Assembly: GCF_000568255.1 (NCBI RefSeq)
Contig: NZ_KK037166.1
Coordinates: forward strand, 4,553,898-4,617,897
DNA: 64,000 bases
Direction: 5' to 3'
Origin: Kutzneria sp. 744
GTDB lineage: Bacteria; Actinomycetota; Actinomycetes; Mycobacteriales; Pseudonocardiaceae
Shown: positions 1-64,000 of the stretch, piece after piece
Layout: every line of letters starts with the position of its first letter
How positions within the stretch are numbered: the first letter of the stretch is position 1
The notes under the pieces: generated by a model
What the model saw: only the letters and a program-made list of their open reading frames with translations
Told to the model about the DNA's origin: nothing
Database searches by the model: none
Position numbers and translations under genes: made by a program

Positions 1-2568
1 GATGCCCAACAGCGTCACGCCCGGCGCCGACGGAGATCGGCAGTGCCAGTCGCACCAGCGAGTTCAGCCTGGTGTGCACACCGACGGACCGTGGCGCGCC
101 GCCCATCAGGGTGGTGCGGCCGATCTCGGTGTCCGTGCCGACCGCGGTGACGACCGCGACGGCCGAGCCGGCCGCGACAACCGTTCCCTGGTAGAGCATG
201 CAGTGTCGGTCCGCGATCACGCGGGCCGGCGCGACGTCGACGGTCTTGCCGACCACCTGGGACTCGCCGGTCAGGCTCGACTCGTCGACCTCCAGGTCCT
301 CCGCGACCAGCAGCCGGCAGTCGGCGGGCACGGCGTCACCCGCCTCGAGCTCGACCACGTCGCCCACCACGAGCTGGTCCGCCGACTGCTCCACCCGTTG
401 CTCGCCCCGCCGCAGCCGGGTCCGCACCGCCACGGCCTCGGTGAGCCGGTGCAGTGCGCGGTCGGCTCCCAGTCGCTGCGTGCCGCCCACGAACGCGTTC
501 AGCCCCAGCACTCCCAGGATCAGGATCGTGTCGATCATCGACCCTACGGACCAGGACAGGCCCGCGCTTCCCGCGAGCACCGGCGTCACCGGATTGTCCA
601 GCTCCTCCAGGAAGGTCTCGGCGACACCTCCGGTCCGCGGCACTGCCTCCTGGTCCGGTCGGCCCTGTCGACGCCGTGTGGCCTCCTTGTCGTCCAGCCC
701 GTCCGGCGACGTCCCGAGCCTGTCGAGCACGATGGTGGGCGGCATGGCGTGCCACGGGGTGCGGGTGACCGGCACGGGCGCGGGCATGCGCATCGGCCGG
801 CTGCCCCACCACGTGCTGGCGGCCAGCGCCAGCAGCGCCGCGACCTGAACCGGAACCTGGGCCCGGACGGGTGCGGCCCTGGTCGGCCCCAGGATCGCGA
901 GCAGGCTGCCGGCGACCGCGCCCGCGATGGCCATCTGGGCACTGCGCCGGCTGGCCTTTCGCGCGAAGGGCACGGACTGCAGCAGCAGGCACGCCTCGCC
1001 GAGACCCGGTCCGCAGAGCACCGAAGACCCCCAGGGCGGCGGCGTGTCCGCTCGGGTGATCCCGATGCCCACGTCGGCGGCGGCCAGACCGGCCAGGCCG
1101 TGGGCCGAGACAACCGCCACGACGTGACCGCCGGCCTGAAGTGTGCGCACGGAGGAGGCCAGTTCGCCGTCACCGGGCATCCACTCGTCGGCGTCGAGAC
1201 GCTTCTTCAGCATCCGGTCCGCCCCGACGATCACCACGTCCCCAGCGGCCTGCGCCGCAGACACCAGCGCTTCGGCCAACGATCGAGTCGGTGGCCACGC
1301 TGATCAACCCACGACTCGACGCGTGCAGAGTACAGCGCGCGAGCGCCCCGCGCCGTCCATTCGCGCACCCGGGCGTCCGCGCTCAACGGGCTGTCGGCGG
1401 CGGGCACGACCGACCACCCGTCGCGTTCCCGAGGAGCGTCCGGGACCACCGGGTCGACCAGTTCATGAGCACGCGTGTACAGCTCGTCCAGTCCGATGCT
1501 CGCCCCGGTCGGCACGACCTCGTCGATGATCTGCTCGCCGGTCCGCAGGATCGCCGAATCGAGTACCACCGTGTCGACGCGGTCCAGTCGCCGCAGCGCA
1601 TCCGGGTCGACCACGAGGACACGACGCCGTGCGATGCCGCGGCCGAGCTGACCGGCGAAGGCTTCCCTGCCCATGCGCGCTGCACGTGGTGCGCTGGCGA
1701 CCAGAACGCCAAGTGCGCGCTGCCTGTTGCCGACGAACGTCACGCCGGCACCGGCCGTGCCGAGCGACGTCACGACGTCGGCGACCTTGTCGGCCGCGCT
1801 GGCCGGCAGCGGGACTGGGCGCGGTGTGCGGGCGAGCGGCGGGGCGTCGTATGCACCCTCGCGCTCTGCCAGCGCTCTGTCCCACCGCTCCCAGCTGTGT
1901 TGCCGGGCCAGCGCTTCCGTGATCATGGAACAGCGGTGGCAGGCGTCGTTGATCAGCAGCAGGGGGGCCTGGGCCATGGTGTTGACCACAGAACCGGTCA
2001 GGGCGAACAGCGCGTTTGTCGCCGGACGACCCACCGCGCCCTCCACGTAGCCGCGGATGCGGGGCGAGTAGTCGGCGACGGCGACGAGTGCGGACAAGGT
2101 CGTCGGCGCCTTGGGGAGCGGAAGCAGGCGACCCGCGAACGCGTAGGGCAGGCCGACAAGATCGATGCCGAGAGCGATCACCTCGGTCGCCACCTGCTTT
2201 CCGGCGCCGGGGAACTGCCCGCTGCCGGCGCGCCTGGCGGCGCGCAGCTCGTGTGCGTCCTCGACCTCACCGACCATCCGCACCAGGTGATTGACGTCGA
2301 CCTTGTCGTGGTCGAACGAGACCATCACCCAGCCCAGCGGAGCGTTGACCTCGACGGTGCGCACACCGTACAACTCGGTCAGCCGCTTGACGAGTTCGCC
2401 TGCGGCATCTTCCGTACCGGGCCGGTGAATGCCGTGGACCTCAATAAAGGCACGGTCGTGGACGACGCGGACGCGGCGGCCGACGCCGGTCGGCGCGAAT
2501 GCCCGAGCCGTCGCGACCGCAACGCCGACAATCTTCGACGCAAACGAGAACAGCTGCTGGAATGGCAT
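1..2568 (-). CDS. CtpI/CtpH-like P-type cation ATPase, N-terminal part (cut by window edge, apparent frameshift)
   Basis: This is the N-terminal part of a very large P-type ATPase of the mycobacterial CtpG/H/I kind, which would pump a metal cation across the inner membrane; the substrate is unknown. The first ~445 codons (2568 to about 1290) include a heavy-metal-like fold and a long linker. The reading then continues in another minus-strand frame to the left edge. That frame encodes a degenerate HAD-like segment, membrane helices and an actuator domain with the motif DESSLTGES near 262-290. Joining the frames needs one extra base near 1284 (reading [20 protein letters not shown]), so either a base is missing from the assembly or the gene is broken. 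The catalytic DKTGT phosphorylation site is not in the window. A small membrane protein ends 2 bp upstream and is probably co-transcribed. Confidence 0.75.
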
Positions 2569-2570
2569 GT

Positions 2571-2969
2571 CTATTCCGCTGACTTTCCCGACGCCTTGGC
2601 GTCTGGCTTTTCCCCGTGTTCATCCTGGGACCGGAAGGCCCGTTGGGCCACGATCATGCCGGCAGCCGCCACCGCGACCACCGGCCACTCGACGACCTCG
2701 AACACGGCGAGCACTCCGAGGCCGGTGTAGTACGCCAACTGCGAGGGTGGTGGCAGGACCGAACGCACCGCGTGAACCGCGGCGTCCATCTCCTGACGGC
2801 CGGGCACACGGAACTCGGGCAACCGCCAGTGCACGGTGGCAAACGGAAGGCTCAGAGTCCCCGTGCGCTGGCCGCCCTCGTGGACGTGCTTTTCCACTTC
2901 TTGACCACTGGCTCCGGTTTCCCGTCCCCTGTCCGGGGAACGCGCCCCCTTGGCTTCCATTGTCGCCAT
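2571..2969 (-). CDS. small membrane protein upstream of the P-type ATPase
   Basis: This encodes about 132 residues. A polar N-terminus is followed by two hydrophobic stretches near residues 75-115 (around AYYTGLGVLAVFEVVEWP), then a charged tail, so it is probably a small inner-membrane protein. The ATG at 2969 was chosen because GGGAGAAG lies about 5 bp upstream; a GTG one codon earlier is also possible. It stops 2 bp before the ATPase start, so the two form an operon. I recognise no catalytic motif. Such small proteins commonly precede CtpI-type ATPases, which suggests an accessory role, but that is inference. Confidence 0.6.
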   Translation of the reverse strand: MATMEAKGARSPDRGRETGASGQEVEKHVHEGGQRTGTLSLPFATVHWRLPEFRVPGRQEMDAAVHAVRSVLPPPSQLAYYTGLGVLAVFEVVEWPVVAVAAAGMIVAQRAFRSQDEHGEKPDAKASGKSAE

Positions 2970-3344
2970 CACTTCTCCCGTAAAGGCTTTTCCAAAATTT
3001 CAAGGAAAAACAAAGCTAACAGGTTGTGACGGGACAACGGCGGGGCCAGGTCGTGGCGCATTTGTGCCACTGACGCGGCCACGCCCGGAGGCCGCCGACA
3101 CGCCCGCACGCCCAGCCGGGCGACGCGAACGCGGGGTCTGGATTCAATGCCGTTCAGATGACCGTCAAAGACGATCTCGCAGGGCGGCAAGCGGGCCTGG
3201 CTCACCGACCTCCCGATGTCACCATCCGTGTCTACGACGCCGCGCCTGACGGTGCACACCCTTCACCGCCGGCACTCCACACCGAGCCGAGTCGCCGACC
3301 TGGACCCAATCGTCGACGACCGCGTCTCGACGCCGGGCAGCCAA

Positions 3345-3640
3345 GCGCCTCCGGAGCTGACCGATTGCGGGTGGCCGATCGAGGAGTTGGTCGAGGTGGA
3401 GCTGCTCGCCAAGCTTGTCGATCAGTTCAAGCTGGGTCTCCAGATAGTCGATGTGGTGTTCCTCGTCGGCGAGAAGCTTTCGTGCAGGTTCGCCGGGGTG
3501 ATGTCGCCCTTCTCGCGGCACATCGCGATTCCCGCGCGTAGCCGGTCCACGACATCACGCTCGACGGTGAGGTCGGCGCCGACCTGTTCGGTGACCGTCT
3601 GGCCGACACACACCGGGAACGGGCGCTGACAGTTCGGCAA
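3345..3640 (-). pseudogene. bacterioferritin, 5'-truncated and frameshifted
   Basis: Two adjoining minus-strand frames together match the second half of bacterioferritin, the heme-containing iron-storage ferritin. The reading starts at MPNCQRPFPVCVGQTVTEQ, which corresponds to about residue 60 of a normal Bfr. It continues through VGADLTVERDVVDRLRAGI and, in the other frame, through LLADEEHHIDYLETQLELI. The first four-helix-bundle helix and the heme Met region are missing, so no ferritin cage can form from this copy. The frame changes near 3478-3480, where GAAAAG appears shortened to GAAAG. The matching ferredoxin gene ends only 26 bp upstream, so a deletion seems to have removed the Bfr 5' end. 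Confidence 0.75.
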
Positions 3641-3666
3641 CCCGTCGAGGGGCGGTCACCCGACCG

Positions 3667-3846
3667 TCAGGCGGCACCGCCACCGGAGAGACGCTGCTCG
3701 ATCATCGTCGCCAGCCGGTGGAGGCAGCTTCCGCCCCCGGTCCCGGCTCCGCACCCCGCGCCGATCTCCTCGACGGTGCTCGCCCCGGCGTCGATGCACG
3801 CGCACACCTGGGCATCGGTCGCCGCCGCACAGACGCAGACGTACAT
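3667..3846 (-). CDS. BFD-like [2Fe-2S] bacterioferritin-associated ferredoxin, one ligand Cys replaced
   Basis: This 59-residue protein starts MYVCVCAAATDAQVCACI, the start of the BFD-like [2Fe-2S] family that reduces and mobilises bacterioferritin iron. The CxC pair is present. The second half reads CGAGTGGGSC where the family normally has a Cys-x2-Cys pair, so the first Cys of that pair has become Gly (GGC codon). Cluster binding may therefore be impaired, although an extra Cys lies six residues upstream. The ATG at 3846 follows GGGAGGCG. Its expected partner, bacterioferritin, lies just downstream and is broken, so this pair is probably decaying. Confidence 0.75.
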   Translation of the reverse strand: MYVCVCAAATDAQVCACIDAGASTVEEIGAGCGAGTGGGSCLHRLATMIEQRLSGGGAA

Positions 3847-4067
3847 GACAGGCGCCTCCCACAAGCCGATACTCAGGTCAGGCTACTTGTCATCTGGAGT
3901 GGACCTCGGGAAGCCATAGCCGAGAATGGCTCGGTAATCATCGCCTCGGTGTCCGCTCTGAACGGTCGGGCGGGGATCACCACGGCACGACGCATACGCT
4001 GAAACCGCACCGTGATCAGTACCGTCCACGGCGGGTGAGCGTTTCACAGCACACAGGGAGGTCAACG

Positions 4068-4871
4068 GTGACACCGAATCTGAATTGGGTGCCGCACGAG
4101 GTCGACATCGACACACCCAGCGCGGCACGGATGTACGACTACCTGCTGAGCGGCAGCCACAACTTCGCCCCCGACCGCGCCCTGGCCGACATGTTCGACC
4201 AGGCGCTGCCCGGCTCCCGCGACATCGCCCGCCTCAACCGCGCCTTCCTGCGCCGCGCGGTGCTGTTCCTCGTCGAGTCCGGCATCCGTCAGTTCCTCGA
4301 CATCGGCTCGGGCATCCCCACCGCGGGCAACGTCCACCAGACCGCCCGCCGCGTCGCGGCGGACTCCCGGGTGGTCTACGTCGACACCGATCCGATCGCC
4401 GTCGCGCACAGCCAACTCATGCTGGCAGACGACCCCCAGGCCCTAGCCATCAAGGCCGACCTCTGCGAGCCCGAGTCGATCCTGTACGCACCGCAGGTTC
4501 GTGGACTGCTGGATTTCAGCCAGCCGATCGGGCTGCTGATGGTGTGGGTGCTCCACTTCGTGCCGATCGCGCGGGACGCGGTCGGCATCCTGCGCCGCTA
4601 TCGGGACGCGCTGGTACCGGACAGCTATCTGGCGGTGTCCCATTTCACCGCGGACAGCCGGCCGGCCGAGATGGCCGCCATGGTCAAGGTGATGAAGCGC
4701 AGCGCCAACCCGATCCACCTGCGGACCCGCGCGCAGATCGTCGAGTTGTTCGCCGGGTTCGACATGGTCGAGCCCGGCGTGGTCGCCACCGCCCTGTGGC
4801 GCCCCGAGGGCCCGGTCGGCAACGACGCCGACCGCACGGAAGTCCTCGCCGGTGTCGGCCGAAAGCCATGA
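4068..4871 (+). CDS. DUF574-type SAM-dependent methyltransferase
   Basis: The product has 267 residues and matches the actinobacterial S-adenosylmethionine methyltransferase family PF04672 (DUF574) from end to end. It has the family start (VPHEVDIDTPSAARMYDYLL), the SAM-binding motif FLDIGSGIPTAGN near residue 85 and a Rossmann methyltransferase core. Most members are uncharacterised, are present in many copies in actinomycetes and have no known substrate. The GTG at 4068 was chosen because GGGAGG precedes it by about 7 bp; an in-frame GTG at 4035 would add 11 residues without a better ribosome site. It appears to be a single gene. Confidence 0.85.
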   Translation: MTPNLNWVPHEVDIDTPSAARMYDYLLSGSHNFAPDRALADMFDQALPGSRDIARLNRAFLRRAVLFLVESGIRQFLDIGSGIPTAGNVHQTARRVAADSRVVYVDTDPIAVAHSQLMLADDPQALAIKADLCEPESILYAPQVRGLLDFSQPIGLLMVWVLHFVPIARDAVGILRRYRDALVPDSYLAVSHFTADSRPAEMAAMVKVMKRSANPIHLRTRAQIVELFAGFDMVEPGVVATALWRPEGPVGNDADRTEVLAGVGRKP

Positions 4872-5950
4872 TTCGACGCGAAGTTCCGTCCTCCCGCGCA
4901 GGCTGGATCGGCGCGCCGCCACCGTCTCTTGCGATACCCAGCGTTCCGCATGCGGCGGTGCCCGACACCCGCAGCTCGGACGACCCCGCTGCGGGCTGTC
5001 CCGCCGCGAGCTGGACAGCGGGCAGATCAGCGAAGCGTGCCGGCATCAGGCTTGGCGAGTTGTTGACACCGGCGTCCAGTTGTGAGGGTTCCGCGTTTGG
5101 CCCCTCCCGCCGGGTCGTGGGTTGCGGCACTCTGGGCTTGCGGCCCGGTAGCTGAAGAAGTCACCGTCAGCGGCTATCGGGCCGTGCGAGTGCCGACCGT
5201 CGACAGGAAGTGTGGAGGTCGTGACCGGCAGGCGGCCTCCCGCGCCTCCCCAGCAGATCACAGGGAGGCCATCGTCTGCCGGTCGTGCACTCGCGAGCGC
5301 AACCGGCTCGAAGCAGGCGCGAACCCCTCACCCCGACGGGCTGGCCGCTCCGAGGTTGCGGGTCCTGGCCTGGCCCTTCAGGGCGCAGCGCGTCCAGCCG
5401 GCGTGCGACCCCTGGCACTTTTCCCCTTGGTGCCAGGGGTCGCGTCACATGGTGTCGGGCCGGGGCGTGGCACCTGGTCGGGCGCGGTGAGAGATCGCTG
5501 TTGGGGCAGCCCGGCCGCTGGAAACTTTCCGGGCGGGCCGGAACAGGGTCTGCCCCACAGAGCTCTCGGCTTGCCGACGTCCGACTCGGGGGCCGGTATG
5601 GTCGCGACGGCTCCGGTGGGCGTCGATGCGGTTCGTGGTCATAACGCCGTAGGCGGCGTAGCTGGCGTGCCCGGCGGCCCGCGCGGAGGCTCAGGACACC
5701 TGCTACGCCAACGCGTCTTGCCGCGTTGTGTTGTGACAGGCCTCAAGTGCCCGAGACGAACAGACAACGCCAGCGGCGTCTTGCCCACTCGGCCCGTGTG
5801 TCAGCGGCCAGCCGGAATTCCCCGCGGGCGGCCACCCACGGACGGCCAGTTCGATCCCCACTGGCGGCCAGTTGCACGGTCAGTGGTCGCTGTAGGTTCG
5901 TCGGGCGGCGCGGCCGTGCTGGTCATGCCGCGACGTCGGCACGGCGCGTT
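4872..5950 (+). other. intergenic region, no supported gene
   Basis: About 1.1 kb has open frames on both strands, but none shows family motifs or a convincing start site. The only clear structure is the perfect hairpin at 5405-5443, listed separately. The stretch leads into the 17-bp tandem repeat array. Confidence 0.5.
5405..5443. terminator. perfect 14-bp stem-loop
   Basis: The arms GCGACCCCTGGCAC and GTGCCAGGGGTCGC are perfect reverse complements and enclose an 11-base loop. There is no T-tract, so this could be a tail-less actinobacterial terminator or a structured RNA element. It lies about 530 bp downstream of the DUF574 methyltransferase gene. Confidence 0.45.
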
Positions 5951-6103
5951 GAACGGCACGGCGCGGTGAACGGCACGGCGCGGTGAACGGCACGGCGCGG
6001 TGAACGGCACGGCGCGGTGAACGGCACGGCGCGGTGAACGGCACGGCGCGGTGAACGGCACGGCGCGGTGAACGGCACGGCGCGGTGAACGGCGCGGCGC
6101 GGT
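5951..6103. repeat. 17-bp tandem repeat array (8 perfect units plus degenerate edges)
   Basis: Eight exact copies of the unit GAACGGCACGGCGCGGT run head to tail from 5951 to 6086. A ninth copy with a single substitution runs to 6103, and a degenerate copy lies just before 5951. The 17-bp period is not a multiple of three, so the array cycles through frames and is not a coding repeat. It sits between the empty region and the MarR gene. Confidence 0.95.
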
Positions 6104-6365
6104 GGTACGGGGATCCGTCAGTTGCCGAGTCGTGGGACCACCGTGTTGCCAGCGATAGGACCACCTTACAGCTCGGCGTCGTTGTTAGAACACGTTCTCG
6201 ATAACGGTGTCCGCGCGTCAGCCTCCTCCTGCCGCGAATGCCCTCTTCTGCCGAGTTGAGTACGGTTTGGATCGTGGTGGCGTTCTCCTGCACCCGCCGA
6301 CACCTCGGCCAAGCCTGGCCGACCATCGCGTGCGCCGTGTGATGTGCCCGGTATCCCCACCGGCG

Positions 6366-6389
6366 ATCGTTTCGGAGGGAATCGTTTCG
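6366..6389. promoter_or_regulatory. direct repeat ATCGTTTCG x2 upstream of marR-like gene (candidate operator)
   Basis: ATCGTTTCG occurs at 6366-6374 and again at 6381-6389, 15 bp apart, ending 20 bp before the MarR start codon. The position suits autoregulation by the MarR protein, but MarR sites are usually palindromic, so this is only a candidate. Confidence 0.35.
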
Positions 6390-6408
6390 ATGGTGGTACG
6401 TTCGCCGG

Positions 6409-6888
6409 ATGCGGAAGGCGCCTGCCACCCGTCGCGCAGGGCGGGATGAGCCACTGGGGTTCGTGATCGCCTCGGTTGGGCACGCGGCGTCGCTGGCCTT
6501 CGAAGAGGCATTGGCCCCGCACGGGCTGCATCCGCGCCATTTCGCCGTGCTGAAGGGGCTGCGCGGCGGTGAGGCACAGTCGCAGCAGCAGCTCGCGGCG
6601 GCGTTGGGCATTCCCGCCAGCCGTCTGGTCGGGCTGCTGGACCTGCTGGTCGAGCGAGGTCTGGTGGAGCGCCACGATTCCCCGACGGACCGGCGGGTCA
6701 AGCTGGTCCGGCTGGTGGACGCCGGACGCGCCGAACTGGAGAACCTGATCGCGGTCGCGGGCCAGTCCGAGCGCCGGGTGACCGCTGGTCTGAACGCCCA
6801 GGACAAGGCGGAGTTGCGTCGGCTGCTGGGCATCGTCCACGCGAACGTGGCCGCCGAACCCGACGGTGCGCGCACCCGCGTCTGGTGA
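6409..6888 (+). CDS. MarR-family transcriptional regulator
   Basis: This 159-residue protein has the MarR winged helix-turn-helix in the middle (QSQQQLAAALGIPASRLVGL as the HTH, residues ~50-75). A wing with DSPTDRRVKLVRL follows at ~90-105, and helices at both ends would form the dimer interface. MarR dimers usually repress neighbouring genes and respond to small phenolic or oxidising ligands. A perfect palindrome lies between this gene and the SgcJ-like gene downstream, which is a plausible target. I keep the ATG at 6409; no strong ribosome site is evident. Confidence 0.85.
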   Translation: MRKAPATRRAGRDEPLGFVIASVGHAASLAFEEALAPHGLHPRHFAVLKGLRGGEAQSQQQLAAALGIPASRLVGLLDLLVERGLVERHDSPTDRRVKLVRLVDAGRAELENLIAVAGQSERRVTAGLNAQDKAELRRLLGIVHANVAAEPDGARTRVW

Positions 6889-7059
6889 TCGCTCGGGCCG
6901 TCACCGCGTTTCGTCCTGCCGTCGCGCCGCTGGACCGAGACAGCGCCGCTGACGCGGCACCCGTACTGATCAGCACACTCTGACCAGCATCGTCGCGCCG
7001 GTCAGCGAGTGTCGCCCACGCCCAAGTCTCTTACTTGCCAAACCATTTCGCTTGAAGTA

Positions 7060-7073
7060 GTTTCAGCTGAAAC
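7060..7073. promoter_or_regulatory. perfect palindrome GTTTCAGCTGAAAC, candidate MarR operator
   Basis: This 14-bp perfect palindrome lies 75 bp upstream of the SgcJ-like start codon and downstream of the MarR gene. It is in a locally AT-richer stretch that looks like a promoter. Its size and symmetry match typical MarR binding sites; the assignment is inference. Confidence 0.5.
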
Positions 7074-7147
7074 AATATCGGATGGAACGGACCGCTCCGC
7101 CGCCGTGCGAGCAGCCCGGACACCGCCCAACCGAAGTGGAGACGACC

Positions 7148-7567
7148 ATGAACGCTGCCGCCCAGACACCGGACCACGACACCGTCGAGGCCTTTCTGGA
7201 CCGCGTCCGCCACGCATGGGACACAGCCGACGCCGCGACCTATGCACAGCAGTTCGCCGAGGACGCCTCGTACGTGATCTTCCTTGGCGACGCTCTGTTC
7301 GGACGGAACGCCATCGAGCAGACCCACCACGACGTGTTCACCAAATGGCAGCGGGGAACCCGGATGACCGTCAAACCCATCGACGTGCGCGCCGTCGACA
7401 CCGACACCACTGTCGTCACCACGATCGGCGGCATCGGCATCGGCGCCACGATCGACTACGACAAGTACCAGACCTACACCCTGCGCCGCCGCGCCGGCCG
7501 CTGGGAATGCGTCGCGTTCCAGAACACCGAGATGAGCGACCGCGCCAAGCAAACCCACCACGCCTGA
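7148..7567 (+). CDS. SgcJ/EcaC-type SnoaL-like (NTF2-fold) protein
   Basis: The product is 139 residues with a SnoaL-like cone fold. An N-terminal helix (DTVEAFLDRVRHAWDTADAA) is followed by FAEDASYVIFLGD and a run of beta strands ending RRAGRWECVAFQNTEM. It resembles the SgcJ/EcaC group found near oxidative and polyketide genes in actinomycetes; no catalytic function can be read from the sequence. The ATG at 7148 follows GGAG by 8 bp and is preferred to the ATG at 7082. The upstream palindrome suggests control by the adjacent MarR protein. Confidence 0.75.
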   Translation: MNAAAQTPDHDTVEAFLDRVRHAWDTADAATYAQQFAEDASYVIFLGDALFGRNAIEQTHHDVFTKWQRGTRMTVKPIDVRAVDTDTTVVTTIGGIGIGATIDYDKYQTYTLRRRAGRWECVAFQNTEMSDRAKQTHHA

Positions 7568-7694
7568 CCACCACGGCCGAGCAGCCGGTTCCGCGGCAGG
7601 CCAACAGTTACGCCACTCCGCGAACCGGCTGACCCGCCGACCCGACCCGCACACTGCCAGGCGTCGAACACTCACGCCGGGCCAACCGCGTTCC

Positions 7695-7724
7695 AAGCTC
7701 AAGAACATCAAGCTCAAGAACATC
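7695..7724. repeat. 15-bp tandem duplication
   Basis: AAGCTCAAGAACATC occurs twice in direct tandem (7695-7709 and 7710-7724), downstream of the SgcJ-like gene and before the IS110 transposase region. It contributes to no clear gene. Confidence 0.8.
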
Positions 7725-7941
7725 CTGTAATCAGCGTAAGGCGGTTTGTGTCAAGCATGCGGTCGGTGCCTCGCCCGTCGTCGGTCCCTGCATAGCGGTA
7801 ATGGGGTTGGTCCCAGCAGCGTGTAATCGGGTTGGTGCGACGACGGACGGGGCTGCCCTAGATGACAGGCGAGATCACAGTGTGTCTCAATGCCGCGTGG
7901 GGCTCACCCCGACCGCCTGCTTGATGGCCGCCATGGTTTTT

Positions 7942-9294
7942 CTAGGCAGCGCGGGAATGCGGCGCGGATGGACTGGTGCCGTGGGTCGCGGTCTGCGCAT
8001 CCCAGCATTGGCCGGTGGTGATCACCGCGTGCAGATGCCGCAGAATCGCCGCGGCGATCGCGGCTTGTGCTTGTGGCGCGGTGAGTTTGTTGGTCTCGCG
8101 AGTGGTCAGGTGTTGGTAGCGGGCCGCGTAGACGGGATTGGCCTTCTTCGCGGCCCACACCGCCCGCCAGGCGGCCAATCGGAGCTTGGGTCGGCCCTGG
8201 CCGGTGAGTTTGGTGCGGCCGGTGAAGGTACCCGACAGCCGCTCGCGCGGGGCAAGGCCGGCGTGTTTGACCAGCGCACGCGCGGTGGTGAAGCGGGTGG
8301 GGTCGCCGGTCTCAGCCAGGATAGCGGCGGCGCCGACCGCGGACAGCCCGACGATGGAGGTGACCAGCTCGGTCAGTTCCAGTTCGTCGAGCACGCCGAC
8401 CATGCGGGCCTCGGTGTCGGCCAGCCGCCGCTGGTTGTCCTGCCAGTCACCGAGTATCAGATGTATCCGCTCCAGCGCACCACGCCGGTGAGCGAGCACC
8501 CCACGCTGGTCTTCGAGTGCGGCGAACAGGTTGCGCGCGATCCGTAGCGACGGCTTCTGCCCGCCGCGGCGGGTGATCTCACGCCGCACCGCCTGCTCGA
8601 AGCGGGCCAGGCCGAGCCGGCGGGTGCGGGTGAGATCGCCGCCATCCCGGTCGCAGACGATGCTCATCGCCGCGACCCAGGTGCGGGACCGGAAGGGCTG
8701 TGCCGCGGTGTCCAGGGCGGCCGGCCAGACGCATTCCAGCAGGGCCCGGATCTGCTGGATCTGGCGGACCATGTCCACGATGAGCTGTTCCCGGCGTGCG
8801 CCTAAATGCCGCAGCCGGCCCCAGGTCTCGTCGACTGGTTCGGGGAGGTAGCAGCGTAGTTGCGCGGTCAGCCGGGCGATCAGCACGGCGTCTTTCTCGT
8901 CGGTCTTGTCGTGGGTGAGGTCCTCGGCGCGGCGCGCCCAGGCGGTCATCGAGGGCTGGACGCACACGAACGGCATGCTGCGGTCGGCAGCCAACTGGCC
9001 GAGTACTCGCCAGCAGTGGCCGGTCGGTTCGCAGGCCACGGTCGCACCGGTGAACCCCGCCGCCCTCGCGCGCTGGGCCGCCCAGTCCAGGGCGGTCCCC
9101 ATGTCCCAGGCGCGGCAGCGGAAGGTCTTGCGTGCCAATACTTTCGAGTCGTGATCGGCCACCACCACCATTTGCTTTGTGTCGGCCAGGTCGATGCCGA
9201 CGATGGCGTTGTCGACCGGCACCATCGCGCGGAGCCGGGCCAGCCGGGTGTTGCGGTTGCGATCACCCCGGGATACGCCGCTACGGTTGCTCAC
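7942..9294 (-). CDS. IS110-family transposase
   Basis: This is a 450-residue transposase of the IS110 family. The N-terminal DEDD RuvC-like domain is visible as GIDLADTK, then CEPTGHCW, then KTDEKDAVLIARL. The C-terminal transposase-20 domain includes LVKHAGLAPRERLSGTFTGR, which carries the region of the catalytic serine. The gene appears full-length and undamaged. The GTG at 9294 follows AGGAGG by 6 bp. IS110 elements lack terminal inverted repeats and make no target duplication, so I cannot draw their ends by eye. In characterised members the non-coding DNA next to the gene encodes the bridge RNA that picks the target, which here would fall around 9300-9600 or in the DNA downstream of the gene. 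Confidence 0.9.
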   Translation of the reverse strand: MSNRSGVSRGDRNRNTRLARLRAMVPVDNAIVGIDLADTKQMVVVADHDSKVLARKTFRCRAWDMGTALDWAAQRARAAGFTGATVACEPTGHCWRVLGQLAADRSMPFVCVQPSMTAWARRAEDLTHDKTDEKDAVLIARLTAQLRCYLPEPVDETWGRLRHLGARREQLIVDMVRQIQQIRALLECVWPAALDTAAQPFRSRTWVAAMSIVCDRDGGDLTRTRRLGLARFEQAVRREITRRGGQKPSLRIARNLFAALEDQRGVLAHRRGALERIHLILGDWQDNQRRLADTEARMVGVLDELELTELVTSIVGLSAVGAAAILAETGDPTRFTTARALVKHAGLAPRERLSGTFTGRTKLTGQGRPKLRLAAWRAVWAAKKANPVYAARYQHLTTRETNKLTAPQAQAAIAAAILRHLHAVITTGQCWDAQTATHGTSPSAPHSRAA

Positions 9295-9862
9295 GAACGT
9301 CCTCCTCCTGAGATGGGACACCAAGCCCGACAAGCGCATCAGGAGGGCGTTCCCATGCCGTGCACCGACACGCAGAACGTCTTTCTATGCCGCCGAGCGG
9401 TCGTTCGGGAGCGCGGCGGCAGCCCGACGAACCGCGTAATAACCCGTTCCACTTGCGCTGGTGTCGGTGGTCCTACGACTGGCGACACGGTGCTCGGCCT
9501 TGGCGACGACAGATTGAAGCCACTCCAGCCGACGGCACGGGCACCTCTCCACGGGCTACGGCTACGTCTGTCGAGAGTCACGCCACGTAACCGGGTGAGT
9601 GGCCAGATAACGTCCCGCTGACTGGCCGCCAGCGGGGAGTTCAAACTGGCCACCAACAATCGTGCCTGCCAGGATCACCAACCGCGCTGTGATCAGTGCT
9701 CGCTTCACCATCTTGGCTGTTCTCGGCCATTTCGTGGTGACGGCCCACGACGCCGCCCAGCCCGACCGGCAGGAGATGGCGCGTCCGCAGGCGACCACTT
9801 GGGCAGTGAGGACCTTCGGCCCTTCCCAACCGAACGGCCCCGGAGCACGGTGCAAATGCCGC
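9295..9862. other. intergenic, upstream end of IS110 element
   Basis: No gene is supported here. The part nearest the transposase probably belongs to the insertion sequence and may hold its bridge RNA. I could not define an element boundary. Confidence 0.4.
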
Positions 9863-9892
9863 GTCGAGTACGCAAAAGTCGAGTACGCAAAA
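9863..9892. repeat. 15-bp tandem duplication before a ribosome site
   Basis: GTCGAGTACGCAAAA is present twice in tandem (9863-9877 and 9878-9892) and runs straight into the AGGAGG of the CBS-domain gene. It could affect leader-RNA structure or be an accidental duplication. Confidence 0.8.
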
Positions 9893-9902
9893 GGAGGGTC
9901 CG

Positions 9903-10322
9903 ATGACCACCGCGAAGGACATCATGCACACAGCCGCCGAGTGCATTGGCGAGCACGAGACCCTGGACACCGCCGCGAAGCGCATGCGTGAACTCGGCGT
10001 TGGTGCGTTGCCGATCTGCGGGGATGACGACCGGTTGCGAGGGATCGTCACCGACAGGGACATCGTGATCAAATGTGTCGGTGCGGGCCACGACCCACGG
10101 ACCATGGCCGCCAGCGACCTGGCACAGGGCAAACCCCGCACCGTCACCACCGACGCCGGCGTTGAGGACGTGCTGGCTCTCATGGAAGAGCACCAGATCC
10201 GCCGGCTTCCGGTCATCGAGAACCACCGCTTCGTCGGCATGATCAGCGAGGCCGACCTCGCACGGCACCTTCCCGCCGAAGCTGTCGGCCGCTGCGTCGC
10301 GGCCATCTGCGCGCAAAGCTGA
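9903..10322 (+). CDS. stand-alone two-CBS-domain protein
   Basis: The product is 139 residues made of two CBS motifs: residues ~1-60 (DIMHTAAECIGEHETLDTAA to GIVTDRDIV) and ~75-130 (VTTDAGVEDVLALMEEHQIR to GMISEADLARHL). Paired CBS motifs bind adenosine nucleotides. Small free-standing versions such as mycobacterial HRP1 are associated with stress and dormancy responses. No catalytic domain is attached. AGGAGGG lies 5 bp before the ATG. It seems to be a single gene. Confidence 0.9.
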   Translation: MTTAKDIMHTAAECIGEHETLDTAAKRMRELGVGALPICGDDDRLRGIVTDRDIVIKCVGAGHDPRTMAASDLAQGKPRTVTTDAGVEDVLALMEEHQIRRLPVIENHRFVGMISEADLARHLPAEAVGRCVAAICAQS

Positions 10323-10844
10323 CCATCACGCGGACCCCTGCCGCATCATCTGCGGTCACGGCCAGTAGTGGCAGGACGCCGGTGTGATGAGCCTGCGGCA
10401 GCCGTGGTGGCGGTGACAGAGCACGCTGCACTGCCGCGCTCGGCGTCAAGGAACAACATGAACGGCAAGCCGCTCAGATCGAGCTGCCATGGCTCGGCAT
10501 CGAGCCGATTCACCGTGTCCCCGACGCTGGCCTTCACACGCCCACCAGTGGGTCCTTGACATCCAAGTTCACCTGCGTCACCGCCGTTCGGCGGCGCGTC
10601 GATCTCCCCGTTGTGAGCGTTCCTCGTGCGAACTCCCGAGGCCGAACCACACGGTGTCCACTGTGGAGCTTGCATGGGGTCTGTTCAGGCGGCCTCTCGT
10701 GTCGGCGATCTTGTAGCTGCACCGCGTCCTCAGGACGAAGGCTATTTCGTCGAGGAGGCCGGGGTTCATGTCGAACTGGCTCACGGCAGCACAGCGTGCC
10801 CTCTCAAGAACACCGCAAGCCGGACCGGACCTGGCCAGATTCGG
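10323..10844. other. intergenic region, no supported gene
   Basis: A minus-strand frame contains a protein-like stretch (around NRLDAEPWQLDLSGLPF, about 10455-10510) that is faintly reminiscent of a STAS segment. It has no complete domain or start. I do not call a gene. Confidence 0.35.
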
Positions 10845-11189
10845 TCAGGTGCGGGGCAGGCGCACGAGGTCTCTCGCGGTGAGGCGTTTGACCACGATGT
10901 CGTGCGATACGTCGACCAGCTGACGATTGGCACGGGATGCGTGCTGGAGGATCAGCGCGAAGGCCTCGTCGAGCGTGAGACCTCTCTGCCGCACGATGAC
11001 GCCCTTGGCGTACTCGATCTTGATCCGGGAGCCGACGCGTGGGCGGAGTTGCGCACGGTGAATCCGAGAATCCCTCAGCGATCGTTCCTGCACCAAGCCG
11101 ATCGCGGCAACGTCGGCCAGGGTGCGCGCGGTGAACAAGTCGCCGGTCGGGCGTCGCCGTGGACGACCGCGCAAGGCACTCGGTAGCAC
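10845..11189 (-). pseudogene. GAF/ANTAR antitermination regulator, N-terminally truncated
   Basis: The 114 codons correspond to the end of a GAF domain (FTARTLADVAAIGLVQERSLRDS) joined to an ANTAR domain (RIKIEYAKGVIVRQRGLTLD, then DEAFALILQHASRANRQLVD). ANTAR proteins bind paired RNA hairpins and prevent termination, and the GAF domain senses the signal. Complete members have about 230 residues, so most of the GAF domain is absent and nothing readable precedes it. It is probably a remnant, though a short ANTAR protein from the GTG at 11189 cannot be excluded. Confidence 0.6.
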
Positions 11190-11949
11190 AGGCAGGCCAG
11201 CTCCCTCAGCGAGCTACTCGCACGGCGACCACGGCCACCGCTGGTGATCGGCACCGATGGTTCCGGCAGCAGTGATACGCGCGTGCAGGTCGGCGATCGG
11301 GTTCCATTGGGCCGGCGACGGACTGGTCGGGACCGCGTGCACCTGCGTGAGCAGCATGACCAACTGCCAAAACGGCTGGCCGGCAAGCACCACGGGCACC
11401 GCACCCTGGCGATAGTGCGTCGTTGGCGGCCATCGGACGGTATCGGGACGTCATCACGCCCGGCGGCCGCCCAGTGGCGAATTGATGATCCTCGATGTCG
11501 AACCGTCGGACCTGCTGTGGTCGGTCGCCGGCCACGGTCGCCGGGTTGCGCGGTTGGCGGTGTCGCGCCAGCCAGGTGCTGCCTGGTCTCCTCCCGGGCC
11601 TTGAGCCACTCGACCGGCGATGAAGCACGGCAGTGCGCGGAAGGGACCTGTGCCGTGTCACCTGTGACTGCGCACCGCCAGCAGGCCGTCAATGGCCCCT
11701 GTCCCCGTCCCCGTGTCTGACTCACAATAAGAACCGGCCCCGGAGAGCGGCGACGAAGAATAAACTCCCTGCGCCGCAACGTCTTCGGTGTTCTGACTGG
11801 CTACTGCGCAGCGCGTGGTCTGGATTCCAGAGGATGGCTCGGATGTGTCCGCGGTCGGGTGCTTCGCGCAGGGAAGAATTCGGACCGGGCGCGCTGGCGA
11901 GCACGACCACCGAGCGCCCTCGCGCAATCAAGGCAGGAGGAGCCCTCGA
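11190..11949. other. region without a supported gene
   Basis: Minus-strand frames hold a few protein-like pieces (for example around QPFWQLVMLLTQVHAVP near 11330-11390), but they switch frame and lack a start or a known family. It may be decayed coding DNA. The last ~100 bp would contain the promoter of the oxidoreductase-desaturase pair. Confidence 0.35.
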
Positions 11950-13065
11950 ATGCCCGTACTCCCTCGGCGTCCGGCTTGGAGCGGCACCCCTCTGCTCGCC
12001 GCGGCGGCCTGGCTGACCAGCCCGCTCACCGCGGACGACTACCTCGGCCTGGTCGATCCGCTGCTGTGCGCCCGCCACCCGGCCGGACGTGTGGTGGCGG
12101 CACGGCCCGAAACCGACGACGCCACCACACTCCTGATCAAACCCGGCCGGGGTTGGGCCGGTCACAAGGCCGGCCAGTACTTGGCCATAGGCGTGCGGAT
12201 CGACGGTGCGCTGCACTGGCGCACCTACTCCCTGACCTGTCCGCCCGAGCCCACCGACGGGCTCCTGTCCATCACCGTCCATGCCGCTGCGGGCGGCCGC
12301 GTCTCGCCACGCCTGGCACATGAAACGCCATCGGGGACAGTGCTGCGACTGGGGCCGGCGCAAGGCGACTTCAGCCTCCCCGACCCGCCACCGCCGCGCA
12401 TCCTGATGCTCACCGCCGGCAGCGGCATCACCCCGGTGATGGGAATGCTCCGCACGTTGGCCGAACGACCCCCGACCGGCCCGCACCCCGATGTGCTCCT
12501 CCTGCACAGCACCCGCACGATCCGTGAGTGCATCTTCCGTGACGAGCTACAGGCCATGCACCGGCAGTTGTCGTGGTTCCGGTTCGTCCCGCACCACACC
12601 CGCCCCGGTGGGGCACCGTCCCGGCATCTCACCCCCGGCCATGTGGCGGGGCTCTGCCCGGACTGGCGCGAACGCGAGGCCTGGGCCTGCGGCCCCGAGG
12701 CGATGCTCCAGGCTGTCGAGGCGCACTGGGCCGAGGCCCGGGTGACCGAGCGGTTGCACGTGGAGCGCTTCCGTATGGCCCCGTTTCTCCCGCACGACAG
12801 CGACACCTCCGGTGGCCGCGTCCGCTTCCTCCGCACGGGCGTCGACGCCGACGCCGGAACAACCGTTCCCCTGCTGGAGGTCGGTGAGCAGGCCGGCGTG
12901 GCGATGCCGTACGGATGCCGTCGCGGCCTGTGCTTCGGCTGCCTCACCCCGCTGGCACACGGTCGAGTGCGCGACCTGAGGACCGGCGAGATCCATGACG
13001 AACCCGGTCGGTTGATCCAGACCTGTGTGTCGGCCGCAGCTGGTCCCCTCGCCCTCGACATCTAG
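11950..13065 (+). CDS. FAD/[2Fe-2S] oxidoreductase (desaturase electron donor)
   Basis: The product has 371 residues. A flavodoxin-reductase-like module comes first, with FAD-binding RTYSLTC near residue 98 and the nucleotide-binding motif LTAGSGITPVMG near 157. A plant-type [2Fe-2S] ferredoxin module is C-terminal, with ligands in YGCRRGLCFGC and QTC. It would pass electrons from NAD(P)H to the membrane desaturase that begins 24 bp downstream, as in the mycobacterial Rv3230c/DesA3 pair. The ATG at 11950 follows AGGAGGAG by about 8 bp. All four cluster cysteines are present, and the gene looks functional. Confidence 0.9.
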   Translation: MPVLPRRPAWSGTPLLAAAAWLTSPLTADDYLGLVDPLLCARHPAGRVVAARPETDDATTLLIKPGRGWAGHKAGQYLAIGVRIDGALHWRTYSLTCPPEPTDGLLSITVHAAAGGRVSPRLAHETPSGTVLRLGPAQGDFSLPDPPPPRILMLTAGSGITPVMGMLRTLAERPPTGPHPDVLLLHSTRTIRECIFRDELQAMHRQLSWFRFVPHHTRPGGAPSRHLTPGHVAGLCPDWREREAWACGPEAMLQAVEAHWAEARVTERLHVERFRMAPFLPHDSDTSGGRVRFLRTGVDADAGTTVPLLEVGEQAGVAMPYGCRRGLCFGCLTPLAHGRVRDLRTGEIHDEPGRLIQTCVSAAAGPLALDI

Positions 13066-13089
13066 ACCCAACCCGAAGGAGGACCCACT

Positions 13090-14163
13090 GTGCGGGCGTC
13101 TGGCGCAGAATCCGATCTCCCGCCCCACCCTGAGTGGACCGAAGCGCTGGGGGAAGAACTCGACCGTCTGCGGGCCGAGGTCATCGCCACCCGCGGCGAA
13201 CCCGACGCCCGCTACATCCGAGGGATCATCACCGGCCAGCGGGCCCTCGAGATCGCGGGCCGGATCGCCCTGGCGTTCTCGCTGTTCCCCCCCGCCTGGG
13301 TCTGCGGCACCCTCATGCTCAGCACCGCCAAGATTCTGGAGAACATGGAACTGGGGCACAACATCCTGCACGGCCAATGGGACTGGATGGGCGACCCGGC
13401 GATCCACTCCACAACCTGGGAATGGGACTTCCTCACCCCGGCCGACGCCTGGAAACGCACCCACAACCACCAACACCACACCTGGACCAACGTCGTCGGA
13501 CGCGACCGGGACCTCGGCTACGCCGTGCTGCGGATGAGCCCCGAGCAGCCCTGGCACCCGGCCCATCTGGCCCAGCCGCTGGCCAACGCCCTGCTCGCGC
13601 CCGTGTTCGAATGGGGCATCGCGCTGTACGACCTGGAACCGGACGTGGTCCTCTCCGGCGGCAGGAGCCCTCGCCATCTTGTCGACGACGCGGCGAGGCT
13701 GGCGGCCAAGGCCCTGCGCCAACTCGCCAAGGACTACCTGCTCTTCCCCGTGCTCGCGGGGCCTTCGGCGGTTCCCTGCCTGCTGGGCAACCTCACCGCC
13801 AACACCGTGCGCAACATCTGGTCGCACACCATCATCATGTGTGGTCACTTTCCCGGCGCGGTCCAAACCTTCACCGAAGCGCAGGTCCACGAGGAGACCC
13901 GCGGCCGGTGGTACCTCCGCCAGATCCAGGGCTCGGCCAACATCGACGGCGGCCCCCTTTTCCACATCCTCACCGGCAACCTCAGTCACCAGATCGAACA
14001 CCACCTCTTCCCGGACCTCCCCAGCAACCGCTACGCCCAGCTCGCCCCCCGGGTGCGCGAGATCTGCCAGCGTTACGGCCTTCCCTACGTCACCGGCCCG
14101 TTGCTCCGGCAGTACGCCTCCACCTGGCGGCGGATCCTTCGCCACGCGCTTCCGAACCGCTGA
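13090..14163 (+). CDS. membrane fatty-acid desaturase
   Basis: This 357-residue protein is a membrane-bound acyl desaturase with three histidine clusters: GHNILHG near residue 96, HNHQHHTWTN near 125 and HQIEHHLFPD near 300. These bind the di-iron site that introduces a double bond into acyl chains. Hydrophobic segments lie at ~55-90 and ~215-260. The GTG at 13090 follows AAGGAGGA by about 6 bp. Its immediate upstream neighbour is the matching reductase, so the two form a two-gene operon. The substrate (stearoyl or another acyl chain) cannot be read from the sequence. Confidence 0.92.
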   Translation: MRASGAESDLPPHPEWTEALGEELDRLRAEVIATRGEPDARYIRGIITGQRALEIAGRIALAFSLFPPAWVCGTLMLSTAKILENMELGHNILHGQWDWMGDPAIHSTTWEWDFLTPADAWKRTHNHQHHTWTNVVGRDRDLGYAVLRMSPEQPWHPAHLAQPLANALLAPVFEWGIALYDLEPDVVLSGGRSPRHLVDDAARLAAKALRQLAKDYLLFPVLAGPSAVPCLLGNLTANTVRNIWSHTIIMCGHFPGAVQTFTEAQVHEETRGRWYLRQIQGSANIDGGPLFHILTGNLSHQIEHHLFPDLPSNRYAQLAPRVREICQRYGLPYVTGPLLRQYASTWRRILRHALPNR

Positions 14164-14292
14164 GCCGCCGCTCCCCGGACGACGCAGGCAGCGCCGAGCC
14201 GACCGAGACGCTCGCCCCGGTCACCGACCGCCTTCCGGATGCCGGGTTCCTGTTCGGAGCGTCGAACAATCTTGTCGCCCGGTAGGCGAATG

Positions 14293-14414
14293 TCAGCCAC
14301 GCGCGGTGGTGAACTCCTTGAGCGTGCCGATCACGTACTCGATCATCTCCGTGGTGATGCCCGGGTAGACGCCGACCCAGAAGGTCCGCTCGGTCACGAT
14401 GCCGCCGCCGACGT
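14293..14414 (-). pseudogene. C-terminal fragment of an RfbH-like sugar 3-dehydrase
   Basis: Read on the minus strand, this short piece ends in TGA at 14293 and encodes about 40 residues including ERTFWVGVYPGITTEMIEYV. That is the conserved C-terminus of the PLP-dependent RfbH/DegT-type NDP-4-keto-6-deoxyhexose 3-dehydrase, used in deoxysugar synthesis. The rest of the gene is absent; the reading stops abruptly where the DUF2326 fragment begins. It is too short to be a gene and marks a recombination joint. Confidence 0.7.
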
Positions 14415-15233
14415 CCAACTTCCCGACATCGCGCTAGCCGCCTACGACGACGCGCAGGCATTACACGACTCCGTCATCGCCAACCGACGCCAGTACCTCG
14501 ACGCCGAGACTCGCCGCAGCGGCGCCGACCTGGTCGCTGACACCGCCGAGCGGGACCGCCTCGCTGGGCAACGCTCCGATGGGATGCGCCTGCTCGCAAG
14601 CGGTGGTGCCATCGAGACCTTGCTCGAGCTCCAACGCGATGTCGCCAAGCGTCAGGTCCGCGTCGAGCAACTCCGCCACCGCTACGATAACGCCGTCGCT
14701 CTTGAATCCGAACAAGACGAACTCCGTCTCGAACGCCAGCGACTCGCCGCCGCCCTGACCCGCGACCTGGCCGAGCGCCAACAGATCCCGCGTCCGGCGT
14801 TCGTCATCTTCGAGCGCCTGTCCCAACGCCTCTACGCTGACCAGCAACACGGCCGCCTGGTGATCAACGCCACCGACAATGGGCCTGACATCAGCGTCAC
14901 GATTCCACGCGGGCGCAGCAAGGGATCACCAACATGCAGGTCTACTGCTTCGACCTCAACCTGAGCGTGCTGTGGTCCCACAAGCAACGCGGTCCCGGCT
15001 TTCTGGTCCACGACAGCCACCTGTTCGACGGCGTCGATGAACGCCAACGAGCCTCGGCTCTGCAACTGGGCGCCGAGTACGCCGCGGCTGAGGGCTTCCA
15101 GTACATCGTCACGCTCAACAGCGATGAAGCTCCGAAGGACCTGCCTGACGGCCGTGCCGTCGAAGACTTCGTCCTGCCTGAACGTCTCACCGACCATGGC
15201 GAGGATGGCGGCCTCTTCGGATTGCGGTTCTAG
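14415..15233 (+). pseudogene. DUF2326 ATPase, C-terminal fragment with frameshift
   Basis: Two plus-strand frames join into one DUF2326-type C-terminus. The coiled-coil part from about 14415 (LPDIALAAYDDAQALHDSVI, onwards to FERLSQRLYADQQHGRLVIN) continues after a shift near 14922-14924 into MQVYCFDLNLSVLWSHKQRG, FQYIVTLNSDEAP and the family ending GGLFGLRF. Restoring one G in that GGG run gives a continuous reading (SKGITNMQVYCF). DUF2326 proteins are SMC-like ATPases associated with defence-type (ABC-3C) systems. The ATPase N-terminus is missing and is replaced by RfbH sequence, so this is a remnant. Confidence 0.75.
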
Positions 15234-15603
15234 CGCCTTGCCGAAGCCACCAGTGGACGGGACTAACGAGTTTCCTCAACAGATGATCTGACGTCCGAAC
15301 TGCGTATCGCTCGTGTGCCGGATGCCGTCCGCTTGCTCGTCGCCTCGGAGTCGTTCCCCACGCGGGTCAGGTGGTCGTGCAGTCTTCGACATCGCCGGGC
15401 AGCCCTGCGCTAATCCACAGCGTGTCGATCGGGCACGGCCCGCTCGGTCCGTCAACGGGCCGCAGCCGGGATAGCAGCCAGCGGCGCGACGGGATACCGG
15501 CGACCACCATTCACGCTGTCAGCGGTGGACCGGAAGGCTCGTCGCCAAGGATCACCCAGATGAGGTGGAGCAGAATCCTGACCCTATTTCGCGGGAATCC
15601 TGA

Positions 15604-15623
15604 CCCTGCTCCAGTTTTGCTCC
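15604..15623. repeat. 20-bp direct repeat, copy 1
   Basis: CCCTGCTCCAGTTTTGCTCC is found here and again at 15891-15910. The two copies bracket the tRNA-Ala fragment. Confidence 0.9.
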
Positions 15624-15722
15624 AGAAGCGGGTGCGACCGTCCACCGGGGACCGAAAAACAAGATCGCCCCCAAACCTAGTTCTCCCAGGTCAGAGGGCG
15701 TATCTGAGTTATTCAACAATTG

Positions 15723-15770
15723 TGGAGCTGAGGGGACTCGAACCCCTGACCCTCACACTGCCAGTGTGGC
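15723..15770 (-). tRNA. tRNA-Ala(GGC) 3' fragment, probable attachment-site remnant
   Basis: On the minus strand the sequence has the anticodon arm CCACACTGGCAGTGTGA (anticodon GGC), a variable loop, the perfect T-arm AGGGGTTCGAGTCCCCT and the acceptor strand CAGCTCCA. Upstream of the anticodon arm there is no pairing D-arm, and the 5' acceptor strand does not pair with CAGCTCC, so the 5' half is missing. A 3' tRNA segment like this is the standard footprint left when an integrative element inserts at a tRNA gene. Confidence 0.75.
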
Positions 15771-15890
15771 GCACGACCATTGCGAACAGCGCACCCGGCC
15801 TGCGGAAACAGAGAACCGCCACGTCAAACCCGTTGCAGTCACTGCAATTGAGTGCCACACAGTGCAGTTCAATGTAGTTTCAACACGCAT

Positions 15891-15910
15891 CCCTGCTCCA
15901 GTTTTGCTCC
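15891..15910. repeat. 20-bp direct repeat, copy 2
   Basis: This is an exact second copy of CCCTGCTCCAGTTTTGCTCC, 268 bp after the end of the first. Its reverse complement can be read as SKTGA or EQNW-type codons of the sort found near tyrosine-integrase C-termini, so it may be integrase debris; this is weak inference. Confidence 0.9.
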
Positions 15911-16183
15911 GCCACGTTCAGTGTGAAAGCATTGGATACAGCCGCATCCCAGGCCGAGGCCTGTACCTGGCGACACCCTGACCGTCCCTACCCTTACGGC
16001 GACTTGAGCACAGGGGCTGGTTCAATACTCCACCAGAGGGCGGCGCAAGTTGTGTCGTGAGCATTGCATTGCGGGCTACGCGGCCTAGACCTTTGATGTC
16101 CCCAGCAACGCCAGGGCATTGAGCTTCCAGGCTCAACGAGCGTCGATCCCTTAAGATGGCGCTTCAACCAGACAGGAGGACAC

Positions 16184-16459
16184 GTGACCGACAGGCAGCC
16201 GGCCGCTCAGGCCGGCGGTGGCGGTTTCATGTCCCGCATGTTCGGCCAGAACCAGGGCGCCGCGCCGATGGGTGCGCCGCAGGGCGGCTCCGGCGGTGGG
16301 TTCCTGAAGACGGCGGCGGCCGCGGCGGCCGGTGTCGCCGGAGGCGCGCTGCTGTTCCAGGGGTTGAACGGAATGTTCGGCGGGCACGAGGGGTCGGGGA
16401 GCGAGGCGCACCACGCCATGGACGAGCCCGGCGGTTGGGACGACGAAGATCAGTGGTGA
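16184..16459 (+). CDS. small Gly/Ala-rich DUF2076-like protein
   Basis: The product has 91 residues. A Gly/Gln/Pro-rich stretch is followed by one hydrophobic segment (TAAAAAAGVAGGALLFQGL, about residues 44-62) and an acidic tail ending GGWDDEDQW. The GTG at 16184 follows AGGAGG by 4-5 bp. The hydrophobic/acidic part resembles the C-terminal portion of DUF2076 proteins. The function is unknown. Confidence 0.7.
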   Translation: MTDRQPAAQAGGGGFMSRMFGQNQGAAPMGAPQGGSGGGFLKTAAAAAAGVAGGALLFQGLNGMFGGHEGSGSEAHHAMDEPGGWDDEDQW

Positions 16460-16944
16460 GCGGTACCCGGTCGTTGTGACAACTGGCGGCCACTCGTCGG
16501 TGCAACGTTGAGCGTTTCATACCCATGCTTAGCGGCTCAGTAAATAAGCACGCGTCCCTACTTGGCACGAACCAGAAGGGGTATGTATATACTTACAAGT
16601 AGACTGCTATCGTCCCAGACCAGATGCAGATTGTACGGCGCGCAAGCAAGCGGAGGGAGCACAGAAAGGCCATGATAGACACTGCCAACGCCTCAACAGA
16701 CTAACAAGGATGCGCTTCTCAAGTCGTGGGGTCGATTACCAAACGCACGTGGTCGATCTGTCCCACATCCACCATTCTAATTGGAATTGGCCTTGTAGGG
16801 TTTATGTCGACCTTTTAGGGAATATGTTAGCACCAATACCAGGTGGGGAAACATCTCATGGAGTCGACGCGGACCGTTATAAAATCACGTTATCACTAGG
16901 CAACCGTACTACTAGATCGGCGCGCCGTAGGCCGATCCCGTCGA
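16460..16944. other. AT-rich intergenic stretch at the NRPS cluster edge
   Basis: No gene is supported. From about 16500 to 16900 the base composition is clearly lower in GC than anywhere in the flanking genes (for example around TATGTATATACTTACAAG at 16581-16598). It separates the small DUF2076-like gene from the 3' end of the leftmost NRPS gene. Confidence 0.5.
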
Positions 16945-19900
16945 CTACCGACGTGCAGCACCGAGCGCGGCGTCGACCAACGCCTTCCGGTCGACCTTCC
17001 CGTTCGCGGTCACCGGTAGCGTCTGCACCCGCAGCCAGCGAGCGGGCACCATGTACTCCGGCAGCCGGGCACCGGTGAACTCGGTCAGGCGTTCGCCGAG
17101 GTCGTCGTCCGGCGTGCGGGGCACATAGGCTCCGAGCAGTTGCTTGTGCCCACCGGCACCCTCGAACGGCAACACGACGGCATCGGCCACGTCCGGGTGG
17201 TCGATGACGACCTGGCGGATCTCGGCCGGCTCCACGCGAAAACCGCCCACCTTCACCTGGTCGTCGCGGCGGCTGAGGAACCGCAGCCTGCCTTGCGCGT
17301 CCAGGCGGACCAGGTCCCCGGTGCGGTAGAGGCGTTCGGACGGGTTCGCGCCCCAGTACCCGAACGCGAGCCCGGTTGCTTCCTGGTCGCCCAGGTAGCC
17401 GACGGCCAGGCCCGTTCCACCGGTGTACAGCTCGCCGACCGCGCCGGGCGGGACGGGAAGTCCGCGCTCGTCGAGCACATGAACGGAGGTGCCGCGCACG
17501 GGCAGCCCGATCGGCAGCGGGTCCACCACGTCCTCCGGCGAGTCCACGACGTGGACCGTGGTGAACGTGGAGTTCTCCGTGGGGCCGTAGCCGCTGACCA
17601 CGGTCAGGGCCGGGTTCGCCTCCAACACCCGCCGGACGTGCTCGGACGGCACGACATCGCCACCGGTGAGCAGGTAGCGAACCTGCGCGAGCGACCCCGG
17701 CGCGAACTCCGCGAGCAACCGGAACAAGCCCGAGGTCAACCACAGCGCGGTGACGCCGCGCTCGACGACGAAGCGGCCCAGTTCGGCCGGCGACGGCACG
17801 CCCGGCGGGTGCACCTCCACGCACCCGCCGCCGAGCAGCGGGAACCACAGGTCGATCGTGGACGCGTCGAAGGCGAGCGGGGCGAACCGCAGGAACCTCG
17901 TGCCAGGTCCGCAGTCGACGTAGTCGGCGCCCGCCACCAGGCGGGCGATGCCGCGGTGCGGCACGAGCACACCCTTCGGGGAACCGGTCGAGCCAGAGGT
18001 GAACGACAGGAACGCGACCCGCTCCGGGTCCTGGGGGACGACGTGCGGCTCGGGTGCGTCGTCATGGAGCCAGTCCCTCCAACGACACACCACGACGGGC
18101 AGATCGAACACAGCAGCCGCGTGGGAGACGGCGGCGGCGGGCCGTGCTCGCCGCAGGATCTCCGCCTTGCGCCGCTCAGGCATCCGCTCGTCCACGCCCA
18201 GGTAGGCCGCGCCCGCACGCACGACGCCGAGGACCGCGACTACTTCGTCGATCGAGCGCGGCAGGTCGACCACCACCACGTCCCCCGGGCGCACGCCCGC
18301 CTTCCTCAGCAACACGGCCTGCGCCGCGCTCGCCGCCGCCAGCTCCCGGTAAGTCAGCCGGTCGTCACCTTCCCGAACCGCGATGGCATCCGGGGTGCGC
18401 GCCGCCTGGGCCAAGAACGCCGTGTCGAGGCAGTCCACCGGGTTGTCCGGCGTCGGTGACGCCAGCGCGTCGAGCAGCGCCGCCGATCCGGTGGAGATGC
18501 CACGCACCTCGACGACTCGCGTGGCGGTCGTCAGCTGCTCGCATGTGGCGACGAGATCGTCCAGGAACCGTGCCGCCTCTTCCCGGGTCCACACCGCGGT
18601 CGCGAACTCCAGGAAGCCGGTGATTTTCTCATCCGTCCGCTGGAACACCAGGCTGAGGTCCATCGGGGCACGGCCATTGTGCTCCTCGGTCACCCGCACC
18701 CGCAGGCCACCCGCGAGCAGTTCGCGGTCCACCAGGTCGCTGTAACCGTTGCAGACCAGCTGCACCAGCGGGTTGCGGCCGGCATCCGCCCCGATCCCAA
18801 GCGAGTGCACCAACTCGACGCTGGGCACGTCGGCATGGTCGAGGCTTCGTCCCAGCGACTGCTGCACCGCGCGGATCTGCTCGTCAGTGGTCCGGTCGTC
18901 GTCCACGTCGATCACGACCGGCACCACCGCGGCGCACTGCGCGACCAGCTCGCGCAGGGCCTTCGTCGGGCGGCCGGTCGTGGGCACGCCGATCAGGAAA
19001 CGCCGCTGTCCCGTGTAGCGGGACGCCAGCAGGCCGTAGGCGGTGAGCAGGTGCGCGAACGGCGTGACACCCAGCCGGGCAGCGTGCTGCCGTACGGCGT
19101 CCACGGTCTCCGCAGGCAGTTCGAAAGGCAGCTGAACGCCTTCGCCGTCGCGCACTCGAGACCGGATCCGGTCTGTGGGCAGATCGACGGTGAGCGGCAC
19201 CTCGGCGAGCTGTTCGCGCCAGAAGCTCAACTGTTCGCCCCAGAGCCCGGACTCTCGGAGCGCATGTTGGTGCGCCACCAGGACGTCAGGCTGGGGAGGA
19301 TCCGCCTGGTCGCCCATCCCACCCGCGTACCGGGCGAAGACCTCTCGCAGCACAAGGCCGACCGACCAGGCGTCCAGGAGCATGTGGTGGGTCACCAGCA
19401 GCAGGACGTTCTGCCGCGGTCCGCCGGTCACTAGCACGAAGTCCAGCGGTGGTAGCCCGCCCACGGCGAACGGCAGGCGCCCGCGGCGGCGGACCACGCG
19501 GCGGACGTGCTGTGCGAAGCCGGCCGCAGGAACGCGGACCCGTTCCAGGTCCGGTGTCCGGTCCGCCAGCACGAGCCGGCGCAGATCACCGTCCGCGGTC
19601 GGGAAACACGTGCGCAGTCCATCGTGGCGGCGGGCAGTCGCCACCAGAGCCGACTCCAGCCGTCCGACCTCCAACTCGCCTTCCAGCACGGCGCTGAAGA
19701 CGAGGTTGTAGACCGGCTCGCCGACGACCTGCTCGTCCGCCCACATGCCGCGCTGGGACACGGTGGGGACGTCGTCCAGCGCGGCTCCGGCGGTGACCGC
19801 GGCCGTCGGGACACCGCGACCGCGCGCCGCGCGCTCCAGGACGGCGGCCAGCGGTTCGGGGCCGAGCAGCGCGCTCACCGACAGGTCGCGTCCGACATCC

Positions 19901-20076
19901 TCGGTTGTCCTCGATGCCAACAGCATGGCTGCCAGCGAGTCGCCGCCGAGTTGGACGAAGCTGCGGGCGGGCGGCAGGCCGTCGCCGCTCGGAGCGCCCA
20001 ACACCTCGCGCGCCAACTCGTTCAGGCGCGCTAGCACCGCATTCTCGGGTTCACCCGATCTGGCGCGCGGGCTCAT
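16945..20076 (-). CDS. NRPS, T-C-A (valine-like A domain, no downstream carrier)
   Basis: The protein has 1043 residues with domains in the order carrier, condensation, adenylation. The carrier has the phosphopantetheine serine in LGGDSLAAM (~residue 46). In the C domain (~85-500) the catalytic motif reads HHMLLDA, with Ala in place of the last Gly. The A domain (~515-1040) has TSGSTGSPKG and NGKVDRKAL. The ten specificity residues read by eye are D-A-I-W-L-G-G-T-F-K, close to valine codes. The protein stops right after the A domain, so the activated residue must go to a carrier on another protein, most simply the N-terminal T of the T-C-T protein at 60814-62565. The ATG at 20076 follows GAGGGAGGC and overlaps the transporter gene by 26 bp. 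This is the last gene of operon 2. Confidence 0.92.
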   Translation of the reverse strand: MSPRARSGEPENAVLARLNELAREVLGAPSGDGLPPARSFVQLGGDSLAAMLLASRTTEDVGRDLSVSALLGPEPLAAVLERAARGRGVPTAAVTAGAALDDVPTVSQRGMWADEQVVGEPVYNLVFSAVLEGELEVGRLESALVATARRHDGLRTCFPTADGDLRRLVLADRTPDLERVRVPAAGFAQHVRRVVRRRGRLPFAVGGLPPLDFVLVTGGPRQNVLLLVTHHMLLDAWSVGLVLREVFARYAGGMGDQADPPQPDVLVAHQHALRESGLWGEQLSFWREQLAEVPLTVDLPTDRIRSRVRDGEGVQLPFELPAETVDAVRQHAARLGVTPFAHLLTAYGLLASRYTGQRRFLIGVPTTGRPTKALRELVAQCAAVVPVVIDVDDDRTTDEQIRAVQQSLGRSLDHADVPSVELVHSLGIGADAGRNPLVQLVCNGYSDLVDRELLAGGLRVRVTEEHNGRAPMDLSLVFQRTDEKITGFLEFATAVWTREEAARFLDDLVATCEQLTTATRVVEVRGISTGSAALLDALASPTPDNPVDCLDTAFLAQAARTPDAIAVREGDDRLTYRELAAASAAQAVLLRKAGVRPGDVVVVDLPRSIDEVVAVLGVVRAGAAYLGVDERMPERRKAEILRRARPAAAVSHAAAVFDLPVVVCRWRDWLHDDAPEPHVVPQDPERVAFLSFTSGSTGSPKGVLVPHRGIARLVAGADYVDCGPGTRFLRFAPLAFDASTIDLWFPLLGGGCVEVHPPGVPSPAELGRFVVERGVTALWLTSGLFRLLAEFAPGSLAQVRYLLTGGDVVPSEHVRRVLEANPALTVVSGYGPTENSTFTTVHVVDSPEDVVDPLPIGLPVRGTSVHVLDERGLPVPPGAVGELYTGGTGLAVGYLGDQEATGLAFGYWGANPSERLYRTGDLVRLDAQGRLRFLSRRDDQVKVGGFRVEPAEIRQVVIDHPDVADAVVLPFEGAGGHKQLLGAYVPRTPDDDLGERLTEFTGARLPEYMVPARWLRVQTLPVTANGKVDRKALVDAALGAARR

Positions 20077-20986
20077 GGCCGCCTCCCTCCCTCTGTTCGG
20101 CGCGTTTCCGGGCACGCGCGGCCTGCCCATCGAGCACCGCCACCGCCGAGCCGCACAGCATCACCACTGCGCCGACGGCCTGCACGGCGGACACCGACTC
20201 GCCCAGAAAGACAGTCGCGAACACCGCGCCGAAGACCGGGACGAGGAACGTCGCGACCGACGCGGTAGCGGCCCCGACATCGCGGATGGACGAGTAGTAC
20301 AGGAGACCAGCCAGGCAGGTGGGCCCGAGTGTCAGGAAGACCATGTTGAACCAGAACCCGGCCGACAACGCGGACCAGGTGACCTGGGTTGCGGCGGGCG
20401 CCGACAACAACAGCAGTGGCACCGCGCCCGCGGCCAGACCGTACGCGGTGGCGTGCAGGGGCGGTGTGCCGGCCAGGGCACGCTGGCCCAGGAGAGTGTA
20501 GCCGGACCAGATGGCCGCGCACACCAGGAACACGAGGTCACCGAGCAACCGGTCGGTACCGGCGGACGGCCCCTCGAACGCGCCAACGGCGAACAACGCC
20601 GTGCCGGCCAAGGCCGAGCACAACGCCACGACCCGTCGGCGCGACAGCCCCTGCCCACCGGTCACGGCCGACACGGCCGCCGTGATCAACGGACTCAGGC
20701 CGGGCACGATCACGCTGGCGTCGACCGCCGGTGCGAGACTCAGCCCCCAGAAGAACAGCGCGTTGTAGACGAAGACACCCAACAGCCCGGCCAGTGCCGA
20801 GCTCACTCGGGCGACCGGGGTGGCCGTCCGGGTGAACCTGACGACGAGGAGCATGATCACCGCCCCCGCCGCGAACCGGATCGCTGCCACCACCTCAAAC
20901 GGGGCGGCGCCAACCGCCCACTTGGAACTGGCCGTCGCGCTGCCCCACAGCGCCGTCGCGAGGAGCAGGACCAGCAAGGCACGCAC
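20051..20986 (-). CDS. EamA/DMT-family transporter
   Basis: This 311-residue, ten-helix membrane protein has two EamA repeats (about 1-135 and 150-285; for example LWGSATASSKWAVGAAPFEV and later FLVPVFGAVFATVFLGE). Members export amino acids or other small metabolites. In operon 2 it could export the finished peptide, a precursor or an unused amino acid; no substrate can be read. The GTG at 20986 lies 6 bp after the SHMT-like stop. Confidence 0.88.
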   Translation of the reverse strand: MRALLVLLLATALWGSATASSKWAVGAAPFEVVAAIRFAAGAVIMLLVVRFTRTATPVARVSSALAGLLGVFVYNALFFWGLSLAPAVDASVIVPGLSPLITAAVSAVTGGQGLSRRRVVALCSALAGTALFAVGAFEGPSAGTDRLLGDLVFLVCAAIWSGYTLLGQRALAGTPPLHATAYGLAAGAVPLLLLSAPAATQVTWSALSAGFWFNMVFLTLGPTCLAGLLYYSSIRDVGAATASVATFLVPVFGAVFATVFLGESVSAVQAVGAVVMLCGSAVAVLDGQAARARKRAEQREGGGHEPARQIG

Positions 20987-20992
20987 CCCGGG

Positions 20993-22363
20993 TCACCCGG
21001 CCTTGCTCAGCACGGACGCGGGCACCGGGTAGCCAGGCACGGGGAAGCGGGCGCAGAGGTCCGCCACCGCCGCGCGAGTGGCGTCCCGGACCGCCTCGGG
21101 CAGGTGGTGGCGAGGACCATCCGCTCGCACCGCGCGCAGCACATCGTCGAGCAACCGCGCGCACGCACGCGCCTGAGTGGCGCCCATCCCGCGCAGGGCG
21201 ACGCTGTTGACGCCCAGCCGCAGTCCACTCGTTACCAGTGCGGGCTTGGTGTCGCCAGGAACTCGGTTCTTGTTCACCACGATGCCGCATTCCTGCAACG
21301 CCCGTTCCGCCATCACCCCGGTGATGCCCAGCGGCGTGAGGTCCAACAGCACGATGTGGTTGTCGGTGCCTCCGGAGACGACCGTGTGGCCCTTCGACGC
21401 CAACTCGTCGGCAAGCACCCGCGACAACGCCACCACGCGGCCCATGGTGGCGCGGAAGTCGTCGCCCGCCGCGATGGCCAGGGCGCGGGCCTTTGCTGCG
21501 ATCACGTTCAACGCGGGAGCGCCCTGGTAGAACGGGAACACCGTCCGCTGCAGGAAGTCCCCCAGCGTGCCCGAGCCGATGGGCGCGGCCCCGTCGGCGT
21601 CCTCGCCGCTCAGGATGAGGCCACCACGCGGCCCGTAGAGTTGCTTGTGTGTGCAGCACGTCGTGATGTGGGCGTGGTCGATCGGGTTGGGATGGTGTCC
21701 GGTCACGACCAGGCCGGCGGTATGCGAGATGTCGGCCAGCAGGTACGCCCCCGTCTGGTCGGCGATTTCCCGGAAGCGCCTGAAGTCGATGGTCCGGGAG
21801 TACGCGGTGGCGCCGCACACGATGACCCGTGGCCGGTGCCGCGCGGCGAGTTCGGCGACCTCGTCGTAGTCGAGCAGTCCAGTCTCGGTCAGCCCGTACC
21901 CCACCGCGTGGAAGTACCTGCCGGCGTAGGCGGCGGGGCTTCCGTGCGTGAGGTGGCCGCCGCTGTCCAGAGCCATTCCGAGCATCGTGTCGCCGGGACG
22001 CATCAGCGCCGAGAGCACCGCGTAGTTGGCCGTCGTCGCCGAGTGCGGCTGGACGTTCGCGTACCGCGCGCCGAACAGCCTCCTCGCCCGGTCGACCGCC
22101 AGCCGCTCGATGTCGTCCACCGCCTCGCAGCCGGCGTGGTAGCGACGGCCCGGGTACCCCTCGGCCGTCACGTTGACCGCGACGCTCGCCTGGCTGGCGA
22201 GAACGGAGGGGTCGACGACGCTGGACGAGGCCACGAGCGAGAGCGTGCCGGCCTGCCTGCGCTGCTCCGCGAGCATCGCGTCCCACAGATCCGGATCTTC
22301 TAGTGCGAGCTTGCTCAGACCGCCCTGCACCAACGCGTGTAACGGGTCGTCGATCATGATCAC
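20993..22363 (-). CDS. divergent SHMT homologue lacking the catalytic Glu (possible transaldolase or alpha-alkylserine synthase)
   Basis: The 456-residue protein matches PLP-dependent serine hydroxymethyltransferase along its length. The PLP lysine is in THKQLYGPRGG (~242), and AEGYPGRR and the C-terminal TSGLRLGVNSVALRGMG region are present. Key tetrahydrofolate-reaction residues differ. The usual LIASEN is LVASSS, so the catalytic Glu (E57 in E. coli) is Ser47, and the tyrosine pair RYYGGCE is RYHAGCE. Related SHMT-fold enzymes in antibiotic clusters include threonine transaldolases and alpha-methylserine synthases. It is translationally coupled (GTGA overlap) to the A-T-TE protein upstream, which suggests that it makes the residue that protein activates. 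An internal ATG at 22357 is the alternative start. Confidence 0.85.
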   Translation of the reverse strand: MIMIDDPLHALVQGGLSKLALEDPDLWDAMLAEQRRQAGTLSLVASSSVVDPSVLASQASVAVNVTAEGYPGRRYHAGCEAVDDIERLAVDRARRLFGARYANVQPHSATTANYAVLSALMRPGDTMLGMALDSGGHLTHGSPAAYAGRYFHAVGYGLTETGLLDYDEVAELAARHRPRVIVCGATAYSRTIDFRRFREIADQTGAYLLADISHTAGLVVTGHHPNPIDHAHITTCCTHKQLYGPRGGLILSGEDADGAAPIGSGTLGDFLQRTVFPFYQGAPALNVIAAKARALAIAAGDDFRATMGRVVALSRVLADELASKGHTVVSGGTDNHIVLLDLTPLGITGVMAERALQECGIVVNKNRVPGDTKPALVTSGLRLGVNSVALRGMGATQARACARLLDDVLRAVRADGPRHHLPEAVRDATRAAVADLCARFPVPGYPVPASVLSKAG

Positions 22364-25300
22364 CCCTGTCCCGGCGCGGGCAGAGCACGCCGAATGATCG
22401 CCGCCAGTTCGGCGGCGCGGTCCTTGACGAAGTAGTGGCCCGCGTTCGCGATCACCATCGACTCGACCGAGTCGAAGTGCCGCAGCCAGCGGGTGTGGGT
22501 GGTGAGGTGATCAGCGGTGGTCAAGTCGTCGGCGCCGAACACGCACTGCGCGGGCGTCACCAGCGGCTCTGGTTCCTCGCGTGTCGCCGTCAGATGGAAC
22601 AAGGCTGCCTGCCGCATGTCGTGCCGGGCCGCGTGGAGGATAGGCTCGACTTCCGACCACCCCAGGTCGCCGGCGAAGCCGCCTATTTCCCGCAAAGCGC
22701 CGTACAACTCCCGGTCCGTCATCGCGCGCTCCTCCCTCAGGACCGCACCAGGGTCCGCCGGCGGCACCGCGGCGCCGAGGAACACGTGCCGCAGGTCGAC
22801 GCCGCGTTTTTCCAGTTCGCGAGCGAGCGCCACCGCAAGCGCCGTGCCAGCGGAATGCCCGTACACCATCACGGGTCCGGTGACCGAGGCCGCCAACTCC
22901 TCGGCGCATCGCCGCGCGGCCTCGTCGAACGAAAGCAACGGATCGCGATCACCCGGGTCGTGGCCGGGAAGAGCGATGGCCCGCAACTCGACGGTGGCGG
23001 GGAGGTGCGCGGCGAGCCGTTGGTAGCTGACCGCATTGCCGCCGCTGTGCGGCGCGCAGACGAGGGTGACGGCGGCGGCGGCGCTGCCCGGCGTCAGCCG
23101 ATGGATTAAGCCGCGGCGCCGGTCGGATCGACGAACCACGTCGGCGAGCGCGGCCACCGTGCGGTGGGTAAGCAGTTCGACGACCGGCACCGTCCGATCG
23201 ATGGCGGTCATCGCCTTGATTGCCGTGAACGAATCCCCGCCAAGGCGAAAGAAGTCGGAATCCGCGTTGAGCGGGCCGGTGCCCAGGATCTCCTGCCACA
23301 CCAACGCTATCCGGCGCTGCGTGTCGTCGGTCAGCGGTTCGCCGGCGTCGGAGACGAGCTCGACTTCGCTCAGCCCGCGCCGGTCGACCTTCCCGTTCGG
23401 CGTGGTCGGGAAACGGTCGACCATGGCGATGACACCGGGCACCATATGCTGCGGCAACCGTTCGGCGAGGAATGCTCGCAGAACCGGATCGGACGGTGTG
23501 GCGTCGACCGCTCGGGGGCGTACGAAGGCGGCCAGAGTAGTGTTCCCGCGCTGACCGCGGGCGACGACAACAGCGTCGAGCACGTCCGGGTGTCGGCGCA
23601 GCGCGGCCTCCACCTCGCCCGTCTCGATCCGCATGCCGTGCACCTTGACCTGGAAGTCAATACGCCCGAGCAGTTCGATCACCCCGTCGGGGCGGAAGCG
23701 GGCCAGATCACCGGTCTTGTAGAGGCGCTCGCGCAGTCCCGGGGCGAGTTCGCGCTCAACGAACCGCTCGGCGGTGAGCTCGGCGCGGTTGAGGTAACCC
23801 AGCGCCAGGCCCACTCCCGCCAGGTGCAGTTCGCCCGGCACGCCGACCGGAACCGGCTGCATCGCGGCATCCAGCACATAGGCGCGTTGGTTGGCCATCG
23901 GCCGCCCGTAGGGAATGCTGGCCCAGGCCGGGTTCACCTCGGCAACCGGGAAGATGATGGAGTCCATGGACGCCTCCGTCGCCCCTCCCAGGCTGATGAA
24001 CTCCAGATCTGACGTCACCGCGCGCAACCGATCGGGCAGTGTCACCGCGATCCAGTCGCCGCCGAGCAGCGCGAGCCGCAACGGCAGCGGTCCGCCGCCG
24101 TCCCGCTCCACCGCGTCGAGCAGCAGTTCGAGCAGGGCCGGCGCGGAGTGCCAGACGGTGACGCGATGCTCGCGCAGCAGCCGTGTCCACAGCGCCGGGT
24201 CGCGAGCGGCTTCCCGCGCGGGCATGACCACCGTCGCGCCGGCCGCCAGCGTGCCCAGCAAGTCGTATACCGACATGTCGAAGCTCGCTGACGACACCGC
24301 CAGGACGCTGTCACCCGGCCCGATCCCGAAGCGGGAGTTGAAATCGATGAAGTTGTTCACCGCGCCGCGGTGCCGCAACACGATTCCCTTGGGCTTGCCC
24401 GTCGAGCCGGAGGTGTAGATGACGTACGCGGGCTGCTCAGGGTCGTGGTCCGCCGCGAAGGGAACCGGGAGCGGGGCAGCGGCCCGCAGATCATCCAGCG
24501 GCACCGTCCGCACCCCCTCCCAGCGTCCGAGGAAGTCGTGGTCGGTGAGCACGGCGCTCGCCACGGAATCGGTGACCATGAACTCAAGCCGGTCGGCCGG
24601 GTAGTCCGGGTCCAGCGGCAGGTATGCCGCGCCCGCTTTCAACACCGCCAGCACCGCGGCGGCCTGCTCGATCGACCGGTGCAGGCAGATGCCGACGATG
24701 TCGCCGTGTCCGAGGCCCATGTCGCGCAAATGGTGGGCGAAATGGTCGGCAAGCCGGTCCAACTGCGCGTAGGAGAACCGTTCGGCGCCACAAGCGATCG
24801 CGACGTCGTCGCCGTGCTCGGCCGCGCGCCGTTCGAACAGCTCGTGCAAGCACTTGTCCGGGAACGGTTGGCCGGTGTCGTTCCACTCCAACAGCATCCG
24901 CTGACGCTCCACATCGCCGAGCAGGCGCAGCTCGGTCACCGGGGTCGTCGGCGCGGCGATGGCCGAGGCGAGCAGCTCTCGGAAGTGCCCGGCCAGCCGC
25001 TCGACGGCGCCGCGCTCGAACAGCGCCTCCCGATAGGTGATGACGTCCTTGTCCGGGGCGAACACCAGGTCGGCCGGGTCCGCCACGGGTCCGCCGAGGA
25101 CCAGCGACACCCTGGTGCGCGGCCCATCCCACGCGTCGGCATCCCGGGACATGTGGGTGATCCGGTTCGGTACCTCGTCGAAGATGGGTGTGCCGGACAG
25201 GTCAACGCGGAGGAGGGTCTCTTCGTCCGGAATGGACAGCTCGATGTCAACGCTTTCCTGTGCGTTGTACCGGTATAACAGGACCGCCAACGCCGCAGCG

Positions 25301-25467
25301 ACCACGCGCCACGGCGGCAGCCGCCTCGTTGTGGAGAAGACGTGTAACCGCTCGACCAGGTCCGCCGGGAGCCTCAGCGACGTGGAAGCGCGGCGCGCGT
25401 CGGTCGGGTCGGCCGCCACCACGCCTATCGGGAAGTCGAGCAGCGCTTGACCCTCGTGTTCGACCAC
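22360..25467 (-). CDS. stand-alone NRPS A-T-TE protein with C-domain remnant
   Basis: The protein has 1035 residues. Residues 1-215 resemble the C-terminal part of a condensation domain but lack HHxxxDG. The A domain (~215-720) has TSGSTGKPKG and a specificity reading D-M-Y-H-L-G-L-M-D-K; the domain body (LALLGGDW, SLGGATEAS) is of the Ser/Cys-like subgroup. A carrier follows with LGGDSFTAI (Ser ~741). A thioesterase at ~790-1035 has GHSAG, GADD and GHYF. Free-standing A-T proteins usually hold an amino acid for modification. The TE could release the product or proofread. The GTG at 25467 was chosen because GAGAGGAG precedes it by about 10 bp; an in-frame GTG at 25509 is less likely. It heads operon 2 and is coupled to the SHMT-like gene. 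Confidence 0.92.
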   Translation of the reverse strand: MVEHEGQALLDFPIGVVAADPTDARRASTSLRLPADLVERLHVFSTTRRLPPWRVVAAALAVLLYRYNAQESVDIELSIPDEETLLRVDLSGTPIFDEVPNRITHMSRDADAWDGPRTRVSLVLGGPVADPADLVFAPDKDVITYREALFERGAVERLAGHFRELLASAIAAPTTPVTELRLLGDVERQRMLLEWNDTGQPFPDKCLHELFERRAAEHGDDVAIACGAERFSYAQLDRLADHFAHHLRDMGLGHGDIVGICLHRSIEQAAAVLAVLKAGAAYLPLDPDYPADRLEFMVTDSVASAVLTDHDFLGRWEGVRTVPLDDLRAAAPLPVPFAADHDPEQPAYVIYTSGSTGKPKGIVLRHRGAVNNFIDFNSRFGIGPGDSVLAVSSASFDMSVYDLLGTLAAGATVVMPAREAARDPALWTRLLREHRVTVWHSAPALLELLLDAVERDGGGPLPLRLALLGGDWIAVTLPDRLRAVTSDLEFISLGGATEASMDSIIFPVAEVNPAWASIPYGRPMANQRAYVLDAAMQPVPVGVPGELHLAGVGLALGYLNRAELTAERFVERELAPGLRERLYKTGDLARFRPDGVIELLGRIDFQVKVHGMRIETGEVEAALRRHPDVLDAVVVARGQRGNTTLAAFVRPRAVDATPSDPVLRAFLAERLPQHMVPGVIAMVDRFPTTPNGKVDRRGLSEVELVSDAGEPLTDDTQRRIALVWQEILGTGPLNADSDFFRLGGDSFTAIKAMTAIDRTVPVVELLTHRTVAALADVVRRSDRRRGLIHRLTPGSAAAAVTLVCAPHSGGNAVSYQRLAAHLPATVELRAIALPGHDPGDRDPLLSFDEAARRCAEELAASVTGPVMVYGHSAGTALAVALARELEKRGVDLRHVFLGAAVPPADPGAVLREERAMTDRELYGALREIGGFAGDLGWSEVEPILHAARHDMRQAALFHLTATREEPEPLVTPAQCVFGADDLTTADHLTTHTRWLRHFDSVESMVIANAGHYFVKDRAAELAAIIRRALPAPGQG

Positions 25468-25524
25468 GGTGTTCGATCTCCTCTCAGCTGCGCCGGCGAA
25501 GCCGGCCACACCACTCGGTGGTGG

Positions 25525-25745
25525 TCAGGTCGTCAATGTGGACGTCAAGCCGTCGACATCACGGTTCACCGCGACTAGGGCGCGTGTGACCGCGAACCCG
25601 ATCTGCTCGTTGACCCGCATCAGGTGCCTGTTGTTGGCGCTGGTGTTCGTGTAGATCCGTTCGAATTCAGAGCGGCCGGCCAGGGGCCACCGCAGCGTGT
25701 GCGCTTTCAGGCACCGTCCGAGCCCATGCCAACGGTCCAATGACG
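25525..25745 (-). pseudogene. GNAT acetyltransferase C-terminal fragment
   Basis: A minus-strand stretch reads GRCLKAHTLRWPL, then RIYTNTSANNRHLMRVNEQI and GFAVTRALVAVNRD. This is the conserved acetyl-CoA loop and C-terminal half of an actinomycete GNAT. The upstream part of the family cannot be followed in any single frame, so this is a decayed copy. Confidence 0.55.
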
Positions 25746-27525
25746 TTCTCCGTCCGGTCGAGACGTCCTCCTTTGCAGTCGAGCACCGGAGCACCCGATG
25801 ACCAGCAGAGCGGTCATCGACAACATGAAGCCGGGCAGATTCGACGAAGGTCCGATCGGCAGGTGTGAACCGGCGCCGAGGATCAGGTCGACCTTCCTCG
25901 GTCCCGCGAGGACCGCAGCTGCGATCAGCGCCCACCGCCACCGTGACGATCGCAACGGGCCAATGCTCGCCGAGCAGCGGCATGAGCCACGGACGGGAAC
26001 CCGTAGCGAGGCTGTGTATGAGGCCGTCGCCACAACGGTAGAACCTTGCCCCGCTGGTAGTGTTCAGGAAGCGCATGACAATTCCAGCAATGTGATCCGG
26101 TGCACCTGCCTCAAGGGATCGGGCAACTCAAGTGCACGGTCGACGGCCACCTGTTCGACGGCCAAGGCAACCGTTCCATAGAGACGAGCGCCCCGACCCA
26201 GCTGACCGCTCTCTATCGGAGCGCCGCGTCCAGGCGACGACCACAGTCGACGATGACCGACTGGTCGCACACCCGCCAATACCGATTCGGCACGTTATGC
26301 GCGCGATCCACACCGCCTTGGCGGCCCGCTGGTCACCGGACCGGCCCAACCCACCACGCCGTTCGTCCGGGAAGAACGACCAGAGCTACAACATGAAGAT
26401 CGAATAGGCATTGAGCCAGCCCGTTGCCCGCCTACACAAATAGGTGATCCACGTTACCGCAAGCAGCCAACGAGCACCATCGAGGTGGGATACAAACCTT
26501 TGGTCGCACCGTTCGGCGCGTGGCCGCGTGAATGTTTCCGCGACTCCACAGAAGCACATCCGCATCGACGAAAACCGGCCCAGACTTGGCCAGAGCATCA
26601 CCGTTTACCACATCGTTGATAACACAGGCGCGCCACAGTCAAATCTCCAACAATTGACACACCGATAAACAGGATGCCGGTCAATAATCCCCGTCGACAG
26701 TGCCAATCCTGTGATGAGCACGCACATCATCACCTCTCCCCCCATCTCACCCTCAACCTTGACCGAATGCACGCCGAAGGCCGTCGCTCAAGGACAATGC
26801 TTACCCAACTCACTACCCATAGGCTACCGAGCGACTACCCATGATCCAATGCCGCTAAGTTTACCCACGGCACAATGTCGCCAAGTGAGTATTTTGACTG
26901 GCCAGAGCCGTTACTCAAGGCTAACCAGGTGCGCCAGCGAGAGGCAACCTTGTCCACTGAGGACACCTCAGGCACACCTGGCGCAACCTCCTGGTAGACC
27001 CGCCGCAGCCTTGTGCCCCGACTCGCATACCACCCTCGCCCTAGCCAGAGTGCGCGCCCTCGGCGGCACCTTGACCAAGGCCGTCCCCAACGCCGTCTCC
27101 GGCCGCACGCCGCCCACTGGAGGTTCTCCGCCGCCGGCACCACCCTCCATCGCTTCCAGACCCCCGCCTTCCGCCCCGCGCTCGCTTCCCTCGCTCTTTA
27201 TGCCCAAGACGACCTGAACGCCAGCCTTCCTCACTGAGTGCCCAAGCCACCACTCCCGCCGCCCTCCGCGCCGTCTACAGCTCCTCAGGCCACGACCGCC
27301 TCGCCGCCATCAAATGCCGTTACACCCCCAGAACCTGCCCCCAACCACCACATCCACTGGATCCGCCCACCCCTGACGCAAACGAACGCCTCTCGCTGGT
27401 CGCCGTGACTGGGCGGCGGTATCTCGTCAATGGCGCTGGGCGCGACGCTGGAGGCCGGCGGGGTATGCACCCCGTAACAACGAAAACAGGTCATCTTCCA
27501 CGTCGCCAGCAGCTAGAATTCGGCA
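25746..27525. other. about 1.8 kb without an intact gene between divergent operons
   Basis: This stretch separates leftward operon 2 from the rightward aminotransferase gene. Between about 26400 and 26950 it is noticeably AT-richer than the surroundings. The rest has protein-like scraps; for example, the plus frame near 27265-27340 includes YSSSGHDRLAAIKCRYTP, faintly like the C-terminal BBE segment of FAD-linked oxidases. No start, ribosome site or complete domain was found. Promoters for both flanking units must lie here. Confidence 0.5.
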
Positions 27526-28611
27526 ATGAACGTTGACTTCCCGCTGCGTCAGACGGATCGCGCAACTTCTCCCGCCGATCGCGCAAAGATCCTCTCCGAT
27601 CCTGGATTCGGCCGTTACTTCACCGACCACATGGCATCGGCGCGATGGACACCCGATGCGGGCTGGCACGATCACCGGGTGGCTGCGTTGCGGCCGTACT
27701 CATTGCATCCCGGCACCGCCGTTCTGCACTATGCGCAGGAGATCTTCGAAGGACTCAAGGCTTACCGCCACGCCGACGGCAGCGTGTGGCTGTTCCGCCC
27801 GGAACTCAACGCTCGCCGGTTCCGGGACTCGGCCCGCCGACTGGCGCTGCCCGATCTGGACGAGCACGCGTTCCTCGCCAGCGTCGAGGCCGTGGTGCGA
27901 GCCGACGAGCCGTGGGTGCCCGATCACGGCGGCGAGGAGAGCCTGTACCTGCGGCCGTACATGTTCGCCTCAGAGGCATTCCTCGGTATGCGGCCGGCCG
28001 AGGAGGTCGTCTATGCGGTGATCGCGAGTCCCGCGGGCCCATACTTCGCCTCCGGGGTCATCGGCGTGACGCTGTGGATTAGCACCGTCTACACCCGGGC
28101 TGCCGTGGGCGGCACTGGTCCCGCGAAGTGCGGCGGTAACTACGCGGGCAGCCTTGCCGCCCAGATCGAGGCCCGTGAGCACGGCTGCGACCAGGTGATG
28201 TATCTGGACGGGGCGGAGGTCCGGTGGCTAGAGGAGTCCGGCACGATGAACGTCTTCCTGGTCACCGCCGACGGCGAGTTGGTCACGCCCATGTTGGGCA
28301 CCATTCTGGAGGGAGTGACCCGCGCCAGCGTGTTGGAGCTGGCCACCGACCACGGGTTACGTGCTATCGAGCGGCAAATCGGCCTCGACGAGCTTCGTGA
28401 CGGGTGTCGAAGCGGCGGGATCACAGAGGCGTTCGCGGTGGGCACGGCCGCTGTCATCACGCCGATCGTCGGCTTCAAGGGCGACGGCTACGAGTTCGCC
28501 GTCGGGGACAACAGGCCGGGCAAGACGACGCTGGCCGTTCGCGAGCACATCCTGGATATCCAGTATGGGCGGGTGCCGGACAAGCGAGGCTGGCTACGTC
28601 GGGTGGTGTAG
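27526..28611 (+). CDS. ilvE: branched-chain amino-acid aminotransferase (class IV PLP)
   Basis: This 361-residue class IV aminotransferase is of the IlvE type. It has HYAQEIFEGLKAYR near residue 67, the PLP lysine in GPAKCGGNYAGSLAA (~203) and the family signature LEESGTMNVFLV. It interconverts Leu/Ile/Val and their 2-oxoacids. It lies between the two NRPS operons and converges on the branched-chain oxoacid dehydrogenase genes, so it probably feeds that complex or makes an unusual amino acid from an oxoacid. No strong ribosome site precedes the ATG at 27526. A housekeeping role cannot be excluded, but the location argues for a dedicated copy. Confidence 0.9.
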   Translation: MNVDFPLRQTDRATSPADRAKILSDPGFGRYFTDHMASARWTPDAGWHDHRVAALRPYSLHPGTAVLHYAQEIFEGLKAYRHADGSVWLFRPELNARRFRDSARRLALPDLDEHAFLASVEAVVRADEPWVPDHGGEESLYLRPYMFASEAFLGMRPAEEVVYAVIASPAGPYFASGVIGVTLWISTVYTRAAVGGTGPAKCGGNYAGSLAAQIEAREHGCDQVMYLDGAEVRWLEESGTMNVFLVTADGELVTPMLGTILEGVTRASVLELATDHGLRAIERQIGLDELRDGCRSGGITEAFAVGTAAVITPIVGFKGDGYEFAVGDNRPGKTTLAVREHILDIQYGRVPDKRGWLRRVV

Positions 28612-28724
28612 GCCGTTCGCGGCTGCACGAAATTCAGCGGGACCGGGGACACAGTTCGACCAGCAGGCGATCTTCCTGGTGAACGCCCGATCCGAGCGAC
28701 GGACGGCTCGATCAACTTGGCAGG

Positions 28725-29819
28725 TCAGAAATCCGCCAGGGCGATCGCGGGACGCTCGGCCAGGTCGGCTACATATCGCAGAAACCCGCCGGCCACATCG
28801 CCGTCGCACACCCGGTGGTCGAACACCAGCGACAGCTGAGCCACCTTGCGTACCACCAGTGAACCGTCAATGACCCACGGTCGGTCCATCACACGCCCGA
28901 CACCGAGGATCGCCGCCTCGGGGTGGTTGACCAGCGCCGCGCTGCCGTCTACGCCATATACACCGTAGTTGTTGAGGGTAAACGTGCCACCGGTCAGCTC
29001 CGTGTTGGTGGCCTCACCCCTCCGCGCGGCCGTCACGAGCCTGGTGATCTCCCCATGCAACCGGCGGGCGTGGTACTGGTCGGCCGCGCGCACTACCGGC
29101 ACCACCAGCCCCACGGCAGTCTGGGTGGCTATGCCCAGGTTGACCGTGCTGTGGCGAACGATCTCGTTGTCCTGCACGGAGGAGTTGAGCGCCGGGAACC
29201 GCCGAAGTCCGACCACCGCGCAGCGCGCGAACAGCGTCAACAATCCCGGGGAGTCTGTTTCGCGGAGCACCTCCCGCAGCTCAACCAAACCTGTCACGTC
29301 CGCGTCCACCCATACCGTGGCTGTCGGCGCAGACGCCGCGCGAGTCAGCTTCTCCGCGAGGGCTCGACGCAGCGGGACACGTTCACCGGCAGTCACCGCG
29401 GCCATCACGTCCGCCCGCGTGATCATTCCGTTCACGGCCGTGCCCTGCACCGAACGGAGATCGACGCCATGTTCCACAGCCAGGCGCCGCACGACTGGTG
29501 ACGTCACGCCTGTGTTCCGTCGCGGCTCCTCCGGCGGGACGCCGTACCCGACGAGCACCCGATGCTGCTCGCTGCGAACCGTGACCAACGGCTCGGTCAC
29601 ACGTACCACCGCGCCCTCACCGGCGTGCAGGGTCACCACTGTCCCGGCGTGCGGCGAGGGGATCTCCACGGTCGCCTTCGCCGTCTCCACCTCCACCAAC
29701 GGCTGGTCGACAGCGACGTCGTCGCCGATCGCCACCAGCCACCGCACCACCTCCGCCTCCATCAGTCCTTCACCCAGGTCCGGCAGGGGAAATTCGACAA
29801 GCGTCAACGGTCCTCCCAT
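28725..29819 (-). CDS. bkdC: branched-chain 2-oxoacid dehydrogenase E2 (dihydrolipoyl acyltransferase)
   Basis: This 364-residue E2 protein has one N-terminal lipoyl domain, with the lipoylated lysine in VETAKATVEI (~49). A small E1/E3-binding segment follows (SPVVRRLAVEHGVDL, ~130). The catalytic domain ends in DHRVCDGDVAGGF, which carries the HxxxDG site. It transfers the acyl group from lipoate to CoA. The ATG at 29819 overlaps the E1-beta end by 16 bp; a TTG at 29807 that overlaps that stop and follows GGGAGGA is a serious alternative. It is the last gene of operon 1. No E3 is encoded nearby, so the cell's shared dihydrolipoamide dehydrogenase must serve. Confidence 0.9.
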   Translation of the reverse strand: MGGPLTLVEFPLPDLGEGLMEAEVVRWLVAIGDDVAVDQPLVEVETAKATVEIPSPHAGTVVTLHAGEGAVVRVTEPLVTVRSEQHRVLVGYGVPPEEPRRNTGVTSPVVRRLAVEHGVDLRSVQGTAVNGMITRADVMAAVTAGERVPLRRALAEKLTRAASAPTATVWVDADVTGLVELREVLRETDSPGLLTLFARCAVVGLRRFPALNSSVQDNEIVRHSTVNLGIATQTAVGLVVPVVRAADQYHARRLHGEITRLVTAARRGEATNTELTGGTFTLNNYGVYGVDGSAALVNHPEAAILGVGRVMDRPWVIDGSLVVRKVAQLSLVFDHRVCDGDVAGGFLRYVADLAERPAIALADF

Positions 29820-30829
29820 TGCAGGTCGGCGACGGCCGCCAGGATCCGGTCCACCGTCGGCAGGTGATGCCGTTCCAGGTGGGGTGGCGGGTACGGGATG
29901 TCCAGGCCGGTGACCCGGGCGACGGGCGCGTGCAGGTAGTGGAAGCAGCGGTCGGTCAGATCTGCGGCCACCTGTGTCGCCACCGAGGCGAAACCCGGGG
30001 CCTCGGCGATCACGACGGCCCGCCCGGTCTCGCGCACGCTGGCGGCCGCAGTGTCCTCATCGAACGGCACGAGCGTGCGCAGGTCGACGACTTCCAGGTC
30101 ACGGCCTTCCTCGGCGGCTGCTTCCGCCGCCTGCAGGGCCAGCGGGACGGTCCCGCCGTACGCGATCAACGTCGCGTCCGCACCCCGGCGCAGGATCGCC
30201 GCCGTCCCGATCTGTCCTGTGTGCACAGACAGATCGGCCTCCGCCTTCGACCAGTACAGCCGCTTGGGTTCCAGGAAGATCACCGGATCCGGGTGGTCGA
30301 TCGCCGCGCGCAGCAGGCTGTACGCGTCCTGGGGCGTGGCTGGCGCGACAACCGTCAAGCCTGGGGTGTGCGCGTAATAGGCCTCCGAGGAGTCGCTGTG
30401 GTGTTCCACCGCGCCAATCCCGCCGCCGTAGGGCACCCGGATCACCATCGGAAGGGTCAACCGGCCCCGCGTCCGGTTGCGCATCTTGGCCACGTGTCCG
30501 ACGACCTGTTCGAACGCGGGCAGGGCGAAGGCGTCGAACTGCATCTCCACCACCGGCCGGAACCCGTTCATCGCCATGCCCACCGCCATCCCGACGATTC
30601 CGGACTCGGCAAGTGGCGTGTCGAAACACCGGCCGTCACCGAACCGGCCGTACAGGCCGTCGGTGATTCGAAAGACTCCGCCCAGCGGGCCGACGTCCTC
30701 GCCGAACACCACGACCGTGTCGTCGGCCGCCATCGCATCGGCGAGCGCGGCATTGAGCGCGTGGGCCATCGTGATAACGCCGGTCGCGGTCCGGATCGAT
30801 GTCTGCCTGCTGTTGACGAGAACTGTCAT
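29804..30829 (-). CDS. bkdB: branched-chain 2-oxoacid dehydrogenase E1 beta subunit
   Basis: The 341-residue protein is a transketolase-like E1-beta subunit, with TMAHALNAALADAM near the start, VFGEDVGPLGGVF, the potassium/TPP-site region PYGGGIGAVEHHSDS and the C-terminal domain starting near AYGGTVPLAL. With the alpha subunit it decarboxylates a 2-oxoacid on thiamine diphosphate and passes the acyl group to E2 lipoate. The ATG at 30829 is 1 bp after the E1-alpha stop. The full E1-E2 set argues for acyl-CoA production. Related PglB/PglC proteins in phenylglycine pathways are an alternative parallel. Confidence 0.92.
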   Translation of the reverse strand: MTVLVNSRQTSIRTATGVITMAHALNAALADAMAADDTVVVFGEDVGPLGGVFRITDGLYGRFGDGRCFDTPLAESGIVGMAVGMAMNGFRPVVEMQFDAFALPAFEQVVGHVAKMRNRTRGRLTLPMVIRVPYGGGIGAVEHHSDSSEAYYAHTPGLTVVAPATPQDAYSLLRAAIDHPDPVIFLEPKRLYWSKAEADLSVHTGQIGTAAILRRGADATLIAYGGTVPLALQAAEAAAEEGRDLEVVDLRTLVPFDEDTAAASVRETGRAVVIAEAPGFASVATQVAADLTDRCFHYLHAPVARVTGLDIPYPPPHLERHHLPTVDRILAAVADLQWEDR

Positions 30830-30830
30830 G

Positions 30831-31901
30831 TCAAAGTCCTTCCGCAGCGAGTTCCGAACGCACCCGCGCCAGCTGGCGCGCCAGTCGCGCCGACATCGGC
30901 GCACCCACGTGTGCGAAGAGCTCGTCCGGCCTCGGTGGGACGGACACCACCATCCGGTCACGCAGATCGGCGGCGCGGGCGGCGGCCTCGCCGTCGATCT
31001 CTTTCCCATCCACTTCAGATAGTTCGAGGTGAACGCCGAGCCGGTCCACCGGATCGGCCGCGGCCCAGCGATCGACCTCCTCGCGATCGCGGTAGCGCGT
31101 CTCATCGTCAGAGTTGGAGTGGGGTTCCATCCGGTAGGTGATCGCCTCCACGAGCGTGGGACCGTCGCCGACCCGGGCCCGCTCCACGGCCTGATCGAGC
31201 ACGGCCAGCACGACGGCGACGTCGTTGCCATCGACCCGCTCACCGGGAACGCCGTGGCCGATACCCTTGTGCGCCAATGAAGGCGCGGCGGTCTGGCGCT
31301 CAAGAGGCACGGATATGGCGTAGTGGTTGTTCTGAACAAGAAACACCACGCCCGCACGGAACACTCCGGCGAAGTTGAGTGCCTCATGGAAGTCGCCTTC
31401 ACTCGTGGCGCCGTCGCCAAGCAGCACCATGGCCACGGCATGCTCGCCTCGTAGGCGAGCCGCGTGAGCGAATCCGACGGCATGCGTGGCGTGCGTAGCC
31501 AGCGGTGTGCACTGTGGGGCGACGCGGTGTCGGCGCGGGTCGTAGCCGCAGTGCCAGCTGCCGCGCATAAGCGTCAGAGCCTCCACGGGATCGACGCCAC
31601 GTGCCATCACCGCCATCGTGTCGCGGTAGGTCGGGAACAACCAGTCTCGCTCTCCCAACGCGAGCACGGCACCCACCTGGCATGCCTCCTGTCCCCGCGC
31701 GGACGGGTATACGGCCAGTTCACCCTGTTTGGCCAACCGAGTCGCCTGCTGGTCCAACGCTCGACCGACCACCATGGCCCGGTACGCCGCGCGAAGCCGA
31801 TGTTCGTCCGGCATGGCATGCCGGGCGCCGTCGACGCGACGTCCCTGCTCATCGATCAGACTGTCCGGCTTCACCGGGGGAAGCAGCGAATCGGTCGGCA
31901 T
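30831..31901 (-). CDS. bkdA: branched-chain 2-oxoacid dehydrogenase E1 alpha subunit
   Basis: The 356-residue protein has the thiamine diphosphate motif GDGATSEGDFHEALNFAG, ending in VQNNHYAIS (~180-215), and YRMEPHSNSDDETRYR near 270, where branched-chain E1-alpha enzymes carry their phosphorylation-loop region. These features fit branched-chain rather than pyruvate dehydrogenases. The ATG shares its A with the TAA stop of the P450 (TAATG), so the two are translationally coupled. The location inside an NRPS operon suggests supply of isobutyryl-, isovaleryl- or methylbutyryl-CoA, or a modified route to an aryl-glyoxylate. Confidence 0.92.
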   Translation of the reverse strand: MPTDSLLPPVKPDSLIDEQGRRVDGARHAMPDEHRLRAAYRAMVVGRALDQQATRLAKQGELAVYPSARGQEACQVGAVLALGERDWLFPTYRDTMAVMARGVDPVEALTLMRGSWHCGYDPRRHRVAPQCTPLATHATHAVGFAHAARLRGEHAVAMVLLGDGATSEGDFHEALNFAGVFRAGVVFLVQNNHYAISVPLERQTAAPSLAHKGIGHGVPGERVDGNDVAVVLAVLDQAVERARVGDGPTLVEAITYRMEPHSNSDDETRYRDREEVDRWAAADPVDRLGVHLELSEVDGKEIDGEAAARAADLRDRMVVSVPPRPDELFAHVGAPMSARLARQLARVRSELAAEGL

Positions 31902-33124
31902 TAGACACGTTCCTCGGCTCGGCATATTGTGACTGGCAGGTGGGTCAGGCCTGCTATGAAGTTCGACGCCAATCGCCGCGGTTCGCCGGCGAGCGCGAGG
32001 TCGTCTACCCCATGGACAAGCTCGTCGAAGAAGATCCGCAGTGTGGTCCGGGCAAGCGACGCGCCGAGGCAGTAGTGCGGTCCGGCGCCGAACGCGATGT
32101 GCCGGTTCGGCTGACGCCGGATATCGAAGCGGTTCGGGTCGGCGAAGCTCCACTCGTCCCGGTTGGCCGAGCCCACCCACACCGCGACCGCGGCACCATC
32201 GGGCACGGTTCCGCCGCTCAGCCGCACGTCGCCGCGCGCGTGCCGTAGGAAGCTGCTTGCGGGTGAGGTCCAGCGCAAGCCCTCCTCCACCAGCAACGGC
32301 ACCAGGTTCGGGTCCCCCTGGACGGCCCGCCACTGGTCGGGGTGTTCCAGCAACGCCAGGACGGTGCCCGCGACGGTGTGCGGAGTGGTCGCGTTCGCAC
32401 CGAGCAGCAGGCTGTAGCAGTTGACTACCACCTCCTCCTGGCTAAGTTCGCCGTCGCGCATGGTCATCAGCCGGCGTAACACGTCCGAGCCCGCGGTTGC
32501 CCTGCGGGTGACGTACTGCTCAGCCAGGTACTCGATGAGCTGGCAGTGTGCGATCGCGAGAGTTGTCGCGCCATCGCCGACCATGAACTCGGGTTCCTCG
32601 GGCGCGGCGGCCATGCCGGTCCACGTCACGACGTCGGCCCAGTGTCGTTCCGGGATATCGAGCACCAAGCCGGCCACGGCCATCGGCAGGGTTCGCGCCC
32701 ACTGCGCCACATCCCATTCGGTCGAGTCGAACGCGGTGGCCAGCAGCAGCCGCACCGCCTTCCGGATGCGGTCTTCGGTGGCTTCGAGTGCGCGACCAGT
32801 GAACAAGCTGTTGAGCGGGCGACGCAGCTCGCCATGCCTGGGCGGGTCAGTGGCAGCGAGCATCTTGCCCGCGGCCGCGTCGCCGTGACCGAGTTGGTTG
32901 AGCAGACTGCCGCCTTCGGAAGTGAACTTGCGGTGGTCACCCAGGACACGGCAGGCGTCCTCGTAGCGGGTGACGGAGTAGAACACCCGGCCGTCAGGCA
33001 GTTCCTGGCGGTGCAGCGGGGCGTGCTCGCGCATAGCCGCCCAGACCGGATGTGGGTCACCGGCATGGAACCGGGCGGAAAATAAGTCCACTGTGGACAG
33101 ATCGACTTCTGTGGCGATTCGCAC
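31901..33124 (-). CDS. cytochrome P450, likely beta-hydroxylase of a carrier-bound amino acid
   Basis: This 407-residue P450 has the heme-binding loop FGAGPHYCLGASLA (Cys ~350), an I-helix oxygen site LLLGANATTPHTVAG and an ExxR region. The I-helix and the sequence EEGLRWTSPASSFLRHA resemble P450s such as NikQ and NovI that beta-hydroxylate amino acids tethered to a stand-alone carrier. The preceding gene is exactly such an A-T protein and ends 7 bp upstream. The GTG at 33124 follows GGACGGAG. The substrate would be whatever that A domain loads. Confidence 0.92.
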   Translation of the reverse strand: MRIATEVDLSTVDLFSARFHAGDPHPVWAAMREHAPLHRQELPDGRVFYSVTRYEDACRVLGDHRKFTSEGGSLLNQLGHGDAAAGKMLAATDPPRHGELRRPLNSLFTGRALEATEDRIRKAVRLLLATAFDSTEWDVAQWARTLPMAVAGLVLDIPERHWADVVTWTGMAAAPEEPEFMVGDGATTLAIAHCQLIEYLAEQYVTRRATAGSDVLRRLMTMRDGELSQEEVVVNCYSLLLGANATTPHTVAGTVLALLEHPDQWRAVQGDPNLVPLLVEEGLRWTSPASSFLRHARGDVRLSGGTVPDGAAVAVWVGSANRDEWSFADPNRFDIRRQPNRHIAFGAGPHYCLGASLARTTLRIFFDELVHGVDDLALAGEPRRLASNFIAGLTHLPVTICRAEERV

Positions 33125-33131
33125 GGCGTGG

Positions 33132-35333
33132 TCACTCCGTCCTCTCCAGGCCGGCGGCGACCGCGCGGACCGTGGAAGCTCGATAGAGGTTCGCCATAAC
33201 GACCGCCGGCATTCCGGCCGCCCTCATGGCGGTGCTGATCCGGACCGCGTACATCGAGTTCCCGCCGAGCTCGAAGAAGTCGTCGTCCGGCCCGACGGCC
33301 ACGCCGAGCACGTCGCTCCAGATCCGCCGCAGCCGGCCCACGAGGTCGTCCTCTCCACCTGAGATCCTGGCTGGCCGGAAGCGGGGCTGCGGTAGCCGGA
33401 CGATGTCCAGTTTCCCGTTCGGTGTCAGGGGGAGCTCGGCCACCGGGGTAACCGTGGCGGGAACCATGTAGTCCGGAAGCAGCCGGGCGACCCGGTCCCG
33501 GATGCCCGCCGCGGCCTCGTCGGCCAGCACGACGTACGCGTCGATCCGGGCCGTCGCCGGATCGGCCGGATCGCTCCGACGCACGACCGCGGCGGCGGCA
33601 CGCACGCGAGTATCCTCGAGCAGGGCCGCACGGATCTCGCCGAGTTCGACGCGGAATCCACGGATCTTGACCTGGTGGTCCGCGCGGCCCAGATGGTCCA
33701 AGGTCCCGTCGGGACGCAGCCGCCCGAGGTCGCCACTGCGGTACTGCAACCCACCGGTGTACGGGTCAGGCCGGAACCGTTGCGAGGTCAGCTCTTCCTG
33801 GCCGAGGTAGCCGGCAGCGACGCCTGCGCCACCCACGTGGATCTCACCGACGACGCCGGGCGGCACCAGCCGGCCCGCTTGATCGAGCACGTAGAAGTGC
33901 CAGCCGGGCAGGGCAGTACCGACGCAGCGGGTCGCAGTCTCGGCCAGTTCACGGGTGACCGTCAGGTGGGAGGCGTGCACGGTGGTCTCCGTGATGCCAT
34001 ACATGTTCACCATCCGGCACTGCGGGTGCCGGTCGAACCATGGCAGCAGCGCGCGGGTGTCCAGCGGTTCCCCGGCGAAGATCGCCAGCCGGGGGTCGAC
34101 CAGCCCGTGGTCGACCCCCAGCAGTTGGGTGAAGGCCGATGGAGTCTGGCTGAGGACCGTGACCTGCTCGGCCACGAGCAGGTCACGGAAACGCTCGGGA
34201 TCACGAGACACGTCGTACGGCACCACGGCGAGTCGCCCGCCGGTGAGCAGACAGCCCCACATCTCGTACACCGACACGTCGAACGCGCCGGAGTGGAAGA
34301 AGCTCCACACATCGTGCGGGCCAAGGCCGAACAGGTCCCGAGTGGCGTCGACCAACGCGATCACGTTGCTGTGCGGGACAACAACGCCCTTGGGACGTCC
34401 AGTCGAGCCGGAGGTGTGGATGACATAGGCCGGTTCGGCCGGGTCGATTCGGGGACGAGTCGTCCGCGGTCGCGACGCGACGAGTTCGTCGACGGTCCGC
34501 GCGAGCATGGCGATGTCGGTCCGGTCGGTGATGACGAGCCGTACGCCGGCCCCTTCGAGGATGCGGGCTAACCGTCCGGCCGGATGCATCGGATCGACAG
34601 GCACGTAGGTGGCGCCCGCCTTCAGCACCGCCATCACGGCCACGACGAAGTCCGCTGACCTGTCGAGACACAACCCCACTCGGTCACCAACACGCACTCC
34701 GGCAGCCCACAGTCCGTCCGACAGCCGGGTCGACCACGTGTCCAGCTCGCGGTACGTCAGCGTGGCGGCCCCGTCAGACACGGCAACCGCGTCCGGTGTC
34801 CGCGCCGCAACGCGCGCGAATGCCTCGTGGAGGCACACACGGGAGGTAGCCAGCGGTTCCCGCGACCGGCCCAATGCGACGATCCGGCGCCGCTCGACGT
34901 CGTCCAGCAGGTCGATCTCCGCGACAGGGACCGACTGGACCTGCTGGTGCACGTGCGCGAGGTGACGCGCGAACTGCTCAACGATTTCGCGCGCGAAGTG
35001 GCTGCGTCGGTAGTCGAGCCGCAGGTGATCACTGTGGACGGAGACGGTCAACGGAAACGGGGATCCCTTGTCGCCGAAGAGCAGACCGGCGATGACCGGC
35101 TGGTCCGTCGGGACCGGCCGCAGCTCACCCAGCACGGCTGCGAGATCGACACTCACCGAGCCGTGGTCGGTGCCGACCACGACGGATTCCCGGCCCAAGT
35201 ACCGCCCGAGCGTGACGGCGAGGGCGCCCAACCAACTGGCCCGGTCACCGGTCGAGCAGTCCAGTCGCAACATGACGGTCGCCGCACCGGTCGCGCCGGG
35301 CTCGGGCAGCCCCCATTCCGGTGGGCCTAGCAC
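33132..35333 (-). CDS. stand-alone NRPS A-T didomain with C-domain remnant
   Basis: The protein has 733 residues. About 150 N-terminal residues resemble the last part of a condensation domain without HHxxxDG. The A domain (~165-640) has [10 protein letters not shown] and NGKLDIVRL, and a specificity reading D-V-Y-S-I-A-M-V-H-K that I cannot assign. The carrier has LGGNSMYAV (Ser ~690). The body (FDVSVYEMWG, LSQTPSAF) is like the A-T proteins that load Tyr, His or similar for P450 hydroxylation. The GTG at 35333 overlaps the thioesterase stop (GTGCTAG). The P450 gene follows directly, so this is probably a loading station for beta-hydroxylation. Confidence 0.92.
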   Translation of the reverse strand: MLGPPEWGLPEPGATGAATVMLRLDCSTGDRASWLGALAVTLGRYLGRESVVVGTDHGSVSVDLAAVLGELRPVPTDQPVIAGLLFGDKGSPFPLTVSVHSDHLRLDYRRSHFAREIVEQFARHLAHVHQQVQSVPVAEIDLLDDVERRRIVALGRSREPLATSRVCLHEAFARVAARTPDAVAVSDGAATLTYRELDTWSTRLSDGLWAAGVRVGDRVGLCLDRSADFVVAVMAVLKAGATYVPVDPMHPAGRLARILEGAGVRLVITDRTDIAMLARTVDELVASRPRTTRPRIDPAEPAYVIHTSGSTGRPKGVVVPHSNVIALVDATRDLFGLGPHDVWSFFHSGAFDVSVYEMWGCLLTGGRLAVVPYDVSRDPERFRDLLVAEQVTVLSQTPSAFTQLLGVDHGLVDPRLAIFAGEPLDTRALLPWFDRHPQCRMVNMYGITETTVHASHLTVTRELAETATRCVGTALPGWHFYVLDQAGRLVPPGVVGEIHVGGAGVAAGYLGQEELTSQRFRPDPYTGGLQYRSGDLGRLRPDGTLDHLGRADHQVKIRGFRVELGEIRAALLEDTRVRAAAAVVRRSDPADPATARIDAYVVLADEAAAGIRDRVARLLPDYMVPATVTPVAELPLTPNGKLDIVRLPQPRFRPARISGGEDDLVGRLRRIWSDVLGVAVGPDDDFFELGGNSMYAVRISTAMRAAGMPAVVMANLYRASTVRAVAAGLERTE

Positions 35334-36004
35334 GTCATCCGTCCTTCGTGGACAGTCTCGACGATCAGCCGCAGCAGTGGACCAGGATCCTGCGCGAGGT
35401 ACATGTGCCCACCGGGCATCTCGGCGACATCGCACCCGCAGGTGGTGAACGTCCGCCACGCGTCCACGTCGGCTGCGCCGGCCAACTCGTCATCTGCCCC
35501 CCGCACAACCGTGATCGGAACATCGACGTGACCGCCCGGGCTCGGGACGTAGTCCTCGTCCATCTGGAAGTCGGCGCGCAGCGCGGGCAGGAGCAAGTCC
35601 CTCATCTCCGGGTGGTCGAACGCCGGGTGGCGATATCCCGTCAACCGCTCCACCTCAGCGAGAAACTCGTCGTCCGGCAGCCCGGAGACTCGTGGCGCCC
35701 GGCGACCACCCGGCGGCGGCGTGCCGCTGACCACCAAGTGGAGCACCTCAGGCCCGAGCCGGCGGGCAATCTCGTAGGCCAGCACCCCACCCACACTATG
35801 TCCGAAAAGGACGATCGGACCGGTCATGTCGGCCGAGACGCTGTCCGCGGCCACATGCAGGTCCCCGTACGGCACCACGTCGATCAGCCGCTCCCTGCCG
35901 GGCAACGGAACCGGTTCGACCTCCAAGCCGTCGACCATCCCGGCCCACGCTCGGTAGAACGACGGCCCGGCGCCCGCGAACGGCAGACACACCAGCCGTG
36001 TCAT
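35327..36004 (-). CDS. type II thioesterase
   Basis: The 225-residue alpha/beta hydrolase has the nucleophile in FGHSVGG (Ser70), the acid in RGADDEL and the histidine in PGGHMYL, the usual triad of type II thioesterases that clear stalled or wrong acyl groups from carrier domains. It starts at 36004 by an ATGA overlap with the stop of the large NRPS, so it is translationally coupled to it. It might also release the hydroxylated residue from the neighbouring A-T protein. Confidence 0.93.
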
Positions 36005-39000
36005 CGAGTCTCACCGACCAGCGCGTCGCACAACACATGGGCGACCTCGGCCATGGCCGAGCGCTTCATCATCTCGTAGTGGCCGCAGGTGACGTCGTGC
36101 TTGATGATCGTGCCGGTGACATAGTCCGTCCAGATATCATGCTCCGGCAGGCCTTCCGGCCTTCTTTCGGTGGCGTTGAGGAAAAGCATGTCGCCGTCGA
36201 AGCGCCCCGGGGTGAAGCGCCTGGCCATCTCGACGTTGTTGGACACGACGTGGATCAAATCGGACACCCGCAGTTCGCCGACCATGTCGGTGAGAAAGCT
36301 CTCCCTCATCACCTCACGCGCTAGGAACGACACCGGAACCCGCGACTCCGCCGGCTTGTCGACCAACGGGTACGAGTCGAGCAATGCCAGCAGAGCCACC
36401 TCCTCGCCGTCGGCCTGAAGCTGCACGGCGATCTCGTGCGCGACCAGCCCGCCGAACGACCAGCCGAGCAGGTGATACGGCCCGCTCGGGCGCACCGAGC
36501 GGATCTGCGCGACGTAGTCCGCGGCCATGTCGGTGATGGATGTGGGCTTGGCGGCGGGTGTGTCGATTCCCCTGGCCTGCAACGCGTAGATGGGGTGCGC
36601 GGGCGGCATGAATGGGATCAGACCCGCGTAGCTCCAGCCGATGCCGCTGGCCGGGTGCACGCAGAACAACGGCGGGGCATCCAGGCCGACACGCACCGGC
36701 AGCAACGCCGCGAATGGGCTCTCTCGATTGTCCAGCCCGACCCTATCGGCCAGGCATGCCGGCGTGGGCGCCTCGAACAGGTCACGCATGTTCAGGTCCA
36801 CGCCAAAGTACGACCGGATCCGCAGCAGCAGTTTCAGCGCCAGCAACGAGTGCCCACCGGATGCGAAGAAGTCCTGGTCCGCGCCAACCGACGGCAGCCC
36901 AAGCACCTCGGCGAACAGCTTGCCGAGCGCGTTCTCACCGACGGTCCGCGCCGAGCGGGTTACGACCATCGACGTCAAACCCGGCTCGGGCAGCGCGTGC
37001 CGGTCGACCTTGCCCAGCTCGGTCATGGGTAGCGCGGCCAGTTCCACGTACAGCTCCGGCACCAGATAGTCCGGACGCAACTCGCCGACGTGCGTGCGCA
37101 ACTCCTCCTCGTCAATGACGCTGCCGGCAGTGGGGACCACGTAGCCAATGAGCCGCTTGTCCCCCAGACGGTCCAGGCCCACGGCCACGGCCGCGTGGGC
37201 GACAGCCGGATGTGCGGTCAGCGCCGCCTCGACGTCGCCCGGCTCCACCCGGAACCCGCGGATCTTGACTTGGTCATCCACCCGGCCGTGGAAGTCCAGC
37301 GCGCCGTCCGGTCGGACGCTTGCGAGGTCACCGGTCCGGTACATGCGAGCGCCGGGTTCGTCGAACGGGTCGGCGACGAACCGCTGCGCGGTGACCACCA
37401 TGTCGCTGACGTAGCCCAGGGCCACGCCCGCGCCGGCCAGGTACAGCTCCCCGACGGTCCCGGTCGGTACCGGACTCAGGTCCGGGCCGAGCACGTGGCA
37501 CCGCATGCCGTCCATCGGCGTGCCGATCGGGACTGTGGCGGTATCGGCGGTCACCGGCGGCACGAGCCCGCTCGTGGCGAACGTGGTCGTCTCGGTAGGT
37601 CCGTACGCGTTCACGACCTCCACGTCAGGGCAGGCGGTGCGCACCCTCGCGACTGCTGCCGGCGACACGACGTCCCCACCGACCCATAGCTGCCGTAGGC
37701 CCGCGAAGCATGTCGGCACTTCCTCTGCGTACAGCCGGAACAGGCCGGCCGTCAGCCAGGCCGCGGTGATCCCGTGCTCAGCGACCGTCGACGCCAGCAC
37801 AGCAGGGTGCAGCGGCCCGGGCGGCGCGAGGCACACCAGACAGCCGTTCAGCAAGGGCACCCACAGCTCGTAGGTGGCGGCGTCGAAGGCGTGCGAGGAG
37901 TGCATGAGGACACGCTGGTGGGCGCCGTCGGCGAATCGCTTGTCGCCGACAAACGCGACCACGTTGTCGTGCGTGACGGCAACGCCCTTCGGTTCACCGG
38001 TGGAACCGGAGGTGAACATCACGAACGCCACGTGGCCAGGTTCGACCGGCGCAGGTGATGCGAGCCCGCCGGCCAAGGAATCCAGGAACCCAGTGTCCAC
38101 CTTGACAACGGTGCAGTCCTGCACGGGCAGTTCGTCCATGGCGGTGGTGATCACCGTGGTCGCCCCGGCCAGCCGCATGATCTGCTCGATCCGGGCCTTG
38201 GGGTACCGGATGTCCAACGGCACGCAGATGGCGCCGGCCTTGAGCACCGCCAACTCGGCCACGACCAGTTCAATGGACCGGTCGAGGTGGATAGCTACCG
38301 GAGTCCCCACGCCCACGCCTTGCTCGCGCAGGTGATGAGCGAAGCGGTCGGCGAGTTGGTCCAGCTGCCGGTAGGTCAGCAGCCGTTGCCCGGCGACCAG
38401 CGCAATCGCGTCGGGGGTGCGGTGGGCGTGGTAGGTGAACAGACCTGTGACCGTGTCGGTGCGCATGTCCGCAGACGGTCGGGTGATCAGCTCACCGATC
38501 GGCTGCTCGGGATGGTCGGCCATGGTCTTCAAGATCCTCCGGTAGTCGTCGGTGAGCCGACGGATCACGCCGCGCTCGAACAGGCCCGCGTCGTAGCTGA
38601 GTCGACCGTCGATACCGGCCGGGCCCTCAGCGAGGGTCAGCGAGAGGGTGAACTTGCCGCCGGCGGGCTCGCGCAGCGGCTGCGGGCGCACATCCAGATC
38701 GCCGAGGCGGATGTCGCCTTCCTCTGTGTTCAGCAAGGCCAGCATGAACTGGAACAGCGGGTGAAACCCAGCAATGCGGCCGGGATTGAGCACCTCGACC
38801 AGCCGCTCGAACGGCAGGTCCTGGTGAGCAAGTGCGGCCAGGTCGGTACGTCGGACTCGGTCAAGCATGTCGGCCACGGTCAGGTCGTCGGCCAGCCTCG
38901 TGCGCAGCACCACCATGTTGACGAAGTAGCCCACCAGGTCGTCGAGGCCCTGGTCGGTGCGGCCGGCGACGGAGGTGCCGATCGGAATGTCGTCGCCGGC

Positions 39001-42000
39001 GCCCGCGGCGGCCAACAGCAGAGCGAAACCGGTTTGCAGCAACATGAATAGGCTCACCTGCTGGCGACGGGCTAGTGCCTGCAGGGCCGCGTGCAGCTCT
39101 AGCTCGAGGGTGAACAGCTCGACCCCCGCACTGCGGCCGGGGACGCCGTCTGGCCGTTCGACAGCCAGCCGGACCCGGTCGGGCAGACCGTCGAGTTTGT
39201 TGCGCCAGAACGACAATTGGCGCGCCGCGATACCCTCCGATTCCTCTTCGGCCTCGAGCAGTTCATGCTGCCACGCCGCGTAGTCGCCGTACTCGACTGC
39301 CAACGCAGCCCATTGTGGTGCCCGGCCGGCGGCACGGGCCTCATAGGCCAAGGCCAGGTCATCCGCGAGCGGACGCATCGACCAACCGTCCACCGCCACG
39401 TGGTGCAGGACGAGCAAGAACACGTGGTCCTCGGGACCAATCCTGAGCAGGTGCGCTGCATACGGCGGTCGCCGGAGGATGTCCAGCCGCTGGCGGGCCA
39501 GTCGGGTGAGGACGCCATCGAGGTCAGGCTCCGCAACTTCCACGACTGGGAGCTGCACGCGCTCGGGCGCGGCATGAGTCCGTGGGTACGGTTCGCCCTG
39601 GCCGTCGTCGGGAAACACGGTGCGCAGCGGCGCGTGCCGGCCGACAACGTCCGCCCAGGCCAGTTCCAGCGCGTCCCGGTCGAGTGCGCCCCCGATCCGC
39701 ATGGCCAGCGGGATCAGGTGGGGATCGCTGTCCGCGCCGAAGTGTTCGGCGAACCACATCCGGCGCTGGCCGAACGACATCGGCACCGGCACGGTCGCCC
39801 TGCGCAGTGCCGGCCGGCTGATACCGCCCTGACGGACCAGGGCGGCCAGGCCGGCCACGGTCGGCTGGTCGAACACCGCGCCGATGTCCAAGTGGATCCC
39901 GAGCAGCGCGCGGACTCGGCTGATCAGCCGGGTGGCAAGCAGCGAGTGGCCGCCGAGGGCGAAAAAGTTGTCGTCCATGCCCACATCGGGCAGCCCGAGT
40001 GTCTTGGCGAACAGGCCGGCCAGCACGTGCTCGTGCTCGGTCGATGGCCTCCGGTCACTCGCGTGGACGGCTGGTTCGGGCGCAGGCAGCGCGCCCCGGT
40101 CGATCTTCGCATTGGGGGTGAGTGGAAGCTCGTCGAGCACGACGAAGTCCCTTGGCGCCATGTACTCCGGCAACTGCCCATCCAGGTAGGCGCGCAGCTC
40201 GTCGACGAGGTCCGCCGACCACGGTTGGGCCGCCGGCTCGTTGGTGTACACGCCGGCCGGCTTCCCATTATTACGGACAGAGTGAACTGGTTGGCCAAAT
40301 GGGACGAACAACGCGTCGAGCACGCCGGGCCTACCGGCGGCAGGCCACGCGAGCTGGAGGCGGTAGCCCGCCGCGTCGGCCAGTTCGTACAACGCCGCAG
40401 GCTCGATCGAGTCGGTGGCATCTGCTACGCCAAGTTCGGTCGCGAGCCGCGCGTCCGGGATGCCGGTGACATACAAGGCGCCATCGAGTGCTGCGCGCAG
40501 ATCATCGAGCGCAGCCATGTCCCGTCCCCAGTGGACTGTCCGAGGCGAGACGGGCTGCCCGGCACCGCTCGAGCGAAGCGTTACGTCGTAGCGGTATCTC
40601 GTCAGCTCGTTGTGATGCCGACCACGCTTCACGTTGACCTCGACGCCACAGTCCGGCGCGTACGTGGCGAAGAATGCCGGGTCGACAAGGAGTTCCTTCT
40701 CCAAACGGACGATCCGATCGACGTGCTGCCGCACCGCCTTGGGATCGGCGTCCGGTTCGGCCGCGAGTGCCACGCCGGCGGCGAACACCCGCCGCAGCGC
40801 CAGGTTGCGCACGTCCCCCACAAAGATCGCTCCGCCCGGGCGCAGCAAGGCCATGCACCCGCGCAGAACCTCGTCCAGGTAGGCGGCGCCGGGGAAGTAC
40901 TGGACCACGGAGTTGATCACGATCGTGTCGAAGACGCCAATGGGCAGGCCGGTGAAGTCCTCTGCGGACCGCACCCGCAGCTCCACTCGGCCGACCAGTT
41001 CGGGGAACCGGTCGACCTGCGCCTGGAGGGTCGCGATGGACTGTGCGGAGAAGTCGGTGCCCCAGTATGTTTCGCACTCGAACGCCAGCTGCGCGAGCAA
41101 CAGACCCGAGCCGACGCCGATCTCCAGCACCCGCCGGGGGTTGAGGTCGCGGATCCGGCGAACGGTGTCGTCGCGCCACTCCACCATGTGCTCGAGTGGG
41201 ATCGGCTCGCCGTTATAGGTGCTGTTCCAGCCGCTGAAGTCCGCACCGAGCGGGATGTCCCGCGGATGGTGGTAGTGCCGGTCGTAAACCGCCAACCATT
41301 CTGCGGTCTGCTGAGCCTCGCGAGCCTCGTCGCGGCCGAAGCCCAGCGCTGGCACCACATAGGCCGCCAACGACCGGTCGCCCTGGGCGTCGGTACGCAC
41401 CTGCACTGTCGCCTGGGCCAACGCCGGGTGCCGTACGAGCGCGGCCTCCACCTCACCGACCTCCACACGGAAACCGCGGATCTTCACCTGACCGTCCGGC
41501 CTGCCGACGAACTCCAGCACGCCGTCGGCCCGCCATCGGGCCAGATCACCCGTCCGGTACATGCGCCCGCCGGTGTACGGGTCGGCCACGAACCGCTCCG
41601 CGGTCAGGTCGGGTCGGCCGAGATAGCCCCGGCCGACTCCGGCGCCCTGGATGTACAGCTCGGCGGTGACCCCCGGAGGAACCGGCCGCAGGTCCCGGTC
41701 GAGGACGTATGCGCGCACGCAGTCCAATGGACGGCCAATTGGCACGGTCCGGCCCATGACCGAGTCATCTAGCGGGATTCCCGTGCAGCACAGGGTGATC
41801 TCGGTCGGACCGTAGATCGCGGTGACGGTCGTATACGGAGCCACGGCACGAACCCGCTGCACGGCCGCCGGTGACACCACATCCCCGCCGGTCCATACCT
41901 CCCGCACTCCGGCGAACGCCTCCGGCGCTTCCTCTGCCATTACCCTGAACAAGCCCGCGGTGAATAGCACCCCGGTGACCCGCTCGGTCGTCATCACCTC

Positions 42001-45000
42001 AGCGAACGCGAGCGGATCGGCGTCGCCGGGCGGTGCGATGACGATCTGGTGACCATTGAGCAGAGGCGCCCACAGTTCGAAGGTGGACGGGTCGAACGCG
42101 CTCGGTGCGTGCAGCAGGACCCGTTCGGCGCTGCACCCGGCAGCCCCATTGCCGTGCCAGCACCGGTCGTAAGCCAGTTCCAGCACGTTGCGGTGGGTGA
42201 TCGCGACGCCCTTGGGCTCGCCGGTCGACCCCGACGTGTACATAACGTACGCCAACTGATCCGGATGCGTGGTGACACCCAGGTCCTCAGCCGAGAGGGT
42301 CTCCTCGCCAGTGCCGTTGTCGCCCGTGTGCAGGACCACGCCGTCGAAGTCCAAGTCGGGCGGGCAAATCTCGGCGTCGGTGAGCAGCACCGAGCTGCCG
42401 GTGCGGCGGAGGACCTGGGTGAACCAGACCGGCGAGTACGCGGTGTGCAGGGGCACGTACGTCCCACCGGCCTTGAGGATTCCCAGGATGGCCACCACCA
42501 GGCCCACCGACCGGTCCTTGAGCACGGCCACCGCGTCTTCCGGGCCGACGCCGAGCGCGATCAGCTGGTGAGCGAGCCGGTTCGCCCGCCGGTCCAACTC
42601 GGCGTACGTGACGTCGACTCCGGACGCGCGCAGCGCGACCGCGTCCGGGGTTCGCTGGACCTGCTCGGCGAACCGCTCCTGCACGCTGCGGTCCGCGTCC
42701 CGCAAGGGCTCCGATGTGGTGTTCCAGCCGTCCAGAACGCGTCGGGTGACGTCGTCACCGAGCACGTCGAGCCGGCTGATCGGGCGGGCGGGATCGGCGA
42801 CGGCAGACTCGAGTAGGTGCTGTAGCCGCGTCAACAGAGCGTCGGCCGTGTCCAGGTCGAATAGGTCGGCGTTGTACTCGACCGTGCATGCCAAGTCGTC
42901 GCCATCGGTGGTGAACACGAAACTCAGGTCGAATCGGGACACCCGCCAGGGCTCCGGGTGCTCGGTCACGGTGAGGCCAGGCAGGGCCACGTCCGCGTTT
43001 GACCGGGCCTGGACGGTCAGGAAGACCTGAAACAGTGGCTGGAGCCCCCGAGATCGATCCGGGTTGACCGCCTCCACCACGCTGTCGAACGGGATGTCCT
43101 GGTTTCCGTACGCGGCCAGGTCCACCGCCCGGACCCGGGCGAGCAGGTCAGTGAACGACGGGTCGCAGGCAGTGTCCGTGCGGAGTACCAGGGTGTTGAC
43201 GAAGAACCCGACGAGGTCATCCAGTGCCTCATCGGTACGACCGGCGATCGGGCTGCCGATCGGGATGTCGGTGCCGGCGCCGTGTCGGGACAGCAGCACG
43301 GCCACGGCCGCCTGAAGAACCATGAACAGCGTGACCCGGTTCGCGACGGCCAGTTCGGTGAGCTGCCGGTACAGCTTCCCGTGTACGGCGAAGCCGGTCG
43401 CTCCGCCGCGGCCGCTGGGTACCGCGGGCCGTGGTCGGTCGGCGGGCAGGTCCAGCCGGTCGGGCAGGCCGGCCAGGGCGGCACGCCAGTACGCTAACTG
43501 TTCACCGGCCAGACTGTCCACATCAGACTCATCACCGAGAAGTTCACGGTGCCAGAACGTGTAGTCCGCGTACTGTATGGGCAGTGCGGTCCACTGTGGA
43601 GCATGACCGTCGCGACGGGCGGTGTACGCCGTCGCTAGGTCCCGCCACAACCTCGGCATCGACCAGCCGTCACCCGCGATGTGGTGCAGCAAGACGACCA
43701 AGACGTGCTCACCCGGCACCACGCGCAGTAGCTCCACCCGCAGGGGTGCGTCGGTGGTGAGGTCGAACTCGTAGGCGGTCATAGCCGCGACGGCGGCGTC
43801 GAGGTCCGCTTCGGCGACCGTCGACACGCTGAACAACAACGGGCCGGCCAGCACGGCCTGGTACGGCTCGCCGTCGATGTCCGGGAACACCGTGCGCAGC
43901 GACTCGTGCCGGGTGACCACGTCGGCGAAGGCGGCTCGCAGCGCGTCCACGTCCAACTCACCGTTCAGGCGCAGGGCATACGGCATCGTGTATGCGGTGC
44001 CGGCGCCTTCGAGGCGGCGCAGGAACCACAACCGTCGCTGAGCCGGCGACAACGGAATGCGTTCCGGGCGGCCCGCGGGCCGCACCGGCGGCCGGGGCCG
44101 GTCGCCGTGCACCAACGCGGCCGCCAGGCCGGCCACCGTGGAAGTACGGAAAATCTGCTGGACCGGGATCTCCACGTCGAACACGGACCTGATCCGGCTC
44201 ACCAGCCGCACGGCGGTCAACGAATGCCCGCCCAGCACGAAGAAGTCGTCGTCCGGCCCGACCTTGGGCAGGTCTAGGGTCTCGGCGAAGATGCCGCACA
44301 GCAGCGCCTGCGGCTCGGTAATCCCGGTCCGAACCGGCGCCGCGACCGGCCGCCCCGGCCGCGGCAGCGCCGCTCGGTCGGTCTTCCCGTTGGGATGCAG
44401 GGGGAACGAGTCCAGCCGCACACACACCGACGGCACCATGTAGTCGGGCAGCGCCGCCGTCATCCGGTCCCGCAGCACAGCCTCGCCGACCGTTCCGGTG
44501 AAGTAGCAGACCAGCCGCTGCTCCCCCGGCCGGTCCTCGCGTACCACGGCCACCGCGCCACTGACGCCGGCCACGGCCACGGCGGCCGCCTCGACTTCGC
44601 CCAGTTCGATTCGATACCCGCGCACCTTGACCTGTAGATCTGTACGGCCGAAGAACTCCAGCATCCCGGGTCCGGACCATCGGGCGACGTCGCCGGTGCG
44701 GTACATCCGCTCACCCGGCGCGCCAAACGGGTCGGCCACGAACCGGGACACCGTCTGCCCGGGCCGGCCGACGTAGCCACGGGCAAGCCCGGACCCGCCG
44801 AGGTAGAGCTCGCCGCGCACTCCCGGCGGAACCGGACGCAACGCGGTGTCCAGGACGTAGCAGCGCATGCCGTCCACCGCCCGGCCGATGACCGGGTGCT
44901 CGTGATCGGCAACCCGGGCGATGGTCGCGTGCACGGTGGCCTCGGTCGGGCCGTAGTGGTTGAACACCAACGTTCCGGACGTGTCCCGCAACTGTTGCCA

Positions 45001-45873
45001 CAGGGCGTCCGGGACGGCTTCGCCGCCCACGACGACCACGCGGGGCCGATGGTCGCCCTCGAATAGGCCATAGTCCATCAGCCGGCTGACGAACGACGGT
45101 GTGCTGTGCACGATGTCGATGCCCGCCTCGCGCACGTAGGCGACGTACGCCTGCGCGTCGTGGCGGACCCGGTCCGGGACGATGTGCAGTTCGTGGCCGG
45201 CGAGGAGTGCGAAGACATCGTAGAAAGACGCGTCGAAGGTCAGCACGGACGTCCAGCCCAGCCGCAGCGGGCCGCCGTCGGGACGGCTCGCTCCGGCCCG
45301 GAACAGCCGGCGGCGGTGGTGGTGCCACAACCCGGCCAGTGCCCGGTGGCTGACCCCAACCCCCTTGGGCACTCCGGTCGAGCCGGACGTGCAGATCACG
45401 TACGCGAGCTGGTCAGGGTGGACCGGACCGGTTTCGATGGGAGGAGTGGCCCCGTGCCCGGCCAGTAGGCCGGGCTCGTCAACGAGGACCAACTCGGTGT
45501 CCCCGATCTCCAGACCGGCGATGACCTCACTGGTGGTGACCAGCAGCGACGGCCGCATCTCGGCGAGCGTGGTCTCAATGCGTCGCCGGGGCTGGTCACG
45601 GTCGATCGGGAGGAACACGGCTCCGGTCTTCAGCACCGCGAACATCGCGACGAACGCACCCGCGGACCGGGGCAAGGCGACGGCGACGAGCTGTTCCGGC
45701 TGGGCGCCGTGGGCGAGCAACAAGCTCGACAGCTGTGCAGCCCGCGTGTCCAGCTCGGCGAACGTCACACGGTCCGGGCCGTCCACCACAGCGGTCGCCG
45801 CCGGTGTCGCACTGACCTGTGCCGCCAGCAGCGCGGCCATAGTGACCATGCCCGCCTCGTCTTGTCCGGTCAC
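36001..45873 (-). CDS. NRPS, A-T-C-A(MT)-T-C-A-T-TE (final three residues and release)
   Basis: The protein has about 3290 residues. It starts with an A domain (~15-520, reading D-A-Y-H-V-G-H-V-H-K, unassigned) and a T domain, so its first C domain is the one at the end of the preceding protein. C (~605-1045) is followed by an A domain reading D-P-F-L-W-G-I-L-C-K, which shares seven positions with dihydroxyphenylglycine codes. That A domain contains an N-methyltransferase insertion ([12 protein letters not shown], ~1586). T (GGHSLLATR), C (HHVAVDG, ~2160), an A domain reading D-A-Y-W-W-G-A-T-F-K (valine-like) and T follow. A thioesterase with GWSFGG (~3140) ends the protein and would hydrolyse or cyclise the product. 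No epimerisation domain is visible. The GTG at 45873 overlaps the upstream stop as GTGA; a GTG at 45879 is possible. Confidence 0.94.
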
Positions 45874-48800
45874 AACCACTCCTCGGCTTCGGTGTCGTCG
45901 AAATCGGCCCAGCCGGTCACCATCCGCGTGGCCTCCTCGGGGTCGAGCAGGTCTAACGCGTCGACCGGGCAGTCCGGGTCCGCAGCCGCGCCGGCGAGCA
46001 ATCGCCTGGTGTAGCGCAGGATTCGCGCTACGGTGTCCGGGTCGAATAGGTCGGCGCTGTACTCTGCGGACAACTCCAGTCCCACCGGCGCGCCCTCCTC
46101 GGTCATCAGCTCGGTGATGTTGACCAGCAGGTCGAACCGGGCGGTCTCGGACCGGAAGGGCTGCACGCGGCAGGTCAGGCCGGTCAGGTCCAGCGTTGCC
46201 GGGGTCATGCTCAGCAGGTTGAGCATCACCTGGAACAGCGGGTGTCGGGCCGGCGTACGCGGCGGGTTGAGCGCCTCCACCACGTGCTCGAACGGCGTGT
46301 CCTGGTGGGCGTACGCGGCGAGATCAGCGGCGCGCACCCTGGCCAGTAGCTCCCGGAACGTGGGGTTTCCCCGTACGTCGGTGCGCAGCACCACGGTGTT
46401 GACGAAGAACCCGACCAGATCGTCCAGTGCCTCGTCCATTCGACCGGCGACCGGCGAGCCGAGCGGGATGTCCGGGCCGGCGCCCAGCCGGGACAGCACG
46501 GCCGCCATGCCGGCCTGGAAGACCATGAACGGCGTGGTGTTCGCCTCCGTGGCCAGTCGCCGCACCGCCTCGTGCTCGTCGGCGTCGGTGCGTACGGTCA
46601 GCGTACCACCGCGGTGGCTCGGCAGGGCCGGGCGCGGGCGGTCGAACGGCAGTGCCAGCTCAACGGGCGAGCCCGCCAGCGCATCCCGCCAGAAGTTGAT
46701 CTGCTCAGTCCGTACTTCCTTGCCATCGGACCCCGGAGCGGACAGCAGGTCCCTTTGCCACAGCGCGTAGTCCGCGTACTGCACCGGCAGCGGAGTCCAC
46801 TGTGGAGCATTTCCGGCACACCTGGCGTTGTAGGCCTCGCCGAAGTCACGGGTCAGCGGTGCCAGCGACGAGCCATCCCCGGCGATGTGGTTAATCACCA
46901 GGATAAAGACGTGGTCCGCGGGACTCAGGGTCAGCAGATGGGTGCGCAACGGCAGTTCGGTAGCCAGGTCGAACGGGACCGCGGCCAAGCCGGCCATGAC
47001 GTCGTCGAGTTCGTCAAGCCCCACCTCCCGCCTGAACAGCGGCACCTGGGCCGTCGCGGCCGACTCGATATCCTGATACGGCTCACCGTCCCGGTCGGGG
47101 TAGCGAGTGCGCAGGACCTCGTGCCGGGCCAACAGGTCGTTCACCGCGTGCCGCAACGCCTCCACATCCGGTTCGCCGGTCATCCGCACGCCCAGCTTGA
47201 TGTGGTAGTTGGCGCCCTGGGTCTCCAGCCGGTGCAGGAACCAAATTCGGCGCTGCGCATACGACAGTGGCACCACGTCCGGGCGGCGGCCCGGTACGAC
47301 CGGTGGCCGTCGTGAGCCGCAGCCCGGCAGCACCGCAGCCAGTCCCGCAACCGTCGGGTTCTCGAACACGCTGCGGACCGACACCTCGACCCGCAGCACC
47401 TCGCGAACCCGGCTGACCAGCCGCATGACAAGCAGCGAGTGGCCGCCTAGGTCGAAGAACGCGTCGTCGGGTGCAACCTCACGCACATCGAGCACTTCGG
47501 CGAACAGTCCGCACAGGATGCGTTCCAGGTCGCCGCGTGGCCGCCGGCGTCCGGTGGGCTGGACCTCGGGCGTGGGCAGGGCCTGATAGTCGATCTTGCC
47601 GCTGCGGGACAACGGGATCCGGTCCAGGACCGTGACCACGGACGGCACGAGGTGGACTGGCACCCGTTTGGTCAGTATCCGCCGTAGCTCTGCCGGGTCG
47701 AGGGTCATGCCGGCCTCAGGCACCACATACGCGACCAGCCTGACCCCACCGTCCTGATCGGGCTGGCCGATGACCACCGCCGAAGCCACCCCGGGCAGCG
47801 CCCGCAGGTGGTGTTCGACCTCGCCCGGTTCGATCCGGAACCCGCGGACCTTGAGCTGGGAATCCGCGCGCCCGACGAATTCCAGCACCCCGTCCGGACG
47901 CCAGCGGGCCAGGTCGCCAGTGCGGTACATCCGCGTGCCCGACGCGCCCTGCGACGCCGCCACAAATCGTTCGGCGGTTAGTCCAGGCCGGTCGCGATAC
48001 CCGCGGGCCAGTTGGACGCCGGACAGGTACAGCTCGCCAACGACACCGGGTGCCACGGGCCGCAGTCCGTCGTCCAGAACGTGCAGACCGGTGTTCCACG
48101 CCGGTCGCCCAAGCGGGACCGTGTGGCCCAGCGGCTCGTCAGCGACCCGCCACTCGGTCACGTCGATCGCCGCTTCAGTGGGGCCGTACAAGTTGTACAG
48201 CGGCGCGTCCAGGACCTTGCCAGCGGTGGCGGCCAGCTCCGGCGGAAGTGCCTCGCCGCTGCACAGCACCCGACGCAGCACCGAGCCCAGGCCCTCCGCG
48301 GTCGGTTCCGCCACGAAGGAACGCAGCATCGACGGTACGAAGTGGACAGTGGTCACCCCGGCGGACCGGACCAGAGCGGCCAGGTAGGCGGGGTCACGCT
48401 GGCCACCCGGACGGGCCACGACCACAGCGGCACCGGTGACCAGCGGCCACAGGAACTCCCAGACCGAGACGTCAAACCCGGCGGACGTCTTCTGCAGCAC
48501 CCGGTCGTCCGGACCGAGACCGTGGCGGTCCTGTGTCCACAACAGACGGTTGACCAGTGCCCGGTGCCCGATGAGCACGCCCTTTGGCCGCCCGGTCGAC
48601 CCGGACGTGTAGATCAGGTAGGCAGGTGAGTCCGGCAGTACGGGGCACGCGGGCCGCTGGACGCGCAGGGAAGCGACGTCGCGCATCGTCACCGTGACCC
48701 GGTCAAGTGGCTCCGCGGCCAGCACCAACGCCCGGCTGCGCGTCGTCGAGTAGCTGGCCGATCCGCTCGGCCGGCTGGTCGGGGTCGATCGGCAGGTAGG

Positions 48801-51800
48801 CGGCGCTGGCCTTGAGCACGCCCACGATCGCCACCACGAGGTCCACCGAGCGGGGCAGCACGATCGCCACCACGTCCTCGGCGCCGATCCCGCGGCCGGC
48901 GAGGAAGCCGGCCACCCAGTCCGTCTCGGTGTGCAGCCGCGCGTAGTCGAGGGTCCGGTCGTCGCCGATCACCGCGGCAGCCGTCGGGGTGGCCGCAGCC
49001 TGCCGGTCCAGCAGTTCCACCACGGTCCCCACACCGAGCGGGCGCACCGTGCCAGCCGAGGCTGCGGCCGCAAGGGCACACTCGGACTCATCGAGGATGT
49101 CCACGAGGCCGATACGGCCGGCGGGGTCGGTGGCCACGCCGCCGAGGAACCGGCGGAAGTAGCTGACTATCCGCTCTGCGGTCGCCCGGTCGAACAAGTC
49201 CGTGCTGTATTCGACAAGGATCTCCAAGCCGGCCGGCCTACTGTCCTCATCGTGCGTCTCGGCCATGGACAGCAGCAGGTCGAACTTTGCTGCGCCGGGC
49301 TGGCCGGGCTGCTCGCGAACCTCCAGGCCTGGCACATCGAGCCGGCTCTCGGTCATGTTCTGCAGGACAAGCATGACCTGGAACAGTGGGTGGCGAGACA
49401 GCGACCGCTCCGGGTTGACCGCCTCCACCAACCGCTCGAATGGGATGTCCTGGTGGGCATATGCGGCCAGGTCAGTCTCCCGGACGCGGGCCACAAGCTC
49501 GGCAAAGGTGGGGTCCCCGGACGTATCCGTGCGCAGCACGAGCGTGTTGACAAAGAACCCGACCAACTCGTCCATGGCCTCGTCGGTGCGGCCGGCGATC
49601 AGGCTGCCGAGCGGGATGTCGGTGCCCGCACCCAGACGCGTCAGCAAGGCTGACAACGCGGCCTGCAGCACCATGAACAGCGTGGCGTCCAGGCGACGTG
49701 CCAATGCCAGCAGGCCTAGATGAACGTCGGCCGGAACCATTTGCTGAAACAGCTCGCCTCGGTAGCTCGCGACAGCAGGACGGGGCCGGTCGAACGGCAG
49801 CGCCAGCTCGGCGGGCAGGTTGGCGAGCTGTGTGTGCCAGTAGCGGAACTGGCGGGCCAGCGCACTGCGTTCGCCCCCCTCGTCACTGAGGATCTCGCGC
49901 TGCCAGAGCGTGTAGTCCACATACTGCACCGGCAGGCTAGACCATTGTGGACAGTCACCGGCCGACCGCGCGGTGTATGCCTCGGCCAGGTCACGGGCCA
50001 GCGGGATGAGCGACCAGCCGTCCCCTGCGATGTGGTGAACCACAAGTGAAAGGAGGTGCCGCTCGGGGCCGATCCGGTAAAGCACCGCGGACAGTGGAAC
50101 CTCGAACTCCAGGTCGAAGGTTTGCCTGGCGTCTGCGGCGATCACAGCATCGATCTCGCCCTCGGCAAGCGGCCGCACCGGCAAGGCTGGACGCGCCTGT
50201 GCAGGCTCGAGCACCTGCTGCCACGGTTCGCCGTCCTCTGCCGGGAACACCGTTCGCAACGATTCGTGCCGGTCGGTCAGATCGCCGAGAGCCGCACGCA
50301 GTGCTCCGACGTCCAGCGAGCCCGTCAGGTGCAGAAACGTGGGCAGGTTGTAGGTCGCGCTCGGCCCTTCCATCCGGTGCAGGAACCACAGCCGTCGCTG
50401 CGCGAACGACAGAGGCGGGCGTTCCGGCCTCGACCGGGCCGTCAGTGGTGGCCGTTCGGCCGCGCCGGCCGTGGCCAAGGCCTTGGCCAGTGCGGACACC
50501 GACGGGTGTTGGAAGATCATCCGGATCGGCGCCTCCACGCCGAGCACGGACCGGATCCTGCTGGTCAAGCGGGTCGCGAGCAGCGAGTGCCCGCCTATGT
50601 CGAAGAAGCTGTCAGTCAGTCCTACCCTGCGCAGGCCGAGCACCTCCGAGAACAGCTCGCCCAGGATCTGCTCGGTCGGCGACCGGGGCGCGCGGTCCGC
50701 GACGTCCGTGCCGTGGTCCGGCTCGGGCAGCCGGGCCCGGTCGAGCTTGCCGGTCGGCCCGATCGGCAACGCGTCCAGCACCACAACCGCCGAAGGCACC
50801 ATGTACCCGGGCAGCCGGGTGGCAAGGTGCCTGCGCAGCGCCGACCTCAACTGCCGGTCCTGCAGCGCCTCAGCCGGTTCGGCGGCCCATGTGGCCAGCT
50901 CGGCGTCGCGCGGGTCCCCGGCGTACACACCGACAGTGGTGGGACCGCCGAGCAGGACGTCGTACCGGCCAGCGGCGGGCGACGGGGTGAGCACGCAGTG
51001 GTAGCCCGCGCCCGTGACCACCTCGGTGACGGCCTCCTGGGCCACACCGGTCCGGTCGTCCAGTGTCCGGACGGCCATCGCCAGGTCACCCGCGTCGATC
51101 AGGTCGCTCGCGGCTGTCGGGCCTACCAGCCGCGGGTCGGGCACGCCCGCGACGCGCAAGCCTTCCGGCCGACGCTTACTCAGAACGGCGGCCAGTTCAT
51201 CGAGCGTCCGAACGTCAGTGCCCCACACCAGTTCAGCGAGGGCGGGCGGTGTGGTCGCAGTGTTGTCGTGCAGGACGACGTCGTAGCGATAACGGCTGAG
51301 CTCGTTGACATAGCCGCCGCCCTTGAGCCGGACGTCCGCTAGTCCGAACCCGGGTGTCCGGTCCGCGAAGAGCGTGAAGAACTCGGGGTCCAGCACCAGC
51401 TCCCGGTCCTGCGCGACACGGCGGTCCACAGCCTGCCGGACCGCGTGCGGGTCGGTCCCGGGACGCTGGCGGCGCAGCTCGATCTCCGTGTGCAGCAGCT
51501 TGGCCAAGCGCCGGCCGCGGATGTCGCCGAGCACAATCCGGCCTCCGGGGGCAAGCTTGCCGGCAAGTTTTGCCAGCACGTCGCTGAGGTAGGCCACGCT
51601 GGGGAAGTACTGGACCACGGAGTTGAGCACAATCGTGTCAAACCACCGGTCCGGCAGGCCGTCGACGTCATGGGCGGCCTGTGCCCGCAGTGTCACCCGG
51701 CCGGCCAGGTCAGGGTCCTCGCCGACCTGACCGGCGAGCCGGTCAACCACGACAGTTGAGAAGTCGGTCGCCCAGTACTCGTCACACTGTCCAGCGAGCG

Positions 51801-54800
51801 GCGCGAGCAGCAGACCGGAGCCGACGCCCACCTCGAGGACCCGCCGTGGCCGCAACTGGCGCAGTCGGTCCACCGTGGCCGAGCGCCAGGCAAGCATGTC
51901 CGCCCGGTCAAACGGTAGACCATCCACTGTGGACACCCAGCCGGTGAAGTCGGCGCCGAACTCCTCGCCGCTGCCCGTGTAGAGAGCGTCATAGGTGTCA
52001 CGCCAGTTGTCGACCTGCTCGCCATCCAGCGTCGCTTTCCGTTCGCCGGCCCGGGCCATGGCGTAGGCGACCAGCTCGGTGTCGCCCGCCGAATCCGGTC
52101 GAGCCACCACCACGGCGGCGGTGACCACCGGGTGGTCCAGCAGCACCGCCTCGATCTCGCCGAGCTCGATCCGGTGTCCCCGTACCTTGACCTGGTGGTC
52201 CACCCGGCCGAGGAACTCCAGTTCACCACCCTGCCATCGGACCAGGTCACCGGTCCGGTACATGCGGGTTCCCGGCGGGCCGTACGGGTCAGCCACAAAC
52301 CGGTGTGAGGTCAGTTCGGGACGGTCGTGGTATCCGCGCGCGACACCACCACCGCCGAGGTACAGCTCACCCGGCACACCTGGCGGGACCGGACACAGGT
52401 CGAGGTCCAGCACATAGCCGCGACGGTTGGCAATCGGGCCGCCGATGGGTGGTGCGCCGGACGGGTCGTCGCCCGCCCAGGCTGTGGCGTACACAGTGGA
52501 CTCAGTCGGGCCGTAGATGTTGTGCACCCGCACACCCGGCAGGCGGCGCCGGGTCTCCTCCCAGCCGCTGCGGGTCAGCGCATCACCCGCGAACACCACG
52601 GTCCCGACATCCACCTGGACGGCCTCGTGCCGAAGGACCGGCAACGCGGCGGCGGAGACACCAGACAGCAATGAGCCGGACCATGGCCGTTCCACCAGCG
52701 CCAGCAGGTCGGTGACCAGGTCAACGACGCCACCCGCGGCGAGCGTGCCGAACAGTTCGAACACCGACACGTCGAAGCTCAGTGACGTCGAAGCGAGCAC
52801 GCGGGCCATCACATCGGCGCCAAGCTCCCCGGTGACCCAGGCCATCAGGGTGGCCGCGTTCTCATGTGTCACCACGACGCCCTTGGGCATGCCGGTCGAG
52901 CCGGACGTGTAGATCATGTACGCGGCGTTCGCGCCCACCAGCGACCCGACCCGGTCTGCGTCCGCGAGGTCGGCGTCGGTGAACTCGCCGAGGTCGGGCA
53001 GTTCCGTGAGCACACACAGCGGGTCGGCGTCAGCGGTCATGAACGACAGTCGATCCGCTGGGTAGGCCGGATCCAGCGGGACGTACGCGGCACCGGCCTT
53101 CAGCACGCCGAGCACGGCCACCAACAGGTCGCACGTACGAGGCATGGCGATGCCCACGAACCGCTCAGGGCCAGCGCCACGAGCCACGAGCCAGCGGGCG
53201 ACCCGGTTCGCACGCGCGTTCAGCTCGTCGTAAGTCAGCTGCGAGACCCCGTCGGCGACGGCGATGCGGTCCTTCCCGGCGGCCACGGACGCCTCGAACC
53301 AGGCGTGCAGCGTGGCGTGCTTCGACGGAATGTCCGACCCGGTGCCGGTCTTTAGCATTGACGCACGCTCGGCGTCGTCTGTAATTGGGAGCCGCGCGAC
53401 GGTCACGCCCGGATCGGCCGTAACCGCAGCAAGGACACGTTCCCAGCGAGCCAGGATGGCCCGAACGGTGTCGGCCTCGAACAGGTCGGTGCTGTATTCA
53501 ACCGCGCAATGCAGGCCGCCCGTGTCCGGGCGTTCGGAGACGCTGACGAAGAGGTCGAACCGGCTGACTCCGGCGCCGGTGAGCTCGGTGCTGATGTCCA
53601 GCCCGGGCAGGGCGAACGGCTCCTCGGCGGTGTTCTGCAATGCGAGCATCACCTGGAACAGCGGGTGCCGGGATAGCGACCGCTCCGGGTTGAGCAGCTC
53701 GACCAGGTGCTCGAACGGCACGTTCTGGTGGTCATAGGCGGCCAGGCTGGTCTCCCGGACCCGGGCCAGCAGCTGGGCGAACGTGGGGTCCCCGGCGGTG
53801 TCGACCCTCAGCACGGCCGTGTTCACGAACATCCCGACGAGGTCGTCCAGAGCCTCGTCCACCCGGCCGGCGATCGGACTGCCCAACGGGATGTCGGTGC
53901 CGGCGCCCAGCCGCGTCAGGGTGGCCGCGAGCGCGGCCTGCAACACCATGAACAGAGTGACGTCACACCGCCGTGCCAGCTCGGCCACCGCTCTATGCCG
54001 TTCGGCCGGCACGTCGAACTCCACGAAAGCGCCCCGGTTGCTCGCCATGGCAGGCCGGGGGCGATCAGTAGGCAGTGTGAGCTGCTCGGGCAGTCCGGCC
54101 AGGGCGTCGAGCCAGAACGCGATCTCGCGGTTCCATGCGCTGTCCGCGTCGTCCTGGTCACCAGCGATCTCCTGTTGCCACAGGGTGTAGTCGGCGTACT
54201 GGACCGGCAGTTCGCTCCACTGCGGACGTTCGCCGGCCACACGGGCGGTGTAGGCACGTTCGATGTCCCGCGCCAGTGGACCGAGCGACCAGCCGTCCGC
54301 TGCGATGTGGTGCAGGACCATCACGAGCGTGTGCCGTCGCGAACTAACCGCGAACAGGCGTGCTTGCCACGGCAGGGTTGTCATGACGTCGAATGGCTGC
54401 CGCACGACCTCCTCGACGGCTTGGGGGAGGTCTTTCTCGTCGATCTCCACGACATCCAGCGCCGACCAGGCCGCTGCCAGACCGAGGACGACCTGCTCGG
54501 GTGAACCGTCACGGAGCGGGTAGATCGTGCGCAACGGCTCGTGCCGATCGACGACGTCCCGCAGGGCGGCGGCCAACGCCGCTCGGTCGAGTGGGCCGGC
54601 GAGGTGCAGCACCAACGGCATGTTGTAGGTCGCGTTGGGTCCTTCCAGGTGGTTGAGGAACCACAGGCGCCGCTGAGCGAACGACAGCGCGAGACGTTCA
54701 GGCGCAGCAACACGGCGCAGGGGCGGGACACGGTGGTGACCGTTGTCGATAAGCCGCGCGAGCCTTGCGGGGGTTGGCGCGTCGAACACCGATCGCACCG

Positions 54801-57800
54801 GCAGGTCCGTACCGAATACTGCCCGGACCCGGCTCAGCAGCCGGCTCACCAGCAGGGAGTGCCCGCCCAGCGCGAAGAACCCGTCGTCGGGCGCGACCGA
54901 CGGGATACCCAGCACCTCGGCGTACAGGCCACAGATGATCTCCACCCGCACGTCGCGCGGACCGCCGACGGGAGCCTCGGTCACCAGGGCAGGCAGGGCG
55001 GCTCGGTCCAGCTTGCCACTGACCTGCGACCTCGGCAGTTCGTCGAGGACGATGATGGCGGCGGGCACCAGGTTCGCGGGCAGCCGGTCGGCCACGTGGT
55101 CCCGCACCGCGTTGACGTTCAGGCCGGCTGCCACGGCGACCACGAAGCCGACCAAGACCGGGGTCCCGGCGGCGGACTCCCGTACGGCGACGGCGGCACG
55201 AGCCACATCCGGGTGACCGGCCAGCACAGCCTCGACCTCGCCCGGCTCAACCCGGACGCCGAGCAGCTGCACCTGGTCGTCGACCCGGCCGACGTAGTCG
55301 AGGGCACCACCTTCGGTCCATTTGGCGAGGTCACCAGTGCGGTACATTCGCGTGCCGGGCGGGCCGTAGGGGTCGGCAACGAACCGATCCGCGGTACGGC
55401 CCGGCTGCCGGTGATATCCGAGGGCGACGCCGGAACCCGCGATGTACAGTTCACCGGCCACACCGACGTCCACGGGTTCGAGGTCGTCATCGAACACGTA
55501 ACACCGGACTCCCGGCATCGGCCGGCCGATCAGCGGCTTCCCCGGCCCGACGAGCACCTGAGCGCACGCGTCCACAGTGGACTCCGTAGGGCCGTACATG
55601 TTCACGAACGTGACGTCGGAGTACCCGGCCAACCGCGCCCACAGCGACACAGATGTGGCCTCACCCCCCAGGAGGACAACCGCAGGCCTGCGCTCGCCGT
55701 CGAGCAGGCCGGCGTGCACCAGCTGGTCGACGTGCGACGGGGTGACGTCGATGACGTCGAGAGCACGGTCGGCGACGAACGCCGTGAACGCGTCCGGGTC
55801 GACCCGAGTCTCCTCGTCGACGATGTGCAGCTCGTGGCCGTGGAACAGCCACATGAACCCGTCCCAGGCGCCGTCGAACGACCACGACGCCACATGCGCC
55901 ACGCGAGCATGTCCGGTTGCTGCAAGCCGCACGACGTCCCGGTAGCCGGCAAACAGGTTCACCAGCGAGGCTTGGGTGACCACGACCCCCTTGGGCAGCC
56001 CAGTCGACCCAGAGGTGTAGGTGACGTAGGCGACCTGCCCCCGGCCAGAAGCCGCGGTCACCTCGGGTGCGACCGCGTCCGGCCCGAGCACTGGAATGTC
56101 CACACCGGACAACTTGGTAGCTGTCTCCGCGGTCGCGACGGCGAGCGTCACCCCAGCATCGGCGAGCACGTGTGCCGTCCGCGACGACGGCTGCGCCGGG
56201 TCGACCGCGACGTAGCCGGCGCCAGTCCGGAAGACCGCGAGCATCGCGACGACGAAGTCGGCCGTGCGCGGCAGGACCAGTCCCACCAGCGTTCCTGGCC
56301 GGGCACCGGCCCATCCGAGAGCATCGGCCAGCCGCCGGGAGGCTCGATCCAGGTCGGCGAAGGTGTGCGTGCTCGCGCCAGCGACCACGGCGACAGCATC
56401 GGGGGTGCGGGCGACCTGTGCGTCGAAAACCTCGATCATCGTGGACGGCCCGACGTCGATGGCCGTGTCGTTCCACTCGTCGAGGATCCGTGCGCGGGTC
56501 TGTCCGTCCAGCCGGGCCAGCCGCCGGACGGGTGCCTCTGGGTCGTCTACCACCGATTCCAGAGTCCTCACCAGCGAGCCGAGCAACCGGTCGATCGTCG
56601 CCGGGTCGAAAAGGGCCGCGTCGAAAAAAAACATCCGACCGGATCGTCCCGTCCGAGACCTGGATCAGGTCGACCGACAGGTCGAGTTCGGTTGCGCCTT
56701 GGCCGAGCGGCTCCACTGCGCTCCGCGCGCCGCCGAGCTCGAGGACGGGCGGGGTGCTGTTCTGCATGGTCAGCATGACCTGGAAGAGTGGGTGCCGGCC
56801 GGCCGAACGGACCGGGTTGAGCCGCTCCACCAAGCGTTCGAACGGCACGTCCTGCTGTGCGTGGACCGCCATGTCCTGCTCACGGACACGACCCAGCAAC
56901 TCCCGGAATGACAGCTCACCGTGCAGGTTGGTCCGCAACACGACCGTGTTGACGAAGCATCCGACCAATCCAGCCAAGGCGTCGTCGTCGCGACCGGCGA
57001 CCACGGTCCCAATCGGGATGTCCGTGCCGGCGCCGTACCGGTGCAACACGACCGCGAGCGCCGCGCGGAACACCATGAACAGTGTCGCCCCAGATTCCCT
57101 GGCCACGGTGGCAATCCGACGACAGAGGTCGGGTGCGAAGGTGTGCGAGACCGTTGCGGAGGAGAAGGCGCTGCGCGGGCGGTCCACCGGCAGTGGGAGC
57201 TCCGTGGGCAGGCTGTCCAATTCTCGTTCCCAGTAGGCCAGCTGCCGCGAGACCAGCGACTCCGGGTCGTCCTCGGAACCCAATCGGTCCCGTTGCCAGA
57301 GCGCGTAGTCGGCGAACTGGACCGGCAGCGGTGCCCACGTCGGAGGTCGGCCACCGCACCGGGCGCGGTAGGCGGTGCTCAGGTCGGTCGCGAGGATCCC
57401 CGCCGACCAGCCATCGCTCATCACATGGTGAGTCACCATGAGCAGCACGTGGGAATCCGGGCCAAGCGCGAACACCACGACAGCGAAGGCAGGTTCGGTG
57501 GCCAGGTCGAACCGGCGGTCGGCCGCGTCCCGCAGGGCGCCGGGCAGGCCGCCCTCGTCGATGTCGATGTGAGTCAGGGCAACCTCGACCGGGGGGTGGA
57601 CCCGCTGGCACGGCACGCCCTCCTCGATCGGGAAGGTCGTCCGCAGGATCTCGTGCCTGGCCACGACATCCGCGAGGGCGGCGCGCAAGCAGCCGAGGTC
57701 GAGTCCACCGACGATCCGGAAGGCGACCGACGAGTTACGCGGTCGTGCCTCGGGAGTGAGACCGTGGACGAACCACAACCCGTTCTGCCCCGCGGACAAC

Positions 57801-60784
57801 GGGATCCGGTCTGGTCGGACGAGCTGCCGCAACGGAACCCGCGCGGGTTCCGCGCTCTCCAGGGCGGCTGCCAAACCAGCCACGGTCGGGGTTGTGAAGA
57901 CCTGACGTAGATCGGTCTCTACCGCCAACGCCGACCGGATGCCCGCGACGAGCCGGCTCGCCAACAGGGAATGGCCGCCGAGTTCGAAGAAGTCGTCATG
58001 GGCGCCCACCGACTCGAGACCGAGCAGGTCGGCGAACAGGCCCGCCAGGGTCATCTCCCGCGTGGTCCTCGGCGCGACGCGGGCAGCGGCAGCGAAGTCC
58101 GGGGCGGGAAGAGCCTCGACGTCGATCTTCCCGTTGGCAGTGAGGGGAAACTCGTCGACCGAGACAATCGCAGTGGGCACGAGGTGGGCAGGCAACATCT
58201 GACGCAGGTAATCCCGCAACGAGGGCAACGGTTCGTCGCCATGCGGGAGGATGTAGCCGACGAGGAACTGGCCGCGCACGGTGTCGGTTCGCGTTGTCAC
58301 CACGGCCTGCCGGACACGGGCATGACCAGCCAGTGCGGCCTCGATCTCGCCGGGCTCCACGCGGACGCCGCGGATCTTCACCTGCGTGTCCGCCCTACCG
58401 ACGTACATCAGCTCGCCGTCGCCGGTGCGGCGCACCAGGTCGCCGGTGCGGTACATCCGACCGCCGGGGGCGGCCACGAACCGCACGGCCGTTTCCGCGG
58501 GAGCCCCTAGGTAGCCCCGCGCCAACCCCGCCCCGGTGAGGTACAACTCACCCACCACACCGACAGGCACTGGCCGCAGGTCACGGTCCAGCACCCGCAG
58601 GCCGGTGCCAGGCACACTGTCGCCGAGCGGTGGAACCCGTTGGCCTGTCACGGGTTCGCTGATCGTTGCCGTCACGGTCGACTCGGTCGGGCCGTAGGCG
58701 TTGTGCAGCCGGACATGTGCACCCCAGTAGCCGACGACTTCCGGGTCGCCCGACTCACCACCGATTACGACCACGCGCAGTGTCGGCAGTTTCCGCCGGG
58801 GCACGGTCGCCAGCACCTGCGGAGTCAACTGGATATGGGTAATCGCGTGGTCGGTCAGCTCGGCCGCGAGATCAGCGCTGACGAGCGCCCGACGGCGTGG
58901 CAGTACCAGGGTCGCCCCGCTGAGCAGTGCCATGCACATGTCTGCGATGGCCACGTCGAACGTCGGCGGCACCCAGTGCAGGACGCGTCCACCGGGGCCG
59001 ACCGGCAGGGCGGCGGGCAGCGCGGCGATACCGGCGTGCCGGACCAGGACCGGTTTCGGTTCTCCGGTGGAACCAGACGTGAAGATCAGATACGCGGAGT
59101 TGTCCAGCCGCAGTGACGGCTCGACCGGCTCGTCGGACCCGGACGCCCAGGCATCGTGCGGGTCAAGGACGGGCACGGCCAACCCGCTCTCCGGGCCGAC
59201 AAGCAGAACCGGACGAGCGATGGTCACCAGGGTCCGCAGCCGGTCCGCGGGCAGTTCGGGATCCAGCGGCAAGTAGACAGCGCCGGCCTTGAGCACGCCC
59301 AGAAACGTGACCACCGACTCGACCGATGGCTGGAGCAGAACGCCCACCACGTCCTCGGGACCGATCCCGCGCTCGGCCAACCTGCGGGCGATCCGATTGG
59401 CTCGGCGGTCCATCTCCGCGTAGTCAAGGCGGATTCCTTCGCTCTCCAGCGCGATGGCGTTGGGTGTGCGCGCCACCTGCCGCGCGAACAGGTCCGGCAG
59501 TGCCGCCGCGGCGAGTTCGGCCGGATCGTTGCCGGTCGGGTCGGGCAGGGTGAGCTCGCCGATCGCCCGGTCCGGGTGGTCGAGGGCCGCCATGGTGAGC
59601 GAGATCCAGTGCCGGGCCAGCCTGGCGATGGTGGTCTCGTCGAAGATTTCGGCGCGGTACTGCACCTCCAGCGACCAAGTCCGTCCAATGTGGACCTGCC
59701 AGCTGATATCGGTCTTGGCCGCGCGGCGGTCCAGAATCACCTCGGTCAGCCGGCACGCACCGAACCGGACGTCCCCGGCCAGCTCCTCCTCGACACCGAA
59801 CACGACCTGGGCCAGCGGCCCTCCGGCGCTGTTCCCGATGAGCCGCAACAGGTCCCGCAGCGGCACGTCCTGGTGAGCGGTCGCGGTCCAGATGGTCTCC
59901 GCAACCTGGGCGCGCAGTTCGTCGAACGCCAGGCTCGCGTCGACGTCCACGCGGATCGGCAGGACGCTGGTCAGCAGGCCGACCACCTGCTCCAGCTCCG
60001 GACGAACGCGCGCGCTCACGGCGGCGCCGATCAACAGGTCCGCCTGCGCCGTGTACCGGGACAGCGCCACGGCGAGCGACGCGAGCAGCGTGACGAACGG
60101 GCTCTTCTCGCCATAGCCGCCGTGCAGCGCAGCACGCATCCGTGCCGGCAGTTCGCACCGGAAGGTGCTGCCGACTGTGGCCGGTGACACCGGGCGTGCA
60201 CGGTCGGTGGGCAAGTCGAGCTCGACAGGCGCGCCCAGGAGCGCCGTCGTCCAGTAGTCGTCCGCGGCCGCGGAAGGCATGTCGGGACAAGGCACGACCG
60301 GCAGAGGCGTGTCGCCGGCGGTCGTGAGGTCGGTGTAGCGGGCGGCGACCGTACGCAGAAGCAGGCCCAGCGATGCACCGTCGAAAGCGATGTGGTGGGC
60401 GACAACCGCGAGCAACGCTCGCTCGTCCGGCAGCCTGGCCAGCCCGATGCGGATCGGGGGCTCGGCGGCCAGATCGATCGGACGTCGGGAAAGGTCCTCG
60501 GCCCAGGCGAGCGCATCGCTGTCGGTGTCGAAGTCTGCCTGGGCGAAGGGGAGCACAGGATCGGCGGACACAGTCCGGCGCGGTTCGCCGCCATCGTCGG
60601 CGAACCGCGAACGCAGCATCTCGTGCGCGGCCACGAACTCGGTCAGCGCCTGCCGGAGCAGATCGAGGTCGAGTCTCCCGTCGACCCAGTAACCGGTGGC
60701 CATGATGTACGCGGCCGTGCCCGGGTTGGCCTGCTCGAACAGCCAGACGTCTCGTTGAGCTTCGCCAATGCCACCGGTCCGCAT
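45870..60784 (-). CDS. NRPS, C-A-T-C-A-T-C-A(MT)-T-C-A-T-C (two apparent frameshifts)
   Basis: If one base is removed at each of two places the gene is a continuous 4970-residue NRPS. The places are the A8 run at 56624-56631 and the CCC at 48731-48733. Five C domains have HHIAFDG, HHVMSDG, HHIAADG, HHIAGDG and finally NHIAGDG. A-domain readings are D-V-A-Q-V-G-A-V-T-K; D-G-D-D-L-G-M-V-D-K (two acids in the pocket suggest a basic residue); D-V-F-S-V-A-I-V-Y-K with an inserted N-methyltransferase ([12 protein letters not shown] near 51830); and D-V-W-H-L-S-L-I-D-K, an exact serine code. The first A domain has [11 protein letters not shown], with Pro for the usual Gly. Four T domains carry GGHSLL. 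The terminal C domain serves the A domain opening the next protein. The ATG at 60784 was chosen, with a GTG two codons earlier possible. Confidence 0.9.
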
Positions 60785-60813
60785 TGTCACCGTTTCGCTC
60801 TTCCCGTCGCGAA

Positions 60814-62565
60814 TCACTGGAACGTCTTCTCGCTCGAAGCCACCACGCAAGCCAGCTCGGCCAGTGACGGATTGCGGAACACCGACAGCACGGACACCTT
60901 CGCACCGAGCGTCTGCTCGACCCGGGCGACCATTCGGACCACATCCAGGGATCGGCCACCCAGGTCGAAGAAATCAGCGGACGCGTCGATGCCGGCCGCG
61001 GGCCGATTGAGCACCTCGGCCCAGATCCCGGCCAGCGTGGCCGCCAGCTCACCGTCCGGCCCGGCCTCCTTCGGCCCGGCCTCCTTCGGCCCGGGTGTCG
61101 TACCCGCCTCAGTGGCCACCAATCGGGTGTGGACCAGCGGCGAGAGCCGCGTGGTGGGGTGTTCGGAGTCGGCGCAGACCTCGGCGAGCACCGCAAGGTA
61201 GTCCTGGACGAGCTGCTCGACTATCTCGCGGTCGAACAGGGCTGTTCGGAACGTGGCGGCGCCGCACAGACCGGGTCCGGTGTCGACCAGCCGAACCGAC
61301 AGGTCCATCTTGGATGTTCCGGTCGATATCTCCCGGGGCGCCACGGCCAGGTCGCCGAGCCGTAGCTCCGGATACGCGGTGTCGTACTCGAACAGCACGG
61401 TGGGCAGCCGGCCACCGGTGGCCCTGCGCTGCCGATCCTGTGCCCGCAGCGTGGCGAGCCTCAGTTCCTCGACCAACTCGGCGAACGTCGGATCGCCGGC
61501 GAACCCAGCCCGCAGCGCCACGACCGTCACGAATGTGCCCACAACGTCCCGGACGTCGGATTCGGCGCGACCGGCGAACGGCGACCCGACCACGATGTCC
61601 AGCCAGCTGGTGGCATGGTGCAGGACCAGCTGGAACGCGGCGAGCAACACCACGTAAGGCGTGGTCCCCAGCCTTCTGGCCACGTCCTGCACGGCGTCCG
61701 TGTCGGTGACCACGAACGAAACCTCGTCGCCCGCGGTGGTGACCTCAACCGGCCGGGCAGACCGGCCGGAGAGTGCGAGCGGCGGCCAGATTTCTGTGCC
61801 CTGCACCCGATCTTCCGCACCAGAAGGCCAAGAGATGTCCGCATAGGACTGCGCTGAAGTCGGCAGGATGTTGTTCCGGCAGGCAGCGGCGATCTCGTCG
61901 ATGACGATCCGCCAGGACCAGCCGTCGATCACCAAGTGGTGGCATACCAGCAGAAGCTCACGCCCGCCGGGCAGGTTCACCAACGCGGCGCGCACCAGCG
62001 GCCCACTGCCCTGGTCGAACGGTCGGCTCGCCGACTCGGCCAGCAGTGCCTCCGCGGTAGCCCGATCCGCCGCCTGAAACCGGCCCACGACCGGCACGTC
62101 CGCGTCGAACTGTTGCGTGGGCACACCGTCAGTGACCGTGAGCCTGGTGCGGAAGACTTCGTGCCGGTGCAGCACTTGGGACACCGCCCGGCACACGACG
62201 TCCTCGTCAACGGCCTCGGGCAGCGCGAACGCCAAGGCGACGTGATAAGCCGATGGGCCCGTGGCCAACTGCTCGGCAAGCCAGATCCGTTCCTGAGCGA
62301 GTGACAGCGGGACGGAGCGACGGGCACGCCGGGCCGCATCCACCTCGGCAGCCACCGCCCTGGTCGTGGCGGTCGAGAACAGCACGTCCAACGGGAGGTC
62401 CACGCCGAAGCGGTCGGCGATCCGACCTGCCGCGACGATGGCCAGCATCGATTGACCGCCGACTGCGAAAAAATTCGCATCCGGACTAATGTCCGCTATT
62501 TCCAAAACCTCGCACCAGATCGACGCGATCGCGCGTTCGGTCGACCCGGAAATGTCGTCCCCCAT
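60814..62565 (-). CDS. NRPS, T-C-T (no adenylation domain)
   Basis: This 583-residue protein has a carrier (VGGQSMLAI, Ser39), one condensation domain (~78-495, starting [13 protein letters not shown], with [12 protein letters not shown] near 209) and a second carrier (GGRSLDVVR, ~536). It has no A domain, so both carriers must be loaded by other proteins. The first can receive the residue activated by the T-C-A protein of operon 2. The second needs a trans-acting A domain such as the A-T or A-T-TE proteins. The C domain has an SWRI sequence after its active site, more usual in epimerisation domains, but its other motifs are those of C domains. The ATG at 62565 follows GAGAGGGG. It is the first gene of operon 1, and its stop lies 29 bp before the next start. 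Confidence 0.92.
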
Positions 62566-62765
62566 TTGGTGACCCCTCTCGACCTCGCCGCAGGACAGCC
62601 GTTCACCTGCTTCGGAGTGCTGCAGCCAATGTGCCATGGGCAGCGTGACAATCACGTGATAGCGCCGTGACGACTCACCGGATATGCCAGTACCGCACTG
62701 GACAAGACGGGGCGCCAAATCTATGAATTGATGGGCTTCATCCGCGGAAATACCTAGGGGGCGTG
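62566..62765. promoter_or_regulatory. divergent promoter region between NRPS operon 1 and mbtH-dpgC
   Basis: These 200 bp separate leftward operon 1 from rightward mbtH and must drive both. A perfect palindrome ATCACGTGAT lies at 62651-62660, flanked by GTGAC on either side (62645-62649 and 62667-62671). It is a candidate activator site. I could not identify a convincing -35/-10 pair. Confidence 0.5.
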
Positions 62766-62975
62766 ATGACCAATCCGTTCGAGGACGAGGACGGCCGTTA
62801 CCTGGTGCTGGTCAACGACGAGGGCCAGCACTCGCTCTGGCCGGTCCAGGTGGACGTGCCCGCGGGCTGGCGGACGGCGTTCGGCGAAGACACCCGCCAG
62901 GCGTGTCTGGACTACGTAACCGAGCACTGGCAGGACATGCGACCGCTCAGCCTGATCGAGGCCATGGACCACTGA
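62766..62975 (+). CDS. mbtH: MbtH-like protein
   Basis: The 69-residue protein has the whole MbtH signature: [33 protein letters not shown] and [14 protein letters not shown]. MbtH proteins bind A domains and are required for folding or activity of many of them. It is the only MbtH gene in the window, so it probably serves several or all of the ten A domains here. The ATG at 62766 follows AGGGGGCG; a GTG one codon before is also in frame. dpgC starts 30 bp downstream. Confidence 0.96.
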
Positions 62976-63005
62976 GCGCCAGCCCGACACGAGAACAGGA
63001 TCGTC

Positions 63006-64000
63006 ATGCCTGCAGGAACCTCGGCCAGGCCAGCCCGCGAACGCGAGGCCTGGTCCGTGACCAGAATGAACCGCGCGCTCGGCGACGACGCCGCAATGAC
63101 GCTGCGCGCGTTGCGCGATGACTACGACACCCTCACCCGCCTCGAACGCGGTGCCCTGGACACCGAGGCGCTGTTGGCCCGTGGCCGGGCGTTGCGTGAC
63201 GAGCTACTCGACCGGCACGCGTCCGCCATTTACCACGACGTCACCAACGGGCTGACTACCCCGCTGCGGTTGGCGGAGCTGGTACGGGTGGTGGCCGACC
63301 GCTTTCCCGGGCTCGTGCCGTCAGCGAATGCGGTGGCTAAGGAACACGTCCGGACCCGCCGGGACAAGCTGGGGGTGGAGGTCGACCAGGGCATCCTGGT
63401 CGCGCACCTGCTCGCCGACCCCGTCACCGGTGAACACCTGATGGAAGCAATGACCCTGCCGCATCCCCGGTCCGCGGCCGCGCTGGCCGAGGTGCGCCGG
63501 ACCGGCGCGGTCGACCTCGGCTCGGTGCGGGTGGACCGGCGGGGGCGCGTCGGCCACGTCACCCTCCAAAACGTCCAATCGCTCAACGCGGAAGACGCGG
63601 AGACGACCGAGGCGCTGGAGATCGCCGTGGACGTGGTCCTGCTGGACGACGAGATCGACGTCGGAGTCCTGCGCGGCGCCCAGATGACGCACCCGAGGTG
63701 GGCCGGCCGCCGGGTGTTCGGCTCCGGCATCAACCTGACCCGCCTGCGTGACGGCCGTATCCCGCTGGTGGAGTTCTTCCTGGAGCGGGAGCTCGGCGTG
63801 ATCAGCAAGATCCATCGAGGCCATCCCCGCGACGGACGGGGACCGTCCGACGCGCGGCACGAGAAGCCGTGGATCGCGGCCGTCGACAGCTTCGCGATCG
63901 GCGGCGCGTGCCAGTTCCTGCTCGTGGTCGACCACGTTATCGCCGAGACCGATGCGTACTTCAGCCTGCCGGCGACCCGTGAGGGCATCATCCCCGGCTA
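63006..64000 (+). CDS. dpgC: DpgC, 3,5-dihydroxyphenylacetyl-CoA dioxygenase (cut by window edge)
   Basis: The visible 331 residues match DpgC, the cofactor-independent crotonase-fold dioxygenase that turns 3,5-dihydroxyphenylacetyl-CoA into 3,5-dihydroxyphenylglyoxylate for dihydroxyphenylglycine. Recognisable parts are VFGSGINLTRLRDG (~240), FFLERELGVISKIHRGH and the oxyanion-hole region VDSFAIGGACQFLLVVDHVI followed by SLPATREGIIPG. The ATG at 63006 is used; the C-terminal ~100 residues lie beyond the window. In glycopeptide clusters dpgA, dpgB and dpgD accompany dpgC, so they are expected just to the right. The gene implies Dpg in the peptide and fits the Dpg-like A domain in the last NRPS. 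Confidence 0.95.
   Translation, partial: MPAGTSARPAREREAWSVTRMNRALGDDAAMTLRALRDDYDTLTRLERGALDTEALLARGRALRDELLDRHASAIYHDVTNGLTTPLRLAELVRVVADRFPGLVPSANAVAKEHVRTRRDKLGVEVDQGILVAHLLADPVTGEHLMEAMTLPHPRSAAALAEVRRTGAVDLGSVRVDRRGRVGHVTLQNVQSLNAEDAETTEALEIAVDVVLLDDEIDVGVLRGAQMTHPRWAGRRVFGSGINLTRLRDGRIPLVEFFLERELGVISKIHRGHPRDGRGPSDARHEKPWIAAVDSFAIGGACQFLLVVDHVIAETDAYFSLPATREGIIPG

Follow-up and report, generated by a model that had tools for sequence, protein, structure and literature searches.

A separately encoded NRPS protein of two carriers and one condensation domain, without an adenylation domain and putatively loaded in trans, in Kutzneria sp. 744

The trans-loading of NRPS modules that lack an adenylation (A) domain is already established. 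One example comes from the kutzneride pathway, in which the two dioxygenases KtzO and KtzP act. A truncated A* domain is stated to be critical for the KtzN-mediated transfer of Glu (PMC10587159), whilst KtzN is assigned to a different unit in another review (PMC4147253). In capreomycin biosynthesis, CmnI is an A-less T-C protein that is charged in trans by CmnA-A1, as shown by MS, and the 13-member CmnI/VioI group shares 52.5-99.5% identity (PMC12400406). Similarly, the last module of SyrE in syringomycin (partnered by SyrB1), along with modules of ramoplanin and enduracidin, are C-T arrangements without a (working) A domain that are trans-complemented by A-T proteins (PMC8949500). A separate protein consisting of one condensation (C) domain between two carriers (T) was not found among the open-licence papers listed by our searches.

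Such a protein is encoded in the window considered herein, by which we mean the whole stretch of 64,000 nt that was analysed. With moderate confidence, we propose that this T-C-T protein is a free-standing, A-less and trans-loaded condensation module that heads the main assembly line, and that it passes its product to a protein beginning C-A-T-C.

The T-C-T gene and its surroundings

Amongst the NRPS genes of the main operon, that of T-C-T comes first (Table 1). Its coding sequence starts with an ATG at 62565, preceded by GAGAGGGG, a plausible ribosome-binding site, and stops with a TGA at 60816-60814, such that the gene limits given in the initial annotation are exact. That annotation had described a C domain flanked by two carriers with no A domain, and this architecture is upheld. 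Pfam detects Condensation (2.6e-58) and two PP-binding stretches (3.8e-31), with nothing else at E 0.001 and no AMP-binding domain when one was sought in the protein; likewise, profiles built from fetched domains read T, C and T, whilst the A-domain profile from the same source finds no match. The carrier serines and the HHxxxDG motif are intact. As the C and T2 profile matches are only some 30 residues apart, the linker between them could not accommodate an A domain, whole or vestigial, and its shortness, together with the one continuous frame, rules out an A domain that has been lost or frameshifted. GC content by codon position is 0.71/0.50/0.83, versus 0.74/0.50/0.84 in the neighbouring NRPS gene.

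Table 1. Features of the T-C-T gene and the surrounding cluster (window numbering unless indicated)
Feature	Position	Strand	Basis
T-C-T NRPS protein, 583 aa, without A domain	60814..62565	-	ORF, Pfam, profiles, codon-position GC
Carrier T1, about residues 8-75, GGQS at 36-39	62341..62544	-	Profiles, motif
Condensation domain, about residues 83-477, LCL-like by profile, C6/C7 stretch shortened	61135..62319	-	Pfam, profiles, model
HHLVIDG active-site motif, residues 209-215, then WSWRI	61921..61941	-	Motif
Carrier T2, about residues 503-577, GGRS at 536-539	60835..61059	-	Pfam, profiles, motif
GTGA overlap: T-C-T stop and likely GTG start of next NRPS gene	60814..60817	-	Sequence
Next NRPS gene, begins C-A-T-C; presumed acceptor of T2 product; first C also on long branch	55661..60817	-	ORF, Pfam, profiles, tree
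Continuation of downstream NRPS domains across two apparent frameshifts	48703-56634; 45870-48728	-	Profiles
A-T protein, degenerate half-C N-terminus; candidate trans supplier	33132..35459	-	Profiles
A-T-TE protein, half-C N-terminus; candidate precursor supplier	22360..25509	-	Profiles
T-C-A protein, no T behind A; candidate loader of T1	16945..20130	-	Profiles
Divergent intergenic region, T-C-T to MbtH-like gene	62566..62765	.	Sequence
MbtH-like gene, first of divergent set	62766..62975	+	Pfam MbtH 6.8e-30
Stand-alone A between two TauD dioxygenase genes, divergent operon beyond window	L001:4371-6101, about 67973-69703 in window numbering

In an alignment of 42 rows, comprising the T-C-T protein and 41 of the 102 available T-C or T-C-T stretches, all seven invariant columns are kept in the T-C-T protein, with G36 and S39 sitting in T1, and Q91, R139, H210, D214 and R333 in the C domain. 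The AlphaFold model (pLDDT 86.3, pTM 0.77) aligns with the PCP-C didomain 7kw2 at Z 39.8 and 2.3 A over 385 residues, and its central domain displays the two-lobe C fold alongside the HHxxxDG site; as modelled, the predicted C fold is intact. The C domain deviates from the standard form in its C4 motif, which is weak or degenerate, and in a C6/C7 stretch that is both degenerate and shortened.

Upstream of T-C-T lies the gene for an MbtH-like partner, a proximity that we count in favour of a trans-loaded module. Next in this divergent set come a DpgC-like gene and, beyond the window, MFS, formyltransferase-like, TauD, A and TauD genes. The DpgC-like gene (window 63006 to L001:747, +) scores 398 bits, below the cut-off of 530, and the only PF00195 (type III PKS) match of the genome is some 2.4 Mb away from it, so that a standard dihydroxyphenylglycine route is not evident at the cluster. 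On the other side, the overlap of the T-C-T stop with the gene starting C-A-T-C means that a product bound to T2 would be placed to meet the first C domain of that next protein. From there the main line goes on through ORFs resembling one gene broken twice, and then through 36001-45879, which ends in TE. The breaks lie at window 56600-56660 and at about 48700, one of them at a run of eight T, and the frame changes leave the last profile positions of a C domain (395-443), as well as positions 1-91 versus 98-474 of an A domain, in different frames; these are either sequencing errors or real lesions.

Elsewhere in the cluster, window 27526-33124 harbours genes for keto-acid dehydrogenase-like E1 and E2 proteins, a class IV aminotransferase and a P450, which suggests a dedicated amino-acid precursor pathway. 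A serine hydroxymethyltransferase-like gene (window 20993-22363) adjoins that of the A-T-TE protein, and its product possibly makes an alpha-substituted or beta-hydroxy amino acid. The N-termini of the A-T and A-T-TE proteins resemble, weakly (25 and 45 bits), degenerate C-terminal halves of C domains without HHxxxDG. That these might be pieces split off from the T-C-T C domain was considered and set aside, as T-C-T is not among the matches listed for them. In ramoplanin, an N-terminal extension is described as required for trans-complementation (PMC8949500).

Subtype of the central condensation domain

Subtype profiles were built from 62 LCL, 16 DCL and 25 E rows, the last being 25 of the 33 members of the E clade in a 217-row tree, whilst the LCL and DCL rows carry labels that come from domain order, with three and one odd rows dropped, respectively; none of the labels, those of the E rows included, is experimental. 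Against these, the T-C-T C domain scores 264 bits for LCL, 117 for DCL and 95 for E; a mixed set of N-terminal C domains reaches 252 bits, near to the LCL value. Five held-out builds return 258-266 bits for LCL and 91-96 for E, a difference of +163 to +174. This same difference is at most -92 in 25/25 E rows, at least +106 in 62/62 LCL rows and at least 187 in 16/16 DCL rows, the T-C-T margin thus lying below every one of the DCL rows. Held-out classing was correct for all of the E (25/25) and DCL (16/16) rows and for 57/62 LCL rows, with the other five being called DCL.

The initial annotation had remarked that the SWRI following HHLVIDG recalls epimerisation domains, a likeness that is borne out by the distribution of the HHxxxD..SW-type motif: it occurs in 16 of the 25 E-clade rows, in none of the 70 T-C-A-context rows and, T-C-T included, in seven of the 192 rows outside the 25 E-clade rows. 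The C6/C7 stretch of T-C-T is, moreover, shortened as in E domains. The stereochemical role that was attached to this likeness is, however, weakened by the gap between the LCL and E profile scores, even if placement on the E side is not rejected by the tree tests that follow.

Both the 217-row FastTree and the 68-row IQ-TREE trees exclude the T-C-T C domain from the E clade, and in the latter it occupies a long branch (1.36 versus a median of 0.9). When its placement is constrained, with LCL and DCL groups that were chosen after the tree was seen, AU p values are 0.785 (LCL), 0.711 (E) and 0.246 (DCL), none of which is a rejection, and log-likelihoods relative to the free tree are +18.7, +11.5 and -13.7 log units beside LCL, E and DCL, respectively. 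Hence the phylogeny that had been called for gives LCL the best likelihood, approximately 7 log units above E, but leaves all three placements standing. With the free tree unresolved and AU rejecting none of them, the term LCL-like rests on the profiles and not on topology or motif; on that footing we favour an LCL-like condensation domain as the probable identity of the central domain. A starter or non-functional domain, which the initial annotation had considered fatal to its proposal, was not found in what is a weak test: the active-site residues are intact, and the mixed N-terminal C set scores 252 bits.

Comparison to chains of solved structures yields its best scores, 129-148 bits, for 7kvw, Txo2, TycC, Txo1 and DhbF, all of which are of PCP-C or C-A types, with the Txo2 C-A chain at 147. 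Lower scores are found for the PvdL PCP-E-C-A chain (104, best over its PCP-E end), LgrA (101), CmnI (89), GrsA PCP-E (63), AB3403 (60), EntF (45) and TycA E (30). The RzmA and CDA C1 chains, which we take to be starter C domains, score 28-32 bits, versus 45-148 for elongation-type chains. Because these scores scatter widely they are not a clean test of subtype, and no weight is placed upon them. The spacing from T to C1 in T-C-T is 52, a value that does not separate LCL from E; for dual domains it is 95-105, by the definition that the source itself uses (PMC10212144).

Candidate loaders and alternative readings

Given that the T-C-T protein has no A domain, trans-loading of its carriers, as proposed in the initial annotation, is required if the protein works. 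We envisage that both T1 and T2 would be charged from elsewhere in the cluster, most likely by the A domain of the T-C-A protein and by the carrier-less A domain of the divergent operon, whose residue may be modified by the two dioxygenases encoded beside it. The C domain would then join the aminoacyl or peptidyl group on T1 to the amino acid on T2, whereupon the next protein would receive the T2-bound product at its first C domain. The expected chemistry is ordinary peptide bond formation.

Two A domains of the cluster are carrier-less, those of the T-C-A protein and the stand-alone A, whilst in the main line all seven A domains have a T, as do the A-T and A-T-TE proteins. No T was found behind the A domain of the T-C-A protein, which ends right after A, and a T profile run on the frames of at least 60 aa in L001, the locus that holds the stand-alone A, gave no match. 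T-C-A followed by T-C-T thus resembles a module split between A and T, and the loading of T1 by T-C-A, as suggested in the initial annotation, is a candidate pairing. All four detached A proteins exceed the cut-off of TIGR01733 (amino-acid adenylation). From codes read by hand, the A domain of T-C-A (DAIWLGGTFK) is presumably Val-type and the stand-alone A (DLTKIGEVGK) presumably Asn-type.

Relatives of the stand-alone A were examined at six of 13 loci (L111-L116) and at L129, from four of the eight other genomes with a dioxygenase neighbour. In 7/7 of these A is fused to T, such that the carrier of the stand-alone A, missing here, is to be sought on another protein. The nearest relative (66%, L111) adjoins a strong dioxygenase relative (446 bits), and that at L129 is likewise beside one, whilst the other five present no clear case, having mostly a P450 nearby, or neither. 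A conserved cassette of dioxygenase and stand-alone-type A was therefore discarded, being clear at just one of six A relatives (L111) and one of five dioxygenase sites (L129). In both of these the TauD dioxygenase gene adjoins one encoding an unclassified N-domain followed by A-T (L111:7600-11817 in G028; L129:16219-19998 in G610). The TauD relative beside the window matches the GntD and VioC models.

The T-C-A and stand-alone A domains are equally good candidates for serving T1. That T1 or T2 is the missing carrier of the stand-alone A was not supported by T-domain likeness, as neither is similar to the T found in the relatives of that A domain; the pairing thus remains a guess, and the specific version in which T-C-A loads T1 and the stand-alone A loads T2 is rather more apt to be wrong than right. 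More tentatively than for the proposal itself, one might regard the head of this assembly line as being built from fully detached parts, with T-C-T the hub between T-C-A and the coupled C-A-T protein. This would involve three orphan carriers (the T of T-C-A, T1 and T2), served by two A domains that lack a carrier and perhaps by an A-T helper, with residue choice set by protein-protein pairing and not by covalent order. A bolder addition is that the E-like SW motif and the shortened C6/C7 may mark a C domain that itself acts on stereochemistry.

Other readings of the same evidence were weighed. In one of these, an A domain would charge its own module and, iteratively, T2 or both carriers as well; the first A of the C-A-T-C protein, whose gene overlaps that of T-C-T by GTGA, could be such an A domain. 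CmnI has been shown to be loaded in this trans-iterative way (PMC12400406), and the same is reported for SidD/SidC (PMC10192304), but in this cluster it would leave the two carrier-less A domains unemployed, and we hold it to be unlikely. Somewhat less probable again is that T1 carries a non-amino-acid or N-modified starter, in which case T-C-T would initiate the chain and T-C-A would work elsewhere. The leading position of T-C-T amongst the NRPS genes of the main operon, the formyltransferase-like gene in the divergent set and the high score of the mixed N-terminal C set (252 bits) would all suit such a role, whereas the fit of all four detached A proteins to the amino-acid adenylation model TIGR01733 argues against it; the low scores of the RzmA and CDA C1 chains do so only weakly, since the elongation-type EntF reaches just 45 bits.

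It is very improbable that the central domain is an epimerase or a dual C/E domain. The SW-type motif (16/25 E-clade versus 0/70 T-C-A-context domains), the shortened C6/C7, an E-side placement at p 0.711 and the PvdL chain, strongest over its PCP-E end (104 bits), are each in keeping with an epimerase, yet the LCL-over-E margin is +163 to +174 where all 25 E rows are negative, the LCL placement is some 7 log units above that beside E, and the TycA E chain scores 30 bits versus 147 for the Txo2 C-A chain. The T-to-C1 spacing of 52 is also distant from the 95-105 by which dual domains are defined in one source (PMC10212144), although it provides no separation of LCL from E. Hardly credible, finally, is a relic, or a hub of carriers with a C domain that does not catalyse: the long branch (1.36 versus a median of 0.9) and degenerate C4, C6 and C7 motifs point that way, but H209, H210, D214, R139 and R333 are kept, codon-position bias is like that of the neighbouring gene, the predicted fold is intact, and the gene both leads the operon and overlaps the next.

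If a trans-loaded T-C-T module is indeed what is encoded here, with both carriers charged in trans, it offers a small natural test bed for A-T partner choice and for the working of a C domain placed between two such carriers. This is of relevance to the engineering of NRPSs, which is usually constrained by the covalent order of A and T. Predictions from domain order would, on the same supposition of trans-charging, misread the product of this cluster.

Distribution and relation to described systems

With regard to its distribution, no T-C-T ortholog was found in 248 other genomes of the family at 1e-60, or in 393 other genomes of the class at 1e-55, few first-look candidates being scored per genome (five and three, respectively, in the rows shown). 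There is thus no homologous T-C-T to attest that the protein is conserved, which counts against our proposal. The best other matches within the genus are approximately 37% identical stretches of longer frames, and a collection search by exact peptide patterns similarly gave identities of at most 37% among the best 80 of 85 matches. The initial annotation had called the arrangement rare. As an exact frame it is, with one example amongst 155 C-containing frames, but a T-C-T order also lies within longer proteins in six others of these. The frames were collected by similarity to the T-C-T protein and many are cut by locus ends, so that 1/155 does not come from a random sample. In Micromonospora echinofusca, a 2434-residue frame (L047:8933-16234) reads C-T-C-T-C-T-C without any A, and its last C falls in the E clade.

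Amongst described systems, a T-C-T order with no A between is likewise seen in locillomycin [T-C-T-C-A-T-C] (PMC8949500), in aeruginosin AerG [C-A-PCP-C-PCP] (PMC10143770) and in bonsecamin BonC [A-PCP + C-PCP-TE] (PMC8400726), in each case fused to further domains. For T2 of BonC the authors propose that a peptide is received from another carrier, not an amino acid (PMC8400726). The modules of SyrE, ramoplanin and enduracidin are described as parts of larger proteins, and so differ from the separate T-C-T protein. Kutzneride KtzN is similar in that a stand-alone A serves an A-deficient module, and here, too, an A domain is encoded without a carrier; the acceptor in that system, however, keeps an A remnant where T-C-T has none, and the residue there is Glu, whilst the code of the stand-alone A here is, by our hand reading, presumably Asn-like. 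Of the 13-member group, CmnI alone was compared, its chain scoring 89 bits against T-C-T by phmmer, at 26-27% identity in structure alignments. CmnI is a T-C protein with one carrier, in contrast to the two of T-C-T, but CmnI and VioI, of capreomycin and viomycin, resemble it in being small, separately encoded and A-less proteins that start T-C, and the fold of CmnI (9uay) is similar to the T-C-T model at Z 34.3.
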